Origin: Tetradesmus obliquus
Lineage: Eukaryota > Chlorophyta > Chlorophyceae > Sphaeropleales > Scenedesmaceae
Length of the DNA: 64,000 nt
Direction of reading: 5' to 3'
Assembly (NCBI GenBank): GCA_030272155.1
Contig: CP126200.1
Span: forward strand, 2,046,001 to 2,110,000
Shown here: one piece after another, positions 1 to 64,000 of the stretch
How positions within the stretch are numbered: the stretch's first letter is position 1
Layout: every line of letters starts with the position of its first letter
Notes under the pieces: model-generated
Databases searched by the model: none
The model's input: only the letters and a program-made list of their open reading frames with translations
What the model was told of the DNA's origin: nothing
Translations under genes and position numbers: made by a program

Positions 1-338
1 ATGCAGCGTGCTGAGTTCAGGGGAAGGAACAGCAGCGTGCCACAAGCAGCACTGTGGTTTACTGCAAAACATGTGCGGTGTGTGCGCTGTGCTGCTGCGC
101 CTGCGCACGGCTGCGGCCGGCTTTCTGCAGCTAGGGAAGAGTGTGCGGCACAGCAGATGCAGCATGTCGGGTGTTGGGTGTCATGACTTGCAGCAGATGC
201 GCAAAGCGTGTACTGCGCTGCTGACCTGTGCACGCCACCGGCAATATAGCGCCACTTGTTTGGCTAACAAGCACCACCGTACCAATGCGCACTACAGGAA
301 CCCTGCATCCTGGGCGCAAGTGTGACCGCTGTCAGCAC

Positions 339-570
339 ACACCTGGCTCATCAGCTGCCGCCATGCTGCCGCTACTGCATGTGCAGACCCTCCCACTTGG
401 CCAGCAGGGGTATCAAACAAACACCTACACTGCCTAAACACTATACCCTGATTATCACCTATAATATTATTCAAAGATAAGACACCTGGCTCATCAGCTG
501 CCGCCACGCTGCCCGCCACTGTCCATGCAGCCCCTCCCACTTGGCCAGCAGGGGGGCCACTGCTGCCTCA
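339..570 (-). repeat. Two downstream copies of the 3' edge of RDR exon 844-654
   Basis: The exon end (LAKWEAAQPVAGSLAAADEPG plus donor) recurs at about 480-570 and 339-407. Each copy again ends in GATGAGCCAG followed by gtgt, so each carries a donor-like GT. Copies have drifted by point changes and small indels. Confidence 0.7.
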
Positions 571-653
571 GGGGCACCGGACAAAACCCTAGGTCACCTC
601 AACCCATAGTCTTAAACCCTGATGCCATGAATCAAGCCTTTCAGCCAACGCAC

Positions 654-2175
654 CTGGCTCATCAGCTGCCGCCAAGCTGCCCGCCACTGGCTGTGCAGCC
701 TCCCACTTGGCCAGCAGCGGGGCCACTGCTGCCTCAGGCAGGCCATCAGGCCCTGCTTGGACAACCAGGTCAGGGTCAAGCTGCAGCAGTGCAGGGTCTA
801 GGTAGTCCAGTGGTGGCAGCTCATGCAGCAGGCACCACCGAGATCTGCGAACAAATGACAAAGCAACAGACGGCGCTAATCAGTTTCTACAGTGGGGGTC
901 GAATCAGGGTCTGGCCATCAGGCCCTGCTTGAACAACTAGGTCAGGCGCAGCTGCAGCAGGGCGGGGTCCAGGTGCTCCAGTGGAGGCAGCTCATGCAGC
1001 AGGCACCACAGCGACCTGCAGGATAGCCGGAAATGCAGCACAACAAGCAGCACATGTAGGTTTCTAGAGGAGTGCAGGTGGGACCGTTGCGGCCAGCAGG
1101 CAGTGCATCAGGCCCCGCTTGGACAACCAGGTTGGGGTCCAGCTGCAGCAGTGCTGGGTCTAGGTAGTCAAGGGGAGGCAGCTCGTGCAGCAGGCACCAT
1201 AAAGATCTACAAGAAAAGGACAAGCAAACAGGCAGTGCTTATCAGTACACAAAGGGCGGGGTTGAAGTGAGGGTGTAGCAGCAGGTCAGGAGGCAGCTGC
1301 AACAGGGCGGGGTCTAGGTAGTCCAGGGGAGGCAGCTCGTGCAGCAGACACCACAGCGACCTGCAGGATAGCCGGAAATGCAGCACAACAAGCAGCACAT
1401 GTAGGTTTCAGGAGGAGTGCAGGTGGGACCATTGCGGCCAGCAGGCAGTGCATCAGGCCCTGCTTGGACAACCAGGTTGGGGTCAAGCTGTAGAAGCGAA
1501 GGATCTAGGCAGTCCAGCGGTGGCAGCTCGTGCAGCATGCGCCAAAGAGATCTGCTAACAAGCGCAAAGCAACAGGCAGTGGTGACCAGTTTCAGAGTGG
1601 GGTCAAATCCAGGGTCTGGCCATCAGGCCCTGCTTGAACAACTAGGTCAGGGGCAGCTGCAGCAGGGCGGGGTCCAGGTAGTCCAGTGGTGGCAGCTCAT
1701 GCAGCAGACACCACAGCGACCTGCAGGACAGCCAGAAGAGGAAACAAGCAGCACGTGTTACATTTTGCCAAGGTACGCCAGTGGGGCACAGCGGACCTGC
1801 ACTTGACTGCGCTGCAAGTGATGATCACAGAAGGCGACAGGCGTATTCGACATTCGACCGGCAGGAGCAATTGTTACTACACTGCGCTAGCATCGCAGCA
1901 GCTGTCAGCCGTGAGGAAGGCAGCAGCGCTCCAGCCCCACCTGATGATGTTGCTGCATCAAGGGCGCAAAGAGGCGCGAAGAAAAGAGATCAACCTAGGT
2001 TGCAACAGGGACGCTGTGCACGTATGCAGCTGCATTGAGCAGCAAGGAAGGCAGCAGCGTGCTCCAGGCTCACCTGATGATGTTGCTGCGCTGTGTTGCC
2101 CTGGCAGGGCTGCCGCCTGCTGCTGCTGCAGGTCCACACTGCTGGCCCTTCTGTGCTGCCTCCTTCACACACCTG

Positions 2176-2225
<50 letters not shown>

Positions 2226-3332
2226 CAGCCTTACCTCCTGTGCCGCGTCCCACAGGCAGTGCCAGTTTGCGTGGCGAGTGTGTGCACATGTGGAAATCAT
2301 CGTGCAGCTGACACAGATGTATACAAGCACCAACGCTCCCCCTGCTCCTGCTGATGTGCTGTGTGGCCACACGGCAGGCTTGTATCAGAGCTGTCTGCCT
2401 GTGTCACCCGCCGTACCACTTGCACCTGCCCTGCCACACACTGAAATGCACAGTGGGCTCTGAGGAGCTCTGCTGTCTTGCTTCCGTTCGCACCCGCTGT
2501 GCCAGGGAGGCAGCCGGACACTGTCACGTGTGTGCTGCAGCTGAATTTTTGCATAGCGCCACGCCTGCCTGACACATATGTGCTCCGTGCATCACGCACC
2601 TGCTGTGCCAGGGTGGCAGTCGCCCCTCCAGTGCCTCCCTGTAGCGGTGAGGGATTATCACCTCCCTGCCTGTCTTGGGCGCACCCAGTGCGCGGTAGTA
2701 GCTGCAGCAGGCAGTTGGATGCAATATCAGTACTGGGCTACAACTTAGCTGATGCTGCCGCTTGCAAGGACCATTGTGTGCCCATGTGACATGTTCAGCA
2801 GTGTTAACCAACACACTTGATAAGAGCAAAGAGGCAGCGTCGTGACAACGCTCACCATCCCACCAGCTCCTCACAGGCTGGGCTGTTCAGCCCCTCCCTG
2901 TCAGCAACACGTACATGACCCGTAACAAGATAAAAAAAAATAATGATAAAAAAAAGATGTCATAACATGTTAACAACATGACAGCAGCCGCTCACCATCC
3001 CACCAGCTCCTCACAGGCCGGGCTGTCCAGCCGCTCCCTGTCAGCAAACAGCTCCCAACAGTTGTGCGCCTCGCCCACCACAGCCCCCACCCGCATGCAA
3101 AACCTGTTATAACGTGTTAGTAACACTTCCACATCCTCCCAGCCGGCCGACTCAGCCACGGCCCATGCAGCAACAGCTCTTTGGCTGCTGCTGCTGCTGC
3201 CCGGTGAGGTGGCGGCTAGGGTTTGTGTGGCTGGGGTTTTGCATGGGGCTGGGTCGCGGTATGGTTCAGGGTCCTGCTGCCTGAAGTGGCGCAGTACGCG
3301 TTCATCCCACAGCAGCAAGAAGTGGTCGCCCT

Positions 3333-3371
<39 letters not shown>

Positions 3372-4367
3372 AAAACCTCATCCAAATGTTGCGTGTGTAG
3401 CGATCTGCAGCCTGTGTTCTCAGCTCACCTCAGTCACAGTCAAACTGTTGGTGAACTGAGAAGGATGCATATCACCAATGCACACAGCAGGGTCCCTTGA
3501 TGTCATACATACCCACCAGCAGGCCTGATACTATACATACCAAGCATGGAGCAGGCCATCACGGCTCTATCATGTTCTGCAGCCTGCAGCTGACCCAGGC
3601 ACTGCGGGCTGCAGCTTCACCCGTCAACAAAGATCGGCCAGTTTAAAACCAGTCAAACAGCACCCGCTCACGTCATAGTCGCCCCCTGCCAATGCAGCAG
3701 CCAGGCAGCTGCTGCCCACAGTAGGCATGAAAGCTGCCCAAAGCGGCCATAACAAGCATCAAGCCATTCAAATGTGTCAAACGTCAGCCAAACGTCACCG
3801 CTCACGTCATAGTCACCCCCCTGCCAGTGCAGCAGCCAGGCAGCTGCTGCCGACAGTGGGCATGAAAGCTGCCCAAAGGGGCACCATAACAAGCATCAAG
3901 CCAGTCAAACGTCAGTCAAACAACACCCGCTCACGTCACAGTCTCCTCCTGCCAGCGCAGCAGCCAGGCAGCTGCTGCCCACAGTGGGCAGGAAGGCTGA
4001 CCCTTTCAGGGACACCATGCGTGTTCCATGGCGTTCTCACTCTTTATTTTTCGCCTCAGGTTATGCGTTCACCCTGTTGCGACTGATAGCAACTAAGATG
4101 GCGCCAGGACCCACATGCAACGATCCTCTCAGTTGAAACACCAAGCCAGCAAAAAACAACAACCATACATCAGCCAAACATCACCGCTCACATCATAGTC
4201 GCCTCCTGCCAGTGCCGCAGCCAGGCAGCTGCTGCCCACAGTGGGCAGGAATGCAGCACCATCAAAGCCCTGCGGCAGCAGCGCCAGCAGCTGCGGGGGG
4301 TAGCCGATGACACGCACCCTGCGCACATCACCAGGGTGGATGCCAGGGTCCCTGCAGCAGCAGCAGC

Positions 4368-4402
<35 letters not shown>

Positions 4403-6170
4403 ACAACCCTAAATGCACCGTGACTCACTAAGCAGGACTGCAGCAGGCAACCAACCAAGACCCAGCTGATGCCCGCTGCCCCAACAGCAGCTTCCACGGG
4501 TTGCTCGCCAGCGAAACACTTCAACATTCTTGACCCCATAGAAAAATGTGAACTACACAGTCTGACGCACCTGTAGATGACAGCCCACCCACAGCCCACC
4601 CACAGCGGAACCAGCTCCTGACGCACTGCCACACACCCCTCAGGCACAGTCAGGCAGAACCCAAAACCCTCCACTCCATGACACTCATACCTCTCAAGCC
4701 ACGGACGCACCTGTGAATGACAGCCCACCCACAGGGTGGCATCAGCTCCTGCCTCACTGCCACGCACACCTTGGGCACCACCCCCAAACGCTCCACCTCA
4801 TGACGCCTGGAAAACCCACTGACGCACCTGTAAATGACAGCCCAGCCAGACGGCAGAACCAGCTCCTCCCTCACTGCCCACACCACCCTCCGGCACCCCT
4901 TCCCACGCACACTCCCAACAGGGAACCATACTCCCTCTGACGCACCTGTAGATGACAGCCAGCCACAGGGCGGCACCAGCTCGTGCCTCACTGCCGCAAA
5001 AACCTTTGGCACTCCACCTGACGCCTACTCCAACAGGGAAACATACTCCCTCTAACGCACCTGTAAATGACAGCCCACCCACAGGGCGGCACTAGCTCCT
5101 GCCTCACTGCCACACAGCCCTCAGGCACACCCCTGAAGACCCTCAACTTTACTCAAAGAAAAACTATTAAACCCTCTGACGCACCTGTATATGACAGCCC
5201 ATCCACAGGGCGGCACCAGCTCCTGCCTCACCGCCACACACCCCTCAGACACACCCTCTGAAAGCCCCCGGACACCTCAGCCCCTGCACCGCACCTGTAA
5301 ATGACAGCCCACCCACAGGGTGGCACCAGCTCCTGCCTTACTGCCACACAGCCCTCCAGCACTCTACCCCAACGCCCACATCCCCACGCCCACATCCAAA
5401 CCTTACCCCTTGGACGCACCTGTAGATGACAGCCCAGCCACATGGCGGCACCAGCTCTGCCCTCACCGCCACACAGCCCTCAGGCACTCCCCCACAGCTG
5501 GGGTCAGGCAGCCCAAACAGCCTCACACCAGACAATACAGCAGCAGCAGCAGCAGCAGCAGCGGTGGCACTTGTGCAGGGTGCCACGAGGCCTGCGTGTA
5601 CTGCCTCTGCTGTATCTGCTGGGCTGGGCACTGGCAGTGACAGCATGGCGAGGCGCTGGCGCATTGCAACCTTGATGTCATGCAGCTCCTGCAGTACAGC
5701 AAAGAATAATGACACATGATGATGTTATCAGGGTTTGTTAGAGTTTGCAATGGCAGTGACAGCATGGGGAGGCGCTGGCGCATTGTCACCTTGATGTCAT
5801 GCAGCTCCTGCAGTAAAGTAACAAGAATGACACGTGACAATGAGGGTTTGTAGGGTTTAGTGGGGTTTGCACTGGCAGTGACAGCATGGCGAGGCGCTGA
5901 CGCATGGCCACCTTGATGTCATGCAGCTCCTGCAACAAACAAACAACACAAATAACGAAGTGAATAAGCAACATAAAGTGAATAAACATTATCATTGTTA
6001 CAGATATAAATGCACGGCAGAGCCCAGTCATATTGCAGGCACTGCACATGGCGAGCTCAGGTGATGCAGCTTTGCTGTGTGGCAACAACCACAGCTCACC
6101 TGCTTCAGTGCTAGGTCAGGCCTGAACTCTGTGTCAACTGACAGCCCGGCTGCTGCCAGGCCAACAGGCG

Positions 6171-6207
<37 letters not shown>

Positions 6208-7181
6208 GGGCACCAGGCCTATGAGCGCATCCAGCTTGTGCACCACGCCCAGGGCGCCTGCTGAGCGTGCTGCTGACAGCGCGGCTGGCAGGCTGGTGTC
6301 GATGTTGACCAGCTTGTGCTGCTCGATGGCCAGCCAGCTGTCACGGCGAGGTTTGGAATTTGAAGCGAAAAAGTAACATTAAGCATCAGGCTTGAGTTGA
6401 GCAGGATTGCACAGCCGTGCACGGTGCATGTTGTTTGAATGTACATGCTAAAATATGTTCTAAATGAGGCCAACGTGATGGTATAAGGAGTACAGCAGGC
6501 TGGTGATGCTGGGCCATATGCTGCTGCTATGGCTTGTCAAGGGACCGCCAAAGCACATGCAGGAGTGTTCTTCTGTCAGCCATGCACGCACACATACATA
6601 GTGGTATTCACTCTCGTTCAACCGCTTACGCGCACAGCTGCCCTGAGGCCTACCAGCCACACTCACACGCACACACAAACCACAAACAAAACATCCAAAA
6701 CAGACCACATGCCGGCCCAGCCACTCACTCTGCAAAGACCTGCTGAGGCAGCCCAGCATGGTGCAGCAGCAGCAGCAGGTTCTTGTTCACCCTGATCTTC
6801 TCACCAAACCGCTCAGCACCATCAGCCGGCCTACACACCACCTGCAGCATTGCAGCACAGCTGCACAACCTGCTGCTGCTGCTGCTGCTGCGGCCGCTGC
6901 TGCTGCAGCTGCTGCTGCTGCCAGGCGTCCTCGGTTGCTGCTGCTGCTGCTGTTGCGGCAAAGAATGCTTGCAGGGCACAGGTGGCTGCATAACACTGCT
7001 GCTGCTGCTTGTGCCAGCCAGTGCTGCTGCTTTCTGCCGCGCCTCGTGCACATACCACAGCTGCTGCAGCCAGGGCCTATCCTGAGGGTGCACACACTCC
7101 AGCACCCTCCGGCTGACTGCTGCTGCTGCTGCTGCTACTGCCACTGCCTGCGGGCAGCCACCAGCAGCCGTGATCTGTACA

Positions 7182-7235
<54 letters not shown>

Positions 7236-8656
7236 GTGTGCACCTGGTGTGCCCAAACCAGTGCCTGGCTCCAGTGGGTGCTCCACTTTGCCCAGAAGAG
7301 CTGTGCCTCTGGTGCCTTCACCTGGCTGGCCCGCAGCACGACACAGCCTGGGGGAGCACTGCGCTGCTGAGTGGGAGCAGTGTGCCCTTGGCGATGACGC
7401 CACCAAAGTGCGGGTCAAACAAGCGCACCTGTGAGCATCAGAGAGTGCAGCAGACGCGGCGGCAGAGAGACAAGTTATGTTGTTGAATGGCAGCAGCGTG
7501 CCCTTGGCAATGACGCCATCAGAATGCAAGTCAAAGAGGCACATCTGTAGGGAATGCACTCAAGCAGCAGGTGGGTAGACAGGCAGATTGTGTCAGTCAT
7601 CGGCAGCAGTGTGATCTTGGCGATCCACGCCACCAAAGTGGGGGTCAAACAAGCGCACCTGTTAAGGAAATGCATTTAGCAGCAAATGGACAGACAGGCA
7701 GGTTGTGTGATTCATTTGTGTGCACCGATGACCCTACACTTTCAACACGAAGCAACACCTCTAAACCCTCACCTGCAGCGGGGTGTGTGGCCACAGCACG
7801 CCCTGGCCCCTCTCAGCCGCCACAAGCTCCCCTGATGACACAGCAGGCACCAGCCGCGCCACGTCATCAGAGATAAACCCTGAGCCGTCACTCATGACCT
7901 CACTAAACCCTGCTGCTGCCTGTGATGGTGCAGAACCCTGCTGATGTGGCGGGGTTGCGCGTGGGGTTTGGGGTTGTGGGGGGAGCTTGTTGCCTGCTGG
8001 GTCTGTGGGTCCTTCAATGTCAGGGATGTAGAAGATGCAAGCAGCAGGCAACTGCATGGCAAGACAATTGACAGCAGGCAAATTGAATACATAGGCGGTT
8101 GATGTGAGCTCTGTATCATAGACTATGATGCACAGTGCTGCAGGCATCCTGATGTACTGCTTGTCATGCCAAGGCAGCGCACATGCATTATCACGCGTAG
8201 CTGTGTTACTGTCATCAGCAAAAACAGCATCGAGCAATGCGCTTGCACCCGCTGCGGCAATGTTGTGAGGACTGTAGTAAAGTGCTGCAAGCATCCTGAT
8301 GTATTATTTTTCCATGAAAGGGCAGCAGGCAACTGCACAGCAAGAAAGCCGTGAGCAGGCAACCAGTACATGAGAGGAATACTGCTGATCCTGACACAAA
8401 GCAGCGCAGTGCACAGCGTGGGAAGAACAGGCGCTATGTTCCAACGGTAATGATGACGGTGTCAGCAGACACTTGACGGCATGCAGCTGATCGGCAAAGT
8501 CGACAAATCAATGGCAGCAGCAAGCACCGCACTCACCCTCAACGGCACTGCGCTTGACACCAGCAGCGCCCCCCGTGCACTCAGCTTAGCAATGCTCCCA
8601 AGGCTGCTGAAGCAGCCCAGCAGCTGACGAACTGCAGCAACGTTGATGGGCCGCCA

Positions 8657-8701
<45 letters not shown>

Positions 8702-9204
8702 ATCCTCAGGTGCCAGGCTGTCAGTTGCCAGCAGCCACAGTAAGGCGCCTTCATTGCCGCTGCCTTTCTGAACCAGCCTGCAAGCATAAAGTAGCGGCAT
8801 ACTGTACAAAGGAAGCCACACACCCCATGCATAAGCCAACTAACGAAATAAAATGTAAATATCGCATGCGATACACCTCTTGAAATGTGTCCTGTTAGTT
8901 TGCCAGCAGCCACCATGAGGCACCTTCGTGCCGACGCCATTCTGCACAATCCTGAAAATGCCACATGCAGCAACAGCAGCAACAATCTCATGCAGCTGTA
9001 AGACACAACCAATCAAACAAGCTGCACGCAACCAATTTTACATGAAACCTTTTTTACAAAACAGAGTAACAAACCCACCTCCTGTAGCCGCCGGCCAGGC
9101 TGTAGGGTGAAGGCAGCAGCGTTGCAGCCCGGCTGGAACCTCCAGCTGCAGCTGCTGGCCAAGCACTGCTGTCCCTTGCTGGTCTGACCGTGTCGGCCCT
9201 TTGT

Positions 9205-9250
<46 letters not shown>

Positions 9251-9385
9251 TGGGTGTCTGCCACAGCTGCTGCTGGTGTGGATGCCAGTCTGTGGCTGTC
9301 TTTGGCCTGTCCAGCTGTTGTGGAGTGGGGCACCACTGCTGCTGCTGCTGGTGCTGGTGCTGTGAATGCTGTGGGGTGGGACACC

Positions 9386-9425
<40 letters not shown>

Positions 9426-9763
9426 ACTTGCTTGCGCATCCCTGGAAACCCAAGCAACAGGCTGAGCAGCGGGGTGCTGCTGCTGCTGCTTTTGCTGCTG
9501 CTGCAAAAGAATGCTCACAGGCTCATTAGCACCTGCAGGGCGCCACAATGCCTGCACTACATGCGGCGTGGGCGGGCGCTGTTGTTGACTTCGATCCTGG
9601 TACTGGACCTGCTGCTGTATGTTCCTCTGTTGCTGCACGTTCCACTGCTGCTGCTGGTTGCTGCACCCCTGCTGCTGCTGCACGTTCCGCTGCTGCTGCT
9701 GGGTGCTGCACTCCTGCTGCTGCTGCTGCTGCACGTTCCACTGCTGCTGCTGGGTGCTGCACC

Positions 9764-9801
<38 letters not shown>

Positions 9802-10061
9802 ACGTTCCACTGCCGCTGCTGGGTGCTGCACCCCTGCTGCTGCTGCACGTTCCACTGCTGCTGCTGGGTGCTGCACCCGTGCTGCTGCCCCTGCACAGCA
9901 TGTGTCCGCCATTGCTGCTGGGGCCAGTGCTGTGCATGAGACCTGTCCCCACGTGCTGGCAGCTTTGTTGGGGATATCTCATCCTGATTGAGGGCAGGGG
10001 CCTCTGCTCTTTTTGTGCCTGGGGAGGCCTGCTGTGCAAACGCCCGAGCTGGCTGCTCCAT
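654..10061 (-). CDS. Eukaryotic RNA-dependent RNA polymerase (RDR), 3' end beyond the window
   Basis: A cellular RDR copies single-stranded RNA into dsRNA for RNA silencing. Exons I can place: 10061-9079, 8777-8537, 8051-7773, 7428-6729, 6337-6100, 5688-5420, 4351-4192, 3330-2996, 2701-2600, 844-654. Family signatures in order: LVQKGSGN, MSDGSGFIS (FSDGxGxIS block), VRLFDPHFGGVIAKGTLL (QxRxGGxKG block), VVLRASQVK (RPSxxKF block), VNKNLLLLLHHAGLPQQVF, GLPDPSCGGVPEGCVAVR, RDPGIHPGDVRRV, then GGDYD at the end of one exon and GDHFLLLWDERVL at the start of the next. Splicing gives the catalytic DYDGD near residues 955-959. Downstream blocks are GEAHNCWELFADRERLDS and ALGAPKTGREV. The N-terminal 320 residues are Gln-rich. 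Phases join cleanly except inside exon 7428-6729, where the frame shifts by one base near a C5 run at about 7345. The start ATG at 10061 is a guess. The exon at 844-654 has a donor, so the C-terminus lies further left. Family call firm, exon edges inferred. Confidence 0.85.
922..1735 (-). repeat. Five upstream copies of the 5' edge of RDR exon 844-654
   Basis: Units at about 922-1021, 1112-1206, 1287-1373, 1456-1545 and 1625-1731 each encode a version of LLHELPPLDYLDPALLQLD, mostly behind a cag acceptor-like end. The real exon is the copy nearest the gene's 3' side, and the only one that continues into PEAAVAPLLAKWEAAQ. Confidence 0.75.
2172..2224. repeat. (CAG)n microsatellite
   Basis: Seventeen or so CAG units in the intron region of the RDR gene, between exons 2701-2600 and 844-654. 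On the RDR strand it reads CTG. Confidence 0.9.
2855..2910 (-). repeat. Downstream copy of the 3' edge of RDR exon 3330-2996
   Basis: The stretch matching CACCATCCCACCAGCTCCTC and the following bases of the exon end (about 2991-3050) recurs here, again with its GT donor. It is followed in sense by intron sequence, so it is a decoy exon end. Confidence 0.65.
3330..3371. repeat. (CAG)n directly abutting an RDR acceptor
   Basis: On the RDR strand this is a (CTG)n run ending in CTGCAG immediately before exon 3330-2996, where a polypyrimidine tract would normally lie. Confidence 0.85.
3660..3995 (-). repeat. Three downstream copies of the RDR catalytic-exon 3' edge
   Basis: Three units of about 130 bp repeat the end of exon 4351-4192, including LHWQGGDYD-like codons and the gtgagc donor (donors near 3668, 3808 and 3929). 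The only copy joined to the HPGDVR segment is the full exon at 4351-4192. The partner GDHF codons lie past the array, at 3330. Confidence 0.75.
4565..5345 (-). repeat. Seven downstream copies of the 3' edge of RDR exon 5688-5420
   Basis: About every 115-120 bp the sequence re-encodes VAVRQELVPPCGWAVIYR followed by a gtgcgtc or similar donor (near 5290, 5178, 5058, 4939, 4824, 4708 and 4570). All lie in the intron before exon 4351-4192. Confidence 0.8.
5745..5940 (-). repeat. Two upstream copies of the 5' edge of RDR exon 5688-5420
   Basis: Copies near 5745-5820 and 5870-5940 encode LQELHDIKVAMRQRLAMLSL behind ctgcag acceptors. With the downstream array they bracket one exon by copies of its own two ends. 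Confidence 0.75.
6173..6207. repeat. (CTG)n coding for a Gln run in the RDR
   Basis: Inside exon 6337-6100. On the minus strand it reads CAG and encodes about 11 Gln after GLVPK. Confidence 0.85.
7178..7236. repeat. (CTG)n coding for a Gln run in the RDR
   Basis: Inside exon 7428-6729, encoding about 17 Gln after WAHQVHT on the minus strand. A second interrupted run lies at 6870-6960. Confidence 0.85.
7480..7700 (-). repeat. Two upstream copies of the 5' edge of RDR exon 7428-6729
   Basis: Two diverged copies of the VRLFDPHFGGVIAKGTLLP codons with their acceptor ends lie at about 7480-7560 and 7600-7675. In both, the reading continues only into intron-like sequence. The copy starting at 7428 is the one that continues into the VVLRASQVK block. 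Confidence 0.7.
8120..8360 (-). repeat. Upstream diverged copies of the 5' edge of RDR exon 8051-7773
   Basis: Two weak copies around 8120-8200 and 8280-8350 share the GCAGTTGCCTGCTGC-type start and a CATCAGGATGCYTGCAGCAC block. They lie in the intron between exons 8777-8537 and 8051-7773. Confidence 0.5.
8880..8955 (-). repeat. Upstream copy of the 5' edge of RDR exon 8777-8537
   Basis: A single diverged copy of the segment encoding LVQKGSGNEGALLWLLATDS (here VQNGVGTKVPHGG in shifted frames) lies in the preceding intron. Confidence 0.55.
9608..9885 (-). repeat. Five Gln/Asn-rich peptide repeats in the RDR N-terminus
   Basis: The coding sequence repeats a unit reading GCSTQQQQWNVQQQQ about five times, with the Q run varying from 3 to 12 residues. 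It lies inside a longer Q-rich region (9054-10061) that holds further (CTG)n tracts on the plus strand. Such low-complexity Q/N segments are typical of prion-like or condensate-forming regions. That role is inference. Confidence 0.7.
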
Positions 10062-11395
10062 GCCCTTAAAATGTTTCTTTGTTAGATTTTCAATATGATG
10101 TGGCGTGCATCTATGTATGTCGTTGCTTTATCCGCGCGCATCAAGCTTGCACAGCACTGCCTACGATACTTGGAGGTTTTCTTTTAGTGGTAGAACGATG
10201 CATACGGTCTCTGAACGACTTTCACATATTATAAACGCTTTTGGATGGCGTGTATATGCGCGGAGCGGTTGCTGAATTCGGTTATGCACAATGCTGTGCG
10301 TGCTACGCGACGTTTGGCACACCACGATGATCAGCCAGCATACTGCCAAATTGAGGTGGTGGAGCCCGAGTATCGGATCATTCTAATCATTTAGGGATGT
10401 TCCATTGAAATGATGAGTTCAAGCGATGGCTGCTGGTGTGACTTTTGAGTTGAGCAGTACCTGCAGAACGTGTGCAGCCCGCTGCAGCTGGGCAGAACCA
10501 CCCCTCTGCAACTTCATTGATGTTCACAGAGAGTTTGATGTGTTATGTTCCACCATCAACATGAACCTACGCATGCAAGTATTGCTTTGAAGACAGCTGT
10601 CAGGATAGCAACTGTCAGGATAGCAACAGCCTTTTTCACAACTGTTCAGACCCAAACCGCCCAGGGCTGAGTGCTCAACACTGTTACGGTACGGTAGTTG
10701 GATGTACTGTACTGTACTGTACTGTACTGTACTGTACTGTACTGTACTGTACTGTACTGTACTGTACTGTACTGTACTGTACGGTACGGTAGTGGGATGT
10801 TGCATGATCAGCCACCTCAGCATCGCAGCTCCAGAACCCGAGCCCAACATCATTGGGGCTGATTTTGCTGTACAAGTGGCTGAGCCATACGTATGGCACG
10901 GATATGTTGTGCTCGGGTTGTGGAACCACACAAGTTGTATGGCGCCACCATGCTACTCACATCCGGTGCGTGTGACATGCAGAAAGGCCATTGTATGGGT
11001 GGTTGACAAATTTGCTTGATTCCAGCAAAGCTTGAGTAGCATGTAGCCTTCGGAAAGGCTGCACGGCACAGCAGCTCAGGATACTTACATGCTTACATGC
11101 CATATGCAAACTCTCTGTCGACAACAGCACTGCTTGCTGCTGAAAGCTGCCTGCTAATATGCTATTCAAGAAGCAGCAGCAGCAGCAGCAGCAGCAGCAA
11201 CTACAACACAAGTGCTGTCACAGGCACATGTGTGCCAGCTGCATGCGTTCAAAGAGTACGCTCGCTATGCGCAGACTTGACAACTGACGCAATACTACTG
11301 TCGATGACTGACTGTTAGTAACAGGCTGCTCATAGCCGACTGTCAGCAACAGTCAGCCCAACCCGCCTGCAAGTAGTAGGGACACATGACGACAG
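10062..11395. other. Intergenic or 5' region of the RDR with a pentanucleotide satellite
   Basis: I see no convincing coding exon. The stretch holds the (ACTGT)n satellite at 10706-10780 and a short CAG run at about 11172-11200. Upstream RDR exons could still hide here. Confidence 0.4.
10687..10800. repeat. (ACTGT)n pentanucleotide satellite, 15 perfect copies, between short direct repeats
   Basis: Fifteen uninterrupted ACTGT units run from 10706 to 10780. Either side carries a near-identical acggtacggtag block followed by tkggatgt (about 10687-10704 and 10781-10800), so the array sits between 18-20 bp direct repeats. Confidence 0.9.
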
Positions 11396-11712
11396 CTAGA
11401 CAAAAGACTTTCTGCTCTGGTGCAAGAATGCTGCTGCCTCTTCAATGGATGCTGTCTCGGGCAAGCGGCCAATGACACAGCACGTGCACGCACGCGCCTG
11501 CACAACAGCCGTGTGTTGCGTCTCAACAGCTGCGCTGTCGCCTGCAGCACCACGTTCAAAAAGCAGCAGCAGCATCAAGTCAAGCTGCCTCCTGCCCAAC
11601 ATTTTGCTGGGTTTCAGAATGCAGTCGACTTCCAACAAGCGAATTGGCAGCAATGCAGCAGCACAGCTATCGCCAAGCGCGGCATCTGAAACATGCAATA
11701 CGCGCGGAGCCG
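11396..11712 (-). CDS. Possible C-terminal exon of an unrecognised protein
   Basis: After an acceptor-like tttcag near 11712 an open frame encodes AALGDSCAAALLPIRLLEVD, then KMLGRRQLDLMLLLLFERG, and ends LPETASIEEAAAFLHQSRKSF before a stop at 11396. Composition looks protein-like and less repetitive than its surroundings. No family recognised. An open stretch at about 12025-11960 (GDSLYTAMRFMIVKLNLL) may be a partner exon, but the phases do not join simply. Confidence 0.3.
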
Positions 11713-12034
11713 AGCCATGTTCTACACGTGCGTTTGGCAGCTGGTTGTACCATGCTGGCAACCAACAACAACAACCATAACTACAGCAAACAGGCAGTGG
11801 TGCCTCCTGTAAACTGAGCCTAAGGTTGAGTGTCAGCATCGGGCTGTACTAGACACAAACCTGGGAGCACACAACGACCAGCACGGAATGCTGCCATCTG
11901 CTGGTAATAATGCTCCACTGCTTCTATACTGCAGCTGAAGCGCATCCCTGTACCTACACAGGAGGTTCAACTTGACAATCATGAACCGCATCGCAGTGTA
12001 AAGCGAGTCGCCCTGCAGCATACTATGCTTCAAT

Positions 12035-13700
12035 ACACAGTGATAGTACTAGTCTACGTATGTACTTTGCCGGCTATAACCAGTACTGCCGGCTTGCGGA
12101 CCATGCAGCAGCCCTGCAGCTTGGCACATCGCAAGCAGCCGGAACACAACAAGCTGACTAACTGGGTGGGCAGTACCCTCACATTGACACTACACACCCA
12201 CCCCCTTACAAACAGCAATCATGGACGCATCTAACACAGAATTAAGGCCCCGGCAAGCCAGCAGCAGCAGCAGCAGCAGGAGCAGCAGCAGCCGCTGCAG
12301 TCAACAGTGCCAGCAGGCTCGACAACTCCAGCCCTGTCACCTGAACCACATTTTTGCTGCACTGCCGCGAGCTTTGCAGCTGCCATCCGTCACACTGCTG
12401 TGCCAAGGAGTGCGTGCCTGCTGCTGCCCCTGTCCTGCAGCCTGTGCATTGAACACTGGCAGCACATCCATACCAAACATGTAGGTGGTATCTCATATCA
12501 CGTGTATGTGTTAGGAGTATGTTGTGTGCGCGGCAACAACCCCCATGTAAAACCACAGCACACTATACACATATATGTGTATCGGTGTCGCGCTGCATGA
12601 GCAGACACCAGCAGCAACACCCACACACTGTGGTTCCTGGCCACCAGACGTGAAGATATATCCACGCGTGCAGTGCTGCAGTGCTGAGCTAGCTAGGCCG
12701 ATTGCTGAGGCTCCTAATCACTTTGCAACAGGCATTGCACATGCATTGCACATGCACTGAACATGCATTGCATATGTAATGCTGTAAATCCGCCAACACC
12801 TACGTCAACACACACACGATACGAGAGTCAACACGACACATCCTCCCTTTTCCTTTCCAAGATCCTTCATCGCTGCATACCCTTGTGCGTTGGGTCACTG
12901 GCATTGAGAGCACAACCATGGATACCATCCCGGCTGATTCACGTGCAGATGTGTTGGGTGCATAGTTGAGCACATAGATAGATAGTTGTATTGGTTGGTG
13001 TATCTGCGAGCATGTGGGCTGGATATGAACGCCTCGATATGCCATGCTCCATATCACAACAGCGAGTGTGTATGCATGTCGTCCACAGAAGAAGCTGCTG
13101 CTTGCAGCTGTGTCCACTGCTGCTGCAGCAGCAGGCGTCGCACAGCGCATGGTCTTGAAGGAAGCAGAACACTGCCACACACCCAACACAGCCCGCGCAG
13201 CCCTGGCTGCAGCTGTAGCAGAAACAAACAATCACCATGCACTGGGAAAACAGTCGTCACAAGCAGCCGTCCAACACCAACGCCCTCGACAACACCTGCT
13301 GCTGCACAATCACCACCAGCACAAGGCTCAACAGCCGTGCCGCTCATGCAGCCAGGCGTTGCACCCATCATGGCTCACAGATAAGCTTGCTCTGCAACAG
13401 CAGGAACAGCACCAGCAACAGACTGCAACTCATCCAACCACTGGCACTGCAGCTGCTTGTTTGGCCCCCACTGCAGACGTTACCCGTGCAGCTGCATCAG
13501 CACAAGACCTTTTGTTGCATATTCTGTGCTTGTGCCTCTTTTACTGCATCGCATTCCATGCAGGGCGTTCAAATGCACGGCATTCAAATGCAAAGCATTC
13601 AATGCACACCATTTGCTGCAAGGCTGTACAGAAGATTGCCTTCGCCCAAACTCAGTGAGTGCCCTGCCACTGCAGCTGCAGGCACGCGGCTCCAGCTGCT
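12035..13700. other. Mostly unassigned stretch between the hypothetical exon and the P450 repeats
   Basis: Open frames exist on both strands: plus 13044-13658, with VSTAAAAAGVAQRMVLKEAE, and minus 12242-12556, ending in an Ala-rich LLALLTAAAAAAP. None shows a family signature or clean splice context. A short repeat of gcattcaaatgca occurs at about 13565-13605. Confidence 0.3.
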
Positions 13701-13704
13701 TACG

Positions 13705-14125
13705 CTGTGCGGGGGCTTGCGGCCAGCCACATGCCCCCCTCCACCTTGAAAGTGAGCCTCATGAACGGCTAGCATTGCATGCCAGCACAAGCAACAGCGG
13801 CAGCAGTAGCAGCGGCAGCTGCTGCTTACGCTGTACGGGGGCTGGCCGCTAGCCACATGCCTCCCTCCACCTCTGTGCTTCAGCAGCAGCTGCGGCCACG
13901 CAGCAGCTGCGGCATCCTAGGTGCTGTGCGGGGGCTTGCGGCCAGCCACATGCCCCCCTCCACCTTGAGGGTGAGCCCCATGAACGCCTCCCTCCACTCA
14001 CAGCACCCTGGCACTGCAGCTGCAGCACAGGAGCTCCGCTGCATGGCGCCTCGCCGCAACACCTGCTGCAGCTGCAGCCACATGCCTCCCTCCACCTTGA
14101 CGCGGAGCCCCATGAACGGCTAGCA
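13705..14125 (-). repeat. Four copies of the P450 C-terminal coding end, beyond the stop codon
   Basis: Downstream of the P450 stop at 14222 the segment encoding LTLKVEGGMWLAASPRTA recurs at about 13715-13760, 13842-13875, 13925-14000 and 14080-14125, separated by CAG/GCA runs. Here the duplicated edge is the end of the coding sequence, not a splice donor. Confidence 0.75.
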
Positions 14126-14139
14126 TTGCATGCCAGCAC

Positions 14140-14195
<56 letters not shown>

Positions 14196-14220
14196 GCAGC
14201 AGCAGCAGCAGCTGCTGCTG
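14140..14220. repeat. (CAG)n immediately after the P450 stop codon
   Basis: A nearly pure CAG run of about 60 bp with a CGG interruption directly follows the P450 stop in sense as CTG. It separates the true C-terminus from its four copies. Confidence 0.85.
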
Positions 14221-14221
14221 C

Positions 14222-17200
14222 CTATGCTGTGCGGGGGCTTGCGGCCAGCCACATGCCCCCCTCCACCTTGAGGGTGAGTGCCAGCATGGAGCGAGCCATG
14301 ACCTCCGCGTGGTCACCCATGCGCGCAGCGGGCCGGAAGCTGCAGCACCAGACAACACACAAAAGAAGAAGAGTGCGGCAGTGCAGTCGTGGTGAGGACG
14401 GCATTGTACGCATGCACGATAGTTGGAGCGCGCTATGACCTCTGCGTGGTCACCTTTGCGCGCAGCAGGCCGGAAGCTGCGGGAACAGGGAAAAGACGAA
14501 TCGAAAGAATCAGTGCAGAGGCGCAAGGCAAAGCTATGACACTGCGGCCATTGTGGCAAGGTGATTGCGGCGAATAGGATACGCGCGGTGCCAGGCAGGA
14601 AGCAATGCCGTTACGAGATCGCAAGCGCAAGGCTTGTGTGTAGCTGTACACAGAAGCTCCGCCTACATGCAGCTCAGTTCATTACTATCGCTTGCCACTC
14701 ACGTGACTGTTGACAGCAGCATTGCCACAGCGCTGCACACCACCACCTGCCCCAGTGCCAGCCCTCCCTCTCAGTCACCAAACCAACCAAATAACAAACA
14801 AAATAACAACATAACGCGTCACTCACGTGAATGTTGACAGCAGCATCGCCACAGCGCTGCGCACCACCACCTGACCCAGTGTCAGCCCTCCCTCTCAGTC
14901 ACCAAACCAAGCAAATAACAAACAAAATAACAACATAACACGCCACTCACGTGAATGTTGACAGCAGCATCGCCACAGCGCTGCGCACCACCACCTGCCC
15001 CAGTGCCAGCCCGATGCAGTTCTTGGGCCCTGAAGAGAATGGCAGGAACCTGGGGGCGCCGCTGACTGGGTCGATGGCCACGTCTGGGTTTTGCCAGCGC
15101 TGGGGTTTGAACTCCCGCGCGTCTGGTCCCCAGGAGCCGCTGTAGTTGTTGACCACGAAGAGTGAGGGGAACACGGTCACACCTGGCGGCACGAGGTAGG
15201 GGCCGATCTTGGTGGGGCGCTCTGTCAGCCTGCAGGGGGACAAGAGTGACATGGAAAGTGCGACAGAAGAGTGAAGAATGAGCGAGGGGAACGAGGTCAC
15301 ACACATACAGCCACAGGGTGTGCCAGTCAAACATTAAAATGATTCACTCACCGCGGTGACGCGGAGGCCCCAGCAGGGTAGAGCCGCATCGCCTCGTTGA
15401 TGACAGCCTCCGGGAATGGCAGCCCCTTCAGCGGGTCAAAGCTCTGACTCAGCATACATTCATGCGAAGCACACAACTCAACTATATCCATTGCCATATA
15501 GCTGCAGGCAAGCAAGAAATATCGCAGCTACAAGTCATCAAGCGCTCACACATACCAACACAGTCAGCCGCAAGCCAGCCAAACAAAGACACTCCCAGAC
15601 ATACTCACCGTGGTGATGCTGATGCGCCGGCAGGGTAGAGCCGCATCGCCTCGTTGATAACAGCCTCCAGGAATGGCAGCCCCTTGAGCGGGCCAACACT
15701 AATTTCACCCCAACGTACATGGACTTGTATGAAATCCCATACCACATAGCTGCAGGCCAGCCATCAAAGCCGGACTGGGCGACTTACACGTCTCAGCACA
15801 GACAGCCGCAAGCCAGCCTAAGCAGACATACTCACCGCGGAGACGCGGAGGCGCCTGCTGGGTAGAGCCGCATCGCCTCGTTAATAACGGCCTCCAGGAA
15901 TGGCAGGCCCTTCAGCGGGTCAAAGCTCTGACTCAGCACATCCAGGGCAGCGTCCAGGTCACCGTTGCAGGGCAGGCCCGCTGCTTTCAGCTCTGCCAGC
16001 AGCTGCGCCTCTGCCTCGGGGTGTGTGGCGATGCAGTAGAGGATCCAGGAGATGGTGTGCGCTGCTGTCTCTGGCGCCATGATCTGCAAGCACGGCGGAA
16101 GCAGTAATCTGTTAGTGTCTGTTGAATCAAAGCTGCGTGATCCAGGATGGTGTGTGCTGCTGTTTCCGGCGCCATGATCTGCAAGCAGCGGGGTAGGGGT
16201 AAGTGCACAGAGGCTGTGAAAATCCAGTGCTTGTTGATGCAGCGGGGTGGCGATGCAGTAGAGGATCCAGGAGATGGTGTGCGCTGCTGTCTCTGGCGCC
16301 ATGATCTGCATGGAAAGGAGTGCAGGCATGTGCACATAAGATGTAGGATTACAGTGATGCTTGATGCAGCAGAGGATCCAGGAGATGGTGTGTGCTGCTG
16401 TCTCTGGCGCCATGATCTGCATGGAAAGGAGTGGAGGCATATGCACATAAGATGTAGGATTACAGTGATGCTTGATGCAGCAGAGGATCCAGGAGATGGT
16501 GTGCGCTGCTGTCTCTGGCGCCATGATCTGCATACATTGTGTTGGGGCAAGCACGTCAGAAAATACAATCTTGTATACTATGTTGATGCAGTAGAGGATC
16601 CAGGAGATGGTGTGCGTTGCTGTCTCTGGCGCCATGAGCTGCAAGCAGCGTAATGGCACACACACACACAAGAAATGAAAAATTCAGTGATGCCTGATGC
16701 AGTAGAGGATCCAGGAGATGGTGGGCGCTGCTGCCTCAGGCGCCATGATCTGCAAGCACAGCGGAAGCAGTAATCCGTGAGTGTCTGCTGAAGCAGAGCT
16801 GTGTGATCCAGGAGATGGTGTGCGCTGCTGTCTCGGGCGCCATGATCTGCAGGGGTTGGTATTCACGCCAAAAGCTCAAAGTGTAATAGCACAAATAAGT
16901 ACCAAAGCAATATATACACAACACGACGCAGTGGTGCTGTGATACGGAAGGCAGAGGCAGGTGCAGGGATTGCACAGGCTGCCAGCCGCACCACCAACCT
17001 CTGTTGGTAACACCCTCAACACAGGACCAACACGCTGCTACCTGTTGATCCCTGCCATGTCCTTTCTGCACTGCGGGCAGTGCACTGCAGGCAATGCAAG
17101 CCAGCCCTGCTCTCACCTGGTTGCCGACCTCTGCCAGCAGCCGCTCCCTGCAGGGCGGCTTGCCTGTGTGCGGGTCCACCAGCCGCCGCAGGCAGGCAGT

Positions 17201-20078
17201 CAGGCTCAAGTCGCTGGGGCCCTCGCTGCAAGATGTGGCAACAGATACAGCACAGTACAATGAAGAACAGACGCAGCACAGTTTGTTAGGCAGGCGTTGA
17301 GGCTTGGGTCATTTGAGCCCTTGCTGCACGGTGCGCAGACAATTTGTCAGACACAGCAAAGCGCAGCGCAGTGTCAGAAAATGTTTGGAACACCAGGCGA
17401 TGCAGGCAGGCGGTCAGGCTCAGGTCACTGGGGCCCTCGCTGCACAGCATGCAGACACCGCGCAGGCAGTGCAATGCAGCACAGTGTTAACACGTTAGAT
17501 AACCGTCATGGCGCTGCCTGCATACTTTCTGAGGGGCGGAGCAAAAGGTGCTGCATGTAAGGTTGCCCTGCTTGTACCACCCTGCTGCCCGCCAGCCGTT
17601 GTCAAAAACAGCCTTCTGGCTGAACAATGAGCAAACAAACCCACCAGCTCTCCCCTTGGCACATGATGGGCTCGTACTCGTTCCGCATCCCATCCATTCT
17701 GCAACCTCTGGTGGTTTGAACCCGTAACAACATCTTTGCAGCAATCTCCAAGTACAACTGATGGAGCTCACCAGCTATGCCACAACTTCCACTGTCCATC
17801 AATACATGCATCCTACATCCAGTCAAAAAACAGCATCTAACAAACCCACCAGCTCTCCACGTGGCGCATGATGGGCTCGTACACCTCATTCGCCAGCCGC
17901 AGCCGCGCCCCCCGCAGCTGCCTGCCGCCGGGTGTGGCCCAGGGCGCCAGGCCGTGAGCCAGCGCCAGCCAGGGCTGAGCAGGGTGGTGGTGCACGATGC
18001 CGATGGCTGTTTCAATGTCTGCTGCTGCCTGCAGGTAGTCAATGCCGCAGGAGGGGGACATGCCAAAGAGGCCCTCCACCTGTCGCGGCACAATTTGAAT
18101 GTTTGAGCAGCAAAAAGTGACAAAAAAGTGACGTATTTGAGTTGTGATGCTGCCTGCAGGTAGTCGATGCCGCAGGAGGCGTCCATGCCAAAGAGGCCCT
18201 CGCAACATGTTTGAATGGTGCGGCAGCAGAAAGTGACAGATTTAGTAACAGATTGGAGTTGTGATGCTGCCTGCAGGTAGTCAATGCCGCAGGAGGGGGA
18301 CATGCCAAAGAGGCCCTCCACCTGTCGCGGCACAATTTGAATGTTTGAGCAGCAAAAAGTGACAAAAAAGTGACGTATTTGAGTTGTGATGCTGCCTGCA
18401 GGTAGTCGATGCCGCAGGAGGCGTCCATGCCAAAGAGGCCCTCGCAACATGTTTGAATGGTGCGGCAGCAGAAAGTGACAGATTTAGTAACAGATTGGAG
18501 TTGTGATGCTGCCTGCAGGTAGTCAATGCCGCAGGAGGGGTCCATGCCAAAGAGGCCCTCCACCTGTCGCAGCACAATTTGAATGTTGCGGCAGCAAAAA
18601 GTGACAAAAAAGTGACAATAAAGTGACATATTTGAGTTGTGATGCTGCCTGCAGGTAGTCAATGCCGCAGGAGGGGTCCATGCCAAAGAGGCCCTCCACC
18701 TGTCACGGCACAATTTGAATGTTGCGGCAGCAAAAACTGACAAAATAATGACAAAAAAGAGTCTGCTGCTGCCTGCAGGTAGTCGATGCCGCAGGAGGGG
18801 TCCATGCCGAAGAGGCCCTCCACCTGTCGCAGCACATTTCGTATGAGGTGGCAGTGCAAAGTGACAGATCATGTAACAGGTTGGAGTTGTGATGCTGCCT
18901 GCAGGTAGTCAATGCCGCAGGAGGGGGACATGCCAAAGAGGCCCTCCACCTGTTGCGGCACAATTTGAATGTTGCGGCGGCTTAAAGTGACAGATTTTGT
19001 AACAGATTGGAGCTGTGATGCTGCCTGCAGGTAGTCGATGCCGCAGGAGGGTCCATGCCAAAGAGGCCCTCCACCTGTTGTGGCACAATTTGAATGTTGC
19101 GGCGGCAAAAAGTGACAGATTTTGTAACAGATTGGAGCTGTGATGCTGCCTGCAGGTAGTCGATGCCGCAGGAGGGGTCCATGCCAAAGAGGCCCTCCAC
19201 CTGTTGCGACGAGGTCAAAACGTAAAGTAATAATGAAAGTAACATATGTGATGCGACAGGTCTTGCATGGTTACACAAGTGGGTACTGCAGGTGTTGTGA
19301 GCAGGGTGGGGGTGGGGGTGCCGTTGTGTGTTGTTTGGCATGTCTGCGTTGTTTGTAGCCGACGCATAGTTCACGCGTGCATGCTCTGCATCTGCTGCTG
19401 CTGCCGCTTTGCCTCATGATTGTTGTTCTGCCAGATGATGCTGTTGAATGTGGGCATTGCATCTGTGCTGATGCGGCATGCTGCACCATGCTGGGACGTG
19501 TCTGGCTAACTTGTTTCATGCCTGATTGTGCCACGTACTGTGCAAAAGCTGCAGCACAACAAGACTGAAAGCAGAATGCATACGCCGCGCCTTACCTGTG
19601 TCTGGATGGCAGCAGCCAGCAGGTGGTGGTCCAGCTGCACATCTGCTGCTGCTGCACACGTCACCTGCGCCACCACACCCTGATCCTGGTCCCGCACACG
19701 CACCACATCAGCATCTGCTGCTGCTGCTGCCGGCGCCTTCAGCTGCAGCTGCTGCTGCTTGCTGATGGCTGCATTGATGCGGTGGCCCACATCGCCATAC
19801 GCCTTGAGCGCTGCTGTGTAGCTGTTGGCAGCAGTGCAGCAGTGCAGCAGTGCAGCAGGGAAGGGTTCATACATGTTTCTTTTCCAAGCGAGAGGGTTTG
19901 GAATTCAGCGGAAGGGTTTTGATCCCAAACAGAATCTATGCGGTGTTTGAGTGATGGTTGCATAACGAGTGATGGCGCAAAGTTTGAACAAAAGTTGCCA
20001 GCTGCAGGAAGTGCCACGTGAAGAAAAGGCAAGCTGAAACCAACAGGTGTGTTGCGGCAGCTGTTATGTGCACAGCCA

Positions 20079-20121
<43 letters not shown>

Positions 20122-20650
20122 TGCTGGTCACTCACTTCTCCCTGTTTGCTGCTGGTGTGTATGCTGGTGACAGGGCCTTGCGCACAGCCACCCACATCTC
20201 CTCATTCTGCTCAGTGAGGATGCTGCAGGATACAGCAGGCAGTGCAGCAGCACATGTCAGTCATTTTGCTTGTAAGCAAGCAAGCAAGCAGGCAAGCTGT
20301 GTTGCCTCTCAACCACATCTTCTCATTCTGCCCAGTGAGGATGCTGCAGGACACAGCAGGCAATGCAAAAACAGGGTAGCTTAGGTGAGTCGTGTTGCCC
20401 GTAAGGCAAGCAGGCTGTGCTGCCATTGAGTCTTTTGATCAGTGCGCTACATACAATGCACCGCAAGGGAGGACACATATCTTGGCAAGTACTGCCCCTG
20501 CACACCGCTACTCCCGCTCCTGCGTATTGCTTTCAAAGCTGCTGCTAGTCACACCTCCTGCAGCTGCCAGCTGCTGCTGCTGCTGCTGCTGCAAGCTGAC
20601 GGCTGCTCATTGCCACTGCTGCTGCCGCAGGCTGCCGGCTGCCCCTAGCC

Positions 20651-20688
<38 letters not shown>

Positions 20689-21684
20689 GCCTGCGCACCT
20701 GTGGTGGCCGTGCAGTCCTGTGGCCTTGTCAAAGACGCTGTACTCTGGCTGCTTGCGGGGCACATTGTCCGGCCCAGTGCGCGCTGCAGCACAGCAGCAG
20801 GCAGCACAGACAACAGCAGACAGCAGGCCAGCCACAGCACAAGGTTCAAAGCTGCGCTCACAGGTGAGCGGCACTACCTTACATGTGTGCCAGGCGATTA
20901 CGTTGTGCGCACATAACACTTGTGCGGCAATGTGGTTGATACGTACAGACACAATGACACCCCAGCAAACATGAAGCAGCAGCAGAGGTGAACCCCAGAC
21001 CGTTGCGAAGATGCCAAGCTGCAGACTCACCCAGGATGCTTTGTGTGATGGCGGGGTCAGACACGATGATGAATCGCATGTGAGGGATGCTCACACGTAG
21101 CACCGGCTCCTTTGTGGCGTCGTGGAACTTGAGGAACCACTGCGTGAAGTCCTTGTGCATCCAGTACAGCAGCAGGTGCCCTGCACACAACAAACATTGA
21201 GCAAATGAAGAGGCACGGGCATGTGGTTGCAAGAGGAGCAGCGGTTGCATCAGGGTAGGAGTCATGCTGTCACTGCATGCAAGGCGCAGAGTGACACCAC
21301 AGGATGCCGGATTGACAGCTGTCGGCAGCCATACACAGCTGCACAGCTGCACACAGCTGCATAGCTGCTGGCATGCCATTAGAAGCCTACCCTTCAGGCA
21401 GCAGGCAGCATTTTTGGCAGTGACACTGCTCTGCAAGCGCTGTGTAACCAGCAGCAAAACTGCTGCAGTACGACCTTTGGGTACACAGCAAACTCACCAA
21501 GCACAGGCACCGAGTTTGGTGCCATGGGGATCTTGTGCATATCATATCTGAGTCGAATCCACAGCCACTCTGCAAACACTGCACTGACCAGCACCACCAG
21601 CAGTGAGCAGAGCACCACGCCCCAGCTTGAAAGCCCGCTTGCGACTGCTGCGTTACTAAGCATATTTTGCAGGCCCTGCAGCAT
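14222..21684 (-). CDS. Cytochrome P450 monooxygenase, membrane anchored
   Basis: Ten exons join without a phase error to 572 aa: 21684-21498, 21180-21031, 20783-20699, 20222-20136, 19821-19596, 18079-17850, 17225-17117, 16083-15836, 15229-14951, 14339-14222. The N-terminus has one membrane helix (WGVVLCSLLVVLVSAVFAEW) then a basic/Pro hinge (MHKIPMAPNSVPVLG), as in ER-type P450s. The I-helix reads MAPETAAHTISW (about residues 360-371), K-helix ExxR is EAMR (E427, R430), and the haem loop is FLPFSSGPKNCIGLALGQ with thiolate Cys near 512. Length fits the family. Residues 180-240 carry an Ala/Gln-rich insertion. It would use O2 and a P450 reductase at the ER or plastid membrane. The substrate cannot be read and I do not assign a CYP family. 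The gene is crowded with partial exon copies, so automatic models may mis-splice it. Confidence 0.93.
14410..14492 (-). repeat. Upstream copy of the 5' edge of the P450 last exon
   Basis: A copy of the gcag acceptor plus FRPAARKGDHAEVIARS lies 70 bp before the real last exon (14339, FRPAARMGDHAEVMARS). Confidence 0.75.
14700..14892 (-). repeat. Two downstream copies of the P450 haem-exon 3' edge
   Basis: The codons for LGQVVVRSAVAMLLST and the gtgagt donor of exon 15229-14951 are repeated twice in a unit of about 120 bp. Intron sequence between copies (AACAAACAAAATAACAACAT) is repeated too. Confidence 0.8.
15350..15700 (-). repeat. Two downstream copies of the P450 ExxR-exon 3' edge
   Basis: Copies at about 15350-15445 and 15605-15700 re-encode LPFLEAVINEAMRLYPAGA and the gtgagt donor of exon 16083-15836. 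Each would look like a valid exon end to a gene finder. Confidence 0.8.
16120..16858 (-). repeat. Seven upstream copies of the P450 I-helix exon 5' edge
   Basis: The acceptor plus codons for IMAPETAAHTISWILYCI recurs seven times before the full exon at 16083, at spacings of about 95-130 bp (acceptors near 16181, 16310, 16420, 16530, 16638, 16751 and 16851). Two copies have drifted (PEAAAPTI; ELMAPE). Confidence 0.85.
17295..17450 (-). repeat. Two upstream copies of the 5' edge of P450 exon 17225-17117
   Basis: One clear copy encodes SEGPSDLSLTACLHRLV at about 17390-17450. A weaker one lies at 17295-17345. Confidence 0.7.
17635..17700 (-). repeat. Downstream copy of the 3' edge of P450 exon 18079-17850
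   Basis: NEYEPIMCQGES with a gtgggt donor repeats the real exon end NEVYEPIMRHVES at 17850-17895. Confidence 0.75.
18145..19215 (-). repeat. Nine upstream copies of the 5' edge of P450 exon 18079-17850, partly as 240-bp dimers
   Basis: Units of about 120 bp re-encode VEGLFGMDPSCGIDYLQAAS behind a cag acceptor in most copies; two lack it. The block from about 18036 to 18275 is repeated, apparently without change, at 18276-18515, so two monomers were copied together as a 240-bp unit. Other copies have drifted more. Confidence 0.85.
20077..20121. repeat. (CTG)n next to a P450 donor
   Basis: On the P450 strand this is a CAG run starting about 15 bp after the donor of exon 20222-20136. Confidence 0.85.
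20320..20360 (-). repeat. Upstream copy of the 5' edge of P450 exon 20222-20136
   Basis: A copy of the ctgcag acceptor plus ILTGQNEKMW lies 120 bp before the real ILTEQNEEMW exon. Confidence 0.7.
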
Positions 21685-22868
21685 ATTGTTGCAAGAGACA
21701 GACAGTAACGTCAGCAGGAGGTGATCGCAATGGCACATATCAGCCAGGCACAACGTACAGAACTAGCATGCTGCTAGGGTGATGAGCAGAGTGCATGCTG
21801 TTGCTGTCATGCTGTGCTGCTTGAGCGCATGTGGCAGATGCCTCTGCAGCAACAACATCTGCACACTTCGTTCTTGATTCAACTAGCAATTAGATGTCAG
21901 CTGTGCACGTGCCAGGCATTAGATTGCGCGTAGCAGCGCTGGGGGCGTGGTAGCACCATTGGCTCGTTTGATCCGTTATCATACAGCACCATGCTGCCAA
22001 CATATTTACAATTATTCTTCTTTCATGGCAGTAAAGCCTGGCATCATTCACACAGCGATGCAACCGATGCTACCTGCTGCCGGAGCACACTGGTTCCTTT
22101 CACTCACTTGGACGGCTCCGGCGAGAACGTCCATTGCTGAAAGATGCCTTGGTTTAGGTGACTTCTTTGCAACACAATGGGCGGCGTACCCCCGCACGTC
22201 TTGCCTCCAATGCAGAGTCACCACGGCAGACCACGGGCAGGCAGCTGGTGATGCATTCACAGCAGACAGTCAAACGCCGTAACAACGCTCAAACTTATCA
22301 TCGAGCGAACAAGTATGTGCATGTCTGGCTTGCACGCAATAGTAACAGGCTACTGGCGACAGCCGTTGTGTACAGCGGCCAGATTTGGTGTAGGCCGCAA
22401 GCACATAAGTCACAAGAATATCTGTGTATACAACATTGCGTAGAGCAACTCGATTAGGGTCCCTGCCTGACTTCACCCTATTATGGCGCCAAGTGCTCTC
22501 GGTGAACTGCTCAACGCCCTCCTTGAAAGGATGTTGCGCACCAGCTGCTCAGCTACCCTAGCAAATCGAGTCTGCACCACCTGAGGGAATGTTACGCCTT
22601 TGCACACAGCAGACATGTGCCCCTGCAACTGACAGGTGTGGGCAGCTTGCCCCTCATGTACCTGCCAGGCCAGCCAGCCATGTAACTGCCAGCCAGCCAT
22701 TCAACCATTACCTGGCATGGCATGTGCTTGGCGCTGAGATTGAAACATCTAGTGCTCGAGATGACACCACACAGTGTAGCAGTATAGGTGCGGCTGACTG
22801 TCACAGTGTGCCCCAATCAAGAGGCTAAAGCTGGCAGCAGGGGTGCTGCAACCTGCCCTGATCTACAG
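21685..22868. other. Region between the P450 start and the RAD54 stop
   Basis: I find no supported gene. It should hold the P450 promoter and RAD54 3' UTR. A TTACA (TGTAA on the minus strand) lies near 22007, but it is far from the RAD54 stop, so its use is doubtful. Confidence 0.4.
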
Positions 22869-25800
22869 TCACTTGAACCAGTCATCCTCATCATCGCCTG
22901 CTGCTGCCGACCCACTCTTTCCAGCATTAAATGATGCTGCTGCTGATGATGATGTGGCTGTTGGCTGCTGCCGCTGCGGCTGCTGCTTGTGGCTGTGGGT
23001 GCGTGGCTGTGGAATCCTGGCGGCAGCTGATGCAGGCGGTTTGCATGGCGGCTTGACAGGGGGCTGGGATGCAGCAGCTGCCCCTGGCAGCTCAGCTACT
23101 GCAGCTGAAGCTGTTGCTGCTGCTGACTGGTTTAACGGTGCTAGTGCAGCAGCTGGCACGGCAGGTTGCTGTGGCTTCTGCTGCTGAAGGGACTTGCTGC
23201 GCCGGGCCAGGGGCGGCTGCGGCGGCTTCTGCTGCTGCATGGATTTGCTGCGCTGCGGCTGCCAGCTGCTGCCGCTAGGTTTAGGCGCTGGGCATATTGC
23301 CAGCCCTGCAGCCACGCCCTTGCTGCAGCCTGCCTCACCGTCACTGCTGCCTGCTCCTGCTCTGTCCTCTTCACTTTGTTCTTCATCTTCTTCCTGCTCC
23401 TCATCGTCTTCTGTGTTGTCATCTGCTTCACGCTTGCGCTTGTTGTGTCCTGCTGGACCGTCTGGCAACCGCGGAGGGCCGTGGTCATCTGAGCAGCAGT
23501 GGTTTGGCAGCCAAGCAGCAGCCAAGCAGCAGCAAAGCAGCGGCAAGGACACATTGGTGACCCACACGGCACTGTGCGTAGATGGAGCGTAGCGAGTGCG
23601 TGACGTGACAGGTGGCTGCCTTATCGTGGGGATGTGTGTGTTGACTGTGCAGAGAGCTGAGTTGTGCATAGACGACCACCTCAACAACAACGACACAGGT
23701 GTGGGTTGCACACATTGTTGGGCGGATTGAAAGGGCTCAACCACGTCAAGCTATTCTGGGATGAATGCCAAACGGCGCGCTTCAGACTACGGCTCACCTA
23801 GCACGTGGTCTGAGAAGATGTATGTGACAAAGTTGTTGCGCACAAAGTCGCTGATGGCCTGCAAGGGTCATCATCAGCAGCAGGGCAGGCATACAGCACC
23901 ATGTCAGCTCTTGTGTTTGCCAAGGGGTCCCAACAACAAACTGAGGTGGCCTCATGTACTGAGCTAGCGTGCTTGCATGTATGTGTGCATGCTACACATG
24001 CATACACCAGGATGGGCTGCCAAATATTGCAGTCCATACGAGGGCTGTCCGGGACTGCTCAGCACTGCATGCTGCACTTGGCATGGACCGCCTACCTGCC
24101 AAGTGGGGTCCGGGCTGTCCATAGCACGCGCCAGGTGTGCCCAGCCCAGCACACCCTGCTGCTCCGCCTCACCGCCGCCGCCGCCCTCTGCTGCTGCTGC
24201 TGCCGCTGCTGCTGCCCGCTCCTTGCAGCTGTCCAGGTCTTCTAGCGTGCCGCTGCAGCTGCACTTGATGGCCTTGTGCGTGTCGCAGGGGGTGGTGGGG
24301 TCCACTCGGAACAGCGAGCGCAGCTCGTCCCTGCTGAAGGTGCGCACCTGGCAGCAACAGCAGCAAGAGCAGGAGTGGCTACGTCTCAGCAATTGATACC
24401 GTGACATGCTAGCAGCAGATACTTGCAGGAAGCTGCGGTTTGAGGATACCAGCCAAAAGCAGTCGCTTACCACCAAACAGCTGGCCGCAGTCCAAACCAG
24501 CAGTGCTACCCGCCAAGCAGCAGCAGCACCACCATTTGGTGCCATATCCGATTTAACTGACACCCTCCTAGCCAGCCGCATGCATGCAGCCGCACCTGCT
24601 GCCCCACATCATCCACGAGTGCCTCGCTGAGCCCCTGCTTGGCCAGCTGGCGCTGCAGCACCTTCTCCTCAATGCTGCCCGCAATCAGCAGCCGGTAGAT
24701 CCACACGCGCTTCTTCTGGCCCTCGCGCCACACCTGCAGCAGAGCAGCAGTAGAAACAGCAGTCAGGCTGCTATGCCACAGAAGACAGGGGCACATGGGG
24801 CCATTCAGTGGGCCACACCGCATCGAGGCACTCGAAGGCCCTCTCGATCATGCTGGTGCAAGGCGCTTGCATCGTACTGCAGCAGGCTGGGGTAGCCGAC
24901 AATGGCAGGCATTGCAGCTGCAAATGCTGTGCAGTACTCACGCGCGCCATGGCTTGCAGGTCATTAGCAGGGTTCCAGTCTGCAGGGCAGTGACAGCAGC
25001 AGCAGCAACGGTGGGTTGCAACAGGCTTTGACTGGTCATCTGCCAGTGACAGGGATCTGTAACAGACGGGCGTTGCTCTCTGCCGGCTGTTAACAGTATG
25101 ATAACTAGGCACAAGACAGCATGCAGCATGTCACCTAGCGCTGTTCGCACCTGGGTCAAACAGCACGAGTCTGTTTGCGCCTATGATGTTGAGCCCAACG
25201 CCGCCAGCCTTGGATGACAGCAGCAGCACAAAGCTGGGATGCTGCACGTACAGGACACGCAGTAAACACATACTTTGCTGAAAAAGCAATGGAAGACAGG
25301 CGGGCTTGTACAGCGTCATCCAGAGCAGCAGTTGACATGCCGCATGTGAGCCTGTCGCAGGCATCGGTGTGCATGCAAACATATGCAGCACAGTGTGGTG
25401 CTTTCAAAGTGTCAAGCATGCAGCAGGATATGCATGAATCCCCGCCCCCACCCACCTGGGGGTCGTTGAAGGTGTCAACTAGTGCCTGCCGCTGCTTCAC
25501 GCTGCAGCTGCCGTCCAGCCTCAGTGTGGGCCAGCCGTGAGATGCACACATGCCGCCCAGCACGTCCAGCGCCTCTGCGGGAGTGCAGCAGTTGAAGGTG
25601 CACAGAGGTATTTGGGGTTGCTGTTGCGTACCAGATATTAGTGTGTGTGCATTCTAAATTTTAGGCTGCACCGCCGAGGCGGTGACCTTGCAGCGTGCAG
25701 CCTGCAGGAATGGCTTCACCAACTTGGTGATTGAATCAGATTGTTTGTTGAAGGGTGGCATGTAGATGCACTGCGCATGGACCTCTTGAGCCGCATATTC

Positions 25801-27225
25801 AGCAGTCAAAAGAGAAGTAAGCAGAGGTGTGTGGTGGCTTCCGATCAGGCCCATACTTCATTGCCACACCTGTGTAGTTGCTGACCAGCACCACCTTGTC
25901 CGTGGGCTCTGAAGCTTTGATGCCCTTCAGCAGCGCCTCAAGCACCATCACTTTGCCTGCAGCAGCGCATGTGCAAAAATGCATCAGCATCAGCAGTGTG
26001 TACAGTTCAAACAACACTGGTGCAAGGGCAGCAGCACAATCAGCAGCTTAATTTATATGGCATTCACCAGCCTCAGCACAGTACCAAACCATTGCAGCTC
26101 AGCTGCAACATAAGCCTTGCAGGCACGTCTGCACCTCAGTCGCAATACATGCAGCATCCAGCAACATGACACTGGCAGAACATAACACGTATATCCTGCC
26201 GCTGATGCTCACCCGAGTGCCATGCCTGGCACTTCCCTGCCTGGTACTTTGGGTAAATGTCTGCATGACCAAACATGGGCTCGCAGCCCTCAAAGCCACT
26301 CAGCTGCTGCCGAGCACCTGCAGCAGCAGCCCCACTGCGTTTCCGGCTGCCGCCAGACTTGGCCTGCAGGGGCAGTGACAGCCAGCCGCAGCAGCAGCAG
26401 CAGCAGCAGCGCTCAAGGTTGGCACGGTACTAACGTACCATGCAACAGTGCACACATAGGAACGATGACATGTGTCGCAAGTGCATGCAACATTCATACA
26501 CACAGTTGTCACAAAAGTGCTGCAGCCGTCCCCACCTTGCCGCCTTTCTTGGCCCCTGCTTCATCATCATCTTCAACATCAGAGTCTGCCGCTGATGCTG
26601 TGTAGCATTTCACGCCGGTGGCTCGTGACGACTGCCGCCGCTGTGCATGCATCATTTCCAGCAGCGCCTGCACAGCAGGGCAGAATGAACCCAGCAATAT
26701 CAGCCGCAGCAAAATCTCTGCAAGTAACATTGTTGAAGCAACACTGTTAATACATGTTATCACTTAGCAAACCAGCCAGCATGGGACACAGATATATGTG
26801 CCAAGCGCCGTCAATGTAGGTAAGCTGCTGGGCGGCCCATAAGCTGCGTGCGTCATCAACAGGCATAATCTGTGACAAAGCGCTTGCAGGATGTTGCACA
26901 CACCTGCTGCTGCGCCTTCTGCTTGGCCTGCACTTTGTGCTTGTTGAGCATCTCCCATATCAGGTCTGGGTGGCAGCACAGCTTCTTCAGGGCAGTGATG
27001 GCCACCAGAGGAGCAAGCGTGTCCTCCTTTGCTGCTGGCTGCTGCGGGTCATCCTCCTCTGCCTCCTCTGGCTGCTGCTGCTGCTGCTGCTGTGTTGTTA
27101 TAGACAGCGCAGCTGCGCTAGTGCTGATGTGCCTGCTGCCAGGTGCAGCTGCGCTGGCGCTTGTGCGCCTGCTGCCTGCAGCAGAGCGCGGATGCTGGAA
27201 GGATTCAGCATCTCCTGCATCCCCA

Positions 27226-27271
<46 letters not shown>

Positions 27272-30200
27272 CCTCGCTGAGCACAGCTGCTGCTTGCGTT
27301 GCTGCTGCAGCTGCTTTGGTGGCCTTTGCTGAATAACGCTTGGCTTTGGCTGCCGCTGCTTTGATGGCCTTTGACTCTGGGTCTATTGCTGTGGATGCCA
27401 GCAGCGCCTGCACTGGCTTGCTGCTGAGGAATGCGTTGTACAGCTTCAGCTGCAGAGGGCTCAGCTTGCAGAACACAACCTGTCCATCATCACAGGCCAT
27501 TGCAGCAGCAGAATTGGCATACAGCACACACAAGTAGCCAGAACAACAATGAAAGTTGGTTTCATTTGCAGGAATGGGTGGCGATGCCGCTGACTGGGCA
27601 TGGCCCCTGATGTGCAACAGCAGCAATTTCATGGCAGAGGAACTAATCTGCCACGTCAACTTCGTCAAATTATGTCGGTTGCAAGAAGACCCTGCCTCAT
27701 TCAGCGCACCTGCTCAACCTTGGCTGGCAGCAGCGCCTTGAGCACTGTGCTCGTGCGGCGCAGCATGAACTTGTTGCATAGCTTCATGAGCTGCTCCATG
27801 CGCTCCAGGCCCAGCGTGACCTACAGGTCACGTGTACGTGCAGAGCAATGAATAGCAGACACTACAACGTTGTGGTGAGGCCCTCGCTGCACTCAAAATG
27901 CTTGCAGGAAAACTATGTCAGCAACAGTGCAGGGTTGGGAAGGAGCGCACAAATTTGACATGCTGCATGCATCGCAAAAAGCTGGTGCTGCGCAGCCATT
28001 ATATGATGTGAGCAGCGCTGCAGCTGCTGTCCAGCACTCATTCACAAGGGCATCACATGCACTACTTGTGTTTGCGGCGCTCAGCAGCACCTGCTTCTCT
28101 GTTGCATCTGCGTCCCTGCCGCGCTGGATGGGCCCCTCGTACGTCCTGTTGAAGGCTTTGAGGTCTCCCAGCAGACCAGGGCAGGCCAGGTCAAACACAG
28201 CATGGAACTCTGACAGGTCGTTCTGGATGGGTGTGCCTGCAAGCAGCCAAATATCATGCTTTTGTTCAAATACATGGAATTAGCCGCCAGTAACATGTGC
28301 ACTGCATGCACATCAGTCGCTGTGATGCAGGCAGCTGCAGGAGCAAGAACAACACGGCATTTGCACCCTGAGCCTGACTAAGCTGAAATGTTGAGCTCAC
28401 CTGACATCAGCAGGCGCCGCTTGGCAGATGCCAAGCCCGCCACTGCCTGTGAGATCTGGGCCTCTCCATTTTTCAGGAAGTGCGCCTCATCACACATCAC
28501 CTGCAGGGCCACCACACACCCTGTTGTAACGGACAGGCCGTTTGGCTGACAAGCAGCTGGGTCTTGAACACTGGTAGATAAACAAGGGCGCTGGTTTTGT
28601 TGCGTTTGCATTGGTGACAGAATCAGGCCAAGCCAGCAGGCCTGCTCACCACGTCAAGGCCCTTGCGGTACACCTCTGCCTTGTGCATCCTGAAGCAGGG
28701 ATAGCTCATGACCAGCACCTTAGGCTTGCCGCCATGGCTGAAGGCACGGAACTCCTGCAGAGCCATACACATGTTTGTGCTGTGCAGCAATGCTTTGACG
28801 AGACGCAGCAGATACTGCAGCACCACGCGCGATGCTGTGGCATGTAACAAATGCCCCATCACATGGAGGTCCACGGCCCCAACGACTGGTGACGTGACAT
28901 GTGCTACAGCTGCCTCCGCACAACCTGGTGAAACCTGTGCTGCTCTGGTGCTGCGCTGGCAGCCTAGGCGCTCAAAATCCATGTAGTGACCATATGCAGG
29001 GTGGGGCAGCATGCAAGGCAGCCAAGGCGCTTGACAGCACGCACCTGGAATGATTTCTTCACTTGTTCAGCACGGGTGTCGTCAACCACGACCGGCACCA
29101 CGCGATCCCCCAGCCACAGCTTTAGTTCCTTGCCCCAGTTCTGCATGCACAAAGGCAGCAGCATACGCAACTTCTTTTTGGCGCCGGCAACACAGCATTG
29201 TAGCGGGCATGACTGGAAAAGCAATGAACGGCATGACGCTGCAAAGCGGCTGCTTGCAGGATGCTTGCAGGACAAGCAGTTGAATGCAACAATGCAGGTG
29301 CTTCAAGGCATTTGGCAATTCTAAAATGTTGTGCTCGCATGCTTCATGCATCATGCCCTGCAAGATGTATGACTGCGCTCTTCAGCGTGAGAGGCGGTAG
29401 CTGCGCCACAACAATCAGCCACGGCTGCCTACCTGCACCAGTGATGTGGGGCACAGGATGAGCGGCTTCCTGCAAGTGGGCTGCCCGTTGACGCCCTTGG
29501 TCAGGAGGCACCACAGCGAGGCGATGGTCTGGAAGGTCTTGCCCAGCCCCATGCCATCTGCAGCAGCATGAGACAGTGACACAGCCAGAAGGGCCCAGCC
29601 GCAGAGGTGAGTTGGTCAACTCATAATGATGCTGCCATCGGGGTGCTGCCACACCATGTTACCAGGTCTGTTTGTGATGGCCAAGAACAGCCTCCTCGTG
29701 TGCACTGTGCTGTGTTGTCGTCTGCGCACCTGCCAGCACTGCACCATACATGCCCTCCTGCCGTACGCCAGTGAGGCATTCAAATACAAACCTGCAGAGA
29801 AAGGAAGTGGCAACATGTGTGGCTGCATGTTCGTGAATTGCAGCACAGTCAGAAGCACATGGCGCATGCTTGCAGGAAATAGCACAACCATCAAGCTACT
29901 GCACTAAGTAAGTGGCCTGGCAGCTGGCAAGCAACCATTGCTGTTGCTGATAGTGCTAACACTTGCAGGATAGGTGTTGCAGCAGTCGCTCTGCCCAAAG
30001 CGAGCCACCGACTGCGACTCACTTCACTCCCTCGCGCTGATGCGGCCTCAGCTTCTCCACGAGAAACATGTCAGCATACACCTTCACTCGTTGGTCCCAG
30101 TTGATGCCAAAGGCAATGTTAGGAGCAGCAGGTGCAGCATTTGCTGCTGCCGCGTCCACTGCATCTTCAGACTGTCCTGTCTCCTGCAAGTTGCTGCCTG

Positions 30201-31135
30201 ATGCTGGCACAGCCGCTGCTGCTGCTTCATCAGCCCCACCATCTGCGTCTGCTGCTGCAATAGGGCTGCTGCTAGCCATCTCTACTGCTGCTGCTTGAGT
30301 TGCAGACCCTTTCCGCTGCAGTGTGTCAGCTTGCTGCTTTTGCTGTTGCCGCTGCTGCTCATCATGCAGGTTCTGCAGCTGCATCCTATGCTCCTCTGGG
30401 TCATACAGCACCAGCTCTGCTGCTGTATTGATGCTGGAAAGCTCTGCCGCTGACTTGTTGCTGCTGCCATCAATACATATCTTGCGCCCAATGGCTGCCA
30501 GTATAGCTGCTGTAGCAGCACCTCCGCCATAGTGCTTCTTGGCTCCAAGGCTGCCACGGCCACTGCCGCCTCCTGAGCATGCTCCACTAGGAAGCGGGCA
30601 CTGCAGGAATGGGTGAAAAAACCAGCATGGTATCACATATAGACAAGCTGTATAGGAACTTTCTTTTATTGCAGAGCATGGGCAAGCACACATCAGTCAA
30701 ACGGGTTTCCTGCAAGCTGGCGGAAGCAGGCTGGGGCAGAGTTCTGGCCTACAGTGTGGCTGACATCCAGCACATCTACCAAAAAGCCATCACATGGCAA
30801 GCAAACAGGTCTAGAGTTGCAGTAAGCTGTGCTGTGAAGCAACTGATGCAGTCATCATGCTTAACGCGTGTTCTTGCCTTGAAGGCCTTGACAGTGCTGA
30901 AAGGCTGTACAGGAAGAGCCTGCCGCACAGAAAGAGCAGGACCATGGTTTGGTGCCTCTTTAGCGTCTGTGCTGCTGCTTTGGAAGCTGCTATATGGCCC
31001 CCTGACTCCCAGCAATCCCCCAACAGTGATGTCACTGCTGCAGGACTGTTGTGACAGACAGGCGGTGCTGCAGGGCTGGGTGTTTTCAGCATCTGGGCGT
31101 TGCTTCTTCACGCTGGGCGCCAAAGACCTCCTCAT
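22869..31135 (-). CDS. RAD54: RAD54-type SNF2/SWI2 DNA repair ATPase
   Basis: This motor acts with RAD51 in homologous recombination in the nucleus. Twenty exons close in phase to 1281 aa: 31135-30878, 30600-30023, 29791-29730, 29557-29433, 29140-29045, 28754-28650, 28500-28401, 28236-28091, 27820-27710, 27479-26904, 26667-26536, 26363-26213, 25956-25870, 25574-25456, 25241-25151, 24979-24942, 24733-24596, 24347-24096, 23858-23798, 23488-22869. It starts MRRSLAPS, like animal RAD54, which fixes the ATG. Motifs: [11 protein letters not shown], Walker A DGMGLGKT (about 300-307), DEAH (412-415), [69 protein letters not shown]. Compared with human RAD54 (747 aa) it has Ala/Gln-rich insertions at about residues 100-270 and 560-680, and an acidic/basic tail ending DDEDDWFK with NKRKREADD as a likely nuclear signal. 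Intron 1 uses a GC donor. No exon-edge arrays seen. Confidence 0.95.
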
Positions 31136-32058
31136 GATTGAACAAGGGGGTTACGCCCGCGAAGCAAACGCCAGAAGCGTTGTGCTGCACCTCAAGCCAT
31201 CCGGTTGTGTGAGCTGCTGCAAAATGAACGTTTATGCACCTGCTTGAAGGGCGTCTTACGATAAGGGCAAATGTTCACATTCAGGTACTGAAGAGGCGTC
31301 AAAAGGTGTAGACGAAGCCGAGCTGGTAGCAACTTGGTTCAAACAGGTTGCAGGACAGGGCTGCCACGAGGTCAACACGCCATACGCATGGTGCTACCGA
31401 GGGTAACCACGCGATGTTTAAATGTTGACGTCTGAAATCAACTAAATATGCCCTCAAAGCTAACACTGTGATGCTTCGCACATCAACTGCGCACGCAGCA
31501 CACAGCACAACCCTAGTAACTGATCAGTCACTGTCATGACAGTCAGGGAACCTGGCTCGCCCTTGTTGACCGGAGTCAGCCTGTAGCAACCCTCGCCAAA
31601 CGCAGCCGGAGAAGTTGTTTCCACAACTGCCCAAACAACTGAGGCTCGACTGCCAGCGGCAACAGTGCACTGACACGTGCATGCTTGGCACTGCCAACAA
31701 CAACAAGCGACGTCAGGGAGGCGTGATTGGAATAAGCAGTCACAGGTGCACAAGCGCAGTTGCCTGAAAGATGCACGGCAACTCACCCCGCCACCAGACC
31801 GCGAGGGCACACCCTGCTTACAAAATGCCCCCCCCCCCCCCCCCCCCCCCCCCAGTAAGCACACCAGACCCATGTACAAGCCAGGCAATGTCACTGAACG
31901 CTCCCGCGCCCCCCCCCCCCCCAGTAAGCACACCAGACCCATGTACAAGCCAGGCAATGTCGCTGAACGCTTTCGAACTGTGGTACACAACTAAACAAGT
32001 GACGCATCATGCATGCAGGTCGAAGATACCTGCTAACTGCCAACGCATGCTCACAGGC
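31136..32058. other. RAD54 upstream region and methyltransferase 3' region
   Basis: No coding signature. It contains two C homopolymers, a repeat of about 75 bp, and a TTACA at 31818-31822. The last reads TGTAA on the minus strand, about 240 bp after the methyltransferase stop, and is a plausible polyadenylation signal for that gene. Confidence 0.5.
31828..31975. repeat. Two poly-C tracts heading a duplicated unit
   Basis: A run of 26 C (31828-31853) and one of 14 C (31909-31922) are each followed by the same block starting AGTAAGCACACCAGACCCAT and ending near CTGAACGC. On the minus strand these are G runs, located downstream of the methyltransferase stop. Confidence 0.85.
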
Positions 32059-34172
32059 TCAGCTCTGCAGCCAGACGCCTGCACAAGCCAGCCCACAGCT
32101 CCCACCAGCAAGTGGGTACCGCAGCTGCTGCTGCTTCACAAACCGCAGCCCCTGCTGCTCCAACCGCTGCCTCACATGCCGCATACTCGCTACAAACCCA
32201 CTGCCCCCATGCTGTTGCTGTTCATCCATATCAGCATCACCAGCCGCACCCCCCACCCCTGCTGCTGCTGCTGCTACATCAGCCGCATGCCCTACACCAG
32301 TCCCCTCACTACTGCTGCTGCTGCTGCTGTCATCCAGCACCACCACACACACGCCTTCAGGCTTCAGCAGGCCAGGCACCTGCTCCAGCACCCTGGCCAG
32401 CCCAGGCCCCAGCCGCCCCTCCACATCCTCCACCAGCACAGCATCAACAGGCTGCAGCTTTGGCGGCAGCTCAGGCAGTGCATACTGCCAGAACCTGCAG
32501 TGTCAAGCACACATGTGGTTGGTTCTTTGGAAACCAAGAGCCGTGCTTTACCTATGTTTGCATAGGCTGCAGGAGCTGCAGATAGTGCCAACAGCAGCAT
32601 CAGTTCCAGCACCAAGCCAGCTGCTGTGCACAACTGCTCGCACAGGATGCACCACGGCGTGAACCAAGCTGTGTTGGCGCCACAACACCAGCAATCATTG
32701 TCATTCATGCAGGAATATTTGTGCAGCATGATGATGCAAGTTCAGGACATTTCCTGCAAGAGCCTGCAGAAGCAGCAGCAAGCTCTGCACAGAAAGCTGC
32801 AGGCCCCACCTGACTTTGTCCCTGTCGATGTCATCCGACACCTTGGCAGCGCATGTGGCCCCCTGCTGCAGCTCCTCCCCAGCCTCACTCAGCCGCCGTG
32901 CAGCCCTGCCTGCAGGACTGCTGGCAGCAGCAGCAGCAGCTGTGCTAGCGCTGCTGCTGGCGTCTCCAGCAACAGGGAAGTACTCCAGCTGGTTGCAGCA
33001 CGACAACAACAAACAGACAGCATGCAGGCAAAAACAAGGGTGGGCGTGCTGTTGACAACTGCCGCCAACTCGGTTGCAAAGTCAACATGTACAAGCCAGA
33101 TCTCTGCCGCTGCCACCTGCAAATGTGTGTTGAGTATCGATAAAAATAGAGCACAAGCATCAGGGCTTGCAAAACATGCATGCCCACTCTTGAGCTGCTT
33201 ACCTGGCCTCGCTCCTTCATCTCCTTTGCAGCCACCACATGCATCGGGTCACCGTCAAGGCCCAGCACATGGCTGAAGCTGCAGCAGCAAGCACAGCAGG
33301 CCAGCAGCACAGCACAGCAGCCAGGCACAGTGCGCAGGCAGTCAGCAGCAGGACCAACGTCGGCCAGCGCACACGCAACAGACGTACAGTACACGCGCCC
33401 ATGATCAAAGCACGGAAATCTCTCAACGCTGCCACACCGATACCAATACAGCATGCAGCTTGCGCTAGTGGCTGGAGACCACCTGTCCTAACCAGCAGTA
33501 CTAGCCCACCCCTGCCCCTGTGCAGCAGCCCCTGTGAGGAATGAATAGGGGGGCTGGGGGGGGGGGGGGGGGGGCTGATCATGATCGATCATTACACTAT
33601 GTTATTCTACACAGGGCACAGATCTACATAGGCTAGTAAGTTTATGAGAGCCCTGGCCCATGAGCCCCACCTCAGCGCAAGCTCGAAGCATGAGCCGCCA
33701 GTGCCGCAGCCGATGTCCAGTGCAGTCGTCTCCCCCAGGTCCCCGTGGATGTCCTGCAGCTTCCTGCAGTGCTGCTCACACAGCAGCGCACACGAGGCTG
33801 ACAGTGGGCACACTGCAGGCAGCCCTGCTGCTGCTGCTGCTGCTTCTGCGGTTGTTACAGCTGGCGTATTTGCAGCTGCAGCAACCGCCTCGTCGTCCAC
33901 GTACTGCATCTGCAAGCTGCGCGCGACAGCAGCAGATGACACGGTCAGGTCCAGCGAAGGGCCCTTGCGCGTGGTGTTGATGTTGGCGCGCTGCCGCATG
34001 CTGGCACTGCGAGGAGTGCTGCTGGGACTGGAAGCACCAGAGAGCGTGCGCTCTAGGAAAGGGCCGGGGCTAGTACCAGGGCTCAATAGCAGCAGCATCG
34101 ACTGCTGCTGCTGATGATGGCGGGGAGACAGCTGTGATTGTGACGTACGGGGTGATAGCGGCGGCAGATCCA

Positions 34173-34206
<34 letters not shown>

Positions 34207-34464
34207 GCGGGGTGACCTGGTGAACGCTGCATCGCTGGCGTCTTGTGACTGCCGCTGCTGCCACTGTGCGAGCTGCTGCTCAAACTTGGACGCGTGCAGT
34301 GGCGGCAGCTGCTGTGAACGCTGTTGATCTTGCTGCTGCTCTTGCTTTTGCTCCTGCTCCTGCCCCTGCTGCTGCTCTTGTGCAGGCTTCTGCTCCTGCC
34401 CTTGCTGCTGCTGTTGTGCTTCCTGCAGCTCCTGCCCTTGCTGCTGCTCTTGCTGTGGTTGCTC

Positions 34465-34495
<31 letters not shown>

Positions 34496-34622
34496 GCTGG
34501 TGACTCCAGCAACTGCGGCTGCGGTTGCTGTGCTTGGTGAGCTTGTTCCTGCTCTGCAGCCATTCCATCAAGCTGCAATGTTGGTTTCTGTTGTAAAGCT
34601 TGATCCCGATGATCCTGCTGGA

Positions 34623-34660
<38 letters not shown>

Positions 34661-35064
34661 ACGCTGATTGGGGCAGCAGCCTCCCTAGCTGGAGCGCCAG
34701 CAGCATTTGTGTCATCTTCAGCAGCAGCACCCTCCGCCACTTCAGGTGCTGCAACAGCAGCAGAGGTCTCTCCTTGCTCCTCGGCACTGCTAGTGCTGGG
34801 CTTCTGCTTGCTGCTGCTTGCTCCCACGTCCACCGCTGCTTCAGCAGGGATTGGTGCAGGCTCTGCAATGTTCTGCTGGTCTGTTGAAGGCGCAGCAGCA
34901 GCTGAACCACTAAATAGACTCCATATAGATGAAGTGGCAGAGCCTTGAGCAGCAGGTGTAAGGTACCAGGCAGCAATGCCTGCACACCCCAGCGCTGCCG
35001 CTGCTCCTGCAAGCCTGATAAGCGCCTGCTTGTCTCGCAGCATCTTGCAGTTTCTACGCGGCAT
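32059..35064 (-). CDS. Membrane-anchored, Q-rich class I SAM methyltransferase (OvoA C-domain-like)
   Basis: Four exons (35064-33671, 33278-33203, 32994-32810, 32494-32059) close in phase to 696 aa. The chosen ATG gives MPRRNCKMLRDK, then one membrane helix (LIRLAGAAAALGCAGIAAWY), then about 250 residues rich in Gln and Glu, then a Ser-rich linker. The methyltransferase fold follows: motif I TALDIGCGTGGSCFELA, VLGLDGDPMHVVAAKEMKER (second-strand acidic residue), VRFWQYALPELPP, VDAVLVEDVEGRLGPG and GLLKPEGVCVVVLDD. The order and spacing resemble the 4-mercaptohistidine N1-methyltransferase part of ovothiol synthase OvoA. The family's SPYTWLEE-like segment is replaced by a Ser/Ala-rich insertion, so the substrate is uncertain. 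The N-terminal helix suggests attachment to a membrane or an organelle import signal. An upstream in-frame ATG at 35100 is possible. Confidence 0.75.
33548..33574. repeat. Poly-G tract in a methyltransferase intron
   Basis: Six G, CT, then 19 consecutive G (33556-33574), followed by tgatcatgatcgatcat. It lies in the intron between exons 35064-33671 and 33278-33203, where the transcript carries C. Confidence 0.85.
34172..34207. repeat. (CTG)n coding for a Gln run in the methyltransferase
   Basis: One of several Gln runs in exon 35064-33671 (another at 34624-34663), encoding about 10-12 Gln on the minus strand. Confidence 0.85.
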
Positions 35065-36782
35065 AGAGCCTATAAAGATAACAAATTGGTGAACATGCAC
35101 GCATGCAAGCTAGCGTACGAGGCTGCCATGTGGCCTGCCCTGTTGTGAGTGTGTGCAACAATGAGAACTCAGCAATACATCACACATGCGGCAACGGAAA
35201 GACCTTGCAAAAACGATTCTGTAGTCTATCAGCGAAAGCAGCAGCGAAGCAGGGCAACACAGTGTAAAGGCCAAGAGACAAGCCCTGGTTTGTCCTCGCT
35301 CGCATGTAGTGACAGGCCTTTTGAATCTGATGGTGCAAAGAAGTACCAATCCGGCTTTCATAGCTTGAATACTCGGGATCTGGCAGTAGTGCCGAGGCGA
35401 CGTGCTAAACACTGGACAAGTGCATGCCAGCTCACCAGCACAAGATCGGCAGGGTGTGACGGCTGCAGGGCCGTGCTAGCCATGCTGCTGGCAGCAATGC
35501 AACAATTAACATTCAGTGTGCTGCATACGTTGCCCATCTTACCACATCTTGCTGCGGTGCAGCTCAAAGGCCTCAGGCTCCTGTGCAGCAGCCATTGCAA
35601 CATTGTTGCACCTGTGTAGCCTCCAATCGTCAATTGACAGTATATCATAACCACGCATTTACTTCTTTGCCGGCAGATGCGCACTTTTGCTCACTTCCAG
35701 CCATGCTTGCTCCATAAATGATCTGGTGTGCTGCTTGTCTTGCTGCCAGACAGCTACCTGTAACTCATCACATTGTTGACAGTTCTCACAGAATACCCTG
35801 CAGGCCTTAGCCACAAGTTAGCCTGGGTCGCCAGGGCAGCGCTGCTGGCAGCCGTAAACGGCGCCACTGGGCTAGCTGTGGCGCAAGACGATCAAGCTGT
35901 AAACAGCAATTGGCATCAGTCGGCGTGGCAGGCTGCAGCTCAACACTGCCGCAGCGGCTGCCCTTGGGTAGCAGAAACTGCTGTGTCCATTCGCAACCAA
36001 CCAATCAACCTGCCAAGCAAGCTTCCAATCAACCTGCCAAGCAAGGTTCAATAATCATCTTAGTCTTCAGCTTGCCAAGCGTGTGGCTGCAGGAGCTGCT
36101 GTCACTGCACTCGTGACATGCAAACATTGTAAATCAATGATGTAGACCGCAACACCTCAATGAACATTGACACCTACGCTGACAGGGCAACACAAAAACA
36201 GACCGGGCCATCACAGCAGAACATCAGTAGCAGCAGGTTCTGCTGCCGTATGGGCTGCAGCAGCAGAGGAGGCCTGCCTGTGTCCCGCGATTGCTGATTG
36301 CTCTAATCTAGCGTTCTATTAGCGGTAAGTTGCTGGCTCTTGAATAAACTGTAAAAGGAGACAGGTATTCTTCACCCTCTGATGCTTGACCCACTTGCCA
36401 GCAGGATCGGGCCGATCCTCAAGCCCGCAAGCATAACACATAGCACATTGATGCAATGAAATCTTTGTGCTACGCGACAAACGACAGGCGTTGTCTCAGC
36501 CCTAGTCCGTGTCACTCCACCTGGTATTCCTGACTGTACCATGACCATACCTCTTCACCGTAGTCCTCCGCATGACGTGCACCGAGGTCACAAACTGTGC
36601 TGCTGAGGTTGGCCTGGTGTTCAGCAGAGACGCAGCGTGTGTTCACGCCAGGGCCGTTGTCTCACTGCCGTTTCGCATCCCATTCGCGCGATCAGTACTT
36701 GAAATATTGATCAGAAGCAAGAAGCAAAGCATCAGCTCAGGACGCTCGCTGGTCTGAACGCATCACCAGGCTAGCAGGAACC
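35065..36782. other. Divergent intergenic region with a short tandem repeat
   Basis: It separates the minus-strand methyltransferase from the plus-strand DUF3754 gene and should hold both promoters. I see no gene. A repeat of about 24 bp, CCAATCAACCTGCCAAGCAA plus a few bases, occurs twice at about 35998-36048. Confidence 0.45.
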
Positions 36783-39700
36783 ATGGCTTCCTCACCAGGG
36801 TCTCGGTCCTCGGCTAAGGGGCCACGCGTGGACACGTTCGTCATGCCTCCTGGTAATCTAGAAGTTAGGATGCAGCAAGCTGCATGCATGCTGAGTGCCT
36901 GTTGCGTAGAAGCAGTTGCTGCTGGTGCTGCTGCTGCCTGAACTGGTGCTGTACTCAGATGTTGCTTGCTTTGGTGTGGCTTGCTTTGCACTACTTGTAG
37001 AGAAGCACGTCAGCGTTGACGCTCACGAGCTGAAGATGGCAATCAAGAACAGGCTGGAGCTGGTGGACAGGGTTGTGTTTGACGACCTGTGCAAGCTCAT
37101 GGAGGGTGTGGCAAACTTTGACTTCTTCGACCTCAAGGACCGGTGGGTGAAACCTAACAGTGATGTTTCAAGCAGCAGCAGAGAACGCAGTGCAGCAGGG
37201 CTATTGTGCAGCAACGCCTGAGCACCATCGGGCCCAAGCAATGCTGCAGCTTGGGGCAGCACGCCTGCGAAGCTGGGAGAAGCAGCGCCAGAGAATCCTC
37301 CTGCAGCTGATTGACTGCTGGCCTGCAAGCCTCATGCTAACCATTCACGAGAGGCTCTGCGTAACGTGCAAGCACATGCCTGCAGTGCAGCTACCATGTT
37401 CATCCTTCTCCTGCAATGCTTCGTTGTGCAGCTGGCAAGCCCTGATGTACCCTGCAATCGTGCCAGTATGTCTGCACCTTTGACCTCGTATCACACCACA
37501 CCAGCGTTCAAATCACAGTATGCTTGCGTCAACATAAGCCCACTATCCTTCCTGTTCTCTCCATGCTCCTGTGCATACTGTTGTATCCCTGCAGCATGCG
37601 CACCAACTTCCTGCCATTCGCCAGCGGCGCCCGCAACAGCATCTACCTGCAGCGCAGCAGCAAGTCGCTGCCCACCACGCCAGTACTGGAAAAGAAGGAG
37701 AAGGAGTTCATTGCTGACGTGTATGAAGTCCTGCGAGCGTCACACTACACGCTGCTCACCAAGGAGGAGTGGGACCTGGCTCAGCAGGAGAACTTCAACC
37801 TCAACTTGCCCATGGAGGTCAACTGGGATTACATGGACCCAGACCTGCTCAAGAAGTTCTGGCAGAGCAGCCCGGAGAGGCAAGCCATCCGCGCCAACCT
37901 GCCCGACTGTATGGCGGTGAGTTGAGGGGAATCTGTTGCACTGGGTGGTGCGCAGCTATGCATAACGTGGAGCTGCAACCAGCCCATGCTCCACATCACT
38001 CACTCCTCTGGCATCCTTGTTGGGGCTCCATTGGGGCGCGGGGCCGATGGCGTTGATGCTATGGCTTGATGAGTAACATGATGATGATGACTCCTCTGGC
38101 ATCTCCGCTTGCTATTCATGCTGTCCTGCAAGCACAGCACCCTGCATGACGCACACTGCCTGGCCTGCACCATGCAACCAAACCCTGCAGGACCGCTTCT
38201 TGGTGTCCGCCCGCAGCACCGGCACAGAGCAGCTGTCCATTGTCACGCTGCTCCTGCAAGCAGAGAACCCTGCATGTCAGCTGCTGCTCCTGCTCTAGTG
38301 TGCCTCCTGTTCTGCTGCACCTTCACATCTGCAGGACCGCATCCTGGTGTTCCACTGCGGCATCGGCACTGAGAAGCTGTCAGCTGTCACGCTGATCCTG
38401 CAAGCACAGATTTCATGCATGCACATGCTGTCCTGCTCCACCTCCACCTCTGCAGGACCGCATCCTGGTGTTCCACCGCGGCATTGGCACTGCGAAGCTG
38501 TCAGCTGTCGGGCTGTTCCTGCAAGCACAGATTCATGCATGCACATGCTGTCCTGCTGCACCTCCACCTCTGCAGGACCGCATCCTGGTGTTCCACCGCG
38601 GCATCGGCACTAAGAAGCTGTCAGCTGTCGGGCTGTTCCTGCAAGCACAGATTTCATGCATGCACATGCTTTCCTGCTGCACCTCCACCTCTGCAGGACC
38701 GCATCCTGGTGTTCCACCGCGGCATCGGCACTAAGAAGCTGTCAGCTGTCACGCTGTTCCTGCAAGCACAGATTTCATGCATGCACATGCTTTCCTGCTC
38801 CACCTCCACCTCTGCAGGACCGCATCCTGGTGTTCCACCGCGGCATCGGCACTGAGAAGCTGTCTGGGCTGCTCATTGACCAGAAGCTGGACCTGCTGAT
38901 GGACTACACTGTGTTCAACCTGATCGACAAGATGCGGCAGCCGCTTGAGGGCCTGCTAGCCAAGGTCGGCCTGGTCAAGAAGAAGACGGAGGAGGAGCAG
39001 AAGGTGTGTGTGTGTTGTGTTTGACTGGGTTTGACTTGGAAAACAATGTGCTTTCGGAGCTTGTTTTGCAAGCTGCCGATATCTGTTCTGCAGCCAGCAG
39101 CAGCTCCCTCTGGGCGCAGGATGTCTACCAGACATCGCTGCTGTTTGCAATGCCTTAGCCTACCTATTTCAACCTCCATGGTCTGCTGCTGTTCCTGCTG
39201 CAACCTTTCCTGTCGACACAGGCTGCTGAGGCTGCTGCGGCAGCAGAGGAGGCTGCGGTTGCTGTTGTGCGCATGTCTGCGCATGGCGATGGTGCTGCCA
39301 TGCAGATGTATGAGATGCAGGGCAACACGCTGGTGGCCAGCACACATAAGTTTGCCAAGGTGAGCACACTGATATGTAGGATAGTGCAGATGTCTCAGCA
39401 AGTAGTGTGTGTACAAAAGAAACCACTGGTGGCCAGCACACATACGCGGGCGAGGAGGACTGCGCAGCACGAGCATGTGCTGACATCTCAGCAGCCATTG
39501 AAGCAGCAGTATGTAGTTCGTGCTCTCTGTACACGCACATCAGCTGCTGTGTTGCGCCAACCGCGTGAGCACCTGCACGCCCGCCTGAGTCACTGCCGGT
39601 CCCCGCTGTGATCATGCAGTGTGCAGTTAATGGCATCACGCACATATGCGAAAGCTTGTAAGTGCACTGCAGCCTGCTGCACACTGGAGCAGCTGCAATT

Positions 39701-42700
39701 TGTTTGGCCACCATGCACACCATGCACTGCTTCTTCTCGACCCCCTGCCCAACCGTCCTGCAGGCTGTGGAGCGCAACACGCTGGCGCGGCAGTGCCCCA
39801 CGCTGCTCACGCTGCTCAAGGCCTTCCCCACCAAGATGGAGCTGCAGGAGCCAACCTTCAAGGATATCGTGGTGGTCTACAGGTGAGGGTGATGTATGAC
39901 AGTCAGTTATGTTATCTTTTGGAGAACTGACAGGTTGACGTCTGGAGTCTGTACTACATACTATGGCTCGTTTAACCATTTTTCAGCATTACTGCTGTCG
40001 CCGCGCTGCTGCTGCTGTGCGCAGGCGCGCCTACCCTGCGCGCAAGCCGCCCACGGCTTCCGCCAACGCGCCCAACAAGACCAAGGACGAGCGCATGCAG
40101 GGCATCCTGCTGTACCGCAACATCAACATCAAGGTGTGTGACGAATCATCGCTGCATGGTACTGGGTGAATCGCATTGTACAATGTGCCTTTGCGGATGC
40201 GTCGGGATGACTTGCAGCATGCCCGCACACCATCACCCTGCACATGTTTGTTGGCCAAATCCCTTTGCCAGCGCGGAGCTGTGCTACTGTTGCAAGCTGT
40301 AACAGTATGTGATGGTGTGTGTGTCCATGCCTGCTGCTGCTGCTGTGTTTCGACCGCATTGCTCCTGCAGGGGTGTGGCGAGACGCCTATGGCCGACATG
40401 GAGATGTGCTTCTGGTGCAAGCAACCTGCAAGCGACAACCGTGTCCCATTCTTCTGTGCATTGTGTTGTTTCACTGTGTCGCGTGCAGGTGTTTGGCGAG
40501 ACGCCCATGGCTGACGCGGAAATGTGCTTTTGGTGCAAGCAACCTGCAAGCAGAAACCATGCCCCATTTTTCTGTGCATTGTGTTGTTTCATTGTGTCGG
40601 CTGCAGGTGTTTGGCGAGACGCCGATGGCTGACGTGGAGATGATCTTCCCCGAGAAGATCGTGGGCATCAAGCCCTTCCAGCTGGTCAACCTGGCGGTGA
40701 CGGTCATGACTGCACTCATGACTGGCGCGCTGGTGCTGTGGAAGGTGGGTGTGTGGGTAACATCCGTTTCGTATGTTTCTTTGTGTTGCGCTATAAGTAT
40801 GATGCTGGGAAAGGGTGATGACAGCGTTCAAAACGGATGTGCTGGTGCTTTGAAGGTGCTTGTGGGTTGTGGTTTTGCACTTGGGCAGTGTTTGCACTGT
40901 ATGTGGACTGGTTGCTGGCATCAAGCCCTTCCAGCTGGCCAACCTGGCGGTGATGGTCATGACCGCACTCATGACAGGCGCGCTGGTGCTGTGGAAGGTG
41001 AGTGTGTGTGTGTACTCTGGCTGAGGTGTTGCTGGGGTGTGACCTGTGGGGTGGCGGTCTGTGATGTTCTGGTCACCTTGGTGGTGACAGTCACGGCTGT
41101 GTCAGCGCTCATGGCGTGGGCCCCGGTGCTGTGGAAGATGCGGTGGTGCTTTGTTTGTGGTCTCTGTGATGATTGTGTGCAGCATCAAGCCCTTCCAGCT
41201 GGTCAACCTGGCGGTGACAGTCATGACTGCACTCATCACGGGCGCGCTGGTGCTGTGGAAGGTGCGCTTGTGTGTACCATTGTGCCTGCCTGTGGCTTGT
41301 TGTGGTCCATGGCTTGCGGTTCTCGTATGAAGCTGGTCAACCTGGTGGTGACCGTCATGGCCATGCTCAAGGCCGAGGTCCTGGTGCTGTGGAAGGTGTG
41401 TGGGCAATGTGGCAAGTGTTTTTGGCGGGGCCCGTAGGTGCTACTATAGCGAACGTGTTGCAGTGTTGCGCAATCTACTACTGCTCGAAACTATTTACTG
41501 CTACCAACAATTCTTTTTGGTCTGTGGGCGATGCTGGGCAGCAGGGAGGGGCACGTGATGACTGTGCTGAAGTTCAGTGCGTGGGTTCTGTGGGAGTGCA
41601 GGCGTGTGCGCGGGCCTGCATATGGTCTGTATGTGGAGCTGGTCAACGTGAACTGTGCCTGCTGCTGCTGCTGCTGCTGCCACACAGGCCGGCAAGGACA
41701 TCAACATGAACATCGTGTGGACCGCGGCCAGCCTGGTGCTCACGCGCTGCTTCACAGTGTACAGCACCGCGCAGACGCAGCGCACGATGCTGCAGCAGCA
41801 GATGACAAGCGCGCTGTACGACAAGATGCAGGACTCGCAGGAGGGCGTGGTCAGCGTCATCATGGAGGTGCGTTTGACTTTGACCAGGTTTGACTTTGAC
41901 TTGGCGTCCATGTTCCTCTCGACTTCGCGAATGTGATCTGTACTTTAGTCTGCGGCTGTCCTGACATGGCTCCATATCAGTCACCAGTCACCACATATTC
42001 AGACCCGCCTGCGCCTGCCGCTCTGCCTTGCACACTGCAGGAGATGGTCGACCAGCAGCTGAAGCAGATGCTGCTTGCCTACATGCTGCTGCTGGGCAAG
42101 CGGCCAATGCGCTTGACTTCTGCCCTGTCGTTGCATCTTGTCCGTCCTGCAGGAGATGGCAGACCAGCAGCTGAAGCAGATGCTGCTGGCCTACATGATG
42201 CTCCTGATCAAGGGCCGCCCTCTGCTGGCTGATGACCTGGACAACGCCTGCGAGGACTTTCTGTCAAAGGAGTTTGACCACCCGATTGACTATGACTTGG
42301 AGGCAGCGCTGCCGCGGCTCAAGCGCTGGGGGCTGCTGCGCGAGAACGCGCAGGTGTGATTGTATGCGCCGCTGCCTTGACCGTCGTTGTCTGTTATGTG
42401 CATGGATGCTTCCTGCAAGTTCTGAGGGTTGGTTTGTGTTGAAGTGCGGTTCCAGCAGCTACTGCCTCAAGTGTCTGCGGCAGTGTGTGTTGCAGATGGT
42501 CATTGGAAATGCCATTACCTGCAAGCGCAGTTGTCCCTATCTTATTGATCCTTGCTGCTGCTATTGTTACTGCTGCTGCTGCAGGGCAAGCTGGAGGCGA
42601 TGCCCATGGCTGATGCAGTGAGCACGCTGGAGGCAGCGTGGTCCACAGCCTACAAGGTCATCGGCAGCGGCAGCGCAGACGTGCGCACCATTGATATGAT

Positions 42701-44196
42701 CACGGGTGCGTGGACACGCAAGGGCTGTGACGCAACATAACAGTTTCAGCCCTGCTTACATGTTGCAAAATGAAAACTCACCCTTTATAACTGGTTCGTG
42801 CGTTCTGTCTCTGCTGTTGAGGGGCCATCAGGGCGCGTGGCAGTGCGTGCAGCTGTGGATTTTGCCTACAGAGAGGCAGGCAGTGGTACACTCAGTGAGA
42901 CCCGTTCTGCAGGATTGTGCAACTGTGCACATCAGTTTGCACAGGGCTGCGCCCGTCACCTATGCGGTGAGGCTGTCGCCTACCATGACGTCAACAATTG
43001 TCCCACACCCCCTCACACACCTGCTGACTGTTGCCGTGACGTTCAAGCACTGCTCGCTACGTGCTGTGCTGCTGCTGTGCTGTGCTGTCCTGCAGGCAAC
43101 TTCTCCGTGTTTGGCGCCGGCATCGATCGCTTTGTGCAGGAGCAGGAGCAGCAGCGCAATGCAGCCATGGAGGCGCTGGGCAAGGGCAAGAAGTTCATTG
43201 GGAAGACAGCGGGCGGCGTGGTGGGCGGCATCAGCACGGCAGGTGCGTTTCCCGTTGTCTACTGTGTTGAGCTTATAACCTACTAGCGCATATTATGGAT
43301 CGGGGGTAGTTTGCAGCTTGCTGGTTCAGCTTAATGCAAGTTGCTTGGAACGCTTCAGCGTGGGGGTGCGAGCCGCATAACTGTTGACTGAGCGTTGCTG
43401 CACTGTCTTTGTTTCTGCTGTGCCTGTGCCTGCAGGCACCAGCATCTCTGCTGGCTTTGGCAAGGCGCGTGGCATCCTGCCCTTCGGAAAGAGCGCCAGC
43501 AGCGCAGGGGCAGGTTAGAGCAAGCAGCTCATGACGCAACAGGCGGGGTGCCGCGGCAGCCCTATGTACAGTAAGACTGCTGCAGCAGGCAGCGGCACTC
43601 CAGCTGAACACTGCTATGCGAGCAGCGGCACTGCAGGGGCCCGGCAGCTGTTTGCCGACAAGCAGCCTTCCTGCTTGCTGCACCCACCCTGTTCACCGTG
43701 AATTGTAGCACGCATGCGATATGCAACCAGTGGCGCCCACAGGCACCACGCTTGTGGCTGCCTTCGAGCCGCTGGTGTGCGCCCGGCACGCTTCTTTTCA
43801 GCCCCTTTTGGCAGACAGTGTGGTGTTGGCAGAACTGCAATGCCGCAGCAACAGCGACACATTGCGTGCGGCGTCACAACACTCCACAACACTGCCCTGC
43901 TGCCACAACATATCCATACCACTGCAGATCTTGCGGCAGTCCCGGCGCCCCTGGAGCTGCTGCCATCCACACCAGATACGATGCTGTATGAGAGTGTGGG
44001 CACGGGCGGCAGCAAGCACAGCGGCAGCGACGCAGTGGCTATTACAGACAGTGCCTCTGAGGGCCTTGCAAGGACCCCTAGTGGGGGCGAGGCCCTTCTG
44101 TCGCCCAACAGCAGCGGCGGCGGCGCAAATGGAGAGAAAAAGAAGGAGAAGAGCAGCTTCAAGAAGCTGTTCAAGAGCCGGAAACACGAGGAGTGA
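36783..44196 (+). CDS. DUF3754 (TMEM143-like) membrane protein
   Basis: Fourteen exons close in phase to 739 aa: 36783-36852, 37001-37142, 37595-37916, 38818-39003, 39222-39359, 39764-39882, 40025-40133, 40607-40744, 41688-41867, 42153-42353, 42585-42705, 43096-43242, 43436-43513, 43928-44196. Family hallmarks: FLPFASGARNSIY near the start, YTLLTKEEWDLAQQENF, DRILVFHRGIGTEKLSG, FKDIVVVYRRAYP, ILLYRNINIKVFGETPMADV and EMIFPEKIVGIKPFQ. Two hydrophobic segments follow (NLAVTVMTALMTGALVLW and MNIVWTAASLVLTRCFTVY), then a helical region and a Gly-rich stretch, and a basic tail SSFKKLFKSRKHEE. Plant and animal relatives are organelle membrane proteins of unknown activity. The last exon is supported by phase only; without it the frame would stop at 43518. 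Exons 4 and 8 are flanked by exon-edge arrays. Confidence 0.85.
38185..38817 (+). repeat. Five upstream copies of the 5' edge of DUF3754 exon 38818-39003
   Basis: Units of about 121 bp start with ctgcag and encode DRILVFHRGIGTEKLSA (copies near 38335, 38456, 38576 and 38698, plus a degenerate one near 38195). Each ends in the same intron filler with TTCATGCATGCACATGCT. Only the last copy continues into LIDQKLDLLMDY. Confidence 0.9.
40370..40606 (+). repeat. Two upstream copies of the 5' edge of DUF3754 exon 40607-40744
   Basis: Units of about 118 bp begin gcag then GTGTTTGGCGAGACGCC-like codons (FGETPMADxEM) at about 40371 and 40489. They run into filler sharing TTCTGTGCATTGTGTTGTTT. Confidence 0.85.
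40915..41400 (+). repeat. Four downstream copies of the 3' edge of DUF3754 exon 40607-40744
   Basis: Copies at about 40917-40998, 41070-41140, 41183-41262 and 41328-41396 re-encode IKPFQLVNLAVTVMTALM to LVLWK and each ends in AAG plus a GT. Divergence rises away from the best copies. Confidence 0.85.
42035..42105 (+). repeat. Upstream copy of the 5' edge of DUF3754 exon 42153-42353
   Basis: ctgcag followed by codons for EMVDQQLKQMLLAYMLLLGK, a near copy of the real EMADQQLKQMLLAYMMLLIK, about 110 bp upstream. Confidence 0.85.
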
Positions 44197-46376
44197 GGTG
44201 GATTGTGCGTGGGTGGGTGGGTTGGTGGGGTGGGCAGAAGGGGGCTGTGGCGCGTCAATTGGGTGTGGGGGTGGTGGCGTGCCAGCTGGTGCTCAGCATG
44301 GCCACTTTGGGTGTGCGCTGCAGGCATGCAGCAGGGCGTGTCAACAGGCTGTGTGTGTTCTGGTTTCATTGTGGGGTATGTTGAAGGGCAGGTTGGAGGC
44401 TGTGGTGTGGGGTGGATGGGGTGGCTGCATGCGCTGCAAACACCGTTGGCAGGGGTTGCATACAGGGTCGGGCTGCAGGTGGCAGTTTTGCAAGCGCTTG
44501 CTGCAGCTTTCCGGCGCAATCGTCAGTCATGTACAGCTAGTGTTTGCTGGTGTAGGCCACCGCAGGCCATGGCAGCTTGCAGCTTGCTGACTGGGCGTGG
44601 CTTGTTATAACGGCAGTTTGCTGCTGACAGGGGCTTTTGGTTGTTTTGCATGTGCTTGGGTTGCATGGTTGGTTGCATCATCAGGACGTGCAGCATCATG
44701 TGGCATAGAGAGCATGCATGTGCATTGCGTGCCGACATCTGCAGCCGTGGAGTGTTCGATCATGACTGTTGGGAAAGTTTGCGCGGCAGCAAGCGAAAAG
44801 CAACACGCATTATGTGGGGTTTTGCATTGGGGGTCTTACATTTGCGTACCTAACCGTCATTGCCAGCAGCGGTGTTGCAGCTGCTGACATGTCTGTTTGG
44901 TGCAGCGGGTGGCTCAGCAGCTTGCGCTGTTTTAGTTTTTATCCGTTGCTGTGTTGGCCCTGTGCCTCCAGAGCTTGACTGACTACTGTGGATGCACAGC
45001 GCTGCTTGAAATGCGGTGATCGCATCGCATCAGGGCGATTCTGCAGATTCCTGGCGACGTTTGCTGTTCCTCATGGCTGTTCACTTGCTGTTGCATGGCA
45101 GGCATGCTGCAAGCGTGTGCTGGTGTTGGACAGTTTCTGCATCTGTGCCTGCACCTACTTTCACGTGTGCCGTGGAGAGTGTATGTATTGGAGCATGCAC
45201 TAGCTAGTTGTATCTGTGTTGTACAGACATGCAAGGAACATGTGCCTTTGTTGTACAGACACGTGCTGTTATTGCTTAGGTGTCCCCAGTGCTGCTGTGA
45301 CCCGAGCTGTCACCCAACGTGTGAAACTCCAATATGCTGGTGCGGTGCTGCCTGCACTGTACATGCTGCTCCAGGTGTGCAGCATGTGTTGTTTTTCCTG
45401 TTCATATTTAAGCTTCCTGCAATGGATGGCTTGCAGGAATTCAACAGCAGTGGCGCTCAGTGCTTGGGAGCTGGTGTGGTGTAGAACCAGCCCACTATAG
45501 AAATGAATGACATGGTTGTTGACTTGGGTCGTGGTGCATACATATCGGTTGGCTAGCAGTTTGGTATCCTTAGCGGCTGGTGGTGGCGATGTCTAAGGCT
45601 CTTGCTGTGCAGCGGCGGCTGCTGCTGCTGCTGCTAGCCTAGCAGAGCTGCTGAGCAGAAGCGATGGCAGTACTACTGGTAGCCACTGCCGCCCTTCCCT
45701 TGGGGTGGGTCGCACTTCGTGCATACATGGTTTCCTTTATATGCATGCCTGTTCTGGCAGTGTGCCAGTGCTTGCGGGTCTGGGCGAGACCCTTTTGTGA
45801 GCCTTATGCACTGCGGCAGCTGCAACATGGCACGGCAGTGCAGTTTTGCCAGCCACCAGTCTGCTGCTGCAGCAGCGCTGATGCGGTCAAAGAAGGGCTG
45901 CTGTGTTGGCAACCTCGAAGGTCAGCCACAGTGCTGCCATTTCAACTCAAGCATGATGATGCATGGCATGACAGAGCGTGCACATCAACGGTCACCGTGA
46001 CGTCACGGTGACGTCATGCAACCGCGTGCAGGTCATGTTGCTGAGTTGTTGCATGGTTAACCTGGTAAGGATCAGTGTAGTACAGCAATGTGCTCGAAGG
46101 TCGTGCTGGCTGCCTTTCTCCCCCGTCTTCGATCCTCCTCGGTGTGGCCATTGGTCACCAGAGTCAGTTGCAGACCCTGCACCCTGTGCAGGAGTGTTGG
46201 TTGTGTCATCCCGGGTGGCACATGCACTTCGACTCTCTGCTGCGCAATGAGATTGAAGAGCCTTCAATCGAAGTAGATTATCGTTGATAGCACCCCGAGC
46301 ATGCGCTTGTGCTCTTCACACAGCGATGCATGAAACGCCGTCCATTCGCAAAGTATGATAGCTGCAGATTCACAAG
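44197..46376. other. Intergenic region upstream of the GH79 gene
   Basis: About 2.2 kb without a supported gene; open frames lack splice context and family signals. It ends in the presumptive GH79 promoter, which contains the CRE-type palindrome at 45991-46016. Confidence 0.45.
45991..46016. promoter_or_regulatory. Tandem CRE-like TGACGTCA sites inside a perfect palindrome
   Basis: Positions 45991-46012 form a perfect 22-bp inverted repeat centred on TGACGTCA (45998-46005). A second TGACGTCA lies at 46009-46016, exactly 11 bp later, about one helical turn. TGACGTCA is the classical CREB/bZIP target. The site lies about 360 bp upstream of the GH79 start codon. Its use as a promoter element is inference. 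Confidence 0.6.
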
Positions 46377-48245
46377 ATGGTGCTTGTTACCAGCTGCAAA
46401 CCATTGTGGCTTCTCCTGGTGGTGCTGGCGCTTTCAGGCACTTTGCGCGCCTATTCCCAATCGCCTCTGGGCTACACATACTGTGCAGGAATAGCAGACT
46501 CCGATAGCCGAAACTACTGTCTACAGTATGTCAACAGCAACGAATCGGAGACCAAGTGGAACGCGGCGGTGCTATGGTCGAAGTATCGTCCTGGCCACTG
46601 TAAGCGGCTGGAACACCTTCTCTCAGCGCTCATCTGCTGCATATGAACTTGAGATGCATCTGAAGCATCAGTTTCGTGTTCTATACCGGCAGCTGCACTG
46701 TCACTGCCACTTGATGCACACTGCTGCTGCTGCTGCACCTGCAGACCAATGCGCCAACATCACAGCCTACTGCATTGTTGCGGACATGCAAGGAGAGCAG
46801 TATGGCTCCTCTTGCACAGTAGCAGCAAATGGTGCCCCTTGTAAAAACATGAATGGGGTTGTGGGCAGCTGCTGGCAAGGCATGTGCGGAGGTAAGTCCA
46901 CTGGCCCCGCAGCAGAGAGCAGCAGCAGCTGCAACAGCAGTAGTAGTGGCAGCAGCAGGCATAGTTCAGACATCATGCCAGCAATGGTTTTGGGCAATCT
47001 AATCAGATCCCAGATGGTGTACATGCAGAGCAGGCATTTGCTGCTGTTATGGTGTGATCTAGCCAGTGCAGCAGCAGCAGCAGCAGCAGCAGCTGTAAAC
47101 AGCACCAGCAACAGGCACCCAGGACTGCCGCCTCTTGCAGAAACAGGTAGAACAGAATGGAAGCAGTGGTGTGTATTATGTGTAACTCTGCATTAAGCAG
47201 CGGTCACACAGCAGCATTGCAACAACAGCAGTACCATAGCAGCAGGTGCACGGAGTAATGCTGCATAAGCTTGCAGGGGCAGCTGTGGCATCTGGTAACC
47301 ACTCAACAAGCAGCAGGCACCTTGTTGCTCAGTGCATAGCAGCGAACACAGCATGGATGCCGGGATCGCGTGGCATGGCTCCACATGCACTGCTGCTGTT
47401 GCAGACCCTGCTTCAGCAGCTAACGGGCAGTCACTAGCAGGGACAACCGCAGCAACAGCAGCAGCAGCAGCAGTGCTGCAACGCAACCCATGCCACAGCA
47501 GCTGCACCAGCAGCACACACCAACATACAGCCACATCCCGTCTTCGCCCATCACTGCCCCCACGTACATCACTGACCGTTCCCCTGCTTCACCGACTCTC
47601 TCCTGTTGCTGCTGCTGCACTGCACTGTCCTGCAAGCAGACCCAGAGCGTGTTGCAGTCAACATGCTGCTTGCTGCTGATGGCCTGCGGCCCGAGGCGCT
47701 GCCCTGGGGCCAGCAGACGCAGCACTTCAGGGAGCAAGGGCCCAGCATGGGAGCACTGGACTACGACCAGCTCACTTTTCAACAAGCAACAGCAGCAGAC
47801 GACTACAGCTACAGCGACGACGACCCACCACGCGGCAGCAGCGGGGGGCCGCAGCAGCCGCCGCTGCCGCAGCAGCCGCCGCCACGGACGCAGATCACGG
47901 ATCCCTCCGATCCCTACGGTTTGAACATCCAGCTGCCGCCGGCGCCGAAGATAACGGATCCGTTCACGCCGCGGCCGCCGTCGCCGCCGCCACCGTTCCC
48001 GCCGCCGCCGCCGCCACCCCCTGTGGAGCAGCGCGCGAGCCTCACTGTGGATATCCAGCCGGACTCTTTCACGGGGGTTGTGCCGGCGTCCTTTTTGGGC
48101 ATTAGCAGGGAGTGGACGCAGGCGGTCTGGTGGGACAAGAACTTGGCGGCGTTTGGCAACATCTTTGATGTGCTGGGGCCTGCGCCAGTAATCAGGATTG
48201 GTGGCGCCTCGCAGGAGGCACTGCTGCAGGTGAGTGAATGCATGG

Positions 48246-48281
<36 letters not shown>

Positions 48282-51200
48282 GTATAAGCTGACGTCGGCG
48301 CAGCATTCTGCCTGCACTGCAGTTGAAGGATGCATGCACAGTCACTCCAAGTTTCATCAGTGCTGCGGCGGCCGGCGGCTGTGTTGCTGCGGCCCACATA
48401 TGCTGACTCGCCATGTGTCCCTGCTGCTGCCACCGCTTCTGCAGCCGCCCAACAGCACCTACATCAACTCGCTCATCACGCTGCACTGCGCGCTGGGCGT
48501 GCGCTACATCATCGGCCTTCCGCTCTTCCAAAACGCGCCCATGCTGTCCCTAGCAGTCAAAAAGACCTTTGACGACGCCTTCAAGGACTACCCTTTCGCC
48601 ATTTTATCGTATGAGCTCGGAAACGAGCCAAACTACTGGCCGGGCACGAAGCAGGGCGGATTCCAGCCGCTCCGAGGCGCGCAAAAATGTGTGCCGGTGC
48701 AGTACAACGATCCCGCGTACGAGCTCGCCGGCACGATGGACGCGCCCACGGACAAGGCCGGAGGAGCACCTGGATATGCGATATATAAGGATTACAAGGA
48801 GCCGTATGTGCCGTACAAGCCCAGCCAGTACTGCTACACGCCGGAGTCTGTGCTGTTTGTGTCTGGCACGGAGAGCTACCAGTCCTACTTTGCGCGCGCT
48901 GCCAGGTGAGCCTCAACCTTCTGTGGCGTTGCGTAGCAGCCGTGCAACTCCAGCTTGCGCACATCAATGAGCGGCGTGCTTGCAGGAAGCGCAACAGGCA
49001 ACCAGCAGTGTAAAAGCAGTATCAACCTAAATGTGTAACACGCCAAGTGTTGCTTGCTGTCGCGCGCTGCTTGCAGGATCATCACGGGCTGTGGCGGGCT
49101 GCAGAGTGAGATGCAGGCGCTGTGGGGCTTCCCCTACTGGGGCCCACCAGGGTTCAACCGCCAGGTCATCAGCGGGCCCTCCTGGGGCGACTTCTCCAGC
49201 TTCCCCACGGAGCAGCTGGCCACCTTCTTGAAGAACAGCGACCAGTGAGTGGCGCCGAGATTACGTTATGACATGTTATGTTATGTTGTGTTGCAACACA
49301 ATTGTGCGGGGGTTGAGGTAGTCAATGTGGAGAAGTTACATGCGGCACTGCGCAGCTTGAGGTCCAAACAGGCTGTGTTGCTTGATGCAGTGCATGCTGT
49401 TGTGTTGGACAGTCATGTCAGCCGTCAAGTGTTGGTGTTGCTGCAGGTGCTACTTGTCCGAGGTTACGATGCACTACTACGGCCCCAACCGCAACACGAC
49501 CTTCAAGGCCCTCTTTGACAACCTGCTGGCTCGACCCATTCCAGATCAACCCGAAGGCCCCACAAACAAGGCCCTCATCTCAGTCGTCAAATCATACATC
49601 GACGCAGCTCGAGTGGCCAACGTCGCGCTGCGGGTATCGGAGTCCAACTCCGTGCCAGATGGCGGTCAGTCGAACTTTTCGAACACGTTGGGAGCTGCTC
49701 TGTGGACGGTTTCAACGGCCATGGAGTTTGCACGTGCTGGTGCAAGCGGGATCAACTTCCACTGGGGCAATGGGGGTGTTCCTCCTGACCCTGGGAGGGC
49801 CCCTGCATACATTGGTGTTCAAACGCTGTTTGAGAATGACGACTGGAACAAGCCGCAGCCCGCGGTTCGAATCCCGTGGTACGGCTACGTGATGTTCAGC
49901 CGGGCGCTCGGGAACAACGGCCCCGGCATGTTTTTGAACTACACCACGAACGTCAAAGCCGCCAGCAGCGACGCGATCTGCAGGGAGCAGATCTATTACT
50001 ACCCGCTGCTGGTGCCGCATGCTGGCATGGTCAGCCTCGTGGTGGCAAATGTGAACCCGAACGTCACATGTGAATTCACGGCGACGCTGCCAGGAGTACT
50101 GACGTCAGCGGCGGTTCTGCAGCGCCTGGAAGGGCCCAAGGGCTTAGATTCGGTGCCAGGAGTGACGCTGGCTGGTCAAACGTATGAGCAGACAAGGGAC
50201 GGCAGGATGAGGGGGCAGTTTACACCGGAGCTAGTGCAGCCGCATCAGGAGAGTATTCGGCAGACTGGCTGGACGTTTGATGTGCGGCCAGGGTCGGGTG
50301 TACTGGTGCAGATCCCGCTGGCAGCTGGCACGACAAACCAGCTGGGGATGGCGCCCACGACGCCGAGCTTTGTGGCGGGCGGGTCGCAGCAGGCGACGCC
50401 GGTGTCGTCTGCGACTTGGCAGCCGCCGCAGGCGCTGCAGCAGCCGCCAGTGCAGGGTAGTGGGGCGGCAGCTGCAGGAGGTGGAGGCAGCGATGCTGGG
50501 GCAGGTGCAGCAGGGGCAGCAGGGCAGCAGCCTTTTGCTGGTGCTGCTGCTGGTGTTGGTGGGGCGCCGAATTCAGCAGCAGCGCTGGGTTTGTCACCGC
50601 AAGATACAGCAGGGCTAGGCAATGTGTATGACCCTGCAGCAGGGCAGTATGTGTTCAAGGGCACGTCACCGGATGGCAGTCCAATCTACACATGGAAGCC
50701 CAATGCTCCAGCACCTAGCAGCAACAGCAGCAGCAATGGTGGCGGCATGCCTGCCGCAGGTGGTGGGCCAATGCCAGCGGCTGGCATGGCAGCATACAGG
50801 CCTGAGAGTGGCTCTTTGTCAGCAGCTGGCATGGACAGCAGCAGCAGTAGATACGGCAGCAGCGCGTTCCGCAGTAGCAGCGGCAGCACTGGCAGCAGCG
50901 GCAGCAGCAAGCCAGCGGGCGGCATAGGCTCGCTGTTTGGCGGCTTGTTTGGCAGGGGCCGGCGGCTGCTGGGTGGTGTCCTTGATGCTGCGCTGCCTGC
51001 GTCAGCGCACAGGGTACTGCTCAATCAGCTGGGCAGCCAGTATGCTGCGCAGCAGCAGCAGTTTGGCCCGCCGGTGCAGCCTGCTGCAGTTGGCTCGCTT
51101 TACAACGCTGCTCCAAGCAACACTGGCCCTGGGCAGAAGGCAGCAGCTGGCTCTGCTGCAAGCCAGTGGGGAGCTCCGGCAGCATCTGGAGTAGGCAGGG

Positions 51201-51379
51201 CCTGGCCTCAGAATGCCAATACTTCAAATATGGATGTGGGCATGTATGGTCTGGGTGGGTACACGCTGTTCCCTCCTGGGTATGACCAGGCGGCAGTTGC
51301 GAGGGCCGCTGCGCAGTGCCCTGGTATTGCCCGCATACAGGCGATCCAAGCACGGGCCAGCAGCAAGAAGCGGCTGTAA
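46377..51379 (+). CDS. Secreted glycoside hydrolase family 79-like enzyme with Pro-rich linker
   Basis: Six exons (46377-46599, 46745-46891, 47640-48229, 48445-48905, 49077-49244, 49447-51379) close in phase to 1173 aa. A signal peptide (WLLLVVLALSGTLRA) is followed by a small Cys-rich domain (residues about 74-123, YCIVADMQGEQYGSSC), then a linker with SPPPPFPPPPPPPP near residue 238. The TIM-barrel follows: SFLGISREW, VIRIGGASQ, LGNEPNYW with acid/base Glu near 381, TMHYYGP, and LRVSESNSV with nucleophile Glu near 595. After the all-beta end (about residue 820) comes some 330 residues of Ala/Gly/Ser/Gln-rich sequence. GH79 enzymes include beta-glucuronidases and heparanases; a role in algal wall or matrix polysaccharide turnover is inferred. 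A TGTAA lies at 51575-51579, 196 bp after the stop. No exon-edge arrays. Confidence 0.88.
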
Positions 51380-52223
51380 CGACAGTGGTGTGTGGCTGGT
51401 TTCAGTTCAAGCAAATTTGGCTTGCCGCCATGTGTGGTGTGTAGATTGTATGTTAGCGACGTTGCTGCAATCGCAACCCGCAAAGTCAACTGTGCTGGCA
51501 TGTCATTTTTTGGTATTTTGAGAATTATGGTGGCCCTGTGCTGCTGTTGGTTAAGGCTGTACCCATCCAGAAAATGTAAAGGGTTGAACGTACTTTGTTC
51601 AAGTCAAGCGTGCTGTGCATGCGCTGCGCAGCATCAAAATGAATGTTCGCCATCGACGCCTGGCCAAAGGCCTTCAATGTTGATGCCTAGCACTCCACAC
51701 TGAAGCTGCAGTGTTTCAGCAGCTGTCCTGGGGTTTGCGCTGTGCATCTTCGATCAGCATGCGCCCTGTATTGCAGTACGGTGCAGCTCAGCTGCATATG
51801 TTGACCAGTCCGAGGTTTGCCTGTGATGTAACACGGGACACTTGAAGGTCGCCATGTACGCAGGTCGAACCTGATCTTTATCATTCTGCATTAGATCGTA
51901 GTCCTGCCTGCATGCTCGATGAACATAGATCACTGGCCGAGTGTACGTGCCTGCTGCTTCTTAGCGCAAATTGAAGAGCTACGCGCTCCATCCGCGCTTC
52001 TACAGCTCGCCTAAGGCAACGTTAACCAAGTACGTCTACTGCATCAGCGTGATCAGCGCCTACTTCAGCTTCAGCCTCAGAGTGCTGCTGCTGACAGCAC
52101 CTGCTGCTATTGCTGCTGCTACTGCTGCTTGCATGCTGGCGTTCCTGCTCACTCTGGTCCACTTCACACCGCGAGACACAACTATTGTCATCGTATCACA
52201 CAACAGCGAGGGCGTGCAGCAGG
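51380..52223. other. GH79 3' region and armadillo-gene upstream region
   Basis: Holds the presumptive TGTAA polyadenylation signal at 51575-51579. No gene seen. Confidence 0.45.
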
Positions 52224-53723
52224 ATGTTGGTGCAGGTTTTGGCCTTGATCAGCTGCTTAGCAGCAGCAGCCGCAATAGCAGTAAGAGCAGTAGGCGTGTT
52301 CAGGGTGTTCAAGATGCAGCAGCAGGCGCCACCCCCGCATTTTGATGCTCAGGGTCAGGCCGCTGAGGTGCTGCAGCAGCAGCTTGCAACGGAGCCAGGC
52401 GGCTTTGCAGGACTTGTGCGGCAGCTGCGCAACGGCAGAGGCAAAGCAGCGCAGAGGAGAGCACTGCAGCAGCTGTGCCAGGCAGCTGATCATGATGTAT
52501 TGAGACAGCAGCTTGCAGAAGCAGCAATTTTGGTCACAGGTGTAGTGCGCTTGCTGGGAAGCAGAGAGTCAGGGTTGCAGCAAGCAGCAGCGCAATGCCT
52601 TTCCAGGCTGTCTGGCGACTGGAGAACCATCAGGCTACAGATTAGTTCAGCTCCTGGTGCTGTAGAGGGGCTAGTCAAGCTGCTGAGCAGCAGCAGCCAG
52701 CACTCGCAGGAGTTTGCAGCAGGGACGCTTTGCCACCTGGCTGTGCTTGAGGCTGTTGCAGAAGAGATTGCAGCAGAGCCAGGCGCAATTGAAGCACTGG
52801 TGCAGCTGCTGGGCAGCAGCAGTGTCGGTGTGCAACGGGCAGCAAGTGGCGCGTTGGGGAACCTTGCCCTAGCCTGCAAGCCATTGCAGCATCGCATTGC
52901 AGACGAGGAAGGGGCACTTGAGCAGCTGGTGCAGCTGCTGGGAAGCAGCAATGAAGGCGTGCAAGGGCAGGCTGCAGGGGCTCTGGAGTGCTTGACGCAC
53001 GATGATTTGGCTTTGCAAGAAAGGCTCGCAGAACAGCCAGGAGCAATGGAGGGTCTTGTGGAGCTGATAAGCAGCCGCTGCAGCCGCCGCGGCCTCGTCA
53101 GCCCTGCAGTGCTGGCAGCAGCAGCAGGGGCACTGGGCAACATTGCTCAAAGCAACGAGGATATGAAGCAGTGGGTTGCGGCAGAGCCTGGTGCGGTTGA
53201 AGAGCTTGTGATGTTGCTGTTCTACTGCAGTGATGAAGTGCAGACAGCAGCAGCATGGGCTGTCTATCATTTAGTGACTAGCGAGTTTCTGCTGTCCACA
53301 TACATGGTACTGCGACGGCATTTTCTGGCATCAAAAGCAGTTGCGAAACCTTGGGCGGCTGTTGAGCTGGTCCAGATGTTGGTGAAAGGAAGTGAAGAAA
53401 GTCAGCTGCCAGCGCTATATATCCTGCAGACTGTGGTGAGGGTGAGCCCTGCCGTGCGGCAGCTGCTGTCATCTCAGCCTGGTGTGCGGGGTGTGCTGAT
53501 GAAGCTGTTGAGCAGCCCTGACAAAAATCTACAAGAGGCAGCATCAGAGTTGCTGAGGTATGTTCCAAAGTGGATGCTGTGCGATTGTTGCCACCAACCA
53601 TCATGTAGGGGCAGCGCTGATGCCAGTGCAGAGGTTGAAAGTACAGGGCCATGTGTTGGCTGGCGGCTGTTGTGCCATGACATGGTGCTGGCTTTTTTTC
53701 AATGCTGTACTGTGGAAACATAG
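52224..53723 (+). CDS. Armadillo-repeat protein with N-terminal hydrophobic segment
   Basis: A single open frame of 499 aa from the ATG at 52224. Residues 1-29 (MLVQVLALISCLAAAAAIAV) look like a signal or anchor. From about residue 50 there are seven or eight tandem repeats of 41-43 residues, most starting GAxExLVxLL: GAVEGLVKLLSSSS, GAIEALVQLLGSSS, GALEQLVQLLGSSN, GAMEGLVELISS, GAVEELVMLLFY. Between them sit AAGALGNLA-type helices, the armadillo pattern of a protein-binding solenoid. An alternative start at 52314 would drop the hydrophobic part. The last 55 residues (from YVPKWMLCDCC) lose the pattern, and AG followed by gtatgt at 53557 could be a donor, so the true C-terminus may lie elsewhere. 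Partner and pathway cannot be read. Confidence 0.75.
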   Translation: MLVQVLALISCLAAAAAIAVRAVGVFRVFKMQQQAPPPHFDAQGQAAEVLQQQLATEPGGFAGLVRQLRNGRGKAAQRRALQQLCQAADHDVLRQQLAEAAILVTGVVRLLGSRESGLQQAAAQCLSRLSGDWRTIRLQISSAPGAVEGLVKLLSSSSQHSQEFAAGTLCHLAVLEAVAEEIAAEPGAIEALVQLLGSSSVGVQRAASGALGNLALACKPLQHRIADEEGALEQLVQLLGSSNEGVQGQAAGALECLTHDDLALQERLAEQPGAMEGLVELISSRCSRRGLVSPAVLAAAAGALGNIAQSNEDMKQWVAAEPGAVEELVMLLFYCSDEVQTAAAWAVYHLVTSEFLLSTYMVLRRHFLASKAVAKPWAAVELVQMLVKGSEESQLPALYILQTVVRVSPAVRQLLSSQPGVRGVLMKLLSSPDKNLQEAASELLRYVPKWMLCDCCHQPSCRGSADASAEVESTGPCVGWRLLCHDMVLAFFQCCTVET

Positions 53724-54328
53724 CAGTATACTGCTGCAGTTTGTGCTGGCGCTAGTAAGCAGTGTATGTGTCAAATCTTCTGATGGTTACGTCGTGCTGA
53801 CCGTTAACTGTTGAATGTTGCCCAGGCTTGCTGGTCTGGAAGTGCAACCCTCGCACGTAGCGCTGAATTTGTTGGGTGGCGTACTCCTTGTACTTTGGCG
53901 GTCAGCGCTTGGTACATGGTGTGAGGCCTCATCCCCTGGCAATGGGCTGCAGTGCATCAATGGGTGTCTTGCCGTCGTAGAGTTGGCGTGCATAACAAGG
54001 ACTGGTTTTGACTACCGCGTATTGTCAGCTGTCGTACCATAGCACGATACTGATCAGCAGTGATGCCGGCCAGCCAGGCTAAGCCAGAAGTAGCAGATAG
54101 GATTCTTGGTGCAACCAAACCCTAAACCGGGCAAAAGCAGCTGGGAATGTGCATCTGCCGTGTCCGTCACAATCAAAGTTTTTAATTTGCAATAATGCTG
54201 TGAAATACAACAGTGTAGATTCGAGTGTTGCTTAATCGCTCGTGTTGCATGTGCACTTTCACTATTACGCAGAAGCGATGCACTGCACAATAGCTATACT
54301 AAAAACACCATAGTGGTGATACGCTGAA
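53724..54328. other. Short intergenic region before the cyclic-nucleotide gene
   Basis: About 600 bp with no supported gene. Presumably armadillo 3' UTR and the promoter of the next gene. Confidence 0.4.
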
Positions 54329-57300
54329 ATGGAACTGGATGCAGTGCTGCCCATCCTGCAGAAGAAGTGAGCTCTGACTGGTACAGCAGCAGGCAGTACT
54401 GCAGCTGGGTAGCAGCAACTCGCTAATCGCACACTCCCGCACGCAGGCCGTATGACCGCAGCAGTCAGGATGTTGCTGAGCTTGCAGCGTTGTTGTCACA
54501 CAGCAACAGCTTCTTGGCGGGCATGCCACACGATGCTCTGCAGCTACTGTGCACGCTCATTGGTGAGCAGGCAAACCAAGACATCCTGCACTAACAGTGT
54601 TACCTCATACTGCCCTGTACCTCTGTCTTGGACCAAAAATGACTCTTGGACCAACTCTTGTGTGCATCTTTGGAAGCAATTGTCATGGCATGCATATCAG
54701 TGTTGCAACAGCAGCTCTGTTCAGCAGATGTACAGCAGGCTGGTGCACGTGACCACGAGTCAAGGGTCATAATTAGCATTGGTGCACTGCAGGGATGTCA
54801 CAGGTGGAAGAAGGTGCCCATGTGTACAAACAAGGCCAAGTTGGAGAGAGCATGTGAGCTGGAAAGCAGGCTTGCAGGAAACAGCAGAACTTAGTCTCGT
54901 GTCATGCAGCAGCATGACACCAGCATCCTCACACCAGCAGGCAACGGTGTCTCAGGCTGCACTTGCGTGCTGTCTTGGTTGCTGGCGACCATACTGGTTC
55001 AACACAGCGTATGTTGCAGCAGCTGACACACAGCAATGTTATGTACGGTGCTGCTGTAGGTATGTTGTGCTGAAAGGGTACTGTGCAGTGCTCAAGCAGC
55101 CACAGCTGGACAGCAGCAGCAGCAACAGCACTGGCACAGCATCACAGCCAGGCGCAGCAGCTGCCAACCGCCGCAACAGCAGCAGCAATGGCAGCAGCGG
55201 AGGCAGCCAGCATGTCTCTCGACGCACTACTATGGAACAGCAGGTGCAGCAGTTTGCGCTCGCCACTGCTGCAGTAGCTGCGCCAGCGAGCGATTCGCAG
55301 CAGCAGCTTGCTGTTGGCAATCCTGCAGCGCTTGCAGGAATGGCAGCATCTGCAGCAATGTCGCTTGCAGGAAACACTGCACCTGCAGCCGCTGCATCTA
55401 GGCGATGCACAGCAGAGTGCATGCTGAACGTGGCGCTGCCTGCTGGATCCAGGAGAGCGACTCAGCAGCAGCAGCAGCAGCAACAGCTGCTAGGAGGTGC
55501 GCCTTGGGATTGTTCAAGGCAGCTGCTTAAAGTTTGAAGAAAGAAATGACTGCAATGGTCAAGATGTCAACAGCAGCAAGTGGAAAGAGTAGTGCAACAG
55601 AGAACGTGGTTGCTGGGGTTGTATGCGACAGCCGCAGCTGTGCCCACTGTTGCACAAGCGTTCAACATGTTTCCCTGGTCTTACTCAAGCTAGCTTTTGC
55701 TGCTCTGCCCTGGCTGCTGCTGCAGAGCCCGTGCACATGGGCTGGGTGAGTGAGGGCGAGAGCTTTGGCGAGGCAGCGCTGCTCAACCCCAGCAAGCCCC
55801 GCAGCAGCAGCGTGGTGGCGGGCGATGGCGGTGTGCTGCTGGCGGTGCTGGACAGGGCAGCCTACAACAGGCTGCAGGCACAAGCGCGGGCACACCAGGT
55901 GCGCTGGCGCAAGCAACAGCAGCAGCAGCAGCTGTTGCATGGCTGTTGTGCTTCCAGAGTGTGTGTGGAATATCCGCCAGGTCCTCCACCTCGGCTGCAG
56001 TGCACGCCTTCTTCAGATATGGGCACAACCATGTATCTGATGTGTTGCTGCTGCTGTTGCTGCTGTTGCTGCTGTTTCTGCTGCATTCAGGCTGTTGCAG
56101 CCGCTGCGCTGCAGGCGCTGCTGGCGGCAGCCGCGCGCCCGCTGCTGCAGGTGCCTCCTGGCACGCGCAGCGCAGATGAGGTGGAGTGCCTGGCTGAGCT
56201 GCTTGCAGGACTGGAGGTGAGCAGCAGGGCTCACGATCCTATTTTGTGCAGTGGCCAGGTGGTGTGTGGGGCTGGCCTGTTGCATTGGGTGCAGCCCAGC
56301 CGCAGCCTACAGCAGCAGGAGAAGAGCAGCAGATGGTATTAAGCACTTCAACATGCCCCAGCGAGGATGTGCTCCCCAGCAGCAGTGGTGTGAACTGGTC
56401 GCAGCAGCTCGCTCTGACGGATGATGTTGCTGCTGTGCCTTGCTGTGTGCAGGCGTTCCGTGCGCTGCCGCAGCCTGTGCGCGCAAAGCTGGCTAAGTCC
56501 TGCCAGGCTGTCAGCCTGCCTGCAGGCGCTGTCGTGTTTGAGGAGGATCAGAAGGGTGATGCGATGTTTGTGGTGCTGTCAGGCAGCTGCCAGGTGCGGG
56601 CACGGCCACTGACAGTTCCCAGCCACTCTGACACAACAACAGCAGCAGCAGCAGCAGCTGTTACAGAAGGCTTACAGGGCTTGCAGCTGGCGGCTGGGGC
56701 AGCAGGCAGCAGCCAGCAGCAGCAGCAGCGGCGGCGGTCGACAGTGGAGGTTGCAGCGCTGGGTGGGAGCAGCAGCGGCGGCATTGGGCTGCGCGGCAGT
56801 GGTGCACGGCGCACGACGTGGGAGGGCGCGGCGTTCACTGCACAGGAGCAGGCGAGGCTGGAGGCAGTGAAGGCGGCCCTGGATGCCAACAAGCAGCAGG
56901 TAGGTGGGGGGAAGGATATGTGTACTGTGTGTAGAGTGCAGCGCTGCTGTTGTCAGGCGTGCAGTGTGAGCAAAATCTCGTGACTGCAAGTGTTTGTGGC
57001 CAGCCTTTGGTGTGTGACCTCTGTTTGCCCTCTCGCCTGCAGGCCCATGCATCCCTGGCAGGCAGTGCTGCCAGCAGCAGCGCGAAGCCCTCCGCAGATG
57101 GTGCAGCACCTCACCACGCCCACCATGACAGGGCTGTTGAGAAGGATGGGCTGTACTGGACCGCCAAGTACATGGCTGATGCCACGGCATCAGCGACAGC
57201 AGCAGATCCGCACTGGGGCCTGGAGGGAGGCATGACGCCGCTGGCGGCTGTGTTTGTGGCCAAGTGGAGGCAGCAGGTGAGACAGCGGGGCCACATGCAT

Positions 57301-59589
57301 GCACTGCTGCTGCTACTGCTGTGTTTGTGGCCAAGTGGAGGCAGTAGGTAGAGCAGTGGGGCCACGTGCATGTACTGCTGCTGCTGTGTTTGGAAAACAG
57401 CTGTTCCAGCAGCGTGCTCTGTCTACTGTGTCCTGACACAAGTGCTTCTGTGGTTGACTTGTGTGCGTGTGTGCCGGCCTGGCATGCAGATGCACAAGCA
57501 GGCTGCGGAGCAGCAGGCGCAGCAGCAGCAGGAAGACGAGGCAGACAAGGCGTATGCAGCTATGGAGGAGCTGCTGGGCAAGGCAGCAGCAAAGGCGTGG
57601 AAAGCAGCACGTGACGCATCACAAGGCACGGCAGCAGCTGGCACGCGCAACTCGCCGGCTGCTGCAGCTCGTGCTGACCCTGCTAGTGTCATCAGCAGCA
57701 CTAGCTCCAGCCGCACCACCAGCAACAAACAGCTAGAGGTGGCTGGTGCTACTTCTGCAGAGCCCAAGCACGTAGACAGCTTTGGAAGGAGCATCAGTGT
57801 GAGCAGCAGCCACAACAGCAGCTCAGGCCCAGCCACTCCAAGTGCAGCTAGCAACAACAGCAGCAGCAGCAGTAGCGCTGCGCCGACGCCCCGTGCAGCT
57901 GCTGCGACAGCCGCTGCTGCTGCAGCCGGCCTGCTGGCTGCTGCTGCCTCAGCAGCCAACCCTGCAGAGTCACTGAAGCTACAGCTGGCGGCGCTGGGTG
58001 TGCAGGATCCTGCGAATGTCAGTAAGGCGCTGCTGCAGGAGGTGGCTGCGCGTGCGGATCTGGATTGGCTGCTGGGCAGTGTGGCTGCGGCGCTGGAGGC
58101 GAGGGGGCTGCCGCGGCGGCTGAACAAGAAGAGCAGCATGAAGATCACGCGCGAGCTGAACAAGCGGTGAGGAGATAGAAGATAGGCGGATGTTGCAGGC
58201 AGTGTGGCGAAGTTCAGAGCATGTGCTGTGTGCAGCGCACCAACGCATAGTTATGAGCAGGTGTGACAGAGAGTTGTTACATGATGCGCACTAGGTGCAA
58301 AGCTTGATGGGAAGATGAGCAGTAAGGCCCCGTTGCTCGCCAGCTTGGTGTGGCTGTTGCAACTGCTGATGCTGCTGCCCGCCTGGTGTCTGCTGTTGTA
58401 TTTGCTGCAGGATGCTGGGCGGGGCGTCATGGAAGGGCTACGGGCCCAGCAAGCCAGGCAGCAATAGCCACAACAGCCAGCAGCCGGCCACAGACAGTGC
58501 AGCCGACAGCACAGATGCAGCAGCAGCTGCTGCTGCGGGGCGCCGGGCTGTGGGCTTCACAGGTGTCGCGGACTCAGCCAACAACATCAATCCAGGCAGC
58601 AGGAGCCACAGGGCGATGCGTGCCTCACTGGGTGATGATGCCGGCAGTGAGCTGGGCACTGAGGCGACTGGCCTGTCCAGCTGCGACTGGCGCAGTAGCC
58701 TAGATGGCTCCGAGGCTGCCAGCCTATGCATGAGCCTGGATGCTGACTGCGATGCTGCCGGCTATGACATGTTTGAGACCGTCAGCGTCAACTGCAGCAG
58801 GCCTGACAGGCAGCTGGTGGGTGCCAGCAGCAGCGAGGCGGGTGCAGCAGCGAGGAGTGGCGGGTCAGGGTCTGGCGGTGTGCTAAGCCCTACGGGGTTG
58901 CGGCTGCCAGGGATGGCTGCTGCTGCTGCTGCTAAGGCGCAGCAGCTAAGCCATGAGCAGTACGATGAGCAGTACGGGCCAGTGATAAGGACCCTGGGCC
59001 CTGGTGAGAGCTTTGGGGAGCTTGCGCTGCTGCAGAAGGGGGTGACGCGCACCGCCACGGTGCTGGTTACGCCGTCAGTGACACCGTCAGAGTTGGAAGG
59101 TAGCAGTGGGACTGGTCAGCTGGACAGGTTTGAAGAGGATGCAGCACCCGCAGCTGCCACTGCTGCTGCAACAGCAGCAGGAGCAGGTGGTGCACTGCTG
59201 GTGCGTGTCAGCAGGAGCTGCTACGATGCGACAGTGAGATCACTGCAGGTGAGATGCTGCTGGAAGCTGCCACATGCGGTCACAAAACGCACTGGGCACA
59301 ATGCAGCCTGCAGTGCAGTACTGCTGGTTGCTGACTGCACACCGTTTTCAAATCACTACTGCTGCATTGCTGCAGCAGCAGCAGCTGCTGCTGCTGCTGT
59401 TGCTGCAGGTTGCGACACTCAAAGAGCTGCTGTGATTCCTTGGGGGTGTGGGCCCACTGCGTGGCCTCAGCACTAAGCTGAACTGCTGCTGCTGCTGCTG
59501 CTGCCGCAGGTAGCTGCACTGGAGGAGCTGCTGGGCTTCCTTGGGGGTGCGAGCCCACTGCGTGGCTTGAGCAGGGAGGCGCTGAACAG

Positions 59590-59622
<33 letters not shown>

Positions 59623-60686
59623 ACTGCTACTGCTGCTGCTCTTTCAGGTCGCCGCACTGGAGGAGCTGCTGGGCTTCCTTGGGGGTGTGGCCCCGCTGCG
59701 TGGCCTGAGCACTAAACTAACCTGCTGCTGCTACTGCTGCTGCTCTTTCAGGTCGCTGCACTGGAGGAGCTGCTGGGCTTCCTGGGTGGTGTGGCTCCGC
59801 TGCGTGGCTTGAGCAGGGAGGCGCTGACCAGCCTGGCGCTGTACGCGCGGCCGCTGAGGGTGGGGGTGGGGGAGCTGCTGGCTGTGGCAGGAGACAAAGT
59901 GAATGCGCTGCTGATCATCCAGGTGGGTGGGGTGGGGGTGCTGATGTTGAGGGTGGGGGTGGCGGGGTGGGGGAGCTGCTGGCTGTGGTTGGGGACAAGG
60001 CCGGCGCGCTGCTGATCATCCAGGTGGGTGGGGTGGGGGTGCTGATGTTGAGGGTGGGGGTGGGGGAGCTGCTAGCAGTAGCAGGAGACAAGGCCAACGC
60101 GCTGCTGATCATTTAGGTAGGAGGGGATGGTGGTTGTGCTTGTCTGGTGCTTGCTTCTGCTGCAGCTGTTGTGTTGGCAGATGCAATTGCAGCTGTCCAA
60201 ATGCACAGCTGTCAGCAAGGTGGTGCATATGCGCTGTCTGACGATTGTGAGTCCTGCTTTTGGTCTTGCGTTTGTCATTTTGCCTCATGTCCACCCCTGC
60301 AGGAGGGTGAGGTGAAGCTGCTGGACACACCAGCTGGCTCTCTGCCAGCTTCACACGGCAGCCTGACAGGCGCAGCAGCAGCAGCAGTCGGCAGCAGCGC
60401 TGCAGTGCCGCTGCTGCCGCGCTCACGCAGGGCCACAGCTGATGAGACGCTGCTGCGGCTAAACGCATATGCACCAGGCAGCAGCAGCAGCGGCAGTGGC
60501 AGTGGCGCTGCTGGCAGTGGTATGAGTGCTGCTGGCTCGCGCGCACTCATCCGGCAGCTAAGCCACCAGCAAGCCGGTGCACAGGCTGCGCAGCAGCAGC
60601 AGTGGCAGGGCAACACCCGGCTGTGGACAGCTGATGCGGCAGCTGCAGCATCATCTGCGCCAGGTGGCAGCCAGGGCGCTGGTGGA

Positions 60687-60718
<32 letters not shown>

Positions 60719-62467
60719 AGTGCTGCCTGCTGCTGCTGGTGGCGTCAGTGCGCTGGGGCTAAGCCGAGTGCAGGCGGGCTCGGCGCCGCTGGCAGTGCTG
60801 GGCCCTGGCAGCGTGCTGGGCGAGAATGTGCTGGGCTACGACGCTGAGCAGGTGCGCCGGCTGGCTGGCGGAGCTCCTGTTGCAGTTGCTAGCTAGCTGT
60901 TGGGTGCTTGCGTGCATATTCTTGCTTGCTTCGAGCACGGCCAGTGGTGCCGACAGACAGGGCCGTGATGCTGCATGCCTGGGAAGCTGACGCTGCCGCC
61001 CCACCGGTCACCGCAATTTTACCCTTGGCTGTGTGTTGCTATTGCTCTGCTGCTGCGCCGCCCGCCACCCAGGACCCCCTGCAAGCCATTGCAGCAGCCA
61101 AGAGCCACCGCGCACGCCAGGCAGCCACAGCAGCAGCCGAGGCGCTCACGCACCATGCCACGGCTGTGGCAGCCAGCCCCTGCCGGCTGCTGGTGCTGAG
61201 CGCGGAGGGGTTGCGGCGCTTTGGAAGAAGAGTGAGGGCGCCGCTGGCTGCGCTGGCGGCTGATCGGCGGGACTTCCTGCAGCAGCGGCGCACTGCAGTG
61301 CACGTGAGTGGTCTGATCACGTCTGGCTGGGCCCAGCGCTGGGCCCCAGGGCGCAGCTCAGCAAGCATCATGATGATCAAGCTGCATGGCCTGCAGCTGC
61401 AGCATGTGGGTGGCTTGCCTGTCATCGCTGCCTGGTATGTGCTGTCTGTTGCATTCATGTCAATCCCAGCGGCCAGACTGATGTATAATCTGGTGATGTG
61501 CTGTGCCTGCCTGCAGGACACCAAGTCGCTGCTGGCCAACATGATGAGCGACATGCGGCAGCAGCTGGATGCTGGCGCGCAGGCAGCAGCTGTGCGTGCA
61601 GCAGCTGCAGGCGCTGCGTCACCTGCAGCTGGCAGCAGCAGCAGCGGCAGTGGCAGTGGCAGCAGCGGTGCGGCCACAGCTGCCAGGCCGCCTCGTGTGT
61701 CAAAAGGTGCGGCTGATGCACACAGCAAGGCAAATGCATTGCTGGGTGGCTTTTTGCCTGGCTCTGCTGCGTATGGCAGCTCAGGGTCTTTGGGGATGTT
61801 GGGTGGCAGCAACAACAGCAGCAGCAGCAGCGGCAGCATGATGGTCAGCAGCAGCTCTGGCGCAGTGCCGACCGGCACAGCAGCAATGAGGAGTGGCAGC
61901 GGCAGCGGCGGCCGGCTGTCATCGAGCCAGTGGCAACAGCAGCAGTGGCAGCAGCAGGCGTTTGGCGAGCTGCTGCACCCGCAGCCGGCGCTGCAGCGGG
62001 TGACGGTGGGTGACGTGGCTCGCCTGAAGCAGGTGGTGCCTGGTAGTGCGGCGCCGTGTGTGAGTGAGCTGGCTGCTGCTGTGCGGGCCTTCCCTGTGGG
62101 TGCGCTGAGTGCCACAACAGCCACAGCAACAGCAGCAGGAGCCGTCACAACAGCAGTAGGGCAGGAGCGGCAAGCAGGGCTGCTGGCTAGCACTGCAGCA
62201 CGCCCAGGGCAGCTGAGTTTCAGCAGTGCTCCGGTGAGTCATGCAGCTGCAGGCGGCAGCCCGAAAGGCCTGCGGCTGCTGCTGTCTAGTCAGCAGCAGG
62301 AGCTGCAGCTGCCGGCGGCTGAGGCGGTTGGCTCGCCGTGCTTTGCGGTCGGTGCTGGCGGGAGGCTGGCGGCAGTGGCAGGGGCAGCGGCTGTTGCTGC
62401 TGCAGCAGGCAATGCAGCTGCTGGAGGCATGGGTGTGGACTACGTTCCAGCCTGTGGCAGGAGGTAG
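54329..62467 (+). CDS. Protein with three cyclic-nucleotide-binding domains split by long low-complexity inserts
   Basis: Fourteen exons close in phase to 1682 aa: 54329-54366, 54447-54562, 54793-54853, 55060-55496, 55726-55898, 56091-56216, 56453-56899, 57043-57276, 57490-58166, 58411-59248, 59752-59922, 60303-60851, 61073-61303, 61517-62467. Domain 1: HVYKQGQVGESMYVVLKG (residues about 60-77), an insert of about 130 residues, then GESFGEAALLNPSKPRSSSV. Domain 2: LPAGAVVFEEDQKGDAMFVV then SGSCQVRA (about 337-367), an insert of nearly 600 residues, then GESFGELALLQKGVTRTATV near 965. Domain 3: LRVGVGELLAVAGDKVNALL, an insert, then GPGSVLGENVLG. Phosphate cassettes 1 and 2 keep the Gly-Glu and Arg that bind cyclic phosphate. 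Domain 3 lacks the Arg and looks degenerate. No kinase or channel is visible, so it may be a regulatory subunit or scaffold. The stop at 62467 overlaps a possible gtaggt donor. Confidence 0.85.
57305..57357 (+). repeat. Downstream copy of the 3' edge of CNBD-protein exon 57043-57276
   Basis: GTGTTTGTGGCCAAGTGGAG and the following donor-like GT of the exon end are repeated once, about 75 bp downstream. Confidence 0.75.
59408..59751 (+). repeat. Three upstream copies of the 5' edge of CNBD-protein exon 59752-59922
   Basis: Copies starting at about 59409, 59511 and 59649 re-encode VAALEELLGFLGGVAPLRGL after a cag acceptor; the first is more diverged. They are separated by CTG-rich filler. Two carry an alternative AGCACTAAGCTGAAC-type ending. 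Confidence 0.85.
59955..60120 (+). repeat. Two downstream copies of the 3' edge of CNBD-protein exon 59752-59922
   Basis: Copies near 59965-60022 and 60062-60117 re-encode VGELLAVAGDKxNALLIIQ plus a gtgggt or gtagga donor. The last ends in an in-frame TAG instead of CAG. Confidence 0.85.
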
Positions 62468-63868
62468 GTTGGGCTGCTTGAAAGGTTGCAGATGGCAGGT
62501 GTTTGTGAAGGACAAGATGCTTGCGAGCAGCTGTCACCAAACCCATGCACCAAGTGTATGTTCATGTGAAACATTTGGTTTGCTTGGCAGCTTGTCTTGC
62601 CATGGCATTTGTCTTTGTGGCATGAACCGCAGGATAGTACTGCATGCTGCACTGGCAGCTTGCTTGCCGCCAATGGACAGCTTGGCGTGAGCTTCGAAGC
62701 TCACAACAGAATTCTGTTGTGCGTGGCTGCTTATGCAGGGCACCCCTGGGCCGGGAGCTTTCAGCCATATTGTCCGATTAATGAATGAGTTTACTGTCAG
62801 CAGCCAGGGTCGCAGCACGGGCTGCGATGCCAAGTTTAGTTGCCAAGGGGCCCTGTGCGCAACTTCCTGGGCTGTAGGGATCATCCCAGGCGGACTGCAG
62901 CCTGCTGTTGATGTTGTTCGGTCATGGTGTGTAGCTATGCAAGCATATTTTGGTCATTCATCGATGGCATATGGTTCGATGTGTCATAATCCTTGTTCAA
63001 AACAAGGAGCTGACCTGTCACCATGAAGGGAATCAGGCGGGTGGGGGCCCCCAACTGCCAGCAGCAGGGCTGCATAGCAGCCTCTTGAAGATGCATCATG
63101 TGCTCTGGTACTCAGTGAAGCATGATATGCTGCGTATTCAGAACGATGTTGAAGTCTGCTTGCACGGTTTTCCGACTGATCGCTGAATTACTGCACCAAG
63201 CCTTGGCCGTGCCAGGCTGGTGCTTGGCCAAGTAGCTGTGGAGCACCAGCAATCAAAGTATGTGTTTAAGCGAATGCAACGTGGCGACGCAACAACAAAG
63301 AATATGCCACAGCAACACATGACGACCCAAAGAAGCAGGCTCATCTCTGTCACTGGGGTCTGGCGAGCCACAGCACACAGCACTCGTTGTCATTTTGCCT
63401 GACGCGGTGCACGGCCAGCGATGCTTTTGATAATGCAACATTTCACTTGTTTGCATCATCTTGTGATCCTGATTGAAGTTGTGCTCGCTGGGGAACATTT
63501 GAATTTGTCTGAATTTCAGGGGCGAAAGAGCGAGCTGTTGTGCATACGGAGCGCTGGTTCGGCATTCAAAGCCAAGCAAATTCAATTTGAGATGCTGACG
63601 AAAGAATCAAGTTGGGCAAGCAGCTGGTGACCGCACCACTAGGCAGCACAGCAGCACAGGCAGCCACAGCATCTTGCGCCGCTGATGGAGCCAATAATAC
63701 TATGACAGAAATCCAGTGATCCTGCTTGGACACAGCAACGAGACCAGCATGGCTGCAGGTGGGCTGCAGCAAGCTGCAGCAGCAGCACATGCATGTGTTG
63801 CAAGATGCTGTGACAGCCAACACAGCTCGTACGCTTGAACGCATCTTTGAAGGTCTCTGTTACTGCAG
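62468..63868. other. Region after the cyclic-nucleotide gene
   Basis: No convincing exon. Open frames are short and lack family signatures. Confidence 0.35.
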
Positions 63869-64000
63869 ATGACGCTATGGTACAAGCAGCAGCAGCAGAG
63901 CAGCAGGACAGTGGCCCACTGCTGGAGACTCAGGTGTGTGTGCAGTGTGGCAGCGCTGCCTGTCACATGTACATGCTGGTGCACTTAGCCCACCCTGACT
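63869..64000 (+). CDS. Possible internal exon of a gene running off the right edge
   Basis: After tactgcag (acceptor-like) a frame reads DAMVQAAAAEQQDSGPLLET and stays open to the window end as VCVQCGSAACHMYMLVHLAHP, with a possible donor gtgtgt after CTCAG at about 63933. No family recognised; could be chance. Confidence 0.25.

Follow-up and report, generated by a model that had tools for sequence, protein, structure and literature searches.

Tandem copies of exon edges in the introns of a P450 gene and other genes of Tetradesmus obliquus

Minisatellite arrays consist of head-to-tail units and can grow and shrink. Single tandem duplications across an exon-intron boundary are already known, as in a potato RdRp gene, where one such event gave rise to a new exon and a new intron, confirmed by RNA reads (Ma, Lan and Niu 2016, PMC4974935). 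The model of Rogers (1989), as presented in PMC3443670 and PMC2891723, proposes that tandem duplication of exonic sequence containing AGGT creates an intron, and introners (PMC9860276) are repeated sequences that carry splice sites and are dispersed among genes.

Here we analyze a 64,000-nucleotide stretch of chromosome C10 of Tetradesmus obliquus (the window), in which a first-pass annotation had noticed introns built from copies of the adjacent exon edge. The units are arranged head to tail as in minisatellites, but each includes one end of the adjacent exon and, in most cases, a splice site that is still intact. As in the potato gene, duplicated segments run from the end of an intron through its acceptor into the following exon; here, however, an edge can have many copies, donor as well as acceptor edges of many genes are affected, the copies lie inside introns, and the orthologous proteins have no extra copies. 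With the Rogers model the arrays share local tandem duplication that supplies splice sites, whereas the units here combine exonic with intronic sequence and add length to introns that are presumably older. With introners they share repeats carrying splice sites, but the two units tested here are local. In agreement with the first-pass annotation, no description of exon-edge arrays at such density was found in a literature search that covered a minority of the subscription journals.

Exon-edge copies in the window

The P450 gene lies on the minus strand and has ten exons, placed by tblastn with the orthologous proteins P0028, from Scenedesmus sp. NREL 46B-D3 (86% identity across 85% of the query), and P0029, a transcript-derived ORF (76%), each edge being set at the best-scoring splice site no more than 15 nt away (Table 1). 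When the flanking introns were searched with whole exons, 24 copies of adjacent exon edges were found, with 9, 7, 2 and 2 copies at four edges and one each at four more. Nineteen are upstream of exons (one at exon 4, nine at exon 6, one at exon 7, seven at exon 8, one at exon 10) and start 0-3 nt from the exon's first base, while the five downstream copies (one at exon 6, two at exon 8, two at exon 9) end at the exon's last base. The copies thus adjoin exon edges as had been claimed. A 25th match, upstream of exon 5, was a low-complexity stretch and was discounted. Beyond the stop codon are four copies of the end of exon 10, three of which come to at most 1 nt from the exon's end, the fourth stopping 21 nt before it. 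Duplicated or mutually exclusive whole exons were rejected for this gene, because between 51 and 219 nt of the exon are missing from the intron copies. Every repeated edge is single in both P0028 and P0029, as judged by reading the proteins.

The copies are usually spaced by 97-136 bp, and in some cases by 222-257 bp. As boundary-crossing tandem duplication predicts, they lie head to tail, and the unit includes exon edge, splice site and intron sequence. An intron made of a duplicated exonic AGGT segment, as in the Rogers model, was not found in the P450 gene, where the copies include non-exonic sequence and exon 8 starts with ATC rather than GT. One intron elsewhere in the genome is a candidate for this type.

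The array survey gave a window total of 56 copies at 16 edges; with the start of exon 4 and both the start and the end of exon 10 of the P450 gene, this accords with the earlier count of about twenty edges. Edge arrays were present in each of the RDR, DUF3754 and putative cyclic-nucleotide-binding genes, where the same organisation had been reported. Forty-nine window copies extend as far as the edge, and the splice dinucleotides, said to be included in the copies, were intact in 47 of them.

Table 1. Positions of exons and exon-edge copies in the window
Feature	Positions	Strand	Basis or remark
P450 exon 1	~21675-21487	-	tblastn; donor scores weakly
P450 exon 2	~21180-21031	-	tblastn; donor scores weakly
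P450 exon 3	~20783-20699	-	tblastn
Copy of exon 4 start	20310..20345	-	intron search with exon
P450 exon 4	~20222-20136	-	tblastn
P450 exon 5	~19821-19596	-	tblastn; acceptor scores weakly
Nine copies, acceptor plus initial ~57-63 nt of exon 6 (P450 intron 5)	18145..19200	-	intron search with exon
Tandem duplication without any difference over 276 bp (lag 242 bp), across working exon 6 acceptor at 18079	18023..18540	-	sequence comparison
P450 exon 6, working copy	~18079-17850	-	tblastn and splice-site refinement
Copy of exon 6 end with donor	17645..17677	-	intron search with exon
Copy of exon 7 start with acceptor	17391..17439	-	intron search with exon
P450 exon 7	~17225-17117	-	tblastn
Seven copies, acceptor plus initial 40-59 nt of exon 8 (P450 intron 7), mostly 111-bp units	16139..16846	-	intron search with exon
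P450 exon 8, working copy	~16083-15836	-	tblastn and splice-site refinement
Two copies, last 89 and 104 nt of exon 8, GTGAGT donor (P450 intron 8)	15351..15696	-	intron search with exon
P450 exon 9	~15229-14951	-	tblastn
Two copies, last 63 nt of exon 9, GTGAGT donor (P450 intron 9)	14702..14888	-	intron search with exon
Copy of exon 10 start	14424..14478	-	intron search with exon
P450 exon 10	~14339-14225	-	tblastn
Four copies of last-exon end, 3' of stop codon	13704..14100	-	exon search
Unassigned gene, edges near 844 (acceptor, five copies) and near 653 (donor, two copies)	342..1714	-	exon from sequence only
RDR gene, three donor-edge copies, exon ending at 4191	3676..3997	-	PF05183 match at 4192-4365
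RDR region, seven donor-edge copies, exon ending near 5420	4577..5364	-	sequence
RDR region, two acceptor-edge copies, exon starting at 5688	5740..5929	-	sequence
DUF3754 gene, five acceptor-edge copies, exon starting at 38818	38191..38745	+	sequence
DUF3754 gene, two acceptor-edge copies, exon starting at 40607	40373..40530	+	PF12576 match at 40601-40810
DUF3754 gene, three donor-edge copies, exon ending at 40744	40917..41395	+	sequence
Putative cyclic-nucleotide-binding gene, three acceptor-edge copies, exon starting at 59752	59416..59715	+	name from first-pass annotation
Putative cyclic-nucleotide-binding gene, two donor-edge copies, exon ending at 59922	59964..60117	+	name from first-pass annotation

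Recurrence in the genome and placement at edges

As the first-pass annotation had proposed, introns were compared with their own exon edges and with shuffled pairings. The genome sample comprised 67 HMM-contiguous exon pairs, of which 60 had a confident junction and 7 were dropped. At SW of at least 44, the own upstream edge was found in 6/60 introns and the own downstream edge in 4/60, against 1/3518 shuffled pairings in each case. Lowering the cut-off to SW of at least 40 gave own-edge copies in 12 introns, three of which score only 40-47 for the upstream edge, with two of these ending 13 and 29 nt before it. Eleven of the 12 lie outside the window (11 of the 59 homology-bracketed introns there), against 3/3518 and 6/3518 shuffled pairings (0.1-0.2%) at a cut-off laxer still. 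The interior of the own exon was absent from the introns at SW of at least 36 (0/53 and 0/52). The pattern was found on many contigs, and outside the window the splice dinucleotides were intact in 14/14 copies, GC being counted as intact. Taken together, the exon-edge copies are confirmed as a real observation, and in this small sample about one intron in five carries products of boundary-crossing duplication, with ages from exact to decayed. Sampled introns with copies are also longer (median 457 vs 259 bp, p=2.9e-5), as expected if the copies lengthen introns.

Introner-like or transposed elements would account for copies that carry splice sites and enlarge introns. When two units were searched against the genome, however, all 10 and all 8 matches, among the best candidates scored, lay in the unit's own array, the working exon included, and the sampled introns match their own exon and not the exons of other genes. 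With both tested units local, a mobile source was rejected, and we give it practically no credence. Expansion of repeats by misassembly is very improbable; the block duplicated exactly over 276 bp could also be produced by an assembly error, but most copies differ from each other by substitutions and indels, and the pattern recurs on many contigs, the present one being millions of bases long.

The suggestion that respect for exon edges is in itself special was not upheld. Random placement with introns of about 259 bp predicts that 56% of arrays span an edge, or 61-66% with a rough detection model. The 68 introns examined held 7 arrays at edges and 1 internal array, an excess over random that is not significant (p ~0.15), and self-comparison of 60 introns gave 8 edge arrays vs 1 internal. 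The placement is compatible with random duplication. Targeting is not needed for this, because a duplication that overlaps an exon survives if one edge is intact and introns are short; the protein stays intact only when such a tandem duplication spans the edge. A mechanism that steers duplication to edges or splice sites, for instance via splicing intermediates or RNA-templated repair, would fit the surplus of edge arrays and a conserved block that stops near the splice signal, but we regard it as quite improbable. Random placement by itself predicts 56-66% edge arrays, which leaves no significant excess, the copies past the P450 stop codon have no splice site, the copies hold intron sequence that is absent from mature mRNA, and precise unit lengths (111 bp, for example) indicate duplication at the DNA level.

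Probable local tandem duplication across exon borders

We consider it likely that the arrays are built in introns by frequent local tandem duplication of segments, mostly 90-130 bp long, across exon borders. The array periods peak at 90-129 bp (24/39 arrays), with units head to tail. That the process continues, as had been claimed, is supported by at least one duplication across a working edge, the exact one with a lag of 242 bp at the exon 6 acceptor, whose copies have no difference yet. The duplicated segment would extend from sequence under constraint (exon) into sequence that is free to change (intron, or the flank past the stop codon); the innermost copy would stay joined to the exon body and in use, and the others would be left in the intron. 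With the protein unchanged, border-spanning events would survive and most events inside exons would not, and repeated events would build up arrays, lengthening introns and leaving series of splice sites that are not used. The spliceosome may keep to the working edge as the one nearest to the exon body, by exon definition, and the array units and the working edge may occasionally swap sequence. Of this scheme, the anatomy, the locality of both tested units, the recurrence in other genes, the unit size and an exact duplication across a working edge are shown, whereas how splice sites are chosen, exchange, and why the units have this size are inferred. Against it count the exon-intron contrast in the window copies, described below, and edge arrays (7) vs internal (1) somewhat, but not significantly, above the prediction.

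Overall, the interpretation in the first-pass annotation is partly supported. Gain of introns does not follow from these copies, which lie within introns. The arrays offer a natural system for how introns grow, in which the duplication process, and the tolerance of the cell for strings of equally strong and apparently unused splice sites, become directly studiable. One prediction is that splice sites are chosen by nearness to the exon body and not by intron definition, despite the short introns. Gene predictors may mistake the copies for exons.

Arrays as translated repeats were rejected, since 14/39 periods are multiples of three, which is about chance, and 11/56 copies are frameshifted. A single frame stays open through some arrays (kinesin, 387 aa). 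In a coding-potential scan of the 39 arrays, read off the scan table, a coding-scoring segment enters 17/26 arrays outside the window from one side; the scan missed 5/11 known edge arrays in the window and was left out of the counts.

Sequence conservation and possible exchange among copies

In the intronic copies of the window, the exon parts had d12 of 0.07 and d3 of 0.14, the intron parts 0.42 and unrelated sequence 0.59, and in donor copies the identity falls just past the splice signal. In favour of exchange, the units at 18949 and 18321 do not differ in their 57-nt exon parts, while their intron parts are 68% alike. This better keeping of exon and splice-signal parts than of intron parts in window units is unexplained by plain duplication and drift (about twofold at most), and our best guess is exchange with the working edge. 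Exchange is not universal, because exon and intron parts do not contrast in this way in the L091 array. A sharp identity break in this array looked like an exchange breakpoint; on measurement it may simply mark the end of the copies' exon part, and the breakpoint reading was dropped.

Third codon positions hold 100/181 differences between copies, above one third, and 61/86 in the 19 copies from homology-bracketed introns. With the working edge included the figure is 128/226 (p=0.027 against one half, an optimistic value as sites within an array share history). Such an excess, the intact splice dinucleotides inside and outside the window, and an exon part and donor signal that are kept when the intron part is not, would all follow if the copies were functional and selection kept them for use as alternative splice edges, as decoy edges or as enhancers of splicing. 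We find this unlikely: frameshifts occur in 11/56 copies and a stop in one, each edge is single in the orthologous proteins, and freshly amplified arrays have no third-position bias (2/13 and 3/8). The case for selection is weak, because copying an exon at several times while it evolves can by itself put up to one half of the differences at third positions, even when the exon changes slowly. A related possibility, to which we give somewhat more room while still doubting it, is that the intronic copies form a living reserve of edges, in which exchange with the working edge would hold spliced-out copies to the constraints on protein and splice site, and exon ends would be renewed from the array. 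If so, this would be concerted evolution within single genes.

The copies of exon 6 mostly encode aspartate like P0028, but other residues occupy that position in P0029 and P0030, which leaves the polarity dependent on a single orthologue. Recursive splicing via AG/GT at unit borders would be possible where the exon starts with GT, as exon 6 does, and not at exon 8.

Copies of exon edges in the P450 gene and its neighbours

We placed the exons of the P450 gene independently of the repeats, by aligning orthologous proteins to the window (C10:2046001-2110000 of the 104.66-Mb, 17-contig genome). Alignment of P0028, a 578-aa P450 protein from Scenedesmus sp. NREL 46B-D3 with 86% identity, and of P0029, a transcript-derived ORF (555 aa, 76% identical), gave ten exons on the minus strand, and by reading, each repeated edge is present once in each orthologue. 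When the flanking introns were searched with whole exons, 19 upstream copies lacked 0-3 nt of the exon start, and 5 downstream copies carried the complete exon end with no nucleotide missing. A match to exon 5 within an intron was a low-complexity stretch and was left out of the copy count. By reading, two of the exon 10 end copies past the stop codon have TAA, vs. TAG in the working copy.

Across the window 56 copies were found at sixteen edges. Six of these edges belong to the P450 gene. The remaining ones are spread over the RDR gene, which has a PF05183 match, and the region around it, the DUF3754 gene, which has a PF12576 match, the "cyclic-nucleotide" gene (a putative name taken from the first-pass annotation) and an unassigned gene at 0.3-1.7 kb. 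In all of these, open frames and splice consensus rather than orthologues were used to set the exon edges and frames. The window was first proposed to have about twenty such edges, and this is right, since further P450 edges add to the sixteen. CTG/CAG trinucleotide runs are very common throughout the window, giving poly-Ala or poly-Gln in exons and standing before acceptors in introns. One hydrolase-like ORF of the window is 100% identical to T. obliquus OEZ85_003615 across 47% of the query length.

Copies of P450 exon edges, and other repeats observed in the window
Feature	Window position	Copies or units	Remark
Exon 4 copies		one upstream	whole-exon search of flanking introns
Exon 6 copies		nine upstream, one downstream	whole-exon search of flanking introns
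Exon 7 copies		one upstream	whole-exon search of flanking introns
Exon 8 copies		seven upstream, two downstream	whole-exon search of flanking introns
Exon 9 copies		two downstream	whole-exon search of flanking introns
Exon 10 copies		one upstream	whole-exon search of flanking introns
Exon 10 end, past stop codon	13704-14100	four	three within 1 nt of exon end, one 21 nt short
TGTAC repeat	10703-10791	about 18	nearly pure array
69-bp unit	31840-31971	two, near-identical	long C run
71-bp repeat	57247-57385	two	may be another exon-edge duplication

Of the 49 window copies extending to the edge, 47 have intact splice dinucleotides, and the mean splice score of the window copies was close to that of real sites (5.1 vs. 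6.2). Outside the window the dinucleotides were intact in all 14 copies; three of the 14 are GC, and one of the three is not a donor. Frameshifts occur in 11/56 copies and a stop in one; the copies are therefore not kept as coding sequence. At a site that codes for serine in the working edge, seven of the nine exon 6 copies have an aspartate codon (in one case following a one-base shift); the orthologues have aspartate (P0028) and alanine (P0029) there. Thus the copies may retain an earlier form of the edge, with the polarity taken from one orthologue.

Own-edge matches genome-wide and the placement of arrays

Family searches gave 295 exon matches that were used, 153 of them in the sequence examined. 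Contiguous matches bracketed 67 introns, of which 60 had a confident junction and 7 were dropped; the splice consensus was CAG/GTGAG at donors and TGCAG/G at acceptors. At a score of at least 40, the own upstream edge was matched in 8/60 introns and the own downstream edge in 5/60, and these matches fall in 12 introns, 11 outside the window and one within it. For three of the 12 the upstream-edge score is only 40-47, and two such alignments end 13 and 29 nt before that edge. Shuffled pairings at a laxer cut-off of 36 gave 3/3518 and 6/3518 (upstream, downstream). The proposal that introns carry copies of their own exon edges was borne out. With the interior of the own exon, 100-160 nt from the edge, no match scored at least 36 (0/53 and 0/52), and exon interiors in other pairings gave 8/3108 and 8/3048. 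Introns with copies were longer, with a median of 457 bp (n = 12) vs. 259 bp (n = 48, p = 2.9e-5). The one-in-five share of introns with copies is rough, because the sample comprises four protein families in loci of ~3.3 kb.

The first-pass annotation had also held that the arrays show a special respect for exon edges, and this was not supported. A tandem duplication within an exon would usually break the protein, and one that spans an edge or lies inside an intron need not. Given the observed intron and unit lengths, uniform placement already predicts 56% edge-spanning and 44% inside, and a rough detection model lowers the expected inside share to 34-39%. Tandem Repeats Finder reported 8 arrays in 68 homology-defined introns, with an exon edge in 7 and absent from 1 (period 29); this excess of edge arrays is suggestive, not significant (p ~0.15 for 7 vs. 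1). Ungapped self-comparison of the 60 introns gave 8 edge arrays and 1 internal. Copies past the stop codon follow the same survival rule with no splicing involved. The edge-hugging is therefore largely survivorship.

Conserved exon parts and diverged intron parts

Compared with one another, the intronic copies of the window differ at 7% of codon positions 1 and 2 and at 14% of third positions. In the 45 nt of intron next to the exon part the difference rises to 42%, against 59% between unrelated intron pieces. At donors, identity between copies was 0.86 in the final 20 bases of the exon and 1.00 and 0.88 across the six bases of the donor, and then fell to 0.44 and 0.27; at acceptors the fall was more gradual (0.92, 0.94, 0.69, 0.60, 0.55), the profile being ungapped so that indels depress the intron figures. 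A similar contrast between exon and intron was observed outside the window for working edges against their copies. This exceeds plain duplication and drift, which permit about twofold at most. Overall, 100/181 between-copy differences fall at third positions. Older arrays differ mostly there (RDR 21/35, P450 intron 8 8/10), freshly amplified ones show no such preference (2/13 and 3/8), and in homology-bracketed introns 61/86 exon-vs.-copy differences were third-position (19 copies, two in the window).

Selection acting on the copies themselves is the alternative explanation. We read the contrast instead as recurrent exchange among the copies and the working edge: selection on the working copy would hold the exon part constant and so keep it alike enough for recombination to go on, with the intron part drifting away. 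Two copies of the exon 6 start in P450 intron 5 (units 18949 and 18321) have identical 57-nt exon parts and intron parts that are 68% alike. In the array of locus L091, between-copy identity was 0.95-0.97 in the intron part and 0.87-0.96 in the exon part; the contrast is absent there, and the pattern is therefore not universal.

Rate of duplication and relation to known events

In the potato RdRp gene, one duplication across an intron-exon boundary is described as having produced a new exon and intron (Ma et al. 2016, PMC4974935), and the AGGT model, as presented in PMC3443670 and PMC2891723, has exonic duplications creating introns. The T. obliquus arrays are the same kind of event as the potato case, at unusual density and with many copies; in both precedents introns are created, whereas here they are lengthened, and creation is at most a candidate. 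We found no description of arrays of exon edges in searches of the literature on intron gain, intron repeats, or T. obliquus and its genome, and the novelty therefore lies in density, copy number and intron lengthening. One P450 intron, at locus L002 (contig C14, from 3244298; sense 710-964), may have arisen by tandem duplication: its last ~35 nt resemble the upstream exon end and provide the acceptor CCTGCAG.

What is unusual here is the rate and size of duplication. Filtering left 39 arrays with units of at least 30 bp across 287 kb; the window accounts for 13 of the 39, and the period was 90-129 bp in 24/39. For each of two units used as genome-wide queries, all matches among the best-scoring candidates (10 and 8) fell in the unit's own array, the exon included. 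Across the working acceptor of exon 6, a duplication with a lag of 242 bp is exact over 276 bp (window 18023-18298 vs. 18265-18540), so the process is recent at this working edge, unless the assembly is wrong at 18023-18540. In a kinesin gene (L032, C2:7429165-7432353), about six units of ~141 bp form an array that stays open throughout in a single 387-aa frame; each acceptor is preceded by CTG runs, which vary in length.
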